This document shows, piece by piece, positions 1 through 64,000 of a stretch of DNA of 64,000 bases. The stretch lies in contig NC_061063.1 in assembly GCF_021917145.1 (NCBI RefSeq), forward strand, positions 7,259,944-7,323,943, in the 5' to 3' direction. The notes beneath the pieces were generated by a model that ran no database searches, was not told where the DNA came from, and was given only the letters and a program-made list of their open reading frames with translations. The number at the start of each line of letters is the position of its first letter. The first letter of the stretch is position 1. The position numbers were made by a program, and so were the translations under genes. Origin of the DNA: Hypomesus transpacificus. Its lineage: Eukaryota > Chordata > Actinopteri > Osmeriformes > Osmeridae.

Positions 1-46
1 TGGCTGTGACAGCGGGGGCGTGCCTCCGCTCTCTCCTGGCCACCGT
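1..46 (-). CDS. epb41: epb41 partial exon at window edge
   Basis: Acceptor GTGCTGCTGCAG is followed by an open phase-0 frame reading [15 protein letters not shown] to the window edge. The phase matches the end of the preceding exon at 410. Too short for recognition on its own. Confidence 0.5.
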
Positions 47-3000
47 CTGCAGCAGCACAGACACAGCTCAGACACGGGGCTACCAGCAGGGCGGTGCCAC
101 TGAGCTATAACTGACACCAGGGCAAGCCAAACCCTCACAAACGTAAAAGCTAGATCTCTCTGGAATGTTTATCGACCACAACACCCAGCACCCGAAAGGC
201 TGTGTCCTACTATTTCCCACAGGCTATTTCCCAACCAAAGTAAACACAGTTCATGACAAAGACAAATTATACTAGAGGAATAGCCTACATCCTGTGAAGA
301 GAGAAGAGACTTACTACAGAAAAAGATATTTGATTGAGGTGAAGATATTTGTTTGAGGTGTCCTGTATATATATCTGAGTTAATCTGTGTGCATGTGTGT
401 GTATAATACCTTGATGTCTGGGGTGGACTCAGGCCTGGGGCTGTGTGTCTTGGTGGAGTCAGCCAATCGGCTCTCAGCCTTCCTCTCCGCAGAGCGAGAC
501 CGCCGTCCCGTCGGGGTGGAGGCCTGCCGGCGCTCCCCGCCGCGCGGCAGAGCCGAGGTCACGGGTGAGGGGGCCGCCTCCACTGGGGACACAGGGGTCA
601 TAATGGGGGCGCTGACGGGGCGGGTGTTCTTATCCGGGGTGGACGCCATGGCTACAGGGGGAACAGGAAGGGGAACAGGAGGGGGAATAGGAGGGGGAAT
701 AGGAGGGGGAACAGGATGGGGAACAGGATGGGGAACAGGAAGGGGAACAGGAGGGGGAATAGGAGGGGGAACAGGATGGGGAACAGGATGGGGAACAGGA
801 AGGGGAACAGGAGGGGGAACAGAAGGGGGAACAGGAAGGGGAACAGGAGGGGGAACAGGAGGAGGAACAGGAAGGGGAACAGGAGGGGGAACAGGAGGAG
901 GAACAGGGGGAGGAACAGGAGGGGGAACAGGAGGGGGAACAGGAGGGGGAACAGGAGGAGGAACAGGAGGGGGAACAGGAGGAGGAACAGGAAGGGGAAC
1001 AGGAGGAGGAACAGGAGGGGGAACAGGAGGGGGAACAGGAGGGGGAACAGGAGGAGGAACAGGAGGGGGAACAGAAGGAGGAACAGGAGGGGGAACAGGA
1101 GGAGGAACAGGAGGGGGAACAGGAGGAGGAACAGGTTGGGGAACAGGAGGAGGAACAGGAGGGGGAACAGGAGGGGGAACAGGAGGAGGAACAGGAGGAG
1201 GAACAGGAGGGGGAACAGGAGGAGGAACAGGAGGGGGAACAGGAGGAGGAACAGGAGGGGGAACAGGAGGAGGAACAGGAGGGGGAACAGGAGGAGGAAC
1301 AGGAGGGGGAACAGGAGGAGGAACAGGAGGGGGAACAGGAGGAGGAACAGGAGGGGGAACATGAGGAGGAACAGGAGGGGGAACAGGAGGGGGAACAGGA
1401 GGAGGAACAGGAGGAGGAACAGGAGGGGGAACAGGAGGGGGAACAGGAGGGGGAACAGGAGGGGGAACAGGAGGGGAGTAAACAGTCCAACCTCTGCTGG
1501 TAACAAAATCTGTGACAGTTTGACATTCATCCGTTGGTTACTCACACATACATTCACACTGCTACATTAATACATCCCACATGCAGGCCAGAGTGCTGCC
1601 CTCATGTAGTAGTCAGTACCTGTGGGAATCAGGGAGGGGCCGGGCTCTGGTGGAGGAGAGCGATCCAACAACTCAAACCAGTCATCCTTTACTAACACTG
1701 AGGAGAATTACAACCAATCAGAGAGAGAACACAACAGTCTGGTGTGTCTGGTGTCCCAAGCTCCACACAGACACCTGGCGTGCAGTGCAGCAGCACCATG
1801 TGAAGTAGCGAAGCCTCTGCTGGTCGTGACAAGCTCCTTTGCATGACGCACTTCCGAGAGAGCAAAGCTGAGTATAAAAACATAGGAAGAAGTTTTGAAT
1901 GGTGAAAGTTTGAGAAAGTTAGAGCCATTATTCTCTCTGCTGTAGCCCTACGTTATTTTAAGCCTCTGTCCTCCCACCCTATTGGAGTAAGGAGCACATA
2001 ACAGCAGAGGGAGGAATGGGACTGATTGTCTCCCACAGGATGTCATATGGATTTTTATTGAGCACTTGAAACAGGCCCAGGGCAGTGAATGATATTGGAA
2101 CGCACTCCTTAGAAACAAAAGCAAAGCCACATAATCCAGACATATAGCTTGACATCACAAAAATAGCCCGAGTCTGCTCGCAGTCTAAATGCCAGGGTCT
2201 GTGGAGGGCAGGCGATACTTCAATGCGGTTTTATTTCTTGTACCTGGAGGTAAGGTGAGAGGTCTGGGAGGGTCAAAGTCGAGCAGGATATACCAGAGGT
2301 CATCCTGCCTCTGAATGTAGGATTGGAGCTGCCAAATCTTCTCCCCCAGAGCCCTAGTCCTCTTCCTAGCCCCACCCAGCTCCAGCTCCACCTGCTGCTG
2401 CAGCCTGCCAGCCTCCTCCTCCAGCAAGGCCAGCCTCTTGGTCTCCAGGCCCCAGTCTTGCCCCGGGACCAGGCCTGTCTGCCGGGCAGTCTGCTCCCAC
2501 TTCTCCCTGAGGCTGTGGCTCACAGCCCTCCACTGCTTCTGCAGCTGAGCGACGCTCTGGTGACACAGCCACACGTCCTGCAGGGTCTGGAGCAGTGTGT
2601 CCTCCACCGGGTCCGCAGGCCACGGGCTGCTCCATACCTGCGCACCACCACCCCTCCCCCCCTCCTCTGCAGCCCGTCCCCTCCGCTGGGAGGCCCTGCG
2701 GATGGTACCCGGTACAGTGTCAGGAGGAGGAGGAGCGGCGCTGGGAGACGCTGGAGGTGGGGCTCTCCTCGTAGGGGCGACTGGCAGGGAAGAAAGAGGA
2801 GTCCTCAGGGGAGTCGGAGAGGAGCAGAGAACTCTCTGGAGGATGAGATCTGTAACTCAAACAAGCGTCTGCGGGTTCTCTGAATTTAGAGGCTTGTCTG
2901 TACAGAGAGAGTTCTCAGTGTGCCAAGACGCTTTCATTCATCGATATTATTAATCTCACAACAAGCACAGTAATTAGTCAGCTTGATACTCCAGCACATT

Positions 3001-4758
3001 GTCCTGGTATAGTGCTAGAGCCTGTTTTATTGTTGTAAGCTTAAATCTGAGGTGTGAAGTATGTGTGTGTGACACGGTGGCACACACACAGAGCAAGCTG
3101 AACAATCCAAAGTTAGGTTTGGCATTATCGTCTCATTCAAATGAGGAAGCGCAACAAAGCTTGGCCAAAACATTCAGTACCTTCAAGAGGGATCACACAG
3201 ACATGGTCCAATAACCAAAACCAATCATCTTCTGAGATCCACACCCATGTCTGTTTAGGTGGCGCTTCAAGAAACCTGATTCTCTTGGTGGGAGGCCTCA
3301 GTTGAATGATCTTCAGCACCATTCTGGGAGGGGTGCGAGCAGAGCCTGACACTGGGACATGCCAGACATGCCGCGTGGCTGATGAGACAAACAAATCATT
3401 CACTGACTGTTTAGCCAAGCTTAAGGACCGCAATGTATAGTGACCGCAAGTACGCTAGGGCTCGCGTCTGCAGACCTGCTAAGCTATGTCAGGAGCTACA
3501 GCAGCCCTCTGGATGTCGAGATTACGTGGAGAATGCAGTTGCTGAGCGGCACTCTAGAATATTTCTGGGAGGTTCCGCCCTCGTAGGAAGTTCTATCCAA
3601 GCACATGGGCTACTAGCTTCTATTGCAAATTTGTGGCAACTTTTATGTGGAAGATTAGAGCATTCATTGAAGGGAACGTGCATTCTCTCAAAGGGTATCT
3701 CCATCGCGCTCATTGCGATCAGTATAAATTGGCTGTTTGCAGGGGAGAGAAGGGCGTTGTAGGTCTGTGACAAAGATCAGTCTGTCAAAACAGGACAGAG
3801 AAGATCAAATATGTCGATCACAGTTAGATCACAGTTAGATCAAAGCTTAGGTTAGTGTTGACTGTGAGGGAGGAGCAGCGGTTCGAATTATGACGGTGTG
3901 CAAATTCCCAGTTTTTTCAAATTAGCAGGACATTTTGACAAATGTCAACATAATCTTGTAAGATTGAAAAACAGTGAAGCACTACTTGGAACATATTACA
4001 CTATTCAGACCAGTCAAAGCTTAGTCGAACCGAGAGTGAGTCTTTTTTAGTCTTGTTAGCTGGCAACTGGAATGCATGAGAATTAGAGTTTAGTACGTTT
4101 TGGTGAGGCTACCTATGGAGACCTGTAGGGGGCGCACCGGGGTGCGATCCAGTAGCACAAACCAATCATCCTCCTCTGTCAATTCTGGATGTGTCCAGCT
4201 CCTCGTCCCTGTTACCGTGGTGACGTGAGGTTTTTCTCCATACTGTGCTTTGTCGTTGATTGGACGGTGCTGCCGCTTGGCTTGAGACAAGACTAAACCA
4301 ACACAGTGAAGGAAAACTGTCAATCACAGGTTGCCTATGGTGCCAAAATATTCTCCTACTTAAATCACAAGACACAGTATGAAACGCAGGGGGATACATT
4401 ATAGAGACTCTGTCTTCAACTGACTAAAATCTAAAGATGAACCCATGTACAAGATCGAACAAACGTATTCCCTCTATGCAGTTCTGGCAGCACCCTGTAA
4501 GACTAGCACTGTGCTCCTGAACTATCAGTAGGTGGAGACACTGAGCAGTACATTGACAATTAAGTTTGTCTCATAATCCTTAATGTACTGACATGCTCTG
4601 TTCAGATAGATATAAGGAGGATAAAAACCTACAGCTTCACCTCACTGAAATAACAACACACATAACAGACATGGGAAGCATTTCTATGACTTTATGAAGT
4701 CTCCCATATGTGAATTGGGATCATATGGTTCATTTCCCTGGCAACCACACACACACGC

Positions 4759-4820
<62 letters not shown>

Positions 4821-7087
4821 CTCCGGGGAATCCTCAAGCCTTGGCTTGCTGAGCCACCACTACAGTATGTGTAAAGCGTTCAGTTCAGTTGAATGGTCTA
4901 ACAATGCCAGGGGCCCTTAAGACTGGAACTGTGAAATGAACCACAGCAGAGGGGAGCACTGGGTGTCTGCACAGCTGCTGCTTCGTTTACGTGTTTCCAT
5001 GCATCAGACTGACCCTGCAGCTATTGTTATTTATCTCACAGATGAGGAGTGTGTCTTGGAAAGGCAACAAGAGTCAATTGAGACAACTATCTTGGGTTAA
5101 GCTGGTTCTCCTTTAAGGAATAATAGTTGTTGCTGTGGCAGGGTGTTTTTGCTGTTGCAGACGAGGGTGGATCGATGACAGTGCTGGGCTCTCATGGGGA
5201 TCTGTCAGGTTGTAGAGGTCATGATGAGGTCAGCGGCCTCACACAGCAGGTGTGAAGGGCGAGTCTGTACAGCACAAAGGGGCTCTGACTGGCTACCTGA
5301 GGGAGCAGGGCGTGGGTTGGAGGAGAGGAAGATGAAGGAGGAGGAGGAGTCTGCCGTGATGTTGGAATCCTCCCTCCACTCTTCTGGCTCTTTTGTGAAT
5401 GAAGAGGCAGTTTGAGGCGGCAGGGGAGTGGTCACTGTCTCACACACAGCGAATGAACCAAAAAAAACACAATTCAGAAAAGAACACAATTCCGATTCAC
5501 ACAATAGCAACAACAAAACGCGAGTCCATCTGAAAAGCATTATGTAACGTTTTGGTGCAATGGAGTATTTGGGAATTGAACAACAAGCCCCCACCCCCAG
5601 CCCCACCCCCAGCTAGAAGGTGTAGTAAGTGCATGACTGTGGAGCAGCGGAGTCCCTGCTGTGCTCTTAGCCTGAGGATTATCACCAGTCAGCACACAGC
5701 AGGGGGGGCCGCGCAGTGAGCTCAGCACCGGCAGGCCAGCAGACGACAGCAAGCACAGCAGAGACACACAGAGCGCATGGTGCATGGCGAGGAGGCCGTG
5801 TCTCCTGGAAAAAGAAGCGTACGCAGCCAGATGGTGATCGACTCGTCGGGGCGCCGGCAGGTCAGCTTGGACCTGGCAGCGTCGACCACAAGCCCCCTAG
5901 GAGGCCTTGCTGTGCCAAGAGCTGAGCACGGGCACAAGCGGAGGACCGAGACTGGCCAGGGTTAAGTGTTGAGGAGAGGAGCTGAACAGCAGAAGGCAGG
6001 TGGGAGGTAATAGTCCCGGGGGAGAAGGGAAAGCTGTTTGGTGTGGTTCTGCTTAATCAGTGACTCACGACTTGTGTTGTTAGCAGAAAGTGAAACAGAT
6101 GCTATCAGGACAAGTTACATAAGCGAGTGTCCCAGATGACAAGGCTGAGAGAAGCTGAAAACAGAGCGGAGAGCCTCTCAGAGCTTAAGTGACTGCCAGA
6201 GGAGTGAACAACAACCCTGTGCTGCACAGTACCTGAGGGGTAGAGGGTGGGTGGAAGCCATCCAGCATCCATTAAACAGAACCAGTCGTCCTCTTCTGTC
6301 CTTGCTTGGGTGAACTGAAGTACAGGAAGATACTTACCTCCGGCTGAAGTACACAGGTGCAAGTCAGAGTAGTATCTGTGTTTTCTCTTGTGCACGCGCA
6401 CACACACACACACATGTACAAGGGCACGCATCTACACACGCATCTACACACACCTCCATCAAGACTCCTGGAGTTCCTCTTGCTGGACGAGCGCTGGAAC
6501 AGCGGGGCTGGCCTGTCGATCATAGAGCTGGCCTGGCGTGTCTGGGCCTGGGTCCGGCCACTGTAGCGGAACTTGGAGCCCAGCGCCAGGAACTTCCTGG
6601 GAGTGGTAGCCACCTCAGTGGACGTCAGCCTGTGTGGCAGAGAACCAGGACGTGTCGATTTAGCTCTTGTCTGTGAACAGGGAGGGTACCCAGCCAACTA
6701 AGGAGTGATCATTCCCAGTGGGGACCTCTTACCTGAAGAAGGTATGATGCTCCACACAAACTTTCCAAAGCTTCTTGGAGGCCTTGTAGTTTGGCAGTTT
6801 GAAGCCAATGGCGCTCTCATACTGTTCCATCTGTTATCAACAAAAAAACGGGGAACAAGCTCTATTTTAGCTTCCGCACTAAATCAGCTCATTCTAGAGG
6901 GGAACAAAAGGGTTTAGGATTCTGTTGTACCTCTGAGGGACGAATCTTGATGAAGAAGCTGCTGCGTTTGTATGAAACCTTGAGGACTTTGGGCCAGGGG
7001 AAACGATTGATCCTCAGCTTGTCCTTATAAACCATCAGACCACTGGAACACACTCCCAGCATTATGTCCACCCCATCCAAGTCCTGA

Positions 7088-7154
<67 letters not shown>

Positions 7155-7159
7155 GAGAA

Positions 7160-7232
<73 letters not shown>

Positions 7233-10200
7233 GAGAGAGTAAGACATAGACAGAGAGATGGATGAATAGATAAATGAGAAGAGAGAGAAACAGCATTAAA
7301 GGAAATGTAAGGAGAGCAGAAGAGTCACGGAGTGAGTCACTGAGGGAGTCAATGTGATGGCTCTTCTCCTGCAGTTGACCTGCAATGACTTTGGTCATCC
7401 ACTGAGAGGCAGCATGCACCTCCATTTCAGAATAAGTACCTCCATATTTTATTTAAATCCCTAGTTTGATGCAAACAGCCTGACCTCCTTTTCTGCTATC
7501 AAATATGACACGCCATGTGTTTGTCCCTTTTTTGGGACACAAACACTGACTTGGCTTTCATGGCTGTAATGCAGATGGCCTACCTTGGTCTAGGGTTTCT
7601 ACACAACACAAACCCCATGTCACAGTCCTCAAGATCCTAGTCATCCTTTCTCCCTGATTGGAGAAGTCTGGTAAGGAGGTAGTGTCTGTTCTTTCCACTA
7701 TACCTTACATTTACATTTAGTCATTTAGCAGTCGCTCTTATCCAGAGCGACTTACAGTAAGTACAGTGACATTCTCCCCGAGGCAAGAAGGGTGAAGTGC
7801 CTTGCCCAAGGACACAACGTCATTTTGCACAGCCGGCAATCAAACCGGCAACCTTCTGATTAATAGCCCGATTCCCTAACCGCTCGGCCATCTGACCCCC
7901 ATCTGTACCTTAGCCTGGTGAAGGTCCACCCCGTACATGGAGAGTTTCTTGGCGTTCTCCAGGAACATCATGTCTGCCTGCGCTGGACTCATCGCCCTGT
8001 GGACAGGAATTAGGTGAGTGGATGCATGTGCTTCCCTGCGTACCAGATCATCCAGCACACACACACACACAGTAACACAAGAACACACACACACAGTAAC
8101 ACAAGAACACACACACACAGTAACACAAGAACACACACACACCCGTGCACATACCAACACACCCACCCAAACATGCGTACGTGTGTGCAGTGCGAGCGAG
8201 CGTGTCTCTCCCATCGTCCCCCGGCCCGCGCAGTGCTCACCTGTATGTGCGGTGCAGCTCCATCACCTTCTCCTCCAGCTCCTTGGTCTGGCCCTGAGCC
8301 AGGCGCAGGTCCTTGGCGTAGTCCGTCCCGTGCACCTCGGGGTCGTACTCGCCCAGCTCCGACTGCAGGGCGTAGGAGCCCAGCAGGGCCAGCGTGACGA
8401 AGGAGCAGGGCAGCCTGCTGGCCAGGATGTCCTTCCGCAGCTGCAGACACAGGAAGTACCTGCCCGCGCAACGCAACAGGGGGGTCAGGGAGAGGTCACG
8501 GCAGGCTTCCGGGAAGCACTTCAGTTACACCTCAGTTGATGATGTTAATTAGGGCTTAAGCCTCCTAGTTGTTTACTAAAAGTGCTGTTTCACGGATGTG
8601 GAGGCGGGATGAAATGGATTCATTATGATGATGAACTGAGCTAGCAGGTAAGGACTGGATGGTGAAGCGTCATGTGATAGATCTGTTTCTGTAATGGTGT
8701 TTCTTTCTTTATGTTTCTCTTTGTATAGACAGAGGAGGGAGAGGGAGGGAGGGGTGAGTCGGTGGAGTTTACCTGGTGATGTCTTCAGAGAGCTGGGCGG
8801 GGTCAGGAGGGTAGAACTTCACATTGAAGGTAAAGTCATAGGTAGTGCCTGGAGAGAGAGACAAAGGACACTTGATTAAACATACTGTATTTATAAGGAC
8901 ATAAGTGAGCAGAACTGTTCCAACTAAGCTGAGGTGGAAAAACTCACCATGCACCTGTCTGCGGATCTCCTTGGTGAAGTCCATCCAGGTCTGTGGAGGT
9001 AAACACATGCATTATGACACATACACACACATCAGATCTGTCAGATGGTGTTTGACGTGGGTTGATCTCAGTTTCTGAGTGCACGTGAGATGGTGTGTTG
9101 GCTGTTAGATACTGACCTTCATGGAGGGTGTCTCCCAGATGGCCAGGCCATAGTAGTCCCTCTCCATCAGATTAAGATGGTCACACACCTTGGAGAAGAG
9201 ATCCTGGCCCTTGGCATGTTTCTGTATGAGAAGAACAAGATTTCACCCATCCAGTATGTGAGATACTGCACACCAAGATACTGTTTGCCAGAATTGATCC
9301 AAGGTTGTTAAGTACGAAAATCATCAAGTTGGGTCCTAATGTGTGAAAAATGAATTTGTGAACGACAAATTAGTGCCCCAAAGGGAGGGTTCGAATCTCC
9401 AGTATTTCTCCCCAAGGATGCTGACAGTCTGTTAGGCAGCTGTTAAACATAAACACAGACATTGACTGAATACAGACTGATAATGAGTTTGCTAATAGCA
9501 TACTAAATGTGTCTTGAATGACTTCTAAATGGATTGACTTCATTAACAGAGTTTCTTACGTCCAGCTCACACTCATACAGAGTGTCATCCAGCAATGTGA
9601 CTTTGCACTGCATGATCGTGGGTCGACGGGGGGCTTTGGGAGGTTTGACTTCGTCCTCTGCAGCCTTGTCTTTTCCCTCTCCTTCTCCCTCTCCTTCGCC
9701 CTCTCCTTCGGCCTCTCCCTCCGGCTTGGACTCCTCGTCCTCCTCCTTCTCCTGCTCACTGTCCTCTCCTTTCTCCTTGTCTTTCTCCTTTTCCCCCTCG
9801 TCCTCAGACTCTTTCTCGGTGTCAGGGTCTTCCTTCTGGTCTACCTGGACAGGCTGACGGAACACAGACAGCAATGCCTTCATTGTAATAGCCTCACTGT
9901 ATGCATCCCGACATGGTATCAACATGACCGAAGCAATGTTTGGACTGTTAAAGGACTACCAGACTACCGTTTCACATCCTGTAGCTTTAGTTTAAGCTGA
10001 ATCACAAACTGTATATACATCATGCAGTAACCAAGCTAAGACCAATCAATTTCTAAATACCTTAACCAAACATTTTAAAAGTCATACTCTGAAACCACAT
10101 TGATCTCATGATATTATTCCAAAAAGTTGTAATCAGGTCAACTGCTCAGCTCCTCTAAACCACAGGCAGTTCAACAATGGCTCTTCTGCTAAATAATTAA

Positions 10201-11829
10201 AAGCTCACGAGGCAACAAAAAAAGAGCAAGAAAGAGAAACATTGCAATTGAAGATGGAGACAAGTCTTAAAATAACGAGCGATAAGCAAGAAAGATGAAG
10301 CTGCAGGGCCGGTAGACAGAGAGACAGACAGACAGACAGACAGGAAGATAGACAGGCAGAAAGGAAGACAGAGACAGACAGACAGACAGGCAGGAAGAGA
10401 CAAAGACCCACAGAGGCACACAGATGGTTTAAACATCCCTTTCAAGTATATCAGTGGGGAGAAGACTGCTCTTAGGTTACTACACTGTCTCCCTGGAGAA
10501 TAAGCTAGACAGGAGATGGCTGGCTGGGCTTGGGAAAACTAAGTAAGTTCCCTCTGTGAAGGCCTGACCTCAGGAGGATGGCAAGGCTCAACGCTAACGA
10601 CTAGTGAAGAGAGCTTCTGCATTGGCTTTGTTTCACATCGGCCAATCAGAACATGATACCACAGTCCTTTGGTGCCTATTAGTCTGTGCCTACACAGTCA
10701 ATTAAGCCTTCAAGATTAAGAACTCAATGTGTTCAATAGAAACAATATTTTGGTTTAAAGTGTAACTGAAGATATACCATAACTGTTATTCTTGTAAACA
10801 GAAGTAAAGAATGATAAACCTTAAGGCTACCAAAAGTAACAACCTAGATCACTCAAAGATTATTCATGAGAGGCTCAAAGCAAAGACTGAGATCAATACT
10901 TTAGTCTTATCAGATCTATAGGCTCAGCTGTAGCCCAGTTAATAGTTGACTCAACTACAAACAGGTTCTAACCAATCCAGATGCCACAGAATGAATCAAT
11001 ACTGTATTGGCACCTATGGCAAAATAACTGACTAGATTAGCTAGCAAGTCAACAATGTTAATGAGCAAGCTATATCTGTCTCCCATTAAAAAAATGAGAT
11101 TTTCCCAAAAAATGCAGAACACAATTTGTCATCAAATGTCTGACATTCAAATTATAACCAACCAGGTAGACAAGAAAACCCTTTCCACCATCGTAAGCAT
11201 CCACAGTGATGCAGTTGTTCTGCTGAATCTGGACCCAGGTCTGTTTGCTAGCATTTACATTACATTTAGTCATTTAGCAGACACTCTTATCCAGAGCAAC
11301 CTACAGTAAATACAGGGACATTCTCCCCGAGGCAAGTAAGGTGAAGTGGCTTGCCCAAGGACACAACGTCATTTGGCACGGCCTGGAATCAAACCGGCAA
11401 CCTTCTGATTCCTAGCCCGATTCCCTAACCGCTCTGCCATCCGACTCCCTCTCTGTACCTGAGCCTCCACACTGCTGACTGAGTGCTGGTCCAGCGCGGC
11501 GTCGCCCTCCAGCCTCAGCTCTGGCTCCGGGTCGGCGATGGGAGCCTTGGGCTCGTCCTCCCCCTTGTGGTCCTTCTCTCCGGCCTCCCCCTCGCACTGC
11601 GAGCGCCTCTTCAGGAAGGAGGAGAAGAGACGCGAGAGGCCCCGGCCGGCCGAGGTGCGGGTGCGTGGCTTCAGCTGCTCCTCCTCGGGGGAGGGCGAGC
11701 CGGGGCTCTGGGGGGCGGTGGGCGAGGCGTCCTGGGGCTCCGAGGGCCCAGGGTCCTGCGCTTCCGGCTCTCCCTGCTGCCTCGGCTTCTTCTGCTGGCT
11801 CTCTGCCTCGTCTGTCGTCATGGCAACGG
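1..11829 (-). CDS. epb41: Protein 4.1R (erythrocyte membrane protein band 4.1), 3' end outside window
   Basis: Membrane-skeleton adaptor that links spectrin-actin to membrane proteins. Coding exons read on the minus strand, high to low: 11821-11459, 9853-9560, 9221-9117, 8990-8948, 8848-8773, 8459-8241, 7996-7909, 7083-6931, 6830-6733, 6629-6454, then cassette exons 6314-6233, 5434-5297, 4184-4113, 3231-3181, 2780-2244 and 1697-1620, then 651-410 and 46-1 (partial). The reading frame stays open through all joins. Two features identify 4.1R rather than 4.1G, 4.1N or 4.1B: the headpiece signatures [13 protein letters not shown] and [13 protein letters not shown], and the FERM text [10 protein letters not shown] and [16 protein letters not shown]. 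The spectrin-actin-binding and C-terminal domains must lie beyond base 1. Teleosts commonly keep two copies (a and b); I cannot say which this is. Confidence 0.93.
410..651 (-). CDS. epb41: epb41 post-FERM exon (RPVSAP region)
   Basis: The exon starts two bases before an ATG codon at acceptor CCCTGTAG and ends in phase 0 at donor GTATTA. It encodes [20 protein letters not shown] and then [14 protein letters not shown]. This matches in position and character the mammalian 4.1R segment after RSLDGA (RSPRPTSAPAITQ). It is basic and Ser-rich, with RRxS-type sites. Its acceptor lies directly against the minisatellite. Confidence 0.8.
655..1478 (+). repeat. 12-bp minisatellite GGAGGGGGAACA inside an epb41 intron
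   Basis: About 68 near-perfect copies of a 12-bp purine-rich unit with G/A variants (GGAGGAGGAACA, GGAAGGGGAACA). Because 12 is a multiple of three, all frames stay open and give false proteins (Cys-Ser-Pro, Phe-Pro-Leu, Gly-Asn-Arg repeats). On the transcribed strand it is pure pyrimidine apart from one G per unit, and it runs directly into the splice acceptor at 652. Confidence 0.97.
1620..1697 (-). CDS. epb41: epb41 cassette exon N, DDWFELLD motif
   Basis: Twenty-six codons, phase 1-1, acceptor AATTCTCCTCAG, donor GTACTGAC. Encodes [20 protein letters not shown]. Both splice sites are good, and the phase fits the flanking exons. The intron that follows (652-1619) is almost entirely a 12-bp minisatellite. 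Confidence 0.72.
2244..2780 (-). CDS. epb41: epb41 large cassette exon with coiled coil and DLWYILLD motif
   Basis: One hundred seventy-nine codons, phase 1-1, strong acceptor CTTTCTTCCCTGCCAG, donor GTACAAG. The first third is Ala/Pro/Arg-rich. The middle, from [14 protein letters not shown] through [18 protein letters not shown] to [12 protein letters not shown], has the Leu/Gln/Glu spacing of an amphipathic helix or coiled coil. The end is [20 protein letters not shown], a variant of the motif in the smaller cassettes. Reading past the donor hits a stop after 19 residues, which supports the splice call. Not recognised from mammalian 4.1R. Confidence 0.7.
3181..3231 (-). CDS. epb41: epb41 cassette exon M, DDWFWLLD motif
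   Basis: Seventeen codons, phase 1-1, acceptor GGATCTCAG, donor GTACTGAA. Encodes [17 protein letters not shown]. An acceptor 19 bases upstream (CCTAAACAG) looks good by eye but would start in phase 0 and so does not follow the FERM-adjacent exon in frame. This is the shortest cassette, essentially the motif alone. Confidence 0.62.
4113..4184 (-). CDS. epb41: epb41 cassette exon L, DDWFVLLD motif
   Basis: Encodes [20 protein letters not shown], phase 1-1, 72 nt with acceptor CATCCAG and donor GTAGCC (4112-4111). Acceptors at TAACAG (exon start 4208, 96 nt) and GACAG (start 4175, 63 nt) are also in phase. A donor ten bases upstream (GTCTCC) would break the phase, which favours the one chosen. 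It closely resembles exon N ([16 protein letters not shown]) and exon K. Confidence 0.65.
4743..4820 (+). repeat. (CA)n microsatellite
   Basis: Uninterrupted AC dinucleotide run of roughly 75 bases between two epb41 cassette exons. It starts with a few ACGC variants. Confidence 0.95.
5297..5434 (-). CDS. epb41: epb41 candidate cassette exon, Ser-rich
   Basis: Forty-six codons, phase 1-1, acceptor GTGAGACAG, donor GTAGCC. The translation starts [19 protein letters not shown] and ends [17 protein letters not shown]. The tail [11 protein letters not shown] can be aligned loosely with [12 protein letters not shown] of the neighbouring cassette, but the Trp and Asp are missing. Support is an open frame, matching phase at both ends, usable splice sites and position among sister exons. 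It is the least certain of the six. Confidence 0.45.
6233..6314 (-). CDS. epb41: epb41 cassette exon K, DDWF-LMD motif
   Basis: The exon encodes [20 protein letters not shown] and ends in phase 1 at donor GTACTG (6232-6231). The frame from the preceding FERM-adjacent exon needs a two-base start. Acceptor GACAG (exon start 6295, 63 nt) or CAAG (start 6304, 72 nt) gives that. The visually stronger TACTTCAG acceptor (start 6314, 82 nt) does not fit the frame, so the exact 5' edge is open. It is the first of six symmetric exons inserted between RSLDG and the conserved RPVSAP exon. I do not recognise it from mammalian 4.1R. Confidence 0.65.
6454..9221 (-). CDS. epb41: epb41 FERM domain and FERM-adjacent exons
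   Basis: Eight exons: 9221-9117 ([19 protein letters not shown]1), 8990-8948 ([14 protein letters not shown]), 8848-8773 ([19 protein letters not shown]), 8459-8241 ([20 protein letters not shown]2), 7996-7909 ([19 protein letters not shown]), 7083-6931 ([18 protein letters not shown]3/PH-like), 6830-6733 ([13 protein letters not shown]) and 6629-6454 ([23 protein letters not shown]-adjacent). Sizes 105, 43, 76, 219, 88, 153, 98 and 176 nt keep one reading frame. In 4.1R this domain binds glycophorin C, band 3, p55 and calmodulin. No key residue looks lost. The last exon ends RSLDG in phase 1, the phase used by every following cassette exon. Confidence 0.95.
7088..7240 (+). repeat. (GA)n microsatellite next to a splice acceptor
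   Basis: About 150 bases of GA with sparse CAGA and AAAG interruptions. On the epb41 strand it is (CT)n ending CTCTCTTCAG, the acceptor of the F3-lobe exon at 7083. Confidence 0.95.
7705..7900 (-). mobile_element. tRNA-derived SINE, copy 1
   Basis: Minus orientation. The head reads GTCAGATGGCCGAGCGGTTA, a box-A-like tRNA Ser/Leu start, followed by the box-B-like segment GGTTGCCGGTTTGATTGCC. The body contains GACGTTGTGTCCTTGGGCAA, and the tail CTGTAAGTCGCTCTGGATAA is the common fish SINE end. It shares most bases with the copies at 11252 and 38150. It sits in an epb41 intron, in the gene's orientation, about 6 bases from the 5' splice site. Confidence 0.9.
8057..8145 (+). repeat. 24-bp tandem repeat with (CA)n
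   Basis: Three copies of CACACACACAGTAACACAAG plus AACA, in the intron between the FERM exons at 7996 and 8241. Confidence 0.85.
9560..9853 (-). CDS. epb41: epb41 acidic headpiece exon entering the FERM domain
   Basis: Ninety-eight codons, phase 0 to 0, acceptor TTCCGTCAG, donor GTAAGA. Most of the exon encodes a Lys/Glu-rich low-complexity stretch with a GE dipeptide run. It ends with [21 protein letters not shown], the first strand of the FERM F1 lobe. The Met in that segment matches the internal start of the short 4.1R isoforms. An alternative acceptor nine bases downstream (CCTGTCCAG) would shorten the exon by three residues without changing frame. Confidence 0.9.
9854..11251 (-). other. 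epb41: epb41 intron between the headpiece exons
   Basis: Apart from the GACA repeat at about 10.3 kb and the SINE beyond its far end, I see ordinary AT-rich intron with no convincing exon. Confidence 0.6.
10314..10401 (+). repeat. (GACA)n / (GGCA)n simple repeat
   Basis: Degenerate GACA tetranucleotide array with GGAAGA and GGCAGA variants, in the intron upstream of the acidic headpiece exon. Confidence 0.85.
11252..11450 (-). mobile_element. tRNA-derived SINE, copy 2
   Basis: Same element and orientation as the copy at 7705. The head is GTCGGATGGCAGAGCGGTTA and the tail ends in repeated ATTTACAT-like bases. It begins about 6-8 bases after the donor of the first epb41 coding exon. Confidence 0.9.
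11459..11829 (-). CDS. epb41: epb41 first coding exon (headpiece)
   Basis: The acceptor CTCCAG follows a run of C (plus-strand G run at 11834-11847). ATG lies at 11821-11819, and 363 coding bases end in phase 0 at donor GTACAG. The product begins [12 protein letters not shown], like the MTTE start of long vertebrate 4.1R forms. It is Pro/Glu-rich and contains the conserved block [16 protein letters not shown] and then [11 protein letters not shown], both recognisable from mammalian 4.1R headpieces. This is the start used by the long isoform; shorter 4.1R forms start downstream, at the FERM domain. A SINE begins about 8 bases past the donor. Confidence 0.9.
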
Positions 11830-14800
11830 CTGGAGGGGGGGGGGGGGAAAGCACGCGAGCATGCATCGTGACGGTTAGTACGCTGGAACAGCATGTGTAG
11901 AAAAGAGGGTATACACGGTTTACCAAGGGTGGGATCATAATTGTAATGTTACAATATGGTCATTACACTAAATACCAGCCAGCCACCTGGTGGAATGGTG
12001 GCTTCAACGCAGGTAATTATTCAAACACACACGCACACAGACGCACACACGGATACACACACACAGGGGAAGGGAAAGACGTAGGCAAGAGTGGCCTTCC
12101 AAACGATTCTCTTCACCCGCAGGATAGAGACATGAACATCAGGAGGGGGGGGAGGTCTTTCATAGGTGCTGATTGTGCCTCAGTCCTGTATGCTCAGACG
12201 GCTGAGCCAAGCATCATCAGGGTTCAGCACCGCAGGAGAACTGCTGGGCCTGGGGTCCCATAGCAACATTTTAGAATAGAAAGGGTTCACCTCAGATGCG
12301 TAGATCGCTTAAAAATTCCTCTTTTTTTTTACACAAAACTATAGAGACAGCTGACTAATGTCTCGTTTGCTTGTTATTTAGTTTCTAGTCCTTTGGGCCC
12401 AGCTACAACAGTATGTCCGTGGAGGGTATATGGTCGCGGTGTGAAGTAAGATTGAACACAACCAATGATTGTCTCTCTCTATTGAATTTTGAACTGAACA
12501 GGTTTCACCCGGCGAGGCTGCGGGGAGAGGGGTTGCCATGGCAACGCCAGCTTTTACGGGGAGGGGGAGGGGGGGGGGGCTCTGTTGTCATTGTGCTGGT
12601 TGAGTCCTCACTGGTGACTCAGCATGGGAACGTGGGTAGAGTCTGGTCATAGCCATCCAGAAGGCTGTGGAGGATCAGAGGATGTATGCTTAGCACCATC
12701 GCTTTGCCCTCGACCACAAGCATGCTGTGGCTGCCATCCCTGTCCAGGTTTCAGTTTGCCTCTATCTCTATCTATCTATGTCTCTATCTTTCACCATCAA
12801 GGCCTTCAACACCCAACCCCCACCCCCAGACACAGTCTATCTCAGCCCTGTTCCCAATTTGATGGACACAATGGGAGGTTAATCAAAGGAAGCACTTGCT
12901 TAATTGCAGTTCTGAGAGGGAATGCCACATAGGACAAAACACCAGCACTATTACAGCCTGACTGCTGATAAATTCCCACTGTACCTCTCATGTCCAGTGC
13001 TGTACACTTCAGCAGTTCATCCAGGGAGAGAAGTGCAGTTGTTCACAGGCCCCAGGGCAGAAAACGAGAGGAGAGACTAAAGGGACCAGGTGGATGAGGT
13101 GAAGAAGGGTCCTTCAGATTCTCCTTCATGGACAACACGCTGCTCAAAGAAGAGATTTGACAGAGCAGAGAGCAGCTGCTGGTCTACTTGATCACATCAT
13201 TCTAAGAACTCTCCCACACAGCTTCAGGAGGCCCGGGCAGTCCTGTGGTATAGAGCTGATTAGCTTTCACTCTCCAGTATCTTATTCACCTCCCAGCCTT
13301 CTCCGTATCTCTCTCTCCATCTCTCTCTCTCCATTTCTCTCCCTCGCCTGCCCCTCTTTTTCTTATTTTATTTCCCCCTCATTACTCTACTGCGGCTCAG
13401 AGACTAGAATCGCCATAATTATCACCGCCATTATCATCATTCCAGTCTTTAAACAGGGATACTGCTTTCAGGCTCTGGGAGCACAAGGGAGACAAGAAGC
13501 AACCAACCAGAACTCTGCTTATTCTCCTCATACCCATTCATGTCTCTATTTCAGGTCCATCTGATGATGTTCTTGACTGGAACGTCTTAGTACTAGATGT
13601 ACTTAGTTTTATGTGATGGAAAAGAGGCTTGGTGTCAATGTGGCACACAAACAATGTGTTTGCGTTCATATTTGTCTAGTTCTTGTCTCACAGGTGTGTG
13701 TGTGTGTGTGTGTGCGTTCTCATTAGGCCTGATTATGTGACTTCCTTACTAGTCACAATGTAGAAAGCGATATGGTTCTAGCTGTCACATCCGCTCTCTG
13801 TGGTCCAAGGTTCATTCTCCAAATCTGACACACAGGGTGTGGGTAGATGTCAAATCACAATCACGTTGGGAACAGGATTTGGCACGTGTCTCTGTCCAGT
13901 CACATTATGCTGCCACACAAGCACAGTGGTACACCTCCTTCCTGTAGAAACCACCTTGCAGTGGAAGGCAGAGAAAGTTGGAGGGAAAGTGCAGAACGTG
14001 CAAGTGACCAAGAAGAAGAGACGGTCTATCTGATCTTTAAATGGCTCCCTTTGGTCTTTTAGCCAAAGCAACACACACTACACAACAACAACAACATCCC
14101 AGAGAGGCATGCATGCGTCATGGATCAGAGCTGGGGGCGGAGGGATACTAAATCCTCTTCAGCTCTCTCTTTCTCTCTCTGCTTTTGTGCATCGTGTGAC
14201 CGGTAGGCTAACAGCACTCCATTGCTGCTAATCCACCCTTCAGCTCCCTCCCTCCCTCCCCCCCCTCCCCCCCTCCCTCCCTCCGTCCTTCCGTCCCTCC
14301 CCTCCGTCCCTCCGTCCCTCCCCCCTGCCTGCCACCACCATGAGGGCCTGAGCCCTGTCACCCTGCAGCCTCCCTGCAGTGCCACTTCATCCTGTTATAA
14401 CAGACTGCGCAGCACACACACATTTTCTCTGTCTCTACCTTATCCAACTGCAACGCACACATTCACTATCTCCAGAATCCCATTAAAACAGACTCCACCT
14501 GTCAACGTACCAGCCAACGCAGTCAACTGAGACACACACACACACAGTGTGTGCCTCACAGACGCTTGGGCAGCCAATTGGCTTGGTTACTGATTTACCC
14601 CTTTGGTCACTCACACCTCAAGTAAGTGGATTAAGAAGAGTGACACTGCACTCTTCTTGCAACAAAATCATGCAATGACAATCCATGATCACCCTACATA
14701 CACACACAAAGAAAACACACACAAACACACACAGTGAACACACAATTAAACAGCAGGGGGAGCATGTGTTGGCATAGCAGATGTTAAGGGGTGTGATCCA

Positions 14801-17368
14801 GCTCTCTGGCCTCTCTTTCTAGGGGTCGAAGGAGTAGCCATGACACCTTAGACTTAATTAACCCGCAGCCACACAACATGGCCACTCTCAGCCAGTTTGA
14901 TATCACAGGGTCTTAGGGTATCACAGGGTCTAAGGGTCTTAGGGTATCACAGGGTCTTAGGGTATCACAGGACCCTAGGGTATCACAGGGTCCTAGGGTA
15001 TCACAGGGTCCTAGGGTATCACAGGACCCTAGGGTATCACAGGGTCCTAGGGTATCACAGGGCCCTAGGGTATCACAGGGTCTAAGGGTATCACAGGACC
15101 CTAGGGTATCACAGGGTCTTAGGGTATCACAGGACCCTAGTGTATCACAGGGTCTTAGGGTATCACAGGACCCTAGTGTATCACAGGGTCCTAGGGTATC
15201 ACAGGGCCCTAGGGTATCACAGGGTCCTAGGGTATCACAGGACCCTAGGGTATCACAGGGTCCTAGGGTATCACAGGACCCTAGTGTATCACAGGGCCCT
15301 AGGGTATCACAGGGTCCTAGGGTATCACAGGACCCTAGTGTATCACAGGGTCCTAGGGTATCACAGGGCCCTAGGGTATCACAGGGTGTTAGGGTATCAC
15401 AGGGTCTTAGGGTATCACAGGGCCCTAGGGTATCACAGGGTCCTAGGGTATAGGGTTGTGCCATATAGGCCAGTATGTTAAAGTCTGAGAAGTCAAGAAG
15501 TAGTTTCAAGAGAAAATACTGCCTGTTCATTGCACGATAAAAGAGTTGAGCACTGGTGATGATAAATCGCATGTATTATATTTTGAAGTTGCTCTTGAAT
15601 GCATGATAACTCTTTAAGGTGCTCGAGCTGATTAGAGAACTACACAGGGCCAAGAACTGGGTCAATAATGGACAAGTGTGTTGCATGTGTGAGGACTATT
15701 AAGAAGAGCTCTAAAACTATTGTATGCTGTCTTTGTGTCTGTGGGTTTGTTTGTGTGCGCACACAAACTATACACTCTGCATGCTGTACCTGTACCATAA
15801 TGGGTGTGCACATTTGTATTTCATCATGACAGTTTGGAACCAACTAGATCTATTTTAAGGCTGCCACTGTATTATTCCAAAAAGTCAGCTGGTGTATGAG
15901 ATATGATGACGATAAAAAACAGAAATTGCAGGTTCAGCCCCCAGGAAGTACACTGGAAGAAGAGATGATGCCAGCTCCCTCGTGCTGTGTGGGGCTGACA
16001 GAGAGAAAGGGGGTTGCTGACGAAACAGAAATGACTGGATACGTGGGCTCCATGTGTACGAAGTCTTGATCTAACCAGGGCTTCCGTATGACCGGGATTA
16101 ATTGTGCCCAGCTGCTCACAGGGCATATGGAGTGAAACACAGTCCCTCCACCACACGCATGGATTTCTACTTGCACGCGCGCGTGAACACACACAGCCCT
16201 TAACTGCTCCAAATCACCTTTCACTGCTGAATCAAAAAGCTTTTACCTCTCTCCCTTTCGATCGATCTTCATAAATAAAGCCCGTGACCACACCTTCTAT
16301 TATGCGTGCTAAAGAAAATAAAAATCACCACTAAAATCCATTCTAAAAAAAAACTTCAATAGAAAACCGCTTAAGCAATATCTAAAATTCTAAATGCTCG
16401 GTAGATTGTAGCTGGGTGCAGAAAGTGAGCTTAAGGATTGAAAGCGGCTTTAGAATTAATCGGGCCCTGCGTGGGATTATAGCAGGGTCTGTATGCTGAT
16501 GTGGAGGGCAGAGGCAGCTGGATGTGTGTGTGTCAATCATCCTAGCCCGGCCATCCTGTCCTGCTCCTCCCACACATCCCACCGCACATCCAGCAACCCC
16601 TCACTAACAGTCAGGACCAGAGGAAGTGACCCAAAAAACGATGGCCTGCCTGTCTGCCTGACCTAAATGACTTCAGAGGCAGGAAATGTCTGATGAGTGA
16701 CACTAGAGAAGTGTCAGGGCAGGATTTGGTAAGGGCCCATGAGACCATAGAAATGTGTTGATCAAATATGAGCCATATTTGGTTTCCTTGCACTGGGAGA
16801 CTGGACAGGCCTGGAGGCCATGGCTCAGGGAGTTAGTGACAGCGATCGAAGTAATCAATGATCATTTGAAGTCCACCAAACAAAGCCTTCAGAGAGACAC
16901 ACTTCAACTTCAATACGCTCCTGTGATGTACTGAACTACGGGTCCATGCAAATGAGAGAAAATTATGGTGTCAAATGGCAAACATTTTATTAATTATGAA
17001 AATAGCTAATACGCTTCAATCTTTATGAACATGTAATCCTGCCACAATGATGCTCTTGTCAGCGTCCTCATCCTAAACCCGTTGTCAGACAAGAATTTTG
17101 TCTCTGATGGTCAGGAAGCAAATGTGCCTCCTCTTCCTCACTCATTGTTAAGGCAAACCATATATACATTTTCTCTTAAAATAAGATTGTATTTTCAAAA
17201 TCCAAATGGACCATTCGACACTTTCTATTATAAGCGGGTGGCAGGTGTTTAAAGGTTGTCTGAAAATGGCGCCGAATGTGAAAAAAATGTCAACAGATTT
17301 CTTTCCTCGCGAGCATCGCATCACAATACATAAGCCATCGCTGATGTAGAAGGTTGCACATTTCTTAC
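11830..17368 (-). other. epb41: epb41 first intron (inferred)
   Basis: It contains a C/G run at 11834-11847, short CA runs, a poly-purine/pyrimidine stretch near 14240-14330 and the 18-bp minisatellite at 14.9-15.45 kb. Several open frames occur, but none has family similarity or good splice sites on both sides. Intron status depends on the inferred non-coding exon at 17.4 kb. Confidence 0.5.
14903..15452 (+). repeat. 18-bp minisatellite GGTATCACAGGGTCCTAG
   Basis: About 30 tandem copies of an 18-bp unit. The central bases alternate between GGGTCCTAGG, GGACCCTAGG, GGGCCCTAGG and GGGTCTTAGG, so many units contain the palindromes CCTAGG or GGGCCC. A length divisible by three keeps frames open and produces a false Thr-Leu-Gly-Pro-Cys-Asp protein on the minus strand. 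Confidence 0.97.
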
Positions 17369-17525
17369 CTTTCCTCTCTTTCATTAAAAGAAAAACAGTC
17401 TTCAATCAAAAATAACGGTTGGTTTTATTTTCACGCATCGGATAAAAAGAATGTTAATTCCATGTGTGTTATTATCCAACAATGTTTTATAAAAATGTGT
17501 TTAGGCTCTAGTAAAAAGGGGGAGC
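17369..17525 (-). other. epb41: Probable non-coding first exon of epb41
   Basis: On the minus strand, sequence downstream of a TATA box runs to a strong donor GAGGAAAG/GTAAGAAAT (GT at 17368-17367). It is AT-rich with no long frame. It is the nearest plausible first exon upstream of the ATG exon at 11821. The link to epb41 is inferred from strand and position; transcript data would decide it. Confidence 0.4.
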
Positions 17526-17610
17526 TCCGTATGCAATGAGGCTGGTGTATTTATAGCGCTGCCCAATGGGCGACGTGCAACCACCGGCCTAATCCAATCA
17601 CGGTGTGCAG
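17526..17610 (-). promoter_or_regulatory. TATA/CCAAT core promoter, minus strand
   Basis: TATAAATA on the minus strand (17555-17548). Further upstream are a palindromic CCCATTGGGC (17570-17561 area) and a CCAATCA box at 17594-17600. The order CCAAT-CCAAT-TATA points to transcription toward lower coordinates, that is toward epb41. Confidence 0.5.
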
Positions 17611-20600
17611 GGCTGGTGTTCAGAGGCAAGCGCCAAGGCTGCACCATTGTAACCAAGGATACAGAAATGTGCCCATTTGCTAAGAAAATGTATGTCTATT
17701 TCAAGAAGAGGATAAAGAAATCACATGAACATGCAAGAAAATATGTCAACCTATTCTATGTTATTACATAAATTGTCAGCAAGAGGTTTGGGGAAATTAA
17801 CAATATAATTTTTATAAAGGGGGGAGGAATAGTTATGGCGCACGGGCCAGCCCTGTGCAATGTAAACCCCGTGCCGGGATTAACTTTTAGTTTTTGAATA
17901 TGTTCTACTACCTTATAAAAATGAGGCAGTTCCATGTCTGCTCTAAACCTTGCCTAGGCTACTCTATGTAGTTGGCGCAACCTTCGGAGACGATAATGAA
18001 TACCAATAACCATCCATTTTAGGGCAGATTGAACAAAAAAAACAACAACAAAATCAATTGGAGCAGATCGGCATGCAAAATGTTATTAATAACGTGACTG
18101 TGTGAACCATGCTATAAATACAGTATTTCAACAAAGCGTTTACATGAGTTATATTTTACAGTATGCGAACACAGCTTACAAACCCACAATTCCCACAAAA
18201 GGAACACAAAATAATAGGCTACAGGCCAACTAAGTAGTATGTCTACGTCGAGTTGAAAAGATGTAGGCTCAGATTGGGTCTCAAGCAGCCAGCGTTGTTG
18301 TAATAGGCATATCTAAGCCACTTTTAGCCCCCTCCAATGGGGTATTACGCCAAAACACAATAGCTTCAAAAGTTCAATTTCACTGCACTCAGCATTATTT
18401 TGCTGTGCCTGTGCTGTTAAGCGCCATGTACATAATGTATTATGCGATATTTTCCACGTAGCCTATCGTTCATTCTAGCACAAAAGCCACCTCCCGTTCT
18501 CCTGCACCTCCCCCTTTCGCTGACCCTGCCCCCCAAATGTAAGGAGCAGGTGCTCTGCAAGACCGTCTCGTGATATTAAATGACAACACCAACCAGACAG
18601 GGTCCCCAGAGAGGAGGAAGCAGAAGGCAACCTCAGACCAAAACATAGGCTTGTGAGCGCACACACACACACACACACACACGTGCGCATAAATACGCTA
18701 ACACAAACAATAGGACCTCTTCCCAAACCCACATACTCACAGACATACATACAAACATTACATGAACATATAAATCCACATGCACAGAGATAACCCCTCC
18801 CCAACACTTCTCATCTCACACACAAAAGCAACCCCTCCTTTCTCGCCCACCGCCACTACCGGATCTCTTCTAGAATGTTCCCCAATTCTACCTCCCACTC
18901 CTATAGACATCTGCGACTCTGGCCTCCAGCTGAGTATGTGCTCTTTAATTACCTCACTTCCCGTCCACTCAATTACTGCCCTGATAATACCTTGGTCAAA
19001 CGCACCACTACACTAACAAGCTGGCTGGATCTTTCATGAGGACTATGACAACACTGAGGTACAGATACTTTAGCCCAGGCCCAATGCACAGAGATTATGG
19101 TAGAAACCCAAATTTGAATTATTTTACATAAAAACTCAAACAGTCTGAATTAAGCAAGACACAGATAAATCATTCTGAAAAATTACATCAAACAGCTCAA
19201 AAATGATAAGTCATTTCTATATGTATGTGTGTATTTTTTTTCTTCTTCTTCCAGCACCATGATATCCAGTCCCACACATGACCCAAGTATTATGCAGTGT
19301 TTTCACGGTTGTGTTGATCGGAGGAGGGGAGGGGTGGGGGGTGTGGTATCATTGAAGCACCTCAGGCTCTAATTAGCTCTGAAACTGCAGTCTGTCTGCA
19401 GTTTCATCTCTGTTCAGGGTGAGCTTATGCCCTCACAGCAGACACATTGAAATGATCCCTACTGGTCTGTGTGGATATGTTTAGTTCTGGAACACTTTGT
19501 AATTGTTTTGCAGCCTCAGAATTAGGTCTCAGGAAAGTTGAATTCTCATACTTAAGAGTGAGACAAAGGATTCGTGTGTATGTGTGCAGGAGTGTGTCTG
19601 TGTTGTGGAGGTTATAAAATGTGACCACTATGCAATGTCCAGTATCAGACAATGTTGTGGCTGCATCCTATCGTCTCCATCTGCTCCCCTAACCCCCTTA
19701 TAAAAACTAGGAGTCTGGACAGTCTTGAATCATGTCCGTGCCTGTGTGGGTGCATGCTTAGGTATTTGTGTTTGTCTGAGGAAAATGTAAGATTGAGAAG
19801 GGTGTCAATAGTATAGTTGTGATCCAATTGAGCAGTTCAGACATATCAACATGCATAATTATACTCCAATTAGTCAGATTAAGGATTCCTTTTGGGAGAG
19901 CACCAACAATAATGAATGTATCTTAAATCTTAATCTTAATGTAATGCATCTAAGCAGTGATGTAGGAAGACATTTTTGGGGGGTTCTAAACCTGCTTTCC
20001 TTGTTCATGACAGCATCTGTGAATAATATCTAATCTAACCAAAGGCATTTCATGTTCTGGAATTCCTATTGCTATGTCACAACTAACACAACCCGTGTTA
20101 AGAATCCTAAAGTAAAAAAGGTCTTTACGGTCAAGGTCCTGAATATTAACTTTAAAGGGACCACTTTACTGTTCTCTGTCATGTGTTACATAAACTATTC
20201 CTAGAGACAAAATAAAATAGTTTTCTTTGTTGTATTGCGCATCTGCAGTATTAGTGTTTTTGAAAACCACAACCCTCTGCTGGGATGATTGTTTTTGATC
20301 TATTTTACTGCTCGGTTTCCATGTCGACGATCCATGTAGTTAATCCCATAAACGAGTCAAGAGACCACCTGTTAATCCATTTCCCATGCCTGACTGACTG
20401 CTGCCTCCTGGTGACCAATTTACAGACATGCAGCACTTAGATTCCTAGATAAGTAGTATCTACTGTGGTCCTAGATTACAGACCTTAACAATTTACTGAG
20501 GTCTGCATTATTTTATTCATTTGACAGAAGTTTTTATCCAATGAGACATACCCATACTCTGTAGAGAGTACAGCAGAAGATCAAGGATCAGAGGAGCGTT

Positions 20601-23600
20601 GTTCAAATGTATAGATGTTACTGGATACGGTATGTGGATGGGGGTTTGGTTTCCATTACTATTCACAACGCAAAGCTATGCTGCCCCACAGATGTCTGTT
20701 CTGAGTAGATAACAAGAAGCTCCACCTCTGACTAAAATTAGTGTATTTTTATCCCCCATCAGTGACTGTTTTTGTCTCTGGCTCACACAACAATTACAAA
20801 GCAATAATTTTCAGTATTTAAAAAAAGAACAAACTAATATACACCTGCTGCCCTACTCCCAGATTCAGATCTGCACACCACATTTATTATACTCCTTCTT
20901 CTCACTGTACCATAATCAGGACAGCATTATGTTCCCTTCGTCAAGCTCAATCATCTTTGATCAGTTTGCATTATTTCTCTGTTCCCAGTTTGAAGACGAA
21001 CCACTGTTTATTAAAGCCACCTTCTTTCTCTAGTTGCTGTTGAATATACCAGCTGTGCCAGCCATTTTACATTTCATCCAGAATACATGATTAGCTTTTT
21101 GTGATCTTATTAACCTATGGCTCCTTCTCCGTGTGGGGGCTTTTGTTCTCCTGGACGTTGACAGGGAAGATAAGGCTGTGAGTCCTGAGCACCTGTCTGG
21201 TTGTAAAGACTGGCTGTGGCAGAAACAGCCCAATAGGCCATGTGTCTCTTCACCTGGCAACCACAACATAGGTGGATCCATTCATTGTGACAACTGGAAT
21301 CCCTTCAGGGAGGCGATGTGTGTTATGATGATGATGTAGGATTAAAAAAAAATGTGTGAGTTTCAGACAGACAGAATACCATTTTAACATAGGTGCAATT
21401 TTGTCTGACAGAAGTGCCCTGAGCTCATCTCTTAAAACCATGACAGGAATTGGAAACCCATCTGATAATGGTACAGCTCTGGAAGTAAATAGACTGAGGA
21501 GGAAATGTTCCAAAGTAGCCAAGAGGGTGGAAGAACTACTTCAGCAATTTTGTACAGTACATTACTCCTAGTCTACACTCTTTTTAAATATGCCTTTTTC
21601 CACACAGTGCTTCCTGAAACAGCATGCACTAAAAAAAATCAATTGAAGGCAAATAAGTAGTTTCCCATTCCACACATTGTTTTATGCATTTAGTGAACAA
21701 CTGTGCTGCTTAAAAGAATCACACACACACAACATTCCATGGCGTGACAACAACAACATAGCATTATTCTGCCATTATAAATCCCAGCAGATGGAACAGA
21801 TAATATGAAATACTCACCCCATATCGTTCATTGGTCCAGGAGGAAACAGGGATATGAAAAAGAGAAAAAGAAAACTAGTGTCAGCGAAAACACAGGATTA
21901 CAAACATCGTAGCATGATAGCAACGTGGTGGTGTTACTTACCATCTAACAAAGGCAGATTTTCATTCAATTTGTTTGACCCTCCTTAATGTTCTAGAACA
22001 TTAACATTGGATAATAACCTTTTAGCATGCTGCAGCTTTAGTTTATGTTTAACGTTATCTATGATTGCCTTCCTTTCTGTAATTCTGTGAAATATTTGAT
22101 TATATCTCAATTCAATTGTACTGTGGTTATTTTATAGTCTGATTTCAGAGTAAAGGCTATGTGAGTTAATTTCAGACGGTGTAGGCGGCGAAGGATTACA
22201 GGGAAACAGGAAGATACATCCTCTTAATGAGATAGCCCAAGAACAAAAAGAGATGAAGTCCCATCTCATTAGAGGAGTTAACTTTAACCTGATTAATCAG
22301 GGTTGCAGAAAAATAGAAAGCCACTCTATAAATACTTTGACTTGGTCTTATCGCACACTGGCAGTGTGTTCAATATTTAATGTTCACTGGAATGGAATCT
22401 AATTCCTATTACGTTCAAGACAGGCTCATGTTTCATCATGTCAGTGGCAAATATTCTGACTGTCTCCAGCTCAGCACTCCCAGTCTCCAATGTTTTGCAA
22501 AGCTCCATCTCCTGGTGTTAATGGATAAAGTGACATGATGTCGGCCCTTATGCCAGCCCTGCCGCCCCAATGAGAGCGTGAGCGTTGGAGCATTAATTGT
22601 CTATACATGGCCTATAACATTGGAGAGGGAGTTTCTCGGAAGCATTTTCCGATGAGGATTTGGACAGAATAAAAACATTTAACATGTAGAAGGTCTAAAT
22701 AGTTATTTATCCATTCATTACATTAGCATGGGTTGGTGAAGATTGTGAGAGGGCTGAAATGTCTATAAACTAGGGGAGTTGCTGTGTAAACAGAGAAGTG
22801 TGATGATGTAAAGGTCCTCTGACTCAAAACACTCACAAAGGGCAGAGAGTTTAGGTGGCGCTTAGTCCACACATACCCATGTGTTTAGAAAGCTTTAAAC
22901 TATCGGTTTTTAGCTGCAGTGACCACAACACTCAAGGGGTTGAGACCACACATATCAATGTTTTTAGATAATCCATAAGGTCTGCCTAGGCAATACATAT
23001 GTACTTTCAGGTGTGAGATAATATATAGGATTGTAAAAGAGTGTGGATGGTGAACTATTATGGATGGTGAACTTATGGTTGTTATACACCTCACCTGTTA
23101 TGTGAGATTAAATTATATAATATTCAAAGCTAATACATGTATTACAACCCCACCTCTCAGGAGATGCGCAAAAGCAGCGGCCAAAATATGAGACACTGAC
23201 CTAGGTGTGAATGAGTGTCGTAATTTTTCGATGCTTCCAACCCGCAGAGTAATGCCTCATCAATAGATCATCCCCAATGTTAATGTGTTCAGTGTGTGTC
23301 AGTGGTGTTTAAGGGAGGCGGGGGTGCTTGCGTTCGCAGAAACTGGTACCTTCTGGTAAACTCAGCAGCGTCCTGTATCTATGCACATCCCTTTGCGCGC
23401 GGTTTGCGGATACGAGGTCGACAACTAGTGGCGCGTGTCATACGTAAAGATTAGCATATTCAATGAACAAATGGAACAATTGTTGAAATGTTACGTTTTT
23501 GGTTAGTAATATGTAGCACACAAATCTGTGAAATTGCAACTGTCACTCAAAGTAAAAAATGTAGCATGACGGTCGATGTGAAGTGCGCGCTTTCATCTTG

Positions 23601-26040
23601 CCGGTTACGATAATCCATTTCAAAGGCTAATCCACTTTAAATCTTATTCACTCCCATTTTATTTAGTTCCACGCGCTGGCCCACATGACAGGTTACACCT
23701 ACAGTTGCTGACGACAGTACAACAAACTATGACATGTAGCTAAAGATTGTCATGGCTATTTACATCGCTGACAGACTGCAAAGACTGTACATTATTTTGT
23801 AGGTAGATAATAGATAATAGAATGAATACACTGCGCCACTGCTTCAAAATAAATACTAACATTTAAAAGGCAACCATCACCCTAGGCGTGATGGAGAAAC
23901 AGTCTAAACATGATTTCTGGTGGAGCCTACGTGCAGCTGACAGTTAGAGCTTCTTTAGGTTTACCTGAGAGGATGACAGCGCGTTGTTGTCTTCAGTTCT
24001 TGCTCATCAGAGGGCTGTGCAAAATACCCTTACGTGTCATAGGGGCTTCTCATACATATGTCCCGTCTCGCACACAACCTTCCTCCGTCAAAAAACGTCA
24101 CTGTGTGGTGAGAAAAAATGGGGATTCGCTCAGCCTACAGTTGCGTGCGCGACTTCCATTTACCCGCCTCTGGATGAAGACGATTGGACCGAAGCGCGTG
24201 ATCTCAGGTAGTGCACTATAGTTTTCTCTACTGTGTCATTAATCACATTTAGATCAGGTTGACCGTTTTTATTTATTAACTTTACCCCAGATGACATGGA
24301 CATAAATCCGTTTATTGTGGAGGGTGTCGGGGGATGGACTACGGAGCATTGACAAACGCAATTGAACATGTTTATGTGATTGAAGCTCTCTTTCAACTTA
24401 AAGATTGCACTTTAATGGAGGTTAATTCGTCTTTTGTTGCCAATATTATGCTATGATAATATAAACCTGTCATCTTTGCACATGCAACCATTCAATTATT
24501 CTGGTATATTTTCTTGTGGCTTCCCACTCCCCAGAGTTGAACCAATACTTTGGTAAAAGGTCAATAGTCACTTTCCTATGAGCAGTTTAATCATAGGAAA
24601 GTACTGCCTAACTGACTGCCCAAATGTCAGGCGGTGGCTTTGGTCCTCTGTCTATGCTAATCTGTCACACACAACCATATAAAGTTTGTCCTTTGACCTA
24701 CTGGAGTCTCAACATTTTAGGGGAGTAATGTTACATATCAGCCTTCATGGTACATTCTCTCTCCAGTTCCTGCAAAAGATCTTCTGTGATGATGCATGAG
24801 GATTGGCTGCTATAATTGTCCAAATGAAACATTAGTTCTCACAGAAAACACTCCACATTCACCTCTCACAGATAAGGTCAGTGACTGCTTTTGTGTTGTT
24901 CGTTCCCCGTCATCATCGCTAATGTGCCACTTACTTCACACAACAGTATGAACTATATGAAAACAGACAAAAATGGCAATCAGAAAAGCACAGCTTATAA
25001 CTACAGAAATATGAATGTTTTATTACTGTGTTTGTAACAGTTTTGAATGTGTTTTCCAGATGGAAAACCTAAAGTCCAGGTGCATAGAAGTAGAGCACAG
25101 TGTGTTTCTGTGTGTGTGTATGTGCCTGTGTGAGACCATTTGTGAGAGCGTGTGCGCATGCAAGTGAGTGTTTACGGCTATTCTTCTCTATGTAGACGTA
25201 GAAAAGTTTTGTCTCATGCAAAGACATTTCCTTTCACCCATGCAGCTCCTCTTGGGGATCTCGTCATCTGAAAATGCTGCATTGCACTGTGAAGTACGTC
25301 ACAGAAACACAAGCACGTCTACTCATACTGTACACACAGGCTTGCATGCAGATGGACCATGCAGAAAAGGAGACGCAGTAAATATATGATATCCGAGGGC
25401 CAGCCTTCATGCTGGTGTTTATCTGCTGGCTGAGATAGGGTCTTGAGCTGCAGAGATACACCCACTCTGCAGATTAGCTCCCCAGAACTGGCTGTCTGCC
25501 TGCCTGCAAGCCTCAGCTACTGATAATGGGGAACTGCAGTGTTGGTGTGCCTCTCATACACAGACGTGCCAGCTTAGCAGCTTATCAAGTCCTTTTTCAT
25601 GTGCTATGTAATGATTAAACCACTACGCTTTATGGAAGGTTTACTTCCTGTCTTGACACAGCACAAGGTATGTCCAATCCTCTATTAAAGTATTCCATTC
25701 GAAACAGATACTGTATATTTTGGATTATTATACAGCTTTGAATAAAAAAGAATTGCTGTGTCATTTTGAAACTTAGCAATATATGTTCTAAAGCGCTTTT
25801 AAGTTTCTTTTATTCATTTTTCTTAATTCTGCTTGTTTTCTCTCGTCTTCACTGAGGCTTTAGGTTGGTTATCTGTTTGATCTGTGGGCAACTAAACTCT
25901 GGGACATTTTATGGAAAGCCTGTGAAAAGAATATTTGATCTGATTTGTGCATGAAGATATAAGATTAATAAAGATACAAAATATTTGAGATAGACTGCTG
26001 ATAGCTACTGTTATGATTCACTTATTTATAGACAAGGTGC
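17611..26040. other. Intergenic block, no supported gene
   Basis: Mostly AT-rich single-copy-looking sequence with short CA runs and one decayed SINE tail. A locally CpG-rich part lies at 23.3-24.2 kb and ends in a possible donor (CTCAG/GTAGTG at 24209) on the plus strand. Open frames are short and show no family resemblance. Confidence 0.55.
20512..20565 (-). mobile_element. Decayed SINE tail fragment
   Basis: ATTTGACAGAAGTTTTTATCC on the plus strand resembles the tail of the intact SINEs (ATTTAGCAGACGCTCTTATCC) with several changes. No head is recognisable. Confidence 0.4.
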
Positions 26041-26067
26041 ACTAATGTATAAAAAATATAGAACTTC

Positions 26068-26073
26068 TTTATT
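26068..26073 (-). terminator. Poly(A) signal AATAAA, candidate for the CCN2-type gene
   Basis: TTTATT on the plus strand is AATAAA on the gene strand. It lies about 1.1 kb beyond the stop codon, a 3' UTR length similar to mammalian CCN2. It is the best-placed hexamer; cleavage data are lacking. Confidence 0.45.
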
Positions 26074-26719
26074 GGAAATAGATGAAAGTGCAACAAATAG
26101 GAACTCACTTGTATCTTAGCCAGGTGGCTACAGTGAAAAACAGTATGATACAGTACAAAAACAACTACAACATTGTGTTAAACAACAGTTACATAAATTA
26201 TAGTACAAAACTGTACACAGTCTTACAGTATTTACACATGGTGTATTCGTCAAATGCCGAATTTCTATTTTTCCTACCTTTTCTCTTTAAATAAACAATA
26301 AAAAACATTATTAACAATAATTATTCAGCCGAGCCACACTGTGTGTGTTAGTACTGTAGGTATATTGACCTAACTGCGAGGGTGTGATTAGGGGTGGAGA
26401 AAACAAGTTAAAGAGAGACCCATGCACATTAGGACCCCTTGAATTAGATAGATTATGTCAGTGGTCACCTTTTGACCTTCAACAAATAAGGAGACTCAAT
26501 GATTAATGATAGGTGGGTCCAAATATCTAAATACTAAAGGATAAACATGGAAAACAATTTATGTCAGGTGTACACAGTAATACACATTACCTCAATAATG
26601 TAAATCCATATACATATTCTAAGAATTACTGTATCATAAACTGACACTGATACTAAACAGATTTGCAACACTAAATGTCTTATTTTCAGAACATTTCATG
26701 TCAAAATGTGACATTTGTG

Positions 26720-26740
26720 CCCCCCCCCCCCCCCCCCCCT
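26720..26740 (+). repeat. Poly(C) tract in the presumed 3' UTR of the CCN2-type gene
   Basis: Nineteen or more consecutive C followed by TCC. If the 3' UTR extends to 26.07 kb, the mRNA carries a G run here. Confidence 0.9.
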
Positions 26741-27168
26741 CCTGCCTCCCAGTCTACAGCTGTACAACCATATCGTCATCCAATGGCACTAAAGCAGTGC
26801 GTGAGATATTCTGTATCCTATTAGATCTGGTAAGTGTCTCTACACAGAGTCCTTCAGTGCGTCAAGTCAGCCATACAGCATATCCGTGTGTGCATACATA
26901 CGGGCAGACCATTCAAAGAACCAAATTACTTTAGAGCTGCGCGTTAAACTAAAAATCTAAAGAACAAAAGGAAAAACAAAAGGTATCATTCTCAAGCTCT
27001 ACTACTTCATATCCGAAAATTAAACACATTCTTCTTTTCAGTCTCACAACTAGGTTGACGTGCATGTGGATATCAGGGAGAGATGAGGGATCCAGAACTC
27101 CAACAAGCTGCCTGTGAACGGATTAGTGAAGGGAGAGAAACTGTGTGTGTGTTGACAGGCCCTGTCCT

Positions 27169-28101
27169 TCACATGTCATTGTCATAGTCCCCTATCATTC
27201 GGCGTGTGTGTGAAGCCAGAAAAATATCATTGTCGCGTGGGCAGTCGTGATGACAGGAGCAGGTCTTGATGAACATCATCTTCCGTCGGAAGGAGTCCCC
27301 CTCTGGGCAGCGAAACTCCACCTCCGCAGTGACGGTGGTGTGGGGAGTGCAACATCGTCCGTCCGTACATGCCCCACAGAACTTGGGCTTGTACACTCTG
27401 GTGCTGCTACAACCGGACAGCTCGAAGCGCATGCCAAGGTGGGTCTTAGGTGTCCGAACACACTTCTTCCCTTTCTGTGGACACACAAAAAAAGTAATCA
27501 GATTACCAAGAGGATAACTGCTATGGACAGTATTTCAAAACGCCGCGAATGGCATGTTAATGCCGAAACATAATGGTCCTGTCGTGAAATATAGATCTGT
27601 TGTTGATGGTTGGTATCTTCTTACCTTGATGTCCTTTTCCTGCTCCACATGGCAGGGTCGGATCATGCAGATACGGCTCTGCTTTTCTAGCTGACACTGC
27701 TCGTTGTCATTGGTTACTCTGGATGACACGCCCATGCCACAAGTGGCTGAGCATTCACTCCACTCAGTGGTTTGAACAATGCAGTTTTCCCTGGGGCTCT
27801 CCGGCACCGGCCCATGGGCTGACACCTCCCTGTAGACTGATAGAGGGGAAGAGGAGACCAAGGGGTGAATCTCAGGTCCTGATAGTGGAGGAGAGACAGG
27901 GGTTCAGTGGTGAAAAATAGGAGTGATGGAGGGAGGGATGGAGAGATAAGGGAGGGAGTTAGAGATTTGGTGGAGAGAAGGCATAGAGAAGACTATAAAA
28001 TTAGGAATATTTGTCAGGAAGGAAATGATTAGATTTAGTTTTGAGAGAGATAGATAGAGATAGTAAAAGACAGGGAAAGACAGAGAGAGGGAGATAAAGA
28101 G

Positions 28102-28147
<46 letters not shown>

Positions 28148-29634
28148 GGCTCACCAGCCATGGCTGATTGGAAGTGGTGGTTCTGGGGGGTCTGGTCACA
28201 CACCCATTCCTCGCAGCACTTGCCAGGGATCTGGATGCGACGAGGGTACGGGCAGTCAGGAGAGGGCAGGCGCACGTCACTGGCACAGGTTGGCACACAG
28301 CCAATCTCGCCGTTCATGCAGACGCAGTGGTGCTTGCAGCTGGGCTGGAAGGTTTCTCCACTGCGATAGATCACCCCTCCCAGGTCACATGTCTGGCCTT
28401 CCTGGGCTTAGTTCCAAAGTGTTTTGTCAAATTCAGTCTTAATCCTTCAATGTTCAGCATGTGTACAATGTGTGGAGATATGTTCATTTCTCATTTCAAG
28501 AGAAATTGTGGAGAATTAGAATTGGGAAATTACAACATGTCATGTTCCCACAAACTAAACAGCTTGTTAACTAACTCACCCATGCAGATTCCAGTATCTG
28601 TATCACTCAGCACAGAGTAGTCACAGTAGAGCTCCTTGTGGTGGTCGCAGGGCTCCAGGAGGGAGCAGGGTTCGTCCGCCTGCCTGGCACACACCTTACA
28701 ACAGCCACAACCATCCAGAACCAGGCTGGTGCCAAACGGGCATGGAGGGGGGTCCAAGGGGCAGTCACAGGGCTGGAAGCAGTCCTGTGCCATTGTCTGT
28801 AGACATGAAACAAACGAGGGAATTATTGCATGTAGATTCCATGTTCCAAGTTGGATTTTTCGCCACTAGTAATAGCTCTTTACTGCCACAAGACGGAGAC
28901 ACTGCACTGGATTTCAGGGAATGAACCCACGTGGATTTACGAGATAATTATTCATATGGTGAGGTAAGAAATACTGTACACTTCTCAGCATCAAGATATT
29001 GGATATGAAAACACTGAATGATTAAATATCTTTCAGACCTTTGTTAGTCCTGATTAAATTCATATATTCCTTTTCATACATGTATCTTCACATGTATTTA
29101 AATACATTTTAATTAAATCTTAACATGAAGATGGGTAACGTGGGAGTCACATTAGTTTAACTGGTATCATAACCAATGTAAACTAATTATGACATGCGAG
29201 GACTCCTTACTCAAAGCAGATATTTAGGGATACCCTGCTTCTACTACTGTTCTATCACGAGGTGCTGTGGCTGTACTCTACCCTGCTTCTACTACTGTTC
29301 TATCACGAGGTGCTGTGGCTGTACTCACAAGACCACACCTCCTTTGGAATGTTTTTAAGATCAGAATAGTGCACACTGCGTTCCCTATTCCTAACATGGG
29401 CTACAACAGCCAAAAGAGTCCATCTGCAAAATAAGGATTTCCGTGACAACAAGACATTAGAACAAAATAAAATCTTATTTTTGTGCAAACCAAGTTAAAA
29501 TAATTAAATTACATTGATATTACATCATTGTTATTGTAATACAAATTGTTGATACTAAAAAACGGATCTAAAAGACTTACCGTGGAAACTATTAGCAGAA
29601 GAAGACCAATTCTAGCAGTTATTTCCCCAGACAT
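27169..29634 (-). CDS. ccn2: CCN family matricellular protein, CCN2/CTGF type
   Basis: Secreted regulator that binds growth factors, integrins and matrix. Five exons, one per domain: 29634-29581 (signal peptide, MSGEITARIGLLLLIVST), 28796-28580 (IGFBP, with GCGCCKVCA), 28406-28155 (VWC), 27836-27625 (TSP1, WSECSATCG) and 27474-27169 (C-terminal cystine knot, stop at 27171). The joined product is 346 residues; human CCN2 has 349. I count 12, 10, 6 and 10 cysteines in the four domains, the full family set of 38. RFELSGCSSTRVYKPKFCG and CPRDNDIF point to CCN2 rather than CCN1, 3, 4, 5 or 6. The VWC acceptor (AACTAAG) is weak and was chosen by phase. Context suggests an ohnolog, perhaps what is called ctgfb/ccn2b in fish. 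Confidence 0.93.
28104..28141 (+). repeat. (GA)n microsatellite in ccn2 intron 3
   Basis: Pure GA run of about 36 bases starting some 14 bases beyond the donor of the VWC exon, followed by looser purine-rich DNA to about 27.9 kb. Confidence 0.93.
29231..29326 (+). repeat. Exact 48-bp tandem duplication in ccn2 intron 1
   Basis: Two adjacent copies of a 48-base segment beginning TACCCTGCTTCTACTACTGT. The second starts at 29279. I see no differences between them, so the duplication is recent or recently homogenised. Confidence 0.93.
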
Positions 29635-29739
29635 GATGCTGAAATTCAACAGCGTGCGCACTCCACACCTTCGTTTTTGTTCAGTCAGCGAGACTGCAGT
29701 TCCCTTTTCCTGCGGTTAGCGTCGTTCAGTTTATGCACA

Positions 29740-30070
29740 GCTGCAGCTCGAGGGCTAGACTGAGGCATGGAGGGAAGACCTCTGGTTTAAATACTCCGCG
29801 AGTGGGGTGTAGCCGAGGACGCATGGCTATGCCACGCGACTCTCAAGGGTGAAAATATTCAAATTCCAGATGGCTTTCCTAATTCCACAGAGTCAGAGGC
29901 GAGCTGTTTCTACAGACATTCCCCTTAATCAAGCCACTGTGTCAAATTTCTCATTTAGAAACAAGTTCTAAATGGGGTATTTGGTGGGGTATTTGCATGC
30001 CCTGAACAGCATGAACTGACAACACCGTCTAAGAACTTTGGACTATGTGTGGCTCTACAGAATGAGTCAG
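29740..30070 (-). promoter_or_regulatory. ccn2: Probable ccn2 promoter region
   Basis: A TATA-like GTATTTAAACC lies on the gene strand at 29794-29784, about 150 bases before the ATG. Upstream are ACATTCC at 29916-29922, a TEAD/MCAT-type core, and TGAGTCA at about 30062-30068, an AP-1 site. Mammalian CCN2 is a classic YAP/TEAD target. Each motif alone is short enough to occur by chance. Confidence 0.45.
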
Positions 30071-30437
30071 GGCATCCTTTTTCCCAAATAAACCATAAAG
30101 ACTTCTGTTTAGTTTATGGGTTAAGTTCACGACGAACTCAACTGTTATGAAACTAAGTACACAATGTCATTTTTTCTCATGATACAAACATCACACAATG
30201 TACCCAGACGCTTTTTAATCATACTGTTGTCTCCAGGTGATTACAGGTGCCGAGTACAGACACAACAGGGAACAACTGTCGGGATCATAATGGTACCTTA
30301 GGGGGTAGGACTGTCTGCAGATGTTGAATATTGGCTGCAACTATAATGATGTTTCTTTTTTTCTCACACTCTTATGTACTTCCACACACAAGACACTAGG
30401 ACTAGATACTGTTTTAACATGCTCCATAGTAATAATG

Positions 30438-30500
30438 TTTTCATTTAGCTGACACTTTAATCCAAAGTGACCTAGGCCTACAGGGATATTTGAGGGATAC
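30438..30500 (-). mobile_element. Decayed SINE tail fragment
   Basis: TTTCATTTAGCTGACACTTT followed by AATCCAAAGTGAC and ACAGGGA matches the order of elements in the intact SINE tails with point changes. Confidence 0.45.
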
Positions 30501-31499
30501 CAAAACCCTCAATTAAAGTATGCCATTTGTATCCTCAGGATACACACTTCATGTAGTATCTGTATGATGGACAGACCTGGAACATCAGCAAAAGAATGCA
30601 GCCCCTTCAGAAAAATTATGCAACAGCTAGACTTTTGCTAAGAAAGTGAGAAATGCTAGTCAAGCATGTGTTACAAATGCTAATCAAGACAAAGCTTGGG
30701 GTAAAGATAGAGTGGTAATCTTTCATGATCAAAGCTGAGTATTAATACAATCCACTTCAGAAATGGGGTGGGAGAACTGTGGGATCTGTTACGTCAAAAC
30801 AGGATAATTGAAAGGCAAGAACAGCCTGTACACTCTTCACTGTCAGGTGTTAAATAGAAAACACACATGGGGAAAATGTCAATGTTATTTCTGTTCTTTT
30901 TTTTCTCCAGCTCTTGCCTCGCTAGCAGCTATTTCCTGGGGAATACCAGTGCCATGAAGTTTCTGTGTGTCTACCTACAAAGTCAAGACGTTCTGTTTTC
31001 CCAAACGCCAAAGAGAGCACAATCATACAAGGGTTCATATTTGGCAAGATAATTAACAAGTTGCTGATAATGATCCAGCTCTTCCACCCCTGTCTCTGTC
31101 TCTCTCTTCGTGTTTTTGTATTCCTTTTATGTTTTCTTGCAGTTCTCTCTTGGTTGGGACTTAGAAGTGTCATGGTTGGGACCTACAAGTGTCAGAATGT
31201 GACAGCGGGCAGAGTGCCGCCTGCTCCTCAGAGTTGGCTGGAGGAAATCGTGCCTTGGCAACGTTAGGACTGGGCTTACAGTTGAAACATGTACATAAGT
31301 TCAAAACACAACCGTAACTAAGGAGTGCCGTAAATTCTCAAAACTGTGAAAGTGTGGAGAGCATTAAGGCGCCTAATTCAGTTCACTTCTAAATAAAGTG
31401 GACTGATGCCATGCGGAGGCAAACAAGCACAATTGTTGGGTCAATGTTGCTGTATTCAGTAAATACTGTGTGATGTAATATTATTGTGCCATGTTCCAA

Positions 31500-31620
31500 G
31501 ATTAGCACATTAGTTGAGCGGACACTTATCCAAGTGGCGTAAAGTACAGGGGAGATTTGTATCTGTGACTTCTTTATCTGCACTCAAATGCCGTACCACT
31601 CTGCTTGACTGGACTATCAC
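31500..31620 (-). mobile_element. Decayed SINE fragment
   Basis: GAGCGGACACTTATCCAAGT and then GTACAGGG recall the SINE tail. The following CTGCACTCAAATGCCGTACC may be the remains of the head. Weak match. Confidence 0.35.
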
Positions 31621-34600
31621 TGAGCTATATCCACACCCATAACCACACCCAACATACCTGCACATGACAAAAACAAAAGGCTAGCAGTTATTCATTGTTC
31701 TGAAAAAGGTCAACTCTGTGTTTTACGTGCGACTCTGCTTTGATTGCAGTGTCCATGTTTCTCTTTTCTGTGTACTTGTTGATGCTACTGTACACTACTT
31801 GTTGTTGTGGTACCATACATGACCACAGGGTGGCCTGCATCACAACAAAGCCTGAGGACAGAGAAAGGCAGAGACTTGTGTCTTTAATGTTTGAAGTGTG
31901 TTGATAACATTTATTGTCTGAATATTGGATTATTGTAATGTATTGTTTGCACTTAACTGTTGGCCAAATTTTTGTGTTAGTTTGTTTGTTCTTTTACAAA
32001 ATACTTTATTGAACTCTTTCCTGTCAACAACTATGTTATGAACACTAGATAAAAACAGGTGTTTTGCTTCAAAGAGTTATTACATAATGTGCAGACGTAA
32101 TTGCATCCTGTATTATGATTAACGGTGCATATGAGTAAAGGTGTTTCACTGGCTTTGCTCTCAACCTGATGCTTTTGGCCACCACAGTCCTCTGATGACT
32201 CACTCCAGCCATCAGACAGAGCCACACATGTAGTAAGTGCAACCAAGCCAATCGGGTCTGGAACAAGACCATTCATCACAAAGTCAACACTTTTACAACT
32301 GCCTTGCAGATCACTGGCTAAGAGAGCCCTTCAAAGACCTGAGATTTTTCACACACTGACACTGCAAGCTCTGCTGTGTAAAACAATATTAATCAATCGA
32401 AACATTGCTGAGATGTCAGACATCAACATTCTCTGAGATCCAGCATGCATGGAGTACCAGGTCTTGTTTCACAGATGTTGTTGAAGGGCCGGGAGGTTGG
32501 CTTATTGGTCGTTTCCTGCTTGATCTCCTGTCGAGGGGAAAGATGGAGAAGGGGTCATGGCCCCACATAGCCAACCTTCCTTTCCCACCGCAAAGCGCAC
32601 TCTTTTATCTCAGCTGACTCGCATTTCCTGCCCGATGACCTCACCTGTTAGTGCGCTGACCAGTGTTATTAGAGAAGGATTAGCCAGGGAGTGTGGAGCT
32701 GAGCATGAGGGCCGTGTTGCGAACGGGGCAAACTGATTACACCGGGTAACTTTCCTGCTGAGATGTCAGAAAGTGAAGGTGGGCCCTCGACCATCAGTTT
32801 CCTTCACGCCTGTTACCTTGAACTGATCAAGGATTTTTGTTGCTGCACCATGAACTTCGGCTCCAGTATTTGCTCTACCAAGCCGTGTAATTACAGTAGA
32901 CAATGTTTAGTGCATCATATGGAGGGGCCGGGGACACAGGTCCTCTTACAATCAGCGGTAACATTGTCTATCTTTCATGATCTGACTTTGATTGGACACA
33001 ATCGTGCCTTAGTAAGTAAGCAACATGGATGACATTACAGTTAGACTCAGTGGGAGGTCAGTCCTCCACGAACTATGGTGGAGCCAGACAACAACAAGGC
33101 CAATGTTACAGTGAGGTCCTGGTTTCTCACCTCTGAACCCCATCAAGCCTCCCACAAAAACGTTGGCAATCCAGGAGAGAAAACCCCCTCCTACAGCATG
33201 GATCAAGCCTGGTCTCCCAGACCAGACAAACCCTTTGAACCTTCACAGCACATTTATGTCAATGTTTTTGCAACTGAGACTGAGATGTACAAAGTAGCTG
33301 ACAGTCAATCAAAAAAATACTGTATGCGGGATGTGAAAAAAGAATTCCTGCAAGCAAGGATTCAGTTTCTGCTGAGGTGATACAATCGCCTTTTTCTCAC
33401 ACAGTGCAATCTGGAACCTTGCTCTCACCCTCCAGACGTTAGTTCAACACTTTAATCTTACACTATATCCACCTATTTATTTTCCAGTCTTTCCCGCGGG
33501 ACAGTTGCCCTGTAAACCCCCTTCTGTCTCCAGTCCCTTGGTTAAGCATCAGGGTTGTTCCCTCATGCCCACCTCATATCCTCTGACATCAAAGTGAGGC
33601 CCTGGCATGGAGGCTTTACCGCTGTTTCTGAGCCTAATGAAAACAAGACTCACACCGGATTCCCCCTTCACTCGCCTGATCCCCCTGTGGGAATGTTGTC
33701 GATGACTGTGCCTATGCAAGCACCTGTTCCCATATCGCACCACCATTGCAGAGCACTCAAGACTGACGACAGCCGCTTACTTCATCTCTGTCAGACACGT
33801 TAGGCCCCATTCAACCAAGAATCCTCGTTTCTTTCCCTGTTCAGTCCGATGTTCTGGGTTCTGTTCGGTTCTCCGTTATTGGCCCAGAAGAACTTTGTCT
33901 GCATCAATAACCAAGGGCTGTCTGACCCCACCTAATTTTAATGAGAACACGCTCATAAAAATAAGGACCCAAATGTATAGTTTGTATGAGATGGGTGGAT
34001 CAAAGAAGTAAAAGATTGGCGTATGCACAATATTGGCTCTTTTTTTACATGAGGCCCTCTGGACTGGGTGAAGAGACTGAAAACTTGCAAATAAAACTGT
34101 GATGAGATACAAAAAGCTTTTTCATGTTTTAAGTTCTGAACCTCATTTATTTATATTAGTTTTTGCATTTTTCTTTGTCACTTAAAAATTAATTTGCCAA
34201 AGGATATTCCTGATGAGAACCACCATCATCACATAAAGTATAGAGTAACCTTTGAGGAGTCTGCAGTTGCTGCTCCTGAATATGTCTAATTGGAAAAAGC
34301 CCATCTTAACCAGTGCGAAAGCCTGTTAAAATACCAATACCCACATTACATAATGTGCCGTGATGCGGGTGGAGAGAAAGAGCACCGAAACAGAAAGGAC
34401 TCTGAGTTGATGTGGTCTCCCCGTCCCCAGGACCTGCTGGGGTTACAAAACCAATCCTTCTTTTAATGAGGTGAGATGGGAGTCTAAAAATAGTCAGGGC
34501 TCCTGGACAGAGCTGCGCCGCTGCGTTCCGTCTCTGTTCCCTCAGGATGTTGTTGAAGTCTGGTACATTCCTCACACGCTTGGCCAGCCTTCATTTTGCC

Positions 34601-37600
34601 CTCCCCACTCTGTTTTTCCTCCACCTTCTCCTTGCCTTAAGGTTTTTGGAGAAGGGCTCTTTGTCCTATTGCTGTGGTAAACTAATGTTCTGAGGCATCG
34701 TCTGGGAATAATGGAGACCAAGTACTAAATGACAGCTGACGATTTCATCCTGTTTCTCTTCGTTTAACATTGTACTCCTCATTGATGCACATGCAGCATA
34801 GCATTTTCTCATATAAGGTCTTCATCAGTGCATACTTCACTTTGTACAACATCTCAACGTTGCAATTTTTATCCAGCCAAATCAATTCACACACATGTAA
34901 TTCGAAAGATAAATATGTGATATGTTATTGTGAGCCACTGATTTAGGATGGCCAGTCAGCACGTAATCTGCCTCTGTAGTTGCGTGGGGAGACAGAATGT
35001 CCGGGAGATGTCCACTCATTCCAGAACATCTGCTTGTCCTTTCGTGTAGCCCTGTCACAGGATGCAGGAATGACAGACAGGGGCTTCAGTCTGCAGTCCA
35101 GATGTTCCACCACTTACACAAACACACATACACACACACACACTGTTTTGTGTTTCCACACCTGCCCAGCCATATTTGCTGCTTGTCCTGCTAGCAGGTG
35201 AACCATGTCCTGTCTTCCCCTACCCTATGTATAGAGACGATGATATCCCTAACTGACCTTCTGGTCTATACATATCTCTTTGTTTACCTGGGCACTGACC
35301 CCTATACCACAATGGGTCAAACACATTCTGTCTTTCCCATTTTCAGTGAAAATATTCCAGTCCTTTCCTCCATCCCAAATTCCCAGGCCGGCACTTCCAG
35401 TAAACCTGTGTTTCATCAGCTGGGTCCGACCACCTTGTTAAAACATGGAACAGTGAATACCGGATTGTCACTGACACAAGTGGTTTACAATATTCGCTTC
35501 ATCCCTTTGCTTTCCTATGATATTCTTTTGTATGTGTGAAGAGAACATACAGAATCCCTGCAGTGTATACAGTGTGTGGTACTTACTGTATACATTCTAG
35601 ATAGTTTGTAAAACAATTACCGGTACATTATTTTTAGAATATTTTGGATCTACTAAACTCTCATCCTTTCAAAGGCAGATGAAGGCCAGGTGTGCGTTTG
35701 TGAGGGAAGTGAAGGGAAGTTCTGCATAGCTTTTATAAAATAGAAAAAAGTGAATTATGAAGCTTGAAATGAATGTTCTATTCCCGTGGGGGAACCCCAC
35801 CAAAACTCTGGGGTGGTCCTGCTTGTTTCGTGTCTGTGCAGAAACATGCGATATGACGTCAGGATCACCGCGGCAGTGGCTGGGAAGCCTTTGGAGTCGT
35901 CCCTCACTCCCCCGTCTAGTAGGCTCGCCTCCTCTGTGTGTACCATGGAGCTCTCATATACACTAAGCCATGGAAAGAGCTGGCTTGGCCCTGATTTATA
36001 GGACATTCTCCAGCCTTCTTGAAGGGAAATGGATAACTGCAAATTTTCTGGGGCGTGTTCGAAAAATGAAAAGCTGAAGGAACATAACTCAGAATTGCTT
36101 GACCCAAGATTGACTTGACCTTAATGGCAATCAGATTGGGAGCTCTTGCACACTTTGCTGTTTGGGTTTGTTTAGATGTCTCCTCCCTGAGGTTGGAATG
36201 CAGCTTTAATCCAGCTCTCCAAAACTCCCCTCTGATCCCAACTGGTTCAGAACTTCTACGCTGACTCAGTGTTTGTCAAAGGGTCTGTAGTTACCATATC
36301 TCCCACCACTTTGGTGGCGGTAACCAAGGAGGGGAAGGATGAGGAAACTGAGATGTAATCCATTGAGATGCTGGCAAGGATCAGTGACTCAGTCAGGAGT
36401 GGGGCTGAATCCTGATTCTGTTCATCTCCCTACAGAAATCCTGCCAACATCCAAGGCACCATGTGGGAGCAGAGAGAGTCCCACAGAGTGGTAGTGTTCT
36501 TGTGGTCCTCCGTCATCTCTGATCAGAGATCTCTAATGGAGACAGCATGAGAGGGCTTGGTGTGCATGAGAAGACTGAAGGAAACGTGATGGATGGTGTT
36601 TGCAGGGCACCATTTACTCACAGGATTAACTGTGACTTGCATTAAAGTAAGTGTTTAACTTGTGCTCCAACACAGAGCTGTGTTTTGGGCAAGGAGGAGA
36701 CTTTATAGAATTTGTGAAATAACCTTGAGAAGAGGTCTGTCCAGAGCAACCAAGGTTCCAGCAACAGAAGAGCCCATGGCTTGTCCTTCCTCTTCTCTCC
36801 AACGCAGAATGGGAAATCCTATTTGAAACATATCATTGCTGTCTCAGCCCTGTTGCTTATTATATATTGTTCACCCACAGAAATGTACGGTAACTGGAAG
36901 TGGTTCAGGGTTGTTCAAAGACTCTGGTCAAAGACACCGTTCGCTGCCATGGGCTTGGATGAAGCTTATTCAGTCGCAATGTGAGCTGGACTCGGCAGTT
37001 CACTGAGTTTACCATATACCCCTTTCTGGAGACTATACAGCTGCGGTAAGTTCCGTAACCTGGTGTAGCCTAATTGAAAAAACCTTGGGATTATGAAAAG
37101 CTTACGTAAGGAGGAGACAGACAGCATGAGCCCCTAGCGAAGTACACAACACGCCGCAGGTAGGCTCAGCACGCACAGTGCTGCCTGGGGAAGGCCGGCC
37201 TTGGGCCCGGAGACTGTTTGCTGGAGAGGCATGTTGTGGCGGGAGGGTGATGAAGCGCTGCTGGGCCAAACCAAACGCAGGGCTGAGGGTGAATCCAGGC
37301 TTCAGAGAACCATGGTCTGAATCATAAGAGGCCTTCTGGTCTTTTGACTGCAACCCACCTCCCTTAACAGACAAGCACACACACGCACACACACCTCTGC
37401 AGTCCTTACCAGTTGCACTACAGGCCACCCAAGACCCCTGCTAAGCCAGTTCACGCAGAAAATGAAATGTGAAACGTTACATATTCGTGTTATAAGAGGC
37501 ATGATAGGATGCCATAAGAGTTTGAACCTGCTGTCCGTGAGACCTGACCCATACACAAGGCTACAATAACAGACGCAGGTAGGAGGGGCTTTTACTGGCG

Positions 37601-38149
37601 ATGTGTTGGGATTTTACTGGAAATGGGCCTTTACTATTTTTTTCCTGTCTTGTTTTTCTTGAATCAATGAAAAAAAGGTTTGATTACCGTCACAGCTCAT
37701 ACTATTTACCGTAACACTATTATTGCACTACATGCTTGATTAAAGAACTTTGGTTCATCCTGTTTGTGTGTGTGTGTGTGTATGTCTGCTCATGAGAGAA
37801 GATGTGTGTGCCAAATGAGTTGTAGCGTAGCAAGCTACAGCAGAAACGATTTGACGATTTGGCCTTTCTCCTCACACAGGTTATCATTGTTCCCAAATGG
37901 AACAGGAGTATACTTAAATCAAATTGAAATGTAATTAATGTAAGCTTCATATGTTTTCATTACATCCATTTTTTGCTCAAATGAAAATGTACCTCAAATA
38001 TGCTGATTTTGTATATTCACATTCTTTTTGACAACTTAAACATATGTAAGTATGTTTGTACTTTCAGTATAATATTATTTTGCTTGGATTACATCACTGC
38101 TTGGAGGAGTGTTTATAAAGAGTGACAGTCTAAATCTCAGTGATTATTT

Positions 38150-38344
38150 GCATTTGCATTTAGTCATTTAGCAAACGCTCTTATCCAGAGCGACTTACAG
38201 TAAGTACAGGGACATTCTCCCAGAGGCAAGTAGGGTGAAGTGCCTTGCCCAGGGACACAACGTCATGTGCGCCAGCCGGGAATTGAACTGGCAACCTTCA
38301 GATTACTAGCCCAATGCTCTACCCACTCAGCCACCTGACTCCCT
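38150..38344 (-). mobile_element. tRNA-derived SINE, copy 3
   Basis: Third full-length copy, in intergenic DNA. The head GTCAGGTGGCTGAGTGGGTA and box B GGTTGCCAGTTCAATTCCC are closest to an intact tRNA-like promoter. The tail is CTGTAAGTCGCTCTGGATAA. No gene is nearby. Confidence 0.9.
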
Positions 38345-39367
38345 GCTGCAATGGTAGCAGGAGTTCACATATCTGTAGTTCTGTCTGCTCTGGTGAGGTG
38401 GACACAGTGTTTACGTAATCAACCACTGTACTGAAGCACGGCTGGTGGTCACAGAGAGAGACAAAAAAAAAATGTTAGATTAAACATTTTTTCAGCTGGC
38501 TTAAATTTATTAGTGGCTCACTGTTCATTGTCGATGATTGGTTTGTTGTTGATTCGAGAAGCCTGGGGTCTTCTAAATATAGCAGTAGTGAATGGCACGA
38601 TGCAATGACTGTCTCCAAACTAAATCCGGGGGTTATACACAGCTGTTGTGCCCTCTCTAAAGAGCTCCAGCTGTATAAATGGATGGCAGAGTGTGTTTAT
38701 GTTTGTAATGGAAAAAGACAACCTGTAAGTCAGAGAACAAAGCAGGGTTTACAGGCAGGTGCCTGACAAATGCAAAACGGAAAAAGACAGCAATTACCAC
38801 GTTCTGACTCCTTAATGCGGAAAAGGACTTGTTGTGAAGAATCCCAGCCTTAAGGTCTGAATCTGACTGTGAGGCAACTTTTTTTAACTGTCGGTCTGTG
38901 TGGTATGGCATGTTACTGTAAAGTGTTATATTGAATGGCCGATTGTGCAACGAACTTTGTGTGTATGTGCATGCATGTGTCCATGAAGACATGCATGTGT
39001 TTGTGTGTTTGTGCTTCACTACAAGTTTTTGGACGGGTACATATGCAGAGCAGGGATGCTTGAATCTCCAATTAGACATAAATACATGTATGTGTCGTAC
39101 CATTTACAAAACATCAGTACTATACTACTACTTCAGATGCTCCAGACGAACAGTTTTTACCTGGTTAAAAAAAGACAAATTGAACTAATAAAATAAGAAA
39201 GAAAAAAAAATCTACAAGACTTTAGGAATGTTCTTTACTGCAGCCGTGGTTCTCGTTCAGGGCAGGAAGAGCCAGTCAAACCACAGGAATGCCAAGCACT
39301 ACAGCAGACATGGTTTTCCACATGAGAATGAGAAAGAATGAGGGAGAAAGAGGGTGTGTGTGGCTGT

Positions 39368-39368
<1 letters not shown>

Positions 39369-39443
<75 letters not shown>
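39369..39443 (+). repeat. (GA)n microsatellite
   Basis: Uninterrupted GA dinucleotide run of about 74 bases, followed by GGAGGAAAGA and GACA units. Confidence 0.95.
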
Positions 39444-39447
<4 letters not shown>

Positions 39448-40865
39448 GAAAGAGACAGACAGACATTATGTGAGAGAATTGAGGACTTTAATAGGACAAA
39501 AAAAGACAGGGAAAGCTAAAGACAGAAGCCTTCGCGTCACCAATGCTAATCTAAGCTCATTGCATCCCATTCATGTTGCAGGGAGTCGTCGGGTCTGTGG
39601 GCTATTCGCACAGTTCACTCAGCATTGAGTCTGCACAGCGCCCTAGCAACAAGTGATGCACGTATTGACTCCCAAAAATATGACTCCCTGAGGAGAGGTC
39701 TCAGATCTCGATCCAGACATCATTTGAGCGATGAGTGATGTGTCTGTCAGGCTCTGTGGGAGTAATCCCTGCGTCACTGCGAGTTCTCCTGCTGAGGTGA
39801 TAATTACTATCATCCACACTCACACAAGCACATTGTTTTAATAGGCATGGCAACACTCAACAGTTATTAGAGAGTATGAGCCACTTAAAGACACTCAACA
39901 CACTCTGAAGAAACAATCGGTGTCACATTAGGACGACCTTAAGTAGGATGTGCTCTCAGCCAGGGCAGATAAGGTCTGATGAAGGTCCACCAAGCCAAAC
40001 AGTCGGTTCCCACCGAGTCAGGGACTGAACAGTGGTGGTAAGCCAAGAGCAGACGGCCGTGGTTCACGATAGCTAGAGCAGGAGGCTGTTTTGACTGCTG
40101 AGTGCTCGCAGCGGCTGCCGTGTCCCCTCTGGTTTATAAAGAAGGAGCTCAGAGAGGAAATACCACTGGCACTGAGAGAGGGCAGGCAGGCAGGCAGGCA
40201 GACGGGCTCGGGGGTGGGCCTCAGTTGAGCAACTTTGAATAAAGAGTCAGAGCGTCACTCAGGAGCGAAGAGGCCAGAGGAGCTGAGGGCAGGGGAGGTG
40301 GCGGACAGCGTGTGCTGCAAGCTGACAGACCTCAAGGACGAAGAAGGGGATTTTTTTTTTTTTTACCAAATCCCAAAGGTGCTCTGTGGAGACTGGGGTG
40401 GCATATCACATTGCCCCCCTCCCTCTCCTCACTCGATGTTCCCCTCTAAGCCATCTCACAGTTTCCTCAGAGCACATTCACACACACCCAAACTGGAGAG
40501 GCCCTTGAAGGCCTTCCAGCTTCAACATTTGGCCCGTCTGGAAGGAATTAAGAGGGGAAAAAGGTAGATGAGGTGGTCGGACCAATTTTCCCAGAGTCAG
40601 GGAGAGACGCACCCAAATACTGCACCAAAGGTACCGTCCTCCATTCTCCTTCCAAATCACACCATCTTGTTCTCCTTCTATCCTGAACATGCTGTCTACA
40701 GTTCAAGCCTCTAATGGTCTTCCTATCCTTAGTCCTCTTGGCTAAAACTCTCTCTGTCACCAGAAGCTCTTCTTATTCAGATCTTGGCTGTAGGAAGGAA
40801 CTGGGACTAAAACTGAATAACCCCCTACCATTGCCAGAAGTATCTCTTTCTCTTGCTCTTGTTTT

Positions 40866-40867
<2 letters not shown>

Positions 40868-40916
<49 letters not shown>

Positions 40917-40936
40917 GTCTCTCTCTCTCTCTCTAC
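40868..40936 (+). repeat. (CT)n microsatellite
   Basis: TCTC run with two TGTC interruptions. Confidence 0.95.
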
Positions 40937-41263
40937 TGTCTCTGAGTAGGCTAGTCTGCCGGGGTAAGAATATCACACAGAGAGGCCAGCTGGCCCTGGA
41001 TCAATCACGCATGCTGCCAGATAAGATCAAGAACATTTTATGTGTGTATTTGAGCAAGGTCCCCCTCCTGTTCTCTTGCTCACTCTCTCTTTCACTCCTT
41101 CTCTCAACCTACACAATTAATCACCTCTTTTCATTTGTGGACCTCATAAGCTTCTTGACTTGAAACAGGTCTGTCGGAAGAACTTCCATGGTGTGGTAAG
41201 ATGTAGGCTAGGCCAACAGAATAGTTGACACCAGCTGTGAGGGGCATGTTGATTCTGGGTTGC

Positions 41264-41353
41264 AACCAGGGTGAGACTGGGCTAGAACCAGGGTGGTAGT
41301 GAATTAGAACCAGGGTGGTACTGGACTGGGACCAGGGTGGTACTGGGCTGGCA
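41264..41353 (+). repeat. 22-bp minisatellite, four copies
   Basis: ACCAGGGTG recurs at 41265, 41287, 41309 and 41331, an exact 22-base spacing. The rest of the unit (GTACTGGRCTGGG) is partly conserved. Confidence 0.85.
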
Positions 41354-44300
41354 TTGACTTCAGGATGGCTTTTTGACAGTGAACTATGCCATTCTCTAAA
41401 TAGGCCTAGCACTTCGGTTTTTCAGACTGTCCATGTTGAGCACTGGCCAACATTACATGACAACTTGTCCCATCATGTGTGAGAACTTCTCTTGTTAAGA
41501 GATACCGCATGTTGTTCCACTTCTCAACATCCATTTAATCAGTAATGACCGAAAAGTTAAGACTTTTTTTGTGCAACTTAACCTTATATATAGTAGTTAA
41601 ATAATTCTTAATGGATATTAAAATACAGAAAAATCTACATAAACGTGAAAGTGTGACATTTTACCCTGGCCTCCCCCATACCTTCATCCATATGTAAAAG
41701 TAATGTAAAGGTATGTAAGGCACTGGTTCATCCCTCAAGGTTAATATGAAAGTGGGGAATATTTAAGAAAGGGAAGAGAGCTCTCAGTGTAGACTTGGGA
41801 CAGGGATGTATCTGTCAGCAGCCTGCAGAGCAGCCATGCTCTTTAACCTTTCCATCTATTCTAGGGGGGGAGACAGCCTCTCTAGTGAATTGTTTGCTTT
41901 GATGCTTTGCATACTGTTGTGGGAAGTCAAACCCATTTTGGGATTCCTACACCCACACAAGGACAAAGAGGGTGGAACACCCTCAAGCCAGAGGAAGGCC
42001 TTGAAGGCCAGGAAGAGAGGAAAATGTTGAGCATATCCACATGTGACATCATGTGGTATGGCAATGAGCAATGATGCCACACTACATAATCACAAAGCTG
42101 TCATAGAAGGGGGCACAGCAAAGTTTGGAAGCAAAAGGGACAAAGCGTTTACATTTAAAACGCTCACAAAGCTATTCAGAACACAGTGCATGCAACTGTG
42201 TGGCCTGTTGCCAGTCCCTCCTCCCAGTCTCTGGAGAAGAGAAAATCTGTTTTACTTTTGTGGTACACATTTAATGTCACATTATTCTTCCTTTTCTTAC
42301 CCCGCAGGACCGATGTGATGGATGAATGCTGGTCCTGGATTTCAACCTGACAACAGGGGGTCCGAAAGACATGGAGGAGGGAAGCTAGGGAGCAGGAGAT
42401 CAGATTCAGTTCAACAGCAACACATTTAGTCTGACTGCTGTGCATCCCTGATGTGATTCAGCCTCTCGGCAGGGAGGTGTGTGTGGGTCTTCTGGTTTGG
42501 ACTGGGGCCTAGCTCCATCTTAACCTCCTTTCTTCTACTAACCACTAACATTTGCTCATTAGGAGCTGATGTACAGAGTGTGCTGTCATTGGCCACAGTT
42601 TAGTCAGTACGTGCCTACCACATTCAAAACAAAAACCTTTCCGTAAGGCTTTTCAAAAACACAAATGATTTAGCAGGTTCTGAAAACATGCTTAGGTTAC
42701 TCACTCCCCAAGCACTGTTGTGTGTGTGTTCACTCAGCAAATAGGATAGCAGAGGGGAACCAGGGACAACAGTGGGGAAACTGACACCCCGACTTCCACC
42801 AAATTGGTGGGAGAGAGAGGTGTCAGAGGTCACCGGAAGATGGTGTAAGACATTACATTAGAGGGCCTGTGTACAATTGTAATGAATAGAAGGGGGGATA
42901 GAGGAGGAGTTGGGGAACCATTAAGAAACCCTCCTGAGTCCCACTACCCACAATTCAATCCCATGTCAGGGTTCCCATCATCTCCTGCCTTGGAGAGATG
43001 GATAATATTCCATGGCGGCTGAGAGATCTGTGTCCTCATGGGGGAACCCATGGCATCTGGATCGTGTTAGGGGGAATCTGTGTTGATCCGCCATGGAGAA
43101 CATGCCGGAAAAACAGCCCGACTGACCTGGCGAGCTGGTGGACCAGGGTTTAGGCTGCCTGGGCGTCTGGGGAATCCTGCTCCTGTCTCTGGCCAAAGGT
43201 TATTAAAGAGCTGGACATTGTTTCCATTGGGCTGGTGTGAGAACCTCCGGGGGTGGAGGGCAGAGGAATGGGGTCAGGGCTTGTGGCAAGAGACAGTGAA
43301 AACAGTGGCACCGCCACCCGCAGAGGGGGAAGCAGGGACGGATTGGAGTAAGCTGGGTACAGTTGATCTCTCCTCGCTGTTGCTGGAAACACTGACGATG
43401 TTGGCGAATCCTCTGGAACAAGTGAGGTTCTGACAGAGGAAACATGTATCTCCTCAATGTTTAGTTAACCTCATTCCCAAGGTTACCGAAAGAAATCTTT
43501 ATCCACGTTTGTTTGTTTTCACTTTTTCAAGACCACACAGGGGCCAACACAGGTCTGCCCCAATCACAGTGAGTTAGTGGTTTATCCTACATTATAAAGT
43601 GGAGCGTACTGTATTTGAAATGTTACATTGTGTCGACCAGTGGATGTATATGTATGCACATGTATCATTGCTGAGAGGAAAACATTCAGGATAATACAAA
43701 AGCAAAAAATGAGGAAGTGAAGAAAGGGAAGTTTATTACAGGGAACAGGGAGCTGAGGTTCCTTCAGCCCTGAGGAGGGTCTTCTGGGAGCCTGGGTGGA
43801 GCTGATGACAGAACTTCATACAAAATGAAACATTTCTCCCTAATTCCCCCTCCTGGAGAATTAATATTCTCTTATTGTCATCTTGATAGTAACCAGAGAG
43901 AGTGGAAACCATAAAGCACTGTCTAGGGATGGTCCTCGGTGTCAGCAGGGATGGTGGTCCACTCAGAGGATGTTGCCAGGGCGGTTCTTTCTTCCAGTCA
44001 TTGCGTGACTATGGAGGGCTGGGGCTCAGTTGCCTGGTTGAGGGTGGGGTCCAAGTCACTGCCCATCTTGTTAAGTCTCCAGCCAAGCCTGTTGTGATTT
44101 GACAGGGCTCCACTGACATGGGGCATCTAGAGGCCCAGGACCACCTCCTCCACCATCACCAAGCGTGACCGACATCTGTAACCCATTGCATCCCCTAATT
44201 ATCCTCGGGTGAACCTCATGGAAAATGCGACACAAGCCATTGGAATGTAAACACAACCTGTTGAGAACTCCCATTTCTGTTCTTTCTGTTGTGAGCTGAG

Positions 44301-46385
44301 GACTCCAATTTGTATTAGTTCATATCCAGTGTCAGGGTGTGTTGGTGAGACATTCCTCCACTAGTTTGCATGGCCAGCTTTTGTGTAAATATGTTCTTGG
44401 ATACATGGATTTGTACATGGTGCATGCAATTGTACAATTTTCCATCATGGCTTGCACTGAAAGCACTGAATCGTGCGGTCTGTAAACAGTGTAATGAGAA
44501 GTGTTACACTCAATTTTGTGTGTACTGCAACTGCAAAAAAATGACACAAAAGCAAGCATGTGCACGCATGAGCAAAACAGCTAATAGTCCAAGGCTGCAA
44601 GACAGCTGTTGGTTGTGTTGGTGAAGTGCCTTCCCCCCAAACAAAAAGCTACTGGTTTCTAAACTCCAGCCAGAAGCTTCCCAGCATCCAAAAACAAGCA
44701 ATCGGGACAGGAATGTGCACGGCACAACAATTCCAAATGCTGAAGCAATTATGGTGAGTCAACAGAGCAGGAGAAACCGTCATCAAATCCTATATGTGGT
44801 AAAACCATACATTCAGTCAGTGATGAGAAGATACAGTACAATTCCAGTCCCACTCCACATGCTGTAAAGCAGACTACATTTTTTGGTATATCATGTTACA
44901 CTGCTTTCACATGAAACATTATGGCTGTATGGAAACCACATACAGTTTATGAAGGTAATGTCAAGGTTTACTGTGTCGGCTTAGAATGGGTCTTGTTTTC
45001 ATACATGTGATTTCACATGGTTCCAGTATGTAAAGTACAAACATTGCTAGATTAGTTCTGGTATTTGACATTACTACCCTTCTGGACGTGTTCTTAAAAA
45101 AAGAGTTGAAACGGCATGAAAAATCTGAAAAGATGGAATAACAATGCAAAAGCCAAAACAGCATCACACAAAGATGATGGAGTTGGTTATCAATCATGAG
45201 AATGTCTTCAAATAAAACTTCATGTGTCGCAGACAAATCAAAACATTAAACGTTTTACCTCTCAAAGCTGTACTGACAGCTTGTTTATTATGTTTTATGT
45301 TGTACATTTATATGTATGTAATGTTTTAGTTCCAGGTATCCAACTAGTGGTGGGAGAGGGTCAACAGCTGGTTCTAATACAGCACTGGACTTTTGAAGAG
45401 ATCTGCTTTGCCACCCCTCCTTGTGTTCAACCATGTCAAGGAAATCCTGCCTCCACTCTGCTCTGAGTCAACCATCTACAGCAGTAAGTGAACAAGACAT
45501 CCAATAAAAAAAGTCACCAAATACAGGACACCAAAAATGTGTGCGAGTCACAACCAAGACGTGAGTTCCCTGGAGTAACAAAGAACGTCATGTTTCTTTC
45601 CTACTCCCCTACTTTTATCTTCCTTCTCACGCACCCCTTGCCTCAAAAAGAGAAATTGATTATTGAAACAGCCAGAAACATGTTGCTGTCGTTGTCTCTT
45701 TTGTATCCAGACCCAAAAAACATGGAAGTCACACATGCGTGTCAAAATAACAAAACAAATCAAATGGCAGATACATTCATTAATAGCTCTCAGGGAACAC
45801 ACAGCGAATTTGCCATGCAAAGCATAAGTCATTCACATCAAGACTGACTATTCTTGTTCCTCAATCAGAAAATAACAAAAATGAACATTGCAGCATGACA
45901 TTTAGTGGTCCACATCTGTATTTTTTTGTACTGTTCTATAATTTAGGGTGGATAAAGTCAATGCTTGATGCTGATAAGACAGCAATGGCTGGTGAATGGC
46001 CACATAGCAAAAGCAAAAGAAAATTGGTGCAATAATGCAGATCCTCAGTTCTGTCAGATTTGGCGTGTCAAAATGACACCTCAAACAAAAGGGGTGTCAA
46101 AACATTCCGTGACACCTCCTCACAGGGCTTAATGGCTCCAAGACCAGGATGTGACATCATGCTACACTACCACTGAGCTGTGCGGCAACGCCCCAGTCGT
46201 TTCCCCGCACACACCTTTCCCAAGAAAAAAAAGAGGTAATATGATATTCATCCTAATTAGAGAAAACCAAACGGTATTCACGTTCTTTGGCCTGAGACGA
46301 GTGCTGTGGGCCTCCCTTTTACACCACTAAGGGATGGGGCCCCATCATTCAGCTCCCACCATGTCTGTATGTGTGTTTGTGTATT

Positions 46386-46399
46386 GGGGGGGGGGGGGG
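46386..46399 (+). repeat. Poly(G) tract
   Basis: Run of 14 G downstream of stx12. Confidence 0.9.
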
Positions 46400-47486
46400 T
46401 AAGGGAGAATATGGGGTCGTATGTTCTGGAGTAATTGACATTCCCTCAAAACATTAGGGTGAATTGACAGGCCAGGTCAACTACACAGGCCTGAGACTCA
46501 TCAGTGGACCATGATAGTCCTGGGAGACCAATACTCCTAAAGCCTTGTTATTGTATGACTGAGTCTTATTGAGAACATCAATGTTCAATACATTCTCCTC
46601 CAATCAAAGTAGCTTGTGATGCACTTGCATTAAACACGATAGCAAAATGAGCATGTCTGTGTAACAGAGCAGGCCTTGTGTAGGGAGGTCGAGAGGTGAT
46701 GAACTGCAGCCAGATGAGGACCTTCTTTATCTCAGGCTGATAAAGGGCTATAACATCAAAGCAACACTGACATCTGCTGGTTTGCATTATCATTGCCATT
46801 GTCTGATTGGAAGGCCCATTTCAACATGGTGCACAGAAGTCAACACTTGCTATAGTGTTCAAAATATTGAAGGGACTCAAAACAATATTTGAAGATGTTG
46901 ATTTTATTTATGTATACTGATAGAAGTAATAGAAATCAATAAAAAACAGGTAGACAATTACTGTTTTACAATTGTGGTTGCATTTTACAGATATCTCTAA
47001 TTCTTACCTGAAATAGTCACAATGTTTCATCTAACATTTGTAATATATACAAAGACTTCACAAATGGTATCAGTTTGTACTTCTGTTATCTAGCACTTTT
47101 AAATCAATGTCCATCATTTCAAGAAGTCACATCCATCCACAACATAGGCCCCATTGTTGCCATGGTGTTTTGAAGGCATAAAACATTAAGAAGGTGCATA
47201 CCATAATACTAATGCAAGCAGGTCCCTCTTGCAACAGTGTTAGTTATATCAATAAAGTTTGTTATGCAGGAAAACGTTTTGACAAGACAATGTTTTGTAA
47301 TCATTATAACTCATATCACCTGAGCAATACAAGGACTAAACCCTAAAACGGAGTGTGGCACTTTGAACTGTTTACACACCATATGCTGCCAAAGATTTAC
47401 AAGTTACAAAACTCATTGTTACCCCCAAAACAGAGATGATTTGCCTTTAACAAAAAAAAATAAAAAATTCTTGAGGATTCCCATTA

Positions 47487-47492
47487 TTTATT
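47487..47492 (-). terminator. Candidate poly(A) signal for stx12
   Basis: AATAAA on the gene strand about 420 bases after the stop codon. A second AATAAA at 46908-46903 would give a 1-kb 3' UTR. I cannot choose between them. Confidence 0.3.
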
Positions 47493-47912
47493 ATTTTATA
47501 TCATTTGTCATAATATAATACTATTAATAACCATATTATAACAACAGATCTTGCTTTGAAAATGGATGCTAGTGTTAGTGAAGAATTATCACAAGAAATG
47601 AAAAAGACACAAAATAAGCTTTTACTTTTACCCCCCCCACTCCATCCTAGCATACTGCCTTAATGCTGATTATAAATATAGTGTCTGGTCAGAGATACAG
47701 GAGGCTAGTGTGAGGGCAGCAGGGCATCTCATTTCACAACACTACCTAGACTCATCGTTTGTTCCTACGCCTGTGTCATTGTTAGCCCTCCTCTTTCAGA
47801 GAATCTGACTGGAGACCCCAACAAGGTGCGGTAGGTTGGGGGGTTATGGGGGTGGGGAAGGGTTGTAATAAATAAAGCTGTGAAAGAAGGAGTTGTGGAG
47901 TGCCAATACTCT

Positions 47913-50308
47913 TCATTTGGCAGCTTGCCATATAATGATTCCCAGTATGACCAGCACTACAGACATTACCATGGCCAAGATGCACATCTTCTTGCGGGAC
48001 TTTTGCTTTGGGGAAAAACAAAAAGTTAAGAAGGTGTTTGGTTAGTGACAGTGATCATACAAAATGTGAGAGGATCCAATATGGATGGTTTTGACAGTGT
48101 GCTATGACTCCATGGCATCTCGACTGGGCTGCTGGGATGGAGGGTCAGGTATACCTGATGCTTACCTGGTATACCTGACCATACCACCTGGTATACCTGC
48201 TGCTTACCTGGTAGTAGGCTGCTCTCTGGAGCTGCTCCGCGCCTCGCTCAACGTGAACCTCAGCATTTTCAACATTTGCCTCTATGCTATCTGCAGACAG
48301 AAACGCACATTCAACATCACCATCCATGTTTCGGTGTTGCAAAACCAGACCAAACCTAAATAAATTGGTCATTAAATAAGGTGTTATTGTGATTTAAACA
48401 GGTTAAAATTACCAATCATCTCTCCCTGGTCATGGATCATTACGGCCAAGTCTTTAAAGATCTGGTTGACATCCAAGATGTCCGACTGAAATCAGAACAA
48501 GACAACTATCTTTTAGCCATGTCCAACGGGTCAACGGTTTGGTTCCAGTCCTCTGAATCATATGGATTTTCTCCTCAGGACGGGGAGATTAAGACCACTA
48601 AGGAGGTAGATTTACTGAAGCTTCGGATCGATATAGAGTTTGTACACACAGTGGAGGGTAAAGTCCAGCAAGGCTAAAGGGAAGTCTCACCTCCAGCTGT
48701 CTGATGTTTGTTTCTCTGTCTTTGATGAGCTCCAGATCTTCTTCTGTTATGGCTGCCTCCTCTACCTGGGATGTGGTCTGGCCCCAGTCCTCTTGGCTAA
48801 ACACAGACAGAGAAGGATACGAGTCAGAACCAATACAATCCAGCTAAAAGGTCCAATCTGAACGATTGACTGCATGGGAATTACGGAGAATGTAAAAGAA
48901 TTGTGCATGCACATACTTATCAAAGGACACCAGCTGTTCATCATTGGTGCTTTCGTCAGCCTTGAAGGAGAGTGGCAACAAAAGTTACATTTGTATTCTA
49001 ATGCACTGTCTGCACGTTGCAATCATAATATCATGGCAGGTTCTTATCCAAATGCTACATTCTTATGAAATACATTTTACAAAGCTGCTGCTTATATTCA
49101 ATCATTTTACAAAACAATGCAAATGATAGTGTGTGGGGCTTACAGAGAGGCGAGATCCTGCCCTGGCTCTGGCCACAGACTCCTTCTCCTTCTCCGCTGC
49201 CCGACGCTGCACAGCCTGGAAGTTGTTGAGGGCCGCTGAGAAGTCATTCATGAGCCGGTCCTTCTGAATCTTCTGCTGTCTCTGAGGATGAGGATCAGTG
49301 TTGATTCCCAGCCCCCTAACTAACTGTAGTCAGGGAAAATGCATACTTTCAAGTATATATATATTTATTTTTTTATTGTTTTTTTCCATTGTGCATTGTC
49401 TGGGGTTTCAAACTGTCAAATACACACAATGTTGTTAAATATATGTCACATTTCTTGAGATACTTTCTATTAAGGTCACTAGCCACACATGCATGCTATA
49501 TGCATGATACTTACTTGCTCTGATGGCGATGAAGGTAGGGGGACAGAGCCCAGATCTTTCAGGTGTTTGTTGGTCTCCTTGGCCAGTTGGTTTGTAAAAT
49601 GCTGTATCTGCTGCCTGGGGGGAACATATGGAGACTTAGAACTATAACATACAGTAAACATAAATTTATGTGACAGCTCTTCTACACAATTAGCACAACA
49701 GTCAGACCCTTTATATGTAGCAAAGCTTCACATTACTTCACATTGGGCCAAAATTGGGCTGCAAGGACAAAACCTTATTATTTTAAGTTCAGTGCCTAAA
49801 CAACCCATGGATATATTAGGATTTGAAAATGTGTAGATCCATATCGTATACATTTCATACTATATAGTAACACACTGACAGTATTAACTGACGTTTGTAA
49901 TTCAATTTTAGCTATTGAATACACATTTAAAATTATTTTATAAACATTGACAGTCCCATTCAGAAGTACTGTAGGGTTGTTCAGAGTTTAGAATGTGCAC
50001 TCGGTGAGGGAGCAAGACGAGAATTCTTACAGGCGATCCTGCAGTTCACTTGTGTCCTGCCGCGTCCCCAGCTGATTCACCATGCTCTTTATCTGAGCAG
50101 CTGTAAATGTGAAAATTGTTCGTTAACACAAGTTTAAATGTGTTATGGCGATTTGAAACGTTAAAGAGGGGATTCCAGTGGAAACAGCTAATCTTTAGCA
50201 TTACTCACTGTTCTGCGTGATCTTTTGGATGTTGGAGCTGCATGTTTGTATGAGGGAATTGAAGTCCCGTGGTAGGGAGCGATAGCTGTCCGCTTTAGCA
50301 TACGACAT
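47913..50308 (-). CDS. stx12: Syntaxin-12 (Qa-SNARE of endosomes)
   Basis: Endosomal recycling SNARE, tail-anchored. Nine exons: 50308-50209 ([16 protein letters not shown]), 50100-50031, 49614-49515, 49281-49144 ([16 protein letters not shown]), 48960-48917, 48796-48691 ([15 protein letters not shown]), 48485-48413, 48290-48208 (SNARE C-terminal half) and 48005-47913 (KSRKKMCI and membrane anchor). The total of 807 bases gives 268 residues; human STX12 has 276. The SNARE core [20 protein letters not shown] is intact. [20 protein letters not shown] and [10 protein letters not shown] distinguish STX12 from STX7. The last acceptor (CCCCAAAG) lies two codons before SRKK. A duplicated donor after the SNARE exon is described under findings. 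Confidence 0.96.
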
Positions 50309-51062
50309 GTTGACAGAGTCCTCTCAGGTATGTGTGTGAGTGTCTCTGAAAACTCTGGAAAACAATAATGAACCGTTATACATTATTGGTAGCTACTGAT
50401 TTAAATAACTAACGCTATGCCATGCCAGAGAGCTTTCTCTCACAAACCTAACTGTCCCCACCCGTTTGGTCTTTACACGGTCATAAGTCAGATTAGATAA
50501 CACAATGCATTTGCCACACATTTATGGGAAATTGACGTATTACTTTAGCTAGCTTGCCAAAAGGTCTCTTGCAACATCAACTTGCTAGTTAGCCAGTTAT
50601 CTAGCCCAACAAGCTAGAACTAGCTACAATGGGTGACAACAAATCAGGCTGTCAACAGAATGAACCACAGGCTTTTTGTCTATGCGTCTCCGTTTCCATA
50701 TAGCTACTTGACTAGATCGTCAAATTGACATGAAGTGGTTGACTAACGTTTGCACTTCTAGTAGTGAACTGTTGGTTAGCTACCGTACCTCTTTGGACTA
50801 GTAGTACAAGCTAGTCCAATGCTACAGTAGCGGACTGCTAGCTAGCTAGCTACAGTAGCGATGAGCTGGCAGAGATAGATGCTGAAAGCGAGCGAACTAG
50901 CCACATACTAGTAGCTAGCTGAGGCCTCCACTATATTCCCAATTTTAATACGTATTAATTCATATAAATATATATAATAATTAAAACTGATAATCTTACT
51001 TGACTGGAACAACTAAACATCCGCTCAGCCTGTTCTTTCGTCCAAACGCTAAGCTTCACGAA
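50309..51062 (-). other. stx12: stx12 5' UTR and probable first exon
   Basis: The ATG exon extends 5' to acceptor TTTTCCAG (exon start 50354). A likely non-coding exon ends at GTCAA/GTAAGATT (GT at 50999-50998) and starts near 51060, beside CpG-containing sequence. The intron between is rich in CTAGCTAG-type words, typical of fish intronic DNA. Confidence 0.45.
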
Positions 51063-51530
51063 TTGTCCGACGTTAATACGTCACTACGTAAATGACTCCC
51101 ATGGTAATAAATTGAACCTTAAAAATGTATTCAGATAAAAAGGGCAGTTTTATTTTATAAAAAATACTACTCACCACTACAATTCCCCACGTTCACTTTA
51201 GACTTAGTAAACAGTACAGTGCATGGTTAAAAACATGCAAACTTATACCCTTTTGTTGGTCATCTTTCCTCAGATTCATTACATTGGATTCATTCTTACA
51301 GGGTCCCCTTCTGGCTATGAAAGCCCCTGCTTCTATTCAGTCACTGGGCTGTCTCGTGATTCTCATGTGCTTTGGTACTGATTGAGAATCTCGAGAGGTA
51401 GAGACACTAGCCTTCAACATTGGGGAACATGTTCTCTGTTATAATTGATGTAACCTTTTAACATACTTTAGCAATTAAACAAGTCTGAACGTCACAATTT
51501 TTGCAAAAGCATAAGAAATACGAACATGGA

Positions 51531-51536
51531 TTTATT
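51531..51536 (-). terminator. trnau1ap: Poly(A) signal AATAAA of trnau1ap
   Basis: AATAAA on the gene strand 240 bases after the stop codon and about 470 bases before the presumed start of stx12. A G run at 51654-51671 (C run in the transcript) lies within this 3' UTR. Confidence 0.5.
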
Positions 51537-51653
51537 CTTTGGTACAGGATGAGCCATTAGCTCATCGTTGTTTATAAAGACACATGACGAGAACAAATCC
51601 ATGAAATTAGCATACCACATAGTTGTAACATAAAATAATGTGTGTAAGCAGTT

Positions 51654-51671
51654 GGGGGGGGGGGGGGGGGA
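51654..51671 (+). repeat. Poly(G) tract in the trnau1ap 3' UTR
   Basis: About 18 consecutive G, so poly(C) in the mRNA. Confidence 0.9.
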
Positions 51672-51776
51672 ATAGTTCTTTTTGAAAAGTCCATGGGGGA
51701 ATTTACCTGCCTTGTACAATGAATGAAACTACAAAGATTGGTACTGATGGTCATTTTTCCTTATGGCTCTCATGTC

Positions 51777-53873
51777 TCAGCAGTACATTGGCTCTGGCAG
51801 GCTAGTCGTCGTTTCTAAGACCTGTTCTGTTGTATGCTCCAGTGGTTGCCAGTGGCACTCGATAAGCGCATCATACAATTCCTCACTGTGTTCCATGAAT
51901 CTCCTGTTAGCCTCAATCACATCCAGTTCTGGGTTAGGATCTGCAAAGGAGCACATGGTGGTAAGTAGTATCCGATTCCCAATGACTTTCTGAACAGGTG
52001 GGTCATTAATTAGGGGTTCCCAGAAGGGAACACTGATACACTGCAATTTATTCTGGGAGGTATCTCGACTTATGATTTAAATAACTTGGTGGTAAATTGC
52101 ATACCTTCCAGACCATCATCCTCAGGAGCTTCGTGTTCCTGTCCTGGGTACTGTGAGTAATCATACTGGTTATAGTTGTAGCCTCCGTAGCCACCTCCAT
52201 TCTGGTCATAGCCCCAATTGGAATAGTAACCAGAGTATGGTTGATGCTGTTGCTGGTTTGGGTACTGGTGCTGGTTTTGGCGGTAGTTTCCTCCATTGGA
52301 CCCCCATGTTCTGTTTTCTGATTGATTATGCCTGGTTCTGCAAAGCAGGTGACAAGGAGAAGACATCATCTACTCATCTTGATCTGCTATTTTTACTGAT
52401 TTTTTTAGGGGAAACTGGGACAAATATCTTTCATGTTTCTTTCACACTGAAACAAACACTCACTTGTTAGCTGCTAGGCTCAGTCGAAGCGGTTTGCCCC
52501 CAAGTCCTACAGCACTCTGACACTCCTCCAGCGCCCGCTTCTGAAGCCTCTGGTCTGGGAACTGAACAAAGCCACAGCCCCTGGAAAGAGAGAGTCAGTT
52601 GATGCTCTACAAGTGAACCATCATCAACACTCAGTTAACTACATGTGCCTCTGAGAAAAGGGAATCTTGAACTCACTTTGAATTGCCCATGCTATCTAGC
52701 ACAACTTTTCCCCCACGACAGGAGGGATAGCGATTGTAGAAGTACTCATACAGCATCCCATCGTCAACTTCCGGTGTGAGATCTCCCACAAACAAAGAGT
52801 ACACTGGGCTACAATACAAGGAAATGGAAAGTAAGTACAATATATCCACAATTTTACCGATGTGACGGATGTAAGGGCTGATGGAGGACATACCCGCTTT
52901 CTCCTTGTTTCCCAAAGGTAGCACGGTTTAACTTGAACCTTCTGGGCTGTTGAAAGAAGAGTTTAGGCATATTTAATCATGTCTGCTTTGATTAGGATCT
53001 ACTATATACGCAAGTCATTACATGAGTATTAAAACACAAACTAGATATTATGGGGGAGGAACTTACTGGTGTTGCCCCAGGTAACGCTTTGCCATTGATT
53101 TTACGAAGACACCTCTCTGCTGTGGCTTCATCTGCGAGCTCAACAAAGCAGTAACCCAATGCGCCCCTGGAGTAGGAAACAGTGTATAATTAGTTAATGT
53201 ATATCTACAGACATTGCAAAAACGTAACAATTTGCTACAGTCATATTTAAGTCTACAATTATTATAATATTTAATGCTCACCCTGTCATTTTGTTGCGAA
53301 TGATCCGTACACTGACGACTTGTTCCCCCATGGTCCCAAATGCTCGATTTATGAATTTCTCGTCCATATACGGCTCCAACTTATAATGTAACATTTAAAT
53401 CGTTAAAGATTTATAGTAAATAACCATAATGTTTATAAATACGGTATAGTTAACTACAAGCCTACTATCCAGGTTGAAATACTATTCTGGCAAGTTGACT
53501 TCATTATCAAGATGCTGACCGAAACTTAGCTAGTAGCTAGCTATACATCAATATCTGCAGATGAATATCGCTCGTCAAAATCTATTGCAAATTAGCCAAG
53601 TGGATCAGCATCCGACTAGACATGCACGTCAGTCATCGTCAATATACAGTTCTTATTTTTCATTGCTAGCTACGTATTATTCGCTGGCACAAAAACGCCC
53701 TGCCAATGCATGGAATAACAACTTGTAGTGCAACATAAATGTAGCTAATCTAGCTTTTAGCCTACTAGCTAGCATTTGATTGCATCTGCATTCACAAGAA
53801 AATAGTCACCAATCAAAAACTAAATAAAGAACAACATAAGGAAACTCACGTTGCCCATCCACAGTGTGCTCAT
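51777..53873 (-). CDS. trnau1ap: tRNA selenocysteine 1-associated protein 1 (SECp43)
   Basis: Nuclear RNA-binding protein that associates with selenocysteine tRNA and supports its maturation. Eight exons: 53873-53850 (MSTLWMGN), 53379-53282 ([20 protein letters not shown]), 53166-53067 ([14 protein letters not shown]), 52946-52894, 52808-52677 ([20 protein letters not shown]), 52580-52464 ([20 protein letters not shown]), 52337-52105 (Asn/Gln/Tyr/Gly-rich linker with [13 protein letters not shown]) and 51940-51777 ([20 protein letters not shown], stop at 51779). The product is 306 residues; human has 287. There are two RRMs: RNP2 LWMGNL is split by the first intron and RNP1 is GYCFVEL; the second RRM has LFVGDL and GCGFVQF. 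The C-terminal [12 protein letters not shown] block is diagnostic. The difference in length lies mainly in the Q/N-rich linker. Confidence 0.96.
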
Positions 53874-54800
53874 TTTTAATGTCTAAACTTGTTGCTTCAA
53901 CCAAATAAATGTTGACCCAAACAAAACACATGTAGCTAGCTTACTAGCTAAAAGAAGTGTGGCAACAGCGATGAAACTGCGTCAGAGATCACACTTGCCT
54001 TCATAATAAAAGTCCAGATTACTAGAGCCGAAAGGATAATGTAATCATAAAAAAAAATACAATCATTAGTGTAGCGAGGCTATTTGATATCGTATTTTAT
54101 TTACAATTAAATAAATCACTTGTTAAAATAATCCCAGAAACTATTATCTATGCGCGGGGGGGGGGGGGGGGGGGGGGGGTAAGTAATGGCATACTTTTTA
54201 TGTGGCTTTTAATTGCAAACATTCACATACAATTTTGCAGATTAGGTCAATTATTTTCAACACTGTTAAATCTATATTTGGGACAGATGTTATTATTCTA
54301 CTAACCTTGCCTGCTATGGAAGACACATATTAAATTCATGTTGTCTCAAGAGTTTTTTGACAATTTGCTAACAGTAGACTCTGGTAATAGGTGTTCACAA
54401 TAATATCAATAACCTCTTCAATACTCTGTGTAACATACATAAATGCACGATAACAAGAATGTTAGATACACATTCTATCCAAGTGCATAATGTACAAATT
54501 ACAGAGATAATTGTAAAACAGTAAGAAGCTTAAGTAGGTCACTGGTTACCGCCTTATTTATTTAATATATACCACTTTTAAATAAATGTCAACACAATCA
54601 GATAAATCAAGATTCCTACATGACTACAGTAACTATCTGACATGGAATGTAAATAAAGAGCTGGGAAGTAAACACAAAGGCAAACCAATAAAACTCCTTA
54701 TGTTCCATAATACTTTAAGTCTGAAATCAACTCCAAACCCAGTGGAATATTTAAAAATCATACTCAGAAACGTTCATAATGGATAAAGTGGAATGATTCA
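53874..54800. other. Intergenic segment between sacm1l 3' end and trnau1ap promoter
   Basis: It contains the trnau1ap 5' end and a CpG-poor promoter zone, and a run of about 23 G at 54157-54179. No TATA box is obvious, and no other gene is seen. Confidence 0.5.
54157..54179 (+). repeat. Poly(G) tract
   Basis: Twenty-three consecutive G preceded by CGC, in the short spacer upstream of trnau1ap. Confidence 0.93.
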
Positions 54801-54816
54801 AATGTCCATCCCCGTC

Positions 54817-54822
54817 TTTATT
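54817..54822 (-). terminator. sacm1l: Candidate poly(A) signal of sacm1l
   Basis: AATAAA on the gene strand, about 1.1 kb after the stop codon. Other hexamers nearer the stop are possible, for example at about 55092-55087. Confidence 0.4.
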
Positions 54823-55938
54823 TAGGGGCAAGCTTGTAAGGCAATGGTCTCAGTGTGATTTAGACTGTATCTAGAGCATGACACAATTTCAATATACTGT
54901 GAAAGATATATAATACATAGTATACAGTATACAGAAAACACTGTCAAGACATTATGACTACATAGATGTGATGTACTGTTTAGTATGATTTCCATCAACA
55001 TAATGGGTCTTCATAAATCAAATGGAAACTTAATATTCTTTCATACCACCCATTTTCACCACATACAGTACTATGTGCAATCAATTTTATTTTGACTAAA
55101 AGTGCAGAAATTATATGGTAAGATAAGCAAGAAGCCCTTACTAAAATATAATCACAATAAATACTAGGCATGATTATTATATTAATAGGAAGACATTCCC
55201 TAAACACTACACCCACTTTCATAATATTCCCATCTAGTTTAGTGTTCTTACAATTTGTAGCTTAGTAAGGCTTGACTCTTTACATTCAAGATGATAAAAC
55301 TTCTGAATATGTATTCATTCTAACAGGTTCCATTTCTTTTTAGGGTCAGTTTCCAAGGAAAAATGTCAAACCTCATCCAATATTAAATTGCTAATATTAA
55401 TCTCCATTGAAAATAAAGTAGGATTTGGTGTAGGTCATAACTTTTCAGGAGGAAATGCTTTCAGATGTACCCAGTTTAACAGCTTTTGTGTTTACCTCCT
55501 GACTGTAAAAAGAATGCTACAGCATTTTACTAAAGTGCCATCAAAGATCCAGAGACCCCTGTTAGAAACTGTTATCAAGTACTTTCAGTTGACTAAACTA
55601 TTGACATGCACTCTTATCCACCATCACATATCAAGTGGAATGAAACATCATACATTCTAAATGTACTAGCAGCTAAGGAATGTGAAACAGAAAGGAATAC
55701 CTAACCCAAGTATAGGAAAAATTTGAGGGGTACAGTTGGGGAAGACTGGTCTAAGAAGATGCCCTGTGTTTGCTGCATGACAAGGTGAAGCTTTGGATCA
55801 GCGACCCCAAAGAAATTCAAGAAGGACATTATGGAGGGCAGGTCAAGACCGAGTCCAGGCTTGGACCAGCTGGGAGGAAGAGGAGGATGAAGAGGTAAAC
55901 AAGTCAGCTGGACCAAGCTGCTTCCCACACAAACACAT

Positions 55939-58900
55939 TCAGTCCATCTTTTCCTTCTGTACAAGCTTGGGGGCGTCCACAAAGTCTCGGCCATTGAAGA
56001 CTATGACAGCAGCGGTGACTGCACACGCTGTACCCCAGAACAGCACATAGGCCAGGGTCTCAGTAAATGTGTCACCTAGGATAAAAGACAAAACTCATCA
56101 GTGGCATTATTTATTATGGCGACCAGGACAGAGGCAGCACATTAGCATGTTTATCCAGATGGAGGTGCGTGTGTAAAAATTTAAAATAATCTCACCAGCC
56201 AGTAGGAAGCTGATGATGCACATAGAGAAGGCTATCACCATGACGATAGGCAACTGCAAGAGAAAGAGGAACAATGCACGTTACTTCCTCTGTACGGAGG
56301 GGACGGACTGGATGGTAGATGAAGAGTCCTCCCCCTACTTCTGACGCAGACACAGCACATTCCAGTTTCAAATGTGAGCTATGCTTACTGACCGTCAGGA
56401 ACTTCCAGTCCTTTTGGGCGCGAAGTGGGGTAGGGCCGTCTGACTCATCCACGGAATAGTTACCCAGGAACAGGTCAATGGAGTCCTGTAGAAAGAAAGG
56501 TAAAGCCATCATCCACAGAACTGGAAAAGGGTAGATCTAACGCTCTCCTTTTTTTCAATCTCCCAGATCATACTGGGCTGATATAATAAATATTTTATCA
56601 AAGCACCTGTCTGAAGCCATCAGAGAAGTTGTTCTTGTAGTAGCGGATCATGGAGTTCCAGCCATCCATCACCAGGCCCCATTGGGTCCGCTTCCCTGTC
56701 CTAATGGAAGATCATTCATATCAGCCTTGAACAAACAGGCCGATCAAGTGCACAGTGGCTTTAGGTGTTTGTTTTAATAGTTTTACCTTGTGAAGTCAGT
56801 TTTCAGTGCTCCTGTGCCTGCATACTGGTTAGCACAAGCGTTAGCATTGTCTGCCCATGCTGTTGGATGAGACAGAAACAATGTCAGAGAACAGTAGGGG
56901 AGAGATCGAAGAAAAACACTTTCCTGGGACATCTACAAGTAGTATCAGCTTTTATTAAGGAGGGCCATTCCTCTATTACCATTCTTATAGATCTTCTCAA
57001 AGTCAGCCTGCTCTTCGATCTTCTGTCCAACATTGAGGACACCCATCCTCTATGGGAAATCACAAAGGAAGCAAGGGTTAGTCTGACTGGCATAAGGTAT
57101 TAAGATAGAGGGGACAGGGGGCGCCAGTATGAATAAGTCAGTGACTGACAGTGTAGAATGTGGAAAAACAGCTGTTTTGAAAGCATCAGTGAGACAATTT
57201 CCTGCCTTTTTTTGGTCATCCTACCTGCAGCTGGGACTGTAGGGAACGTCGGGCCAGCAGGCTCTGAATGACGTTGGTCCTGTCCAGACAGTCCATGCAG
57301 TTACTGCGGAACGTCCCCTTCTGCTGAGCCACCACCTTCCCCTCAGAGTCCAGCATGAAGTAACTAAGAAAGAGAGAGGGAGAAACCTTGACAAACTCCT
57401 CCAAACTGTAATAACATCCATACAGAATGCTGTTTGTCATCCACAAGCTGGCCTAAAGGGAATAGGGTTACCTGAAGTCATCCTGCGCGTCAGACACTTT
57501 GTTCACCAGGATCTGGAGACGGTCCCACCTCATCTTGCTGCACTCCTTGTGGAAGTCAAATGCTATGTACCTAGGTACATTAGAAGACATTGAAATGTGC
57601 ACGTGAGATTGGGGAATGCCAAGTAAAGGACACATGATTGAGCGAGGTGCAGACTTACTCTATCATGTTGTTCTCCATGCCAGTCACCATCTTGGCAAAG
57701 GCCTGCTCCAGTGGTTTCTCAGAGCCTTTCTGGTTGACCTGGTAGATAAAACAACTTGCTGTGTAATTAAAAAAAAAAGAAGCAGTACACAAGTAATAGA
57801 TATCTACGGATAATTTCTAAATAGAGTAACTTACCAAGTTCAGGATAGTTTGCTTCCCATAGATGAGGACCTGGGAGTCAAAGTGTCTCTGGAAACCATC
57901 CAGCTGTGAAAGACAAGCTGATCATTGTTAGTCCATATTCCAGACAACATACGAAGAAGCAAAAATGACTGATGCTGTACATGTAAACCACCTACGTGAC
58001 TGGTCGTTTTGCTGATCAGAGGCTTGGGCTTGTATTTGAGGTTGGGCCTCTGGGACCAGAAGAAGGGCATGGAGCCTCGTGTCTGCAGAGGAAGAACAAG
58101 GAAATAAATTATGGATTGACATTTTATGCCACCTCCGTTATTCGAGAAATGTGCCTAAAGAGGGCAGTAGGTTGGTTATTACTGGCCTGGACAAATGAAG
58201 CCCTTCCTCCATTGTATAAAACAATCTGCTCAGTCTCTACAAAATTAGCAGCATGGCCCTCAGAGTCAATGCCTGGCAAAAAACAGCAACAGAACACAAG
58301 ACATGGCCATTAGTAAGGCATCTCAATTATCTATATAGTCCAACAATAATAGTGTCATTGAGCCAAACTGACTGTTATTGTTTGTTTTTGTTGGCGGGTT
58401 ACCTCTGACGTAGTACCTGACACCAGCCCGGAAACAGCTCCTCCTGGATATCAGGATCCACTCAAAGATCTTTCCATTGATGCGACATGGCTTCATCACA
58501 ATGACTGCACCAAGAGAGTCAAGGACAACTCACAACACACTGAAGGACATTGCGTAATGCTTGTCAGTGTGGCGAGTAATGACGTTAGAAAAAGGATACA
58601 CCCATGAACAACGGGGATGGCAAACTTGTGGAGCTGTCAGGAGAAGTTGAGGAACTTCTTAAACGCATAAACGACAGTATACACTTGTTGCGGGGCTAAT
58701 AGCCTAGTTCATTTCCAGATGGAGAAATTGTGATGTTTGTTAAGATCACCTCACCTCTGGCTGTGTAGAAAAGTCTCTTAGAAGGTTTCCATTCCACACA
58801 AACCTCTGGTCTGCCTGCACACAAAGGAGTCAGTAAATAAATGAATCTTTCATCCATAAACACCAATATGTAAATGTCTCTGTATAAACTAGCCAACAAA

Positions 58901-61900
58901 AGCTTGCTGTAATTCATTCCCACAACATCAGCACTTTGTGTAAATTGTGTCTTTCTTCATGACTTGATCGGGTGGAAAACACGTTTCTGTATGAACATCA
59001 AACCAGTCAGACAGGTTTTGGGTTTAGGAGAAATGGAAATAACAGCTGTACAGTGTGTTCCCTCTCACATCAGAAGGAGAACATATCATGAGATTACATA
59101 AACCAACAATGACTCAATAATCTGTCTCAGGGTGCCTGAGCATGCCGTATGTGTTAGTGTGTGTGTGTTTGTGTGTGTGTGTTTGTGTGTGTTAGTGTGT
59201 GTGTTAGTGTGTGTGTGTGTGTGTGTGAGTTTACTGATGCATCCAGGCAAGGAGTATGATTTACATGACTTTCAGGAAGGCCAAACGCCACTGCCAATCT
59301 GACACCCCTTCAATATGCAGAAGCTATGGGGTAGGTATGACACTCTGAGGTCATCGCTCCTACCCTCTCCAGAAGGCTGTTCTCCTGGAAGTCGGGGCTG
59401 GTGTTGGCCAACCTCTGCAGGGTGTGGGTCAGGTCATAGTCAGTGCAGAAGTAGAAGCCATCTGTGGTCAGCACATTGTTCATCATGGACAAGAAAGTCT
59501 TGTTGTCTTGAGCCTAAAAAGGATAGGAAGATTATATTTGTGCACCTTTTTGTATAATTATAATTTATTTGCATCAAGTGTATGAGTGTTTGTAAAAAGT
59601 TGGGATTTGTTATCAGTTATTTCACTACACATGCTAATAAAAACATTCTCCTTTTAATGGTCAGTCTTCAAGATAGTGTCCCTGATTGCCATTTGAAGTA
59701 CCTACAGTAATCAAAATCAGGTGCTTGTATGAAGCATCCTAATTCTACTAATTAAATAATCACTTCCCTGTAACAGTACCCTTGTGTTAGGAGGAGGCCT
59801 CAGCCTGATCCTTCATGCCCCCTTCCCTCCTTCCCCTCCTTTGTGGAACAAAACCAGCTGGACTTTGTGGCACGTGTAGGCACCGGTGGCTTATATCACA
59901 CGTACTGTACTGTAGCTAGTGGTCAATCACAGGCAGGCTTTTGTCAGGCTTTTCCACATTTCTGTTCGGCTAATAGGATCGGGATGCTAAGCCTGTTTAC
60001 CGAGGGAGCCAGGAAGAGCTTGACATGACTCTACACCTCCTCATCTCCAACAGCAACACCGCTACTGTTGCTTTCCTGAACAGCTGCTCCTACCCTGCCT
60101 CATCAGCACTCTGCCTTCCTTTTTTTTCGCCCAACAAAGCAGTTATGTTTGTGTACTCTCCGTCCTCACTCACAACATCATAGCTAAGCTCTCTCATCTC
60201 TTTCAATTCCTTTCAATGAGTCCCCAGAACACATAAATTCATAGGGTAGATTACTTTACACCAAAACATTTAAGATGATAATACATTTATTATCAGTCTA
60301 CATAATGAACACATACCTAACACTTATTCAGCCTAGGTGAAATATTATTCGTGAACCCTTTTTGCAGTGGTATTATTCAGCACATCTCTTATAACTGAGC
60401 AGGTCCAACATTAGTGACTGCCCAGTCTCAGGCCAGGTCCAGGCTTTCAATTAGTGTAAGGAATAGCAGCTGTGATGAATTATGTAAACCACCTGCATTA
60501 CTGAAACTAGATACCACAGCGTGATTCCAACGGAGGACGATAAAACTAATCCTGTCTAAACACTGGGTCCCCTCTCAGTGCAAGCTACTGTACTGCCGTC
60601 AAAACTGTCCTAACTTCAAGGACAGGGTCACAGAGAGGAGATGTCAGTGAACTTAGATGGGGTGTTTATCACCAGCACTGTTATTTGTCACAATGGTTAA
60701 ATACTTATGCCAACCGACTAATCAGACTCGTTGGACAAAAAGGAAGAAGAGTGTTAGTAACCTGGATCTCTGTGAGGTGGAGCATGGTCTTCTGATAGGA
60801 GATGATGTCAAAATCAACCGCCTTCCACACAGCATGGCCCAAGAGGCTGCCCACGTTCCTCTTCTTGGTAATGACAATGAGGTACATCCCTATGCATGGA
60901 GAGATAGTTTAGACTAATGAAGTAAAGTACAAATGTATCTCTTTCCATCTCTCTTTGTCTATCCATCTATCTTTGCAGTGTGTTTCACCAAACACAGTAT
61001 GTCCAGCATGGTGACAGTGCTGTCGCAGGCACTGTCTTACAAACCTGCAACGAGGTGAATTGTTCCCATAATGCCACAGATGGGCCTTGTGAAGGCTGAG
61101 GTAGGGACATCCTTTTTTCCTGAAATAAATACATACGTAAGCTTATCTTTAACAAAAGGCTTCTAAGTACATACACAAGACATGGGCATGTAAAGGGGCT
61201 CCTTTTCTGTTTCAGTTTAACAGCTTCATCAAATGTTCTCATTCCATTGGGTTAAAAAAATAACAGTCACTGTAATTGGACAAAGCACTCCAATAGAAAT
61301 CATGACTGAGCAAAAATGATCCTACGTAATTCGTAATAAAAAGCAATGGGATAGCGAGAGCTAAAGTAAGGGCAAATGCCTTGATGGTTTAACACACTAG
61401 GATTCTAATGGTACCCCGCCATGTCTGATGAGAACAGTTTAAGGTAGGGTAGAGGTATTATTCTTATGCTTTCACTTAATAATATTCTACATGACATTAG
61501 TCCACTCCATTCTGAAGTCTAGTAGGCAGTTTCACCTGTCAGGGTCATCTCTGATGACACCCTATCAATGGCCAAGACAGCATCTGCGCCATCGTCACAT
61601 GCTTCGATGAAGAACTTTTCTGGAGTGGTGTGCCTGCAGGAGGATGAAATATAAATAACAGAATTCCAATTCCAGTGTTACAATAATGACAAAAGTCATT
61701 CTGTCACCTGCACTGTAACATGATGTGAATGGGATCTGAATGTTTAGGCTACCACTGTTAGAGCCAATCCAACACCTGGAGAAGTAACATTTTACATCTT
61801 AAATTATTTTAGTGAGAAGCCAAGAAAGCTTGATGTATTGCTTGTTGCCACCTGCACTGGTGATAGCTAGTCTAGAAGCTGTTAGTCTAGGTTGAAGATT

Positions 61901-62781
61901 ACATTATTTAAATGTTTTAACTAGTACCTTACATAATTATTCCACAACATAAGGGCCCTTCTATTGGAGTTTATGAAATTCAATGAGGATTATAAAGCAA
62001 TAGAAAAAATCCTAACGCTGAGCAAGTATGGCTCACGTCTAGCGTAAGTCCTCCACTGTAAAGTAATGTTTGTGTTACAGGTTTGAACAATCTCCATGTC
62101 AAGCAGGAAAATCCTGCACCAGAAATATGTGGCCTCCTACTCTTTGGTGCTCTAAAAAGTTCCGAAAGGCTTCAAGATGGTCTTAAACTCGAAAGAAAAC
62201 CAACGTTAGGTCTATCGTTGAAAATGCATGGAAAATACGAAACACTCAACACTTGCACATAACTTGTATGTGTCGTTTATGATTTCCTATATATGTGAGC
62301 ACAATAACAGTGAGCGTATTAAATTAACCAGTTAAAGCAAAAACCATGTTCGCTGACTCCACTTGAGTACCCTGCCTGTAAACCCAGGTGACTGGTTCAT
62401 GATCTGCTTCTGACACTTGGCTAGTCCAGAGACAGTTTGAAAAGGTGATCACATCACTAGCTTAGATCACAAGATAGAAAAGTGACAATAATACAGAATA
62501 ATAATGTGTCGCCAAGATCCAACTTGCCAACCAATGTTACGTGATGTGGTATGGATCGAGTAAATCAATCGAGGCAAATGCAGAGCGAGAAAGGCAAGTT
62601 CAGTTCTATCTCATTTTGTGTCTATCGTCTTTTGGTAACCATAACATGGTTTGACCAACAGATCATCCTAAATTGCTGTTACTAGACACGCAAATAATAC
62701 ACACTTCACTGTGTTTGTATATTTGATTAAATAAAGTATTTCAGTTACTTACAAATTGAATCTTTCGTAGGCGGTCGCCAT
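55939..62781 (-). CDS. sacm1l: Phosphatidylinositol-3-phosphatase SAC1
   Basis: ER/Golgi membrane phosphatase, mainly for PI4P. Twenty exons: 62781-62753 (MATAYERFN), 61633-61536, 61119-61045, 60889-60762, 59513-59364, 58814-58755, 58633-58600, 58504-58403, 58272-58187, 58082-57996, 57903-57835, 57738-57659, 57570-57472, 57363-57225, 57049-56980, 56859-56787, 56700-56607, 56485-56393, 56253-56196 and 56075-55939. The joined length of 1761 bases gives 586 residues; human has 587. The catalytic C-x5-R loop is intact as [12 protein letters not shown] (exon 57363-57225). Two membrane segments follow ([38 protein letters not shown]). The C-terminus KEKMD fits the KxKxx retrieval signal. One donor (58186-58185) is GC rather than GT. 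Confidence 0.97.
58815..59363 (-). repeat. sacm1l intron with (GT)n / TTAGTGTG repeat
   Basis: The plus strand at 59154-59228 is a TG run interrupted by TTAG and TTTG units, on the transcribed strand a CA-rich stretch. Nothing else is noted in this intron. Confidence 0.8.
59514..60761 (-). other. sacm1l: sacm1l intron
   Basis: Ordinary intron of about 1.25 kb. I see no repeat or embedded gene. Confidence 0.6.
61634..62752 (-). other. sacm1l: sacm1l first intron
   Basis: About 1.1 kb, AT-rich, with no repeat or secondary exon that I can support. Confidence 0.6.
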
Positions 62782-63360
62782 CTTCACTTCATGTAACTGA
62801 CTTCCGTGACGTACAATGAAAACCTGTAGTGTGGGCGTGGTAAGTGTTCAGTTTTCAAAAAACTAACGACCCCTCGCGGCAACCAACTAGATTACAGCAG
62901 TTTCTTGAATGTAACATGTACATTCATTTGAATTGTGTGTGTTTTAAAATTCCAACAAACCAATTAACAGTCCAATTGAATATACTTTTTGACTGAATAG
63001 GTTAAGTTTTAGGCTTTATGGTTACTAATGAAACAGGCGGTGTGTATGGCAGCCATAGAAAAAAGCAGGACCCTGTATAAAATCCCTGTACATGCGTCGT
63101 AGGGACCTCTGCTGATCGTTAGCTCGAGTAAGAAAGTCGAGGTTGGCGTGTTACGAAGTCTAGAGTATGATGTATAATGATATACACATTTGTGGCGTTT
63201 TACGAACCATCCAAACAAAAGCGGATATGTTATATTTAAAATGTAGCGAATATGGATGAAAGGTTACAAATAAGTTGGTTTACTTGGCATGGTAACGTAA
63301 ATTGGCTTGTGAACGTAAGACGGCGCCAAAACGCCATTCGTGCACACAACCACGTGCAGT
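62782..63360. promoter_or_regulatory. Divergent promoter region, sacm1l (-) and snoRNA host (+)
   Basis: About 0.6 kb separates the sacm1l ATG from the presumed start of the plus-strand unit. It contains CpG-rich stretches, GACGTAC near 62810, GGCGCC at about 63322, and the E-box CACGTG at 63351-63356. CCTTTGCTC near 63361 could be a 5'TOP-like start, as is usual for snoRNA hosts. No TATA box. Confidence 0.4.
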
Positions 63361-63687
63361 CCTTTGCTCGGTAGCCTTCGAACAAGTTTAGAGTTAAGTT
63401 CACTTTAACCGATAATGGTGTACCGGGACAAGACAATGGAAGGCAACATTTGTTACCTTGTTTGCTAAGGATAAGTAGTAACAAGAAGAATGCGTGTTAT
63501 GTTTGAGTCTAATGTAAACCAAGATCATTCGTGTGCCTCAACTGGAGTGACGTCTCAGTTGCCACATTCATGCGTAGGCCTACAGTGAACACTCATGACT
63601 TTCTGGTAGCCGTACTCTGAACGGATCCCATGCGAGCATGATTGGTGAGACACTGCTGTAGCGTTATGTTTTTTCCCCCACAACTAT

Positions 63688-63756
63688 GCCTATGATGATT
63701 TACTAGACTAGAGTCTCTGACTTAAACATGATGCTATTTCACAGTGCACTGAAGGC
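63688..63756 (+). ncRNA. Box C/D snoRNA, copy 1
   Basis: Box C ATGATGA (63692-63698), D' CTGA (63717-63720), C' ATGATGC (63728-63734) and box D CTGA (63749-63752), closed by the terminal stem GCCT/AGGC (63688-63691 with 63753-63756). The D' guide AGACTAGAGTC (11 bases) is complementary to GACUCUAGUCU, which I recall as conserved in eukaryotic 28S rRNA. The D guide TTTCACAGTGC is nearly complementary to the directly adjacent 28S stretch (GCAC.GUGAA). It lies in an intron of a plus-strand unit. I cannot name the family with confidence. Confidence 0.8.
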
Positions 63757-63815
63757 AAACTGTTATTCTTCCAATGCAAGGATTGTTGATTAAGACATGA
63801 TTCTAACTTATTTTC

Positions 63816-63867
63816 TTGCACCCAAGGTTTTGAGATGGACAGTGGGATGGCAGTGTCTGTGCAAATG
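63816..63867 (+). other. Short exon of the plus-strand snoRNA host gene, possibly coding
   Basis: Acceptor TTATTTTCTTGCACCCAAG (ends at about 63825 on the plus strand), ATG at 63835-63837 and donor ATG/GTGAGTTCC (GT at 63868). The frame MDSGMAVSVQM ends in phase 0. Either it is the start of a coding host that I do not recognise, or the ATG is incidental in a non-coding host. The exact 5' edge is about 63827. An upstream non-coding exon may end at GATTG/GTGAGA near 63644. Confidence 0.45.
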
Positions 63868-63913
63868 GTGAGTTCCAAGATTGCCTCCCCTTTTCAAAAT
63901 ATGGGTTATTCCA

Positions 63914-63990
63914 GTGTGTGATATGATGATTTCTTAGACTAGAGTCTCTGACTTAACCGTGAAGATCTTTCACAGTGCACTGACACACAT
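63914..63990 (+). ncRNA. Box C/D snoRNA, copy 2
   Basis: Paralogue of the copy 231 bases upstream. Box C ATGATGA (63923-63929), D' CTGA (63948-63951), a relaxed C' near 63958 (GTGAAGA) and box D CTGA (63980-63983), flanked by GTGTG (63916-63920) and CACAC (63984-63988), which can pair. Both guide segments are identical to copy 1, while the terminal stems differ completely. It lies in the next intron, after the exon ending at 63867. Confidence 0.8.
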
Positions 63991-64000
63991 TTTGTTCAGT

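Follow-up and report, generated by a model that had tools for sequence, protein, structure and literature searches.

In the genome of Hypomesus transpacificus, an epb41 gene, probably that of 4.1R, carries, between its FERM-adjacent and RPVSAP exons, a run of exon-like units that share a short acidic-aromatic peptide, and these units recur, in larger number, in a second 4.1-family locus. Judging from the DNA alone, we consider it probable that this tandem array of phase 1-1 cassettes provides a splice-variable, multivalent linker with putative docking sites beside the FERM domain. As we envisage it, homologous phase 1-1 exons would be arrayed in both 4.1R paralogs (5 versus 16 copies), each predicted exon contributing a divergent linker and one [DE]-x-W-[FY]-x-L peptide near its 3' end; any subset of them might be inserted, with the frame kept, after the FERM-adjacent region and ahead of the RPVSAP/SAB part, and splicing would determine both how many docking peptides are displayed and how long a tether joins the membrane-binding FERM domain to the spectrin-actin-binding part. 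Accounts of how 4.1R, a classic junction protein of the red-cell skeleton, is regulated have mostly come from mammals.

The Gene and Its Constant Exons

The window, by which we mean the whole stretch of 64,000 nucleotides analyzed, includes part of this epb41 gene on its minus strand, as indicated by Pfam matches to FERM_M, FERM_C and the FERM-adjacent domain (FA). Downstream of the window, and outside it, the peptides ...GETIYIRHSNLMLE, ...HTETKTITYE and ...TVKGGISETRIEKRIVITGD were found on contig C4, in exons that, by their likeness to the human protein, we take to be those of the SAB and CTD parts. A Pfam match for Trnau1ap lies within the window, a neighbor consistent with the surroundings of human EPB41, and a synteny search for CCN was uninformative, with ten matches spread over nine contigs. 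The upstream partner of the array is the FA exon (6454 to 6631, minus strand; Pfam FA 5.6e-20, with a genome match), which ends in RSLDG; 6454 is its last base, in phase 1, with a donor score of 8.6, and the peptide match extends as far as 6631. The downstream partner is the RPVSAP exon (410 to 651, minus strand), with a phase-1 acceptor scoring 9.9 and a donor placed by eye from the sequence. All splice scores given here derive from an approximate matrix.

Motif Exons in the Window

The five motif peptides of the original prediction are all present. They follow the expression D-x-W-[FY]-x-L-[LM]-D, with their first D codons at 6290, 4170, 3229, 2301, and 1686, and they are confined to the minus strand, the plus strand of the region having no match and 2000 dinucleotide-preserving shuffles of it likewise none. 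The respective cassette exons, all modeled on the minus strand in phase 1-1, are E1 (6233 to 6343, 37 amino acids, EDDWFCLMD), E3 (4113 to 4292, 60 amino acids, EDDWFVLLD), E4 (3181 to 3378, 66 amino acids, EDDWFWLLD), the long E5 (2244 to 2780, 179 amino acids, DDLWYILLD, with an alternative acceptor at 2849), and E6 (1620 to 1697, 26 amino acids, KDDWFELLD). The cluster had been described as one of six exons, of which five stand; the remaining candidate, E2 (5297 to 5434, minus strand, phase 1-1, 46 amino acids), is doubtful as an array member, as its acceptor is weak (0.9), it has EEW in place of the motif, and its best similarity to any other exon (z 3.2) is reached by 2 of 300 shuffles. 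E2 excepted, the array consists of homologous adjacent exons in one phase, the arrangement by which tandem exon duplication is recognized. E5 includes a stretch rich in Leu, Glu, and Gln that by eye resembles a helix and that ends in DDLWYILLD; no Pfam family scores above the cut-off in the window exons, E5 included, and counts of RBFOX, PTB, and Nova sites are near expectation.

A Larger Array in the Closest Paralog

Seven loci of the 4.1 family are found in the source genome. The closest paralog of the window gene, on contig C2, has 16 copies of the motif at the same place, i.e., in the same intron; 15 motif exons were modeled (X1 to X15, X3 being a 1.2-kb open exon), all in phase 1-1, and there is a 16th copy besides. 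Part of this array is a block duplication, 93% identical. The phenomenon is larger than originally noted, serial exon duplication is supported by the sister locus, and the expectation that the motif would occur in another fish epb41 locus holds within this genome. As the F2 and F3 exon pieces of the C2 paralog are 83-93% identical to those of the window gene, it is no obvious relic; its F1 pieces are 59-89% identical, one query peptide being inexact. For the F3a piece, identity to the window gene is 94% in C2 and 72-77% in the four other loci in which F3a was found (pairwise figures, two of these four being over 25-26 residues only). We infer that the window and C2 loci are both 4.1R.

Splice Sites and Reading Phase

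As was claimed, all six window candidates can be read with phase 1 at both acceptor and donor, and their lengths are multiples of three, but when sites are ranked irrespective of phase, the top acceptor is a phase-1 site in only 3/6 of them (11/15 in C2) and the top donor in 5/6. In E3 the top donor is in phase 0 (5.4, versus 2.9 for the phase-1 donor), and in E6 it is in phase 1, yet differs from the one modeled. In C2 the best donor is in phase 1 in 14 of the 15 exons and tied in the 15th. Two exon limits need revision: the E1 acceptor at 6314 (6.3), implied by the end coordinate first given, is in phase 0, and the phase-1 start at 6343 (5.8) is more likely, while E5 most likely starts at 2780, the top acceptor among the window exons (12.6), and not at 2849. 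Nor does a Gly codon split at the donor survive modeling, the GGT belonging to unspliced DNA only, since the spliced junction codon is Ala or Val in 21/21 modeled exons; the Pro-rich tail after the motif is a loose description (E4 has one Pro beyond it). The first D codon lies exactly 58 nt from the donor in 9 of the 15 C2 exons and, by subtraction of coordinates, in 3 of the 5 window motif exons. Being phase 1-1, the exons could possibly be included in any subset, hence many predicted isoforms; that they are spliced in, and variably so, appears likely to us from this arrangement.

Conservation and Divergence of the Copies

Across 17 copies of the motif core, pS is 0.88 and pN 0.16, versus a pS of 0.79 and a pN of 0.65 in the control segment just upstream. 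Change at silent sites thus approaches saturation, whereas the core peptide is conserved. This conserved core of about eight residues amid divergent sequence supports the earlier suggestion of a linear docking motif and would be consistent with a peptide that binds a partner. The linkers behave differently. With the motif removed, 8 of 66 pairs of C2 exon bodies beat all 100 shuffles, and the E5 body shows no clear homology to X3 or X6 (z 2.2 and 0.7). Between the members of the duplicate pairs, exon divergence is 5.2% (X3/X6) and 2.3% (X4/X7), compared with 1.5% for the intervening intron and 3.7% over 109 bases of the intron that follows; pN/pS comes to about 0.7 in X3/X6 and 1.3 in X4/X7 (five differences), so that the linkers are weakly constrained. 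All seven exon indels in these duplicates (7/7) are multiples of three, an argument weakened by the long X3/X6 indels lying partly in an in-frame repeat.

Distribution of the Motif

A motif common to all 4.1 genes can be rejected: no motif exons were found in the five other 4.1-family loci, and the relaxed expression had no sense match in 5/5 of them from FA to the CTD-type exons found, which is where the searched span ends, the very last CTD exon of C9 and C18 not having been located. Further downstream, C10 has three sense matches, one of which, EDGWFCML at 7177543, is motif-like though situated some 14 kb beyond the final CTD exon. On C9, EFWVVVF lies about 100 bases after a CTD-type exon.

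Genome-wide, the strict pattern has 16 matches, of which the two arrays account for 12 (control, 0), and the relaxed pattern has 40, with 16 in the two arrays and the remaining 24 comparable to the 19 of a control pattern. Besides a short tandem repeat on C23, clusters occur only at the window and C2 loci. Chance open reading frames are rejected by this enrichment at two loci together with the shuffles (0/2000), and a mobile repeat is rejected as well, the matches outside the arrays being scattered and the strict ones on C1 and C23 lying in open stretches of 12-18 amino acids. A search of viral contigs led to nothing. The five window peptide strings did not occur in the literature searched, and no such exons in fish 4.1R were among the matches listed, which did not include the original zebrafish merlot/chablis paper. 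Predicted 4.1 proteins of fishes may include peptides of this kind, so that databases may already contain these exons. We know of no such array in mammals.

Alternative Explanations

As to the partner of the peptide, our leading guess, itself an unlikely one, is that the copies are LC3-interacting regions (LIRs), multiple ATG8 sites joining 4.1R isoforms to LC3/GABARAP membranes. The LIR core, as given in the accessible part of one source, is Theta0-X1-X2-Gamma3 with acidic residues ahead of the aromatic (PMC7615515), and a W-x-x-L core fits 20/21 copies, with W at position 0 and an acidic residue at -2 in 21/21 and L at +3 in 20/21 (X8b has P); these tallies, and those for dileucine below, were counted by hand on the core sequences. 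However, the cLIR and xLIR expressions, in the part of their description available to us, exclude F or Y at +1 (PMC5119064), and because each copy has F or Y there, all 21 fail both. A profile of the motif also had no match in the PDB. Somewhat less probable still is that the peptide binds, within its own molecule, the adjoining FERM domain, acting in autoinhibition or in competition with membrane proteins, with copy number as the tuning element. Acidic-aromatic peptides that bind FERM lobes are known from ERM proteins and band 3, the copies here sit directly after FERM-FA, and the F2 and F3 pieces are well conserved between the two array genes, but five sister 4.1 genes with similar FERM domains have no motif exon that we could find. 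An acidic dileucine signal for clathrin adaptors, of the pattern [DE]xxxL[LI], is improbable: 16/21 cores match it, but it is broken in E1, E5, X8b, X9, and X10, it needs neither the W nor the F/Y that are present in 21/21, and 4.1R is no membrane-protein cargo.

Other readings give the peptide no role. The exons might chiefly add length, as an entropic tether like titin PEVK, with the motif incidental, and full inclusion would indeed add 1637 amino acids in C2 (15 exons) and 414 in the window gene (6 exons), with a P+E+V+K content of 24-54% in the C2 exons; we give this little credence, as conservation is concentrated in the motif and is much weaker in the linkers. By a charge-hydropathy rule, 8/15 of the C2 exons fall on the disordered side. 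Least probable of all, and very improbable, are non-functional open intron stretches duplicated by chance; weak linker constraint in similar copies would fit them, but the core is conserved against near-saturated silent sites, the indels are in frame, phase-1 donors are consistent in C2, X3 is open over 1.2 kb, and two paralogs share the array. Beyond the docking linker that we favor lies a bolder version, to which we give somewhat less than even chances, in which the FERM-side linker of fish 4.1R would be a splice-programmed valency device of up to 16 exchangeable exons, each with one docking peptide of a new class (WFxLL, akin to an LIR yet matching none of the known LIR patterns), by which cell types could dial the grip of the membrane skeleton on one partner, in an array that block duplication would continue to enlarge in one paralog.

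Relation to Known Systems

Adjacent homologous exons of equal phase are what the array shares with tandem exon duplication in general; in the accessible parts of two papers duplicated exons are tied to mutually exclusive choice (PMC9013439; PMC9741552), whereas here phase 1-1 would allow any subset, and only the core of about eight residues is well conserved. In mammals, 4.1R is described, in the portion of the source at hand, as having 21 exons, a spliced headpiece, and exon 16 in SAB (PMC10887211); the gene, the extensive isoforms, and the FA, SAB, and CTD parts are the same, but that portion does not mention repeated-motif exons beside FERM. LIRs, as far as the two sources cited above go, share with our peptides the acidic run, W0, and, in 20/21, L+3, and differ at +1. 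In layout, the array is like that of titin PEVK, with many symmetric exons, apparently P/E/V/K-rich linkers, a repeated short unit, and expected variable inclusion, but the 4.1R core is acidic-aromatic (DDWFVLLD) and sits in a membrane-skeleton adaptor. The variable exons of CD44 are likewise a run of in-phase cassettes flanked by constant exons, but, to our knowledge, do not repeat one peptide motif.

If our reading is correct, few natural examples would show motif valency set by splicing as clearly as this paralog pair, with its 21 exon-borne copies of one short peptide. Some copies are 93% identical and others close to saturation at silent sites, which provides a built-in mutational series of the peptide, and the array offers a concrete way to seek a partner of fish 4.1R, perhaps one absent from mammals.

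One further feature of the window is a 24-bp minisatellite of 34 copies (656 to 1476, minus strand), pyrimidine-rich and devoid of AG on the sense strand, which with its edges forms an AG-free stretch of 838 nt ahead of the RPVSAP acceptor.

Candidate motif-coding exons in epb41 and in its paralog

The epb41 (4.1R) gene occupies the minus strand, extending from a headpiece exon identified by eye near 11,800 to the left edge of the window; its later exons follow on the same contig past the window limit. Pfam identifies FA, FERM_C and FERM_M domains in it. Five motif peptides had been predicted between the FERM-adjacent (FA) exon, which ends at 6454, and the RPVSAP exon, which starts at 651, and all five coding stretches are present on this strand, one of them reading KDDWFELLD, while no such peptide was found on the opposite strand of the interval or in 2000 dinucleotide shuffles. 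Searches of the window's own assembly (437 Mb) place the FA peptide at seven loci, the window's included. One of these, on contig C2, holds a second array, located 3' of an FA exon with the final residues SRTIDG and 5' of an RPVSAP exon, and comprising 15 motif exons recognised by a regular expression (X1-X15), along with a sixteenth copy, X8b, seen by eye, which has P at +3 (counted from the motif W) and no exon model. The C2 gene is 83-93% identical to the window gene in the F2 and F3 pieces and 59-89% identical in the F1 pieces; identity in the F3a piece is 94%, versus 72-77% at the four other loci in which this piece was found, two of them over 25-26 residues only. The 3' part of the C2 locus (L015-L017) appears to encode a diverged CTD, with VQTHTVTISDSS...VVPIVQTQSKTITYE present, and a search of 30 kb gave no SETRI-type match. 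At the remaining five loci, which we take to be 4.1G (C6), 4.1B (C10 and C8) and 4.1N (C9 and C18) after the human sequences, no motif exon was seen between the FA and CTD-type exons found, and no such array is known from mammals.

In a genome pattern search from which simple repeats and very frequent words are left out, a strict DNA version of the motif gave 16 matches (eight on C2, four in the window array, one on C1 and three on C23), versus none for the control, and a relaxed pattern gave 40, of which 13 are in the C2 array, three in the window array and 24 outside both, versus 19 for a reversed control. All three strict matches on C23 fall in a short tandem repeat; the repeat at C23:2792624-2792725 (L043) codes for WFWFLDD within a short open stretch, and its fit to the motif pattern is probably due to chance.

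Exon models and splice phases

The expectation that all six candidate exons of the interval (E1-E6) are of phase 1-1 was borne out: scored with an approximate splice matrix, each has an acceptor and a donor of phase 1, and its length is a multiple of three. By the same approximate matrix, and with all phases allowed, a phase-1 site is the top-scoring acceptor in only three of the six window exons and the top-scoring donor in five, one of these five differing from the modelled donor; in C2, 14 of 15 exons have a phase-1 site as their top-scoring donor, and the remaining one has a tie. The E5 acceptor, at 2780, scores best among the window exons. The interval originally given ends at 6314; a start of E1 there gives phase 0, and thus 6343 is preferred as the model start. 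Two alike acceptor-like sites (tgtgtacttcag, cctgtacttcag) are seen at 6337-6343, with a strong donor-like GGAG/GTAAGT in between, making a 6-nt microexon inside E1 possible. E2 (5434-5297) has a weak acceptor, lacks the motif and reaches a z of at best 3.2 against any other exon (a value reached by 2 of 300 shuffles), and is therefore counted as doubtful.

A Gly codon split at the donor had also been proposed, but it is seen in unspliced DNA only. In the models, the junction codon is made up of G and the two leading bases of the exon that follows. It encodes Ala or Val for each of the 21 modelled exons (15 in C2 and E1-E6) and also at both RPVSAP exons. Three modelled acceptors (X5, X6 and E2) were picked over a better-scoring phase-1 site; with the best-scoring phase-1 sites, the Ala/Val tally is 14/15 in C2 and 5/6 in the window. 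The donor lies exactly 58 nt from the first D codon in nine of the 15 C2 exons and, by coordinate subtraction, in three of the five window motif exons.

Age and growth of the arrays

For 17 core copies (X6, X7 and X8 omitted, X8b not included), pS is 0.88 and pN is 0.16, and for the stretch just upstream of the core the values are 0.79 and 0.65 (ungapped, over the copies reaching that far); the five window cores alone have a pS of 1.14-1.16 and a pN of 0.19-0.20. The low core pN beside near-random silent sites argues that the peptide has been held while its silent sites drifted, and that most copies are old. The C2 array has also grown more recently, since one block, which includes parts of X3-X4 and X6-X7, shows 93% identity over 1290 aligned bases. 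In these duplicated exons, all seven indels are multiples of three, the long ones lying partly within an in-frame repeat, and the intron between has one 1-base indel. Exon DNA diverges by 5.2% (X3/X6) and 2.3% (X4/X7), and intron DNA by 1.5% (4/266) between the exons and by 3.7% in 109 bases of the intron after, the upstream flank not being alignable, while pN/pS is 0.7 for X3/X6 and about 1.3, from only five differences, for X4/X7. The exon divergence and pN/pS point to linkers that are loosely constrained or fast-changing, with the core as the constrained part. X3 and X6 (L015, C2:2914101-2924100), products of the block duplication, are exons of great length, 1257 and 993 nt in the models, made of Glu-rich repeat sequence; they end in the array motif and differ more than the intron between. 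With the motif removed, C2 exon bodies exceed all 100 shuffles in only 8 of 66 pairwise comparisons. E1 and X1, each the first exon of its array, score a z of 7.9, and from this likeness and their position we infer, with caution because E1 scores higher with E3 (z 9.0), X3 (8.4) and X8 (8.0), that at least one exon may be older than the split of the two genes.

Potential roles of the motif

Phase 1-1 exons would be joinable in any subset, and their inclusion would place 0 to 5 (window gene) or 0 to 16 (paralog) putative docking peptides between the FERM and the spectrin-actin-binding part, adding up to 414 residues (E2 counted) or 1637 residues (X8b not counted), respectively. By hand count on the 21 cores, W and an aromatic residue at +1 are found in all, L at +3 in 20, and acidic residues precede the W, and judged by sequence the motif looks like a groove-binding peptide. 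The LC3-interacting core, as outlined in PMC7615515, does fit the motif, but we do not class it as an LC3-interacting region, because F/Y at +1 are disallowed in both cLIR and xLIR (PMC5119064). The main alternative is an intramolecular FERM ligand. Another candidate, an acidic dileucine signal, fits in only 16 of the 21 cores by hand count.

A minisatellite before the RPVSAP exon and other features

A 24-bp minisatellite of 34 copies (656-1476) directly abuts the RPVSAP acceptor, its sense strand being pyrimidine-rich and free of AG. With its edges, it forms an 838-nt AG-free stretch immediately before the acceptor, the longest on both strands of the window (the next being 255), and it is open in the frame of the RPVSAP exon as a VPPP-type repeat. 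Distant branch points are associated with long AG-exclusion zones, according to PMC1431707, and the minisatellite is a possible control element, which could affect splicing or, given an upstream acceptor, be read as polyproline. The AG-free stretch at the paralog's RPVSAP exon is only 95 nt, and those at the modelled array exons are 2-46 nt, so this is not a feature common to both arrays.

Elsewhere in the window, two alike short interspersed repeats (7714-7910 and 11250-11450) are presumably SINE-like, and a tandem array has the unit agggtcctagggtatcac in varied form (14916-15450). Exons of a CCN-family gene (27538-28865; Pfam IGFBP, VWC and TSP1_CCN), of a syntaxin-like gene (49105-49329; Syntaxin_2) and of Trnau1ap (51780-52076; Trnau1ap) are all on the minus strand; the Trnau1ap Pfam match itself is observed, and the synteny around it is presumed.
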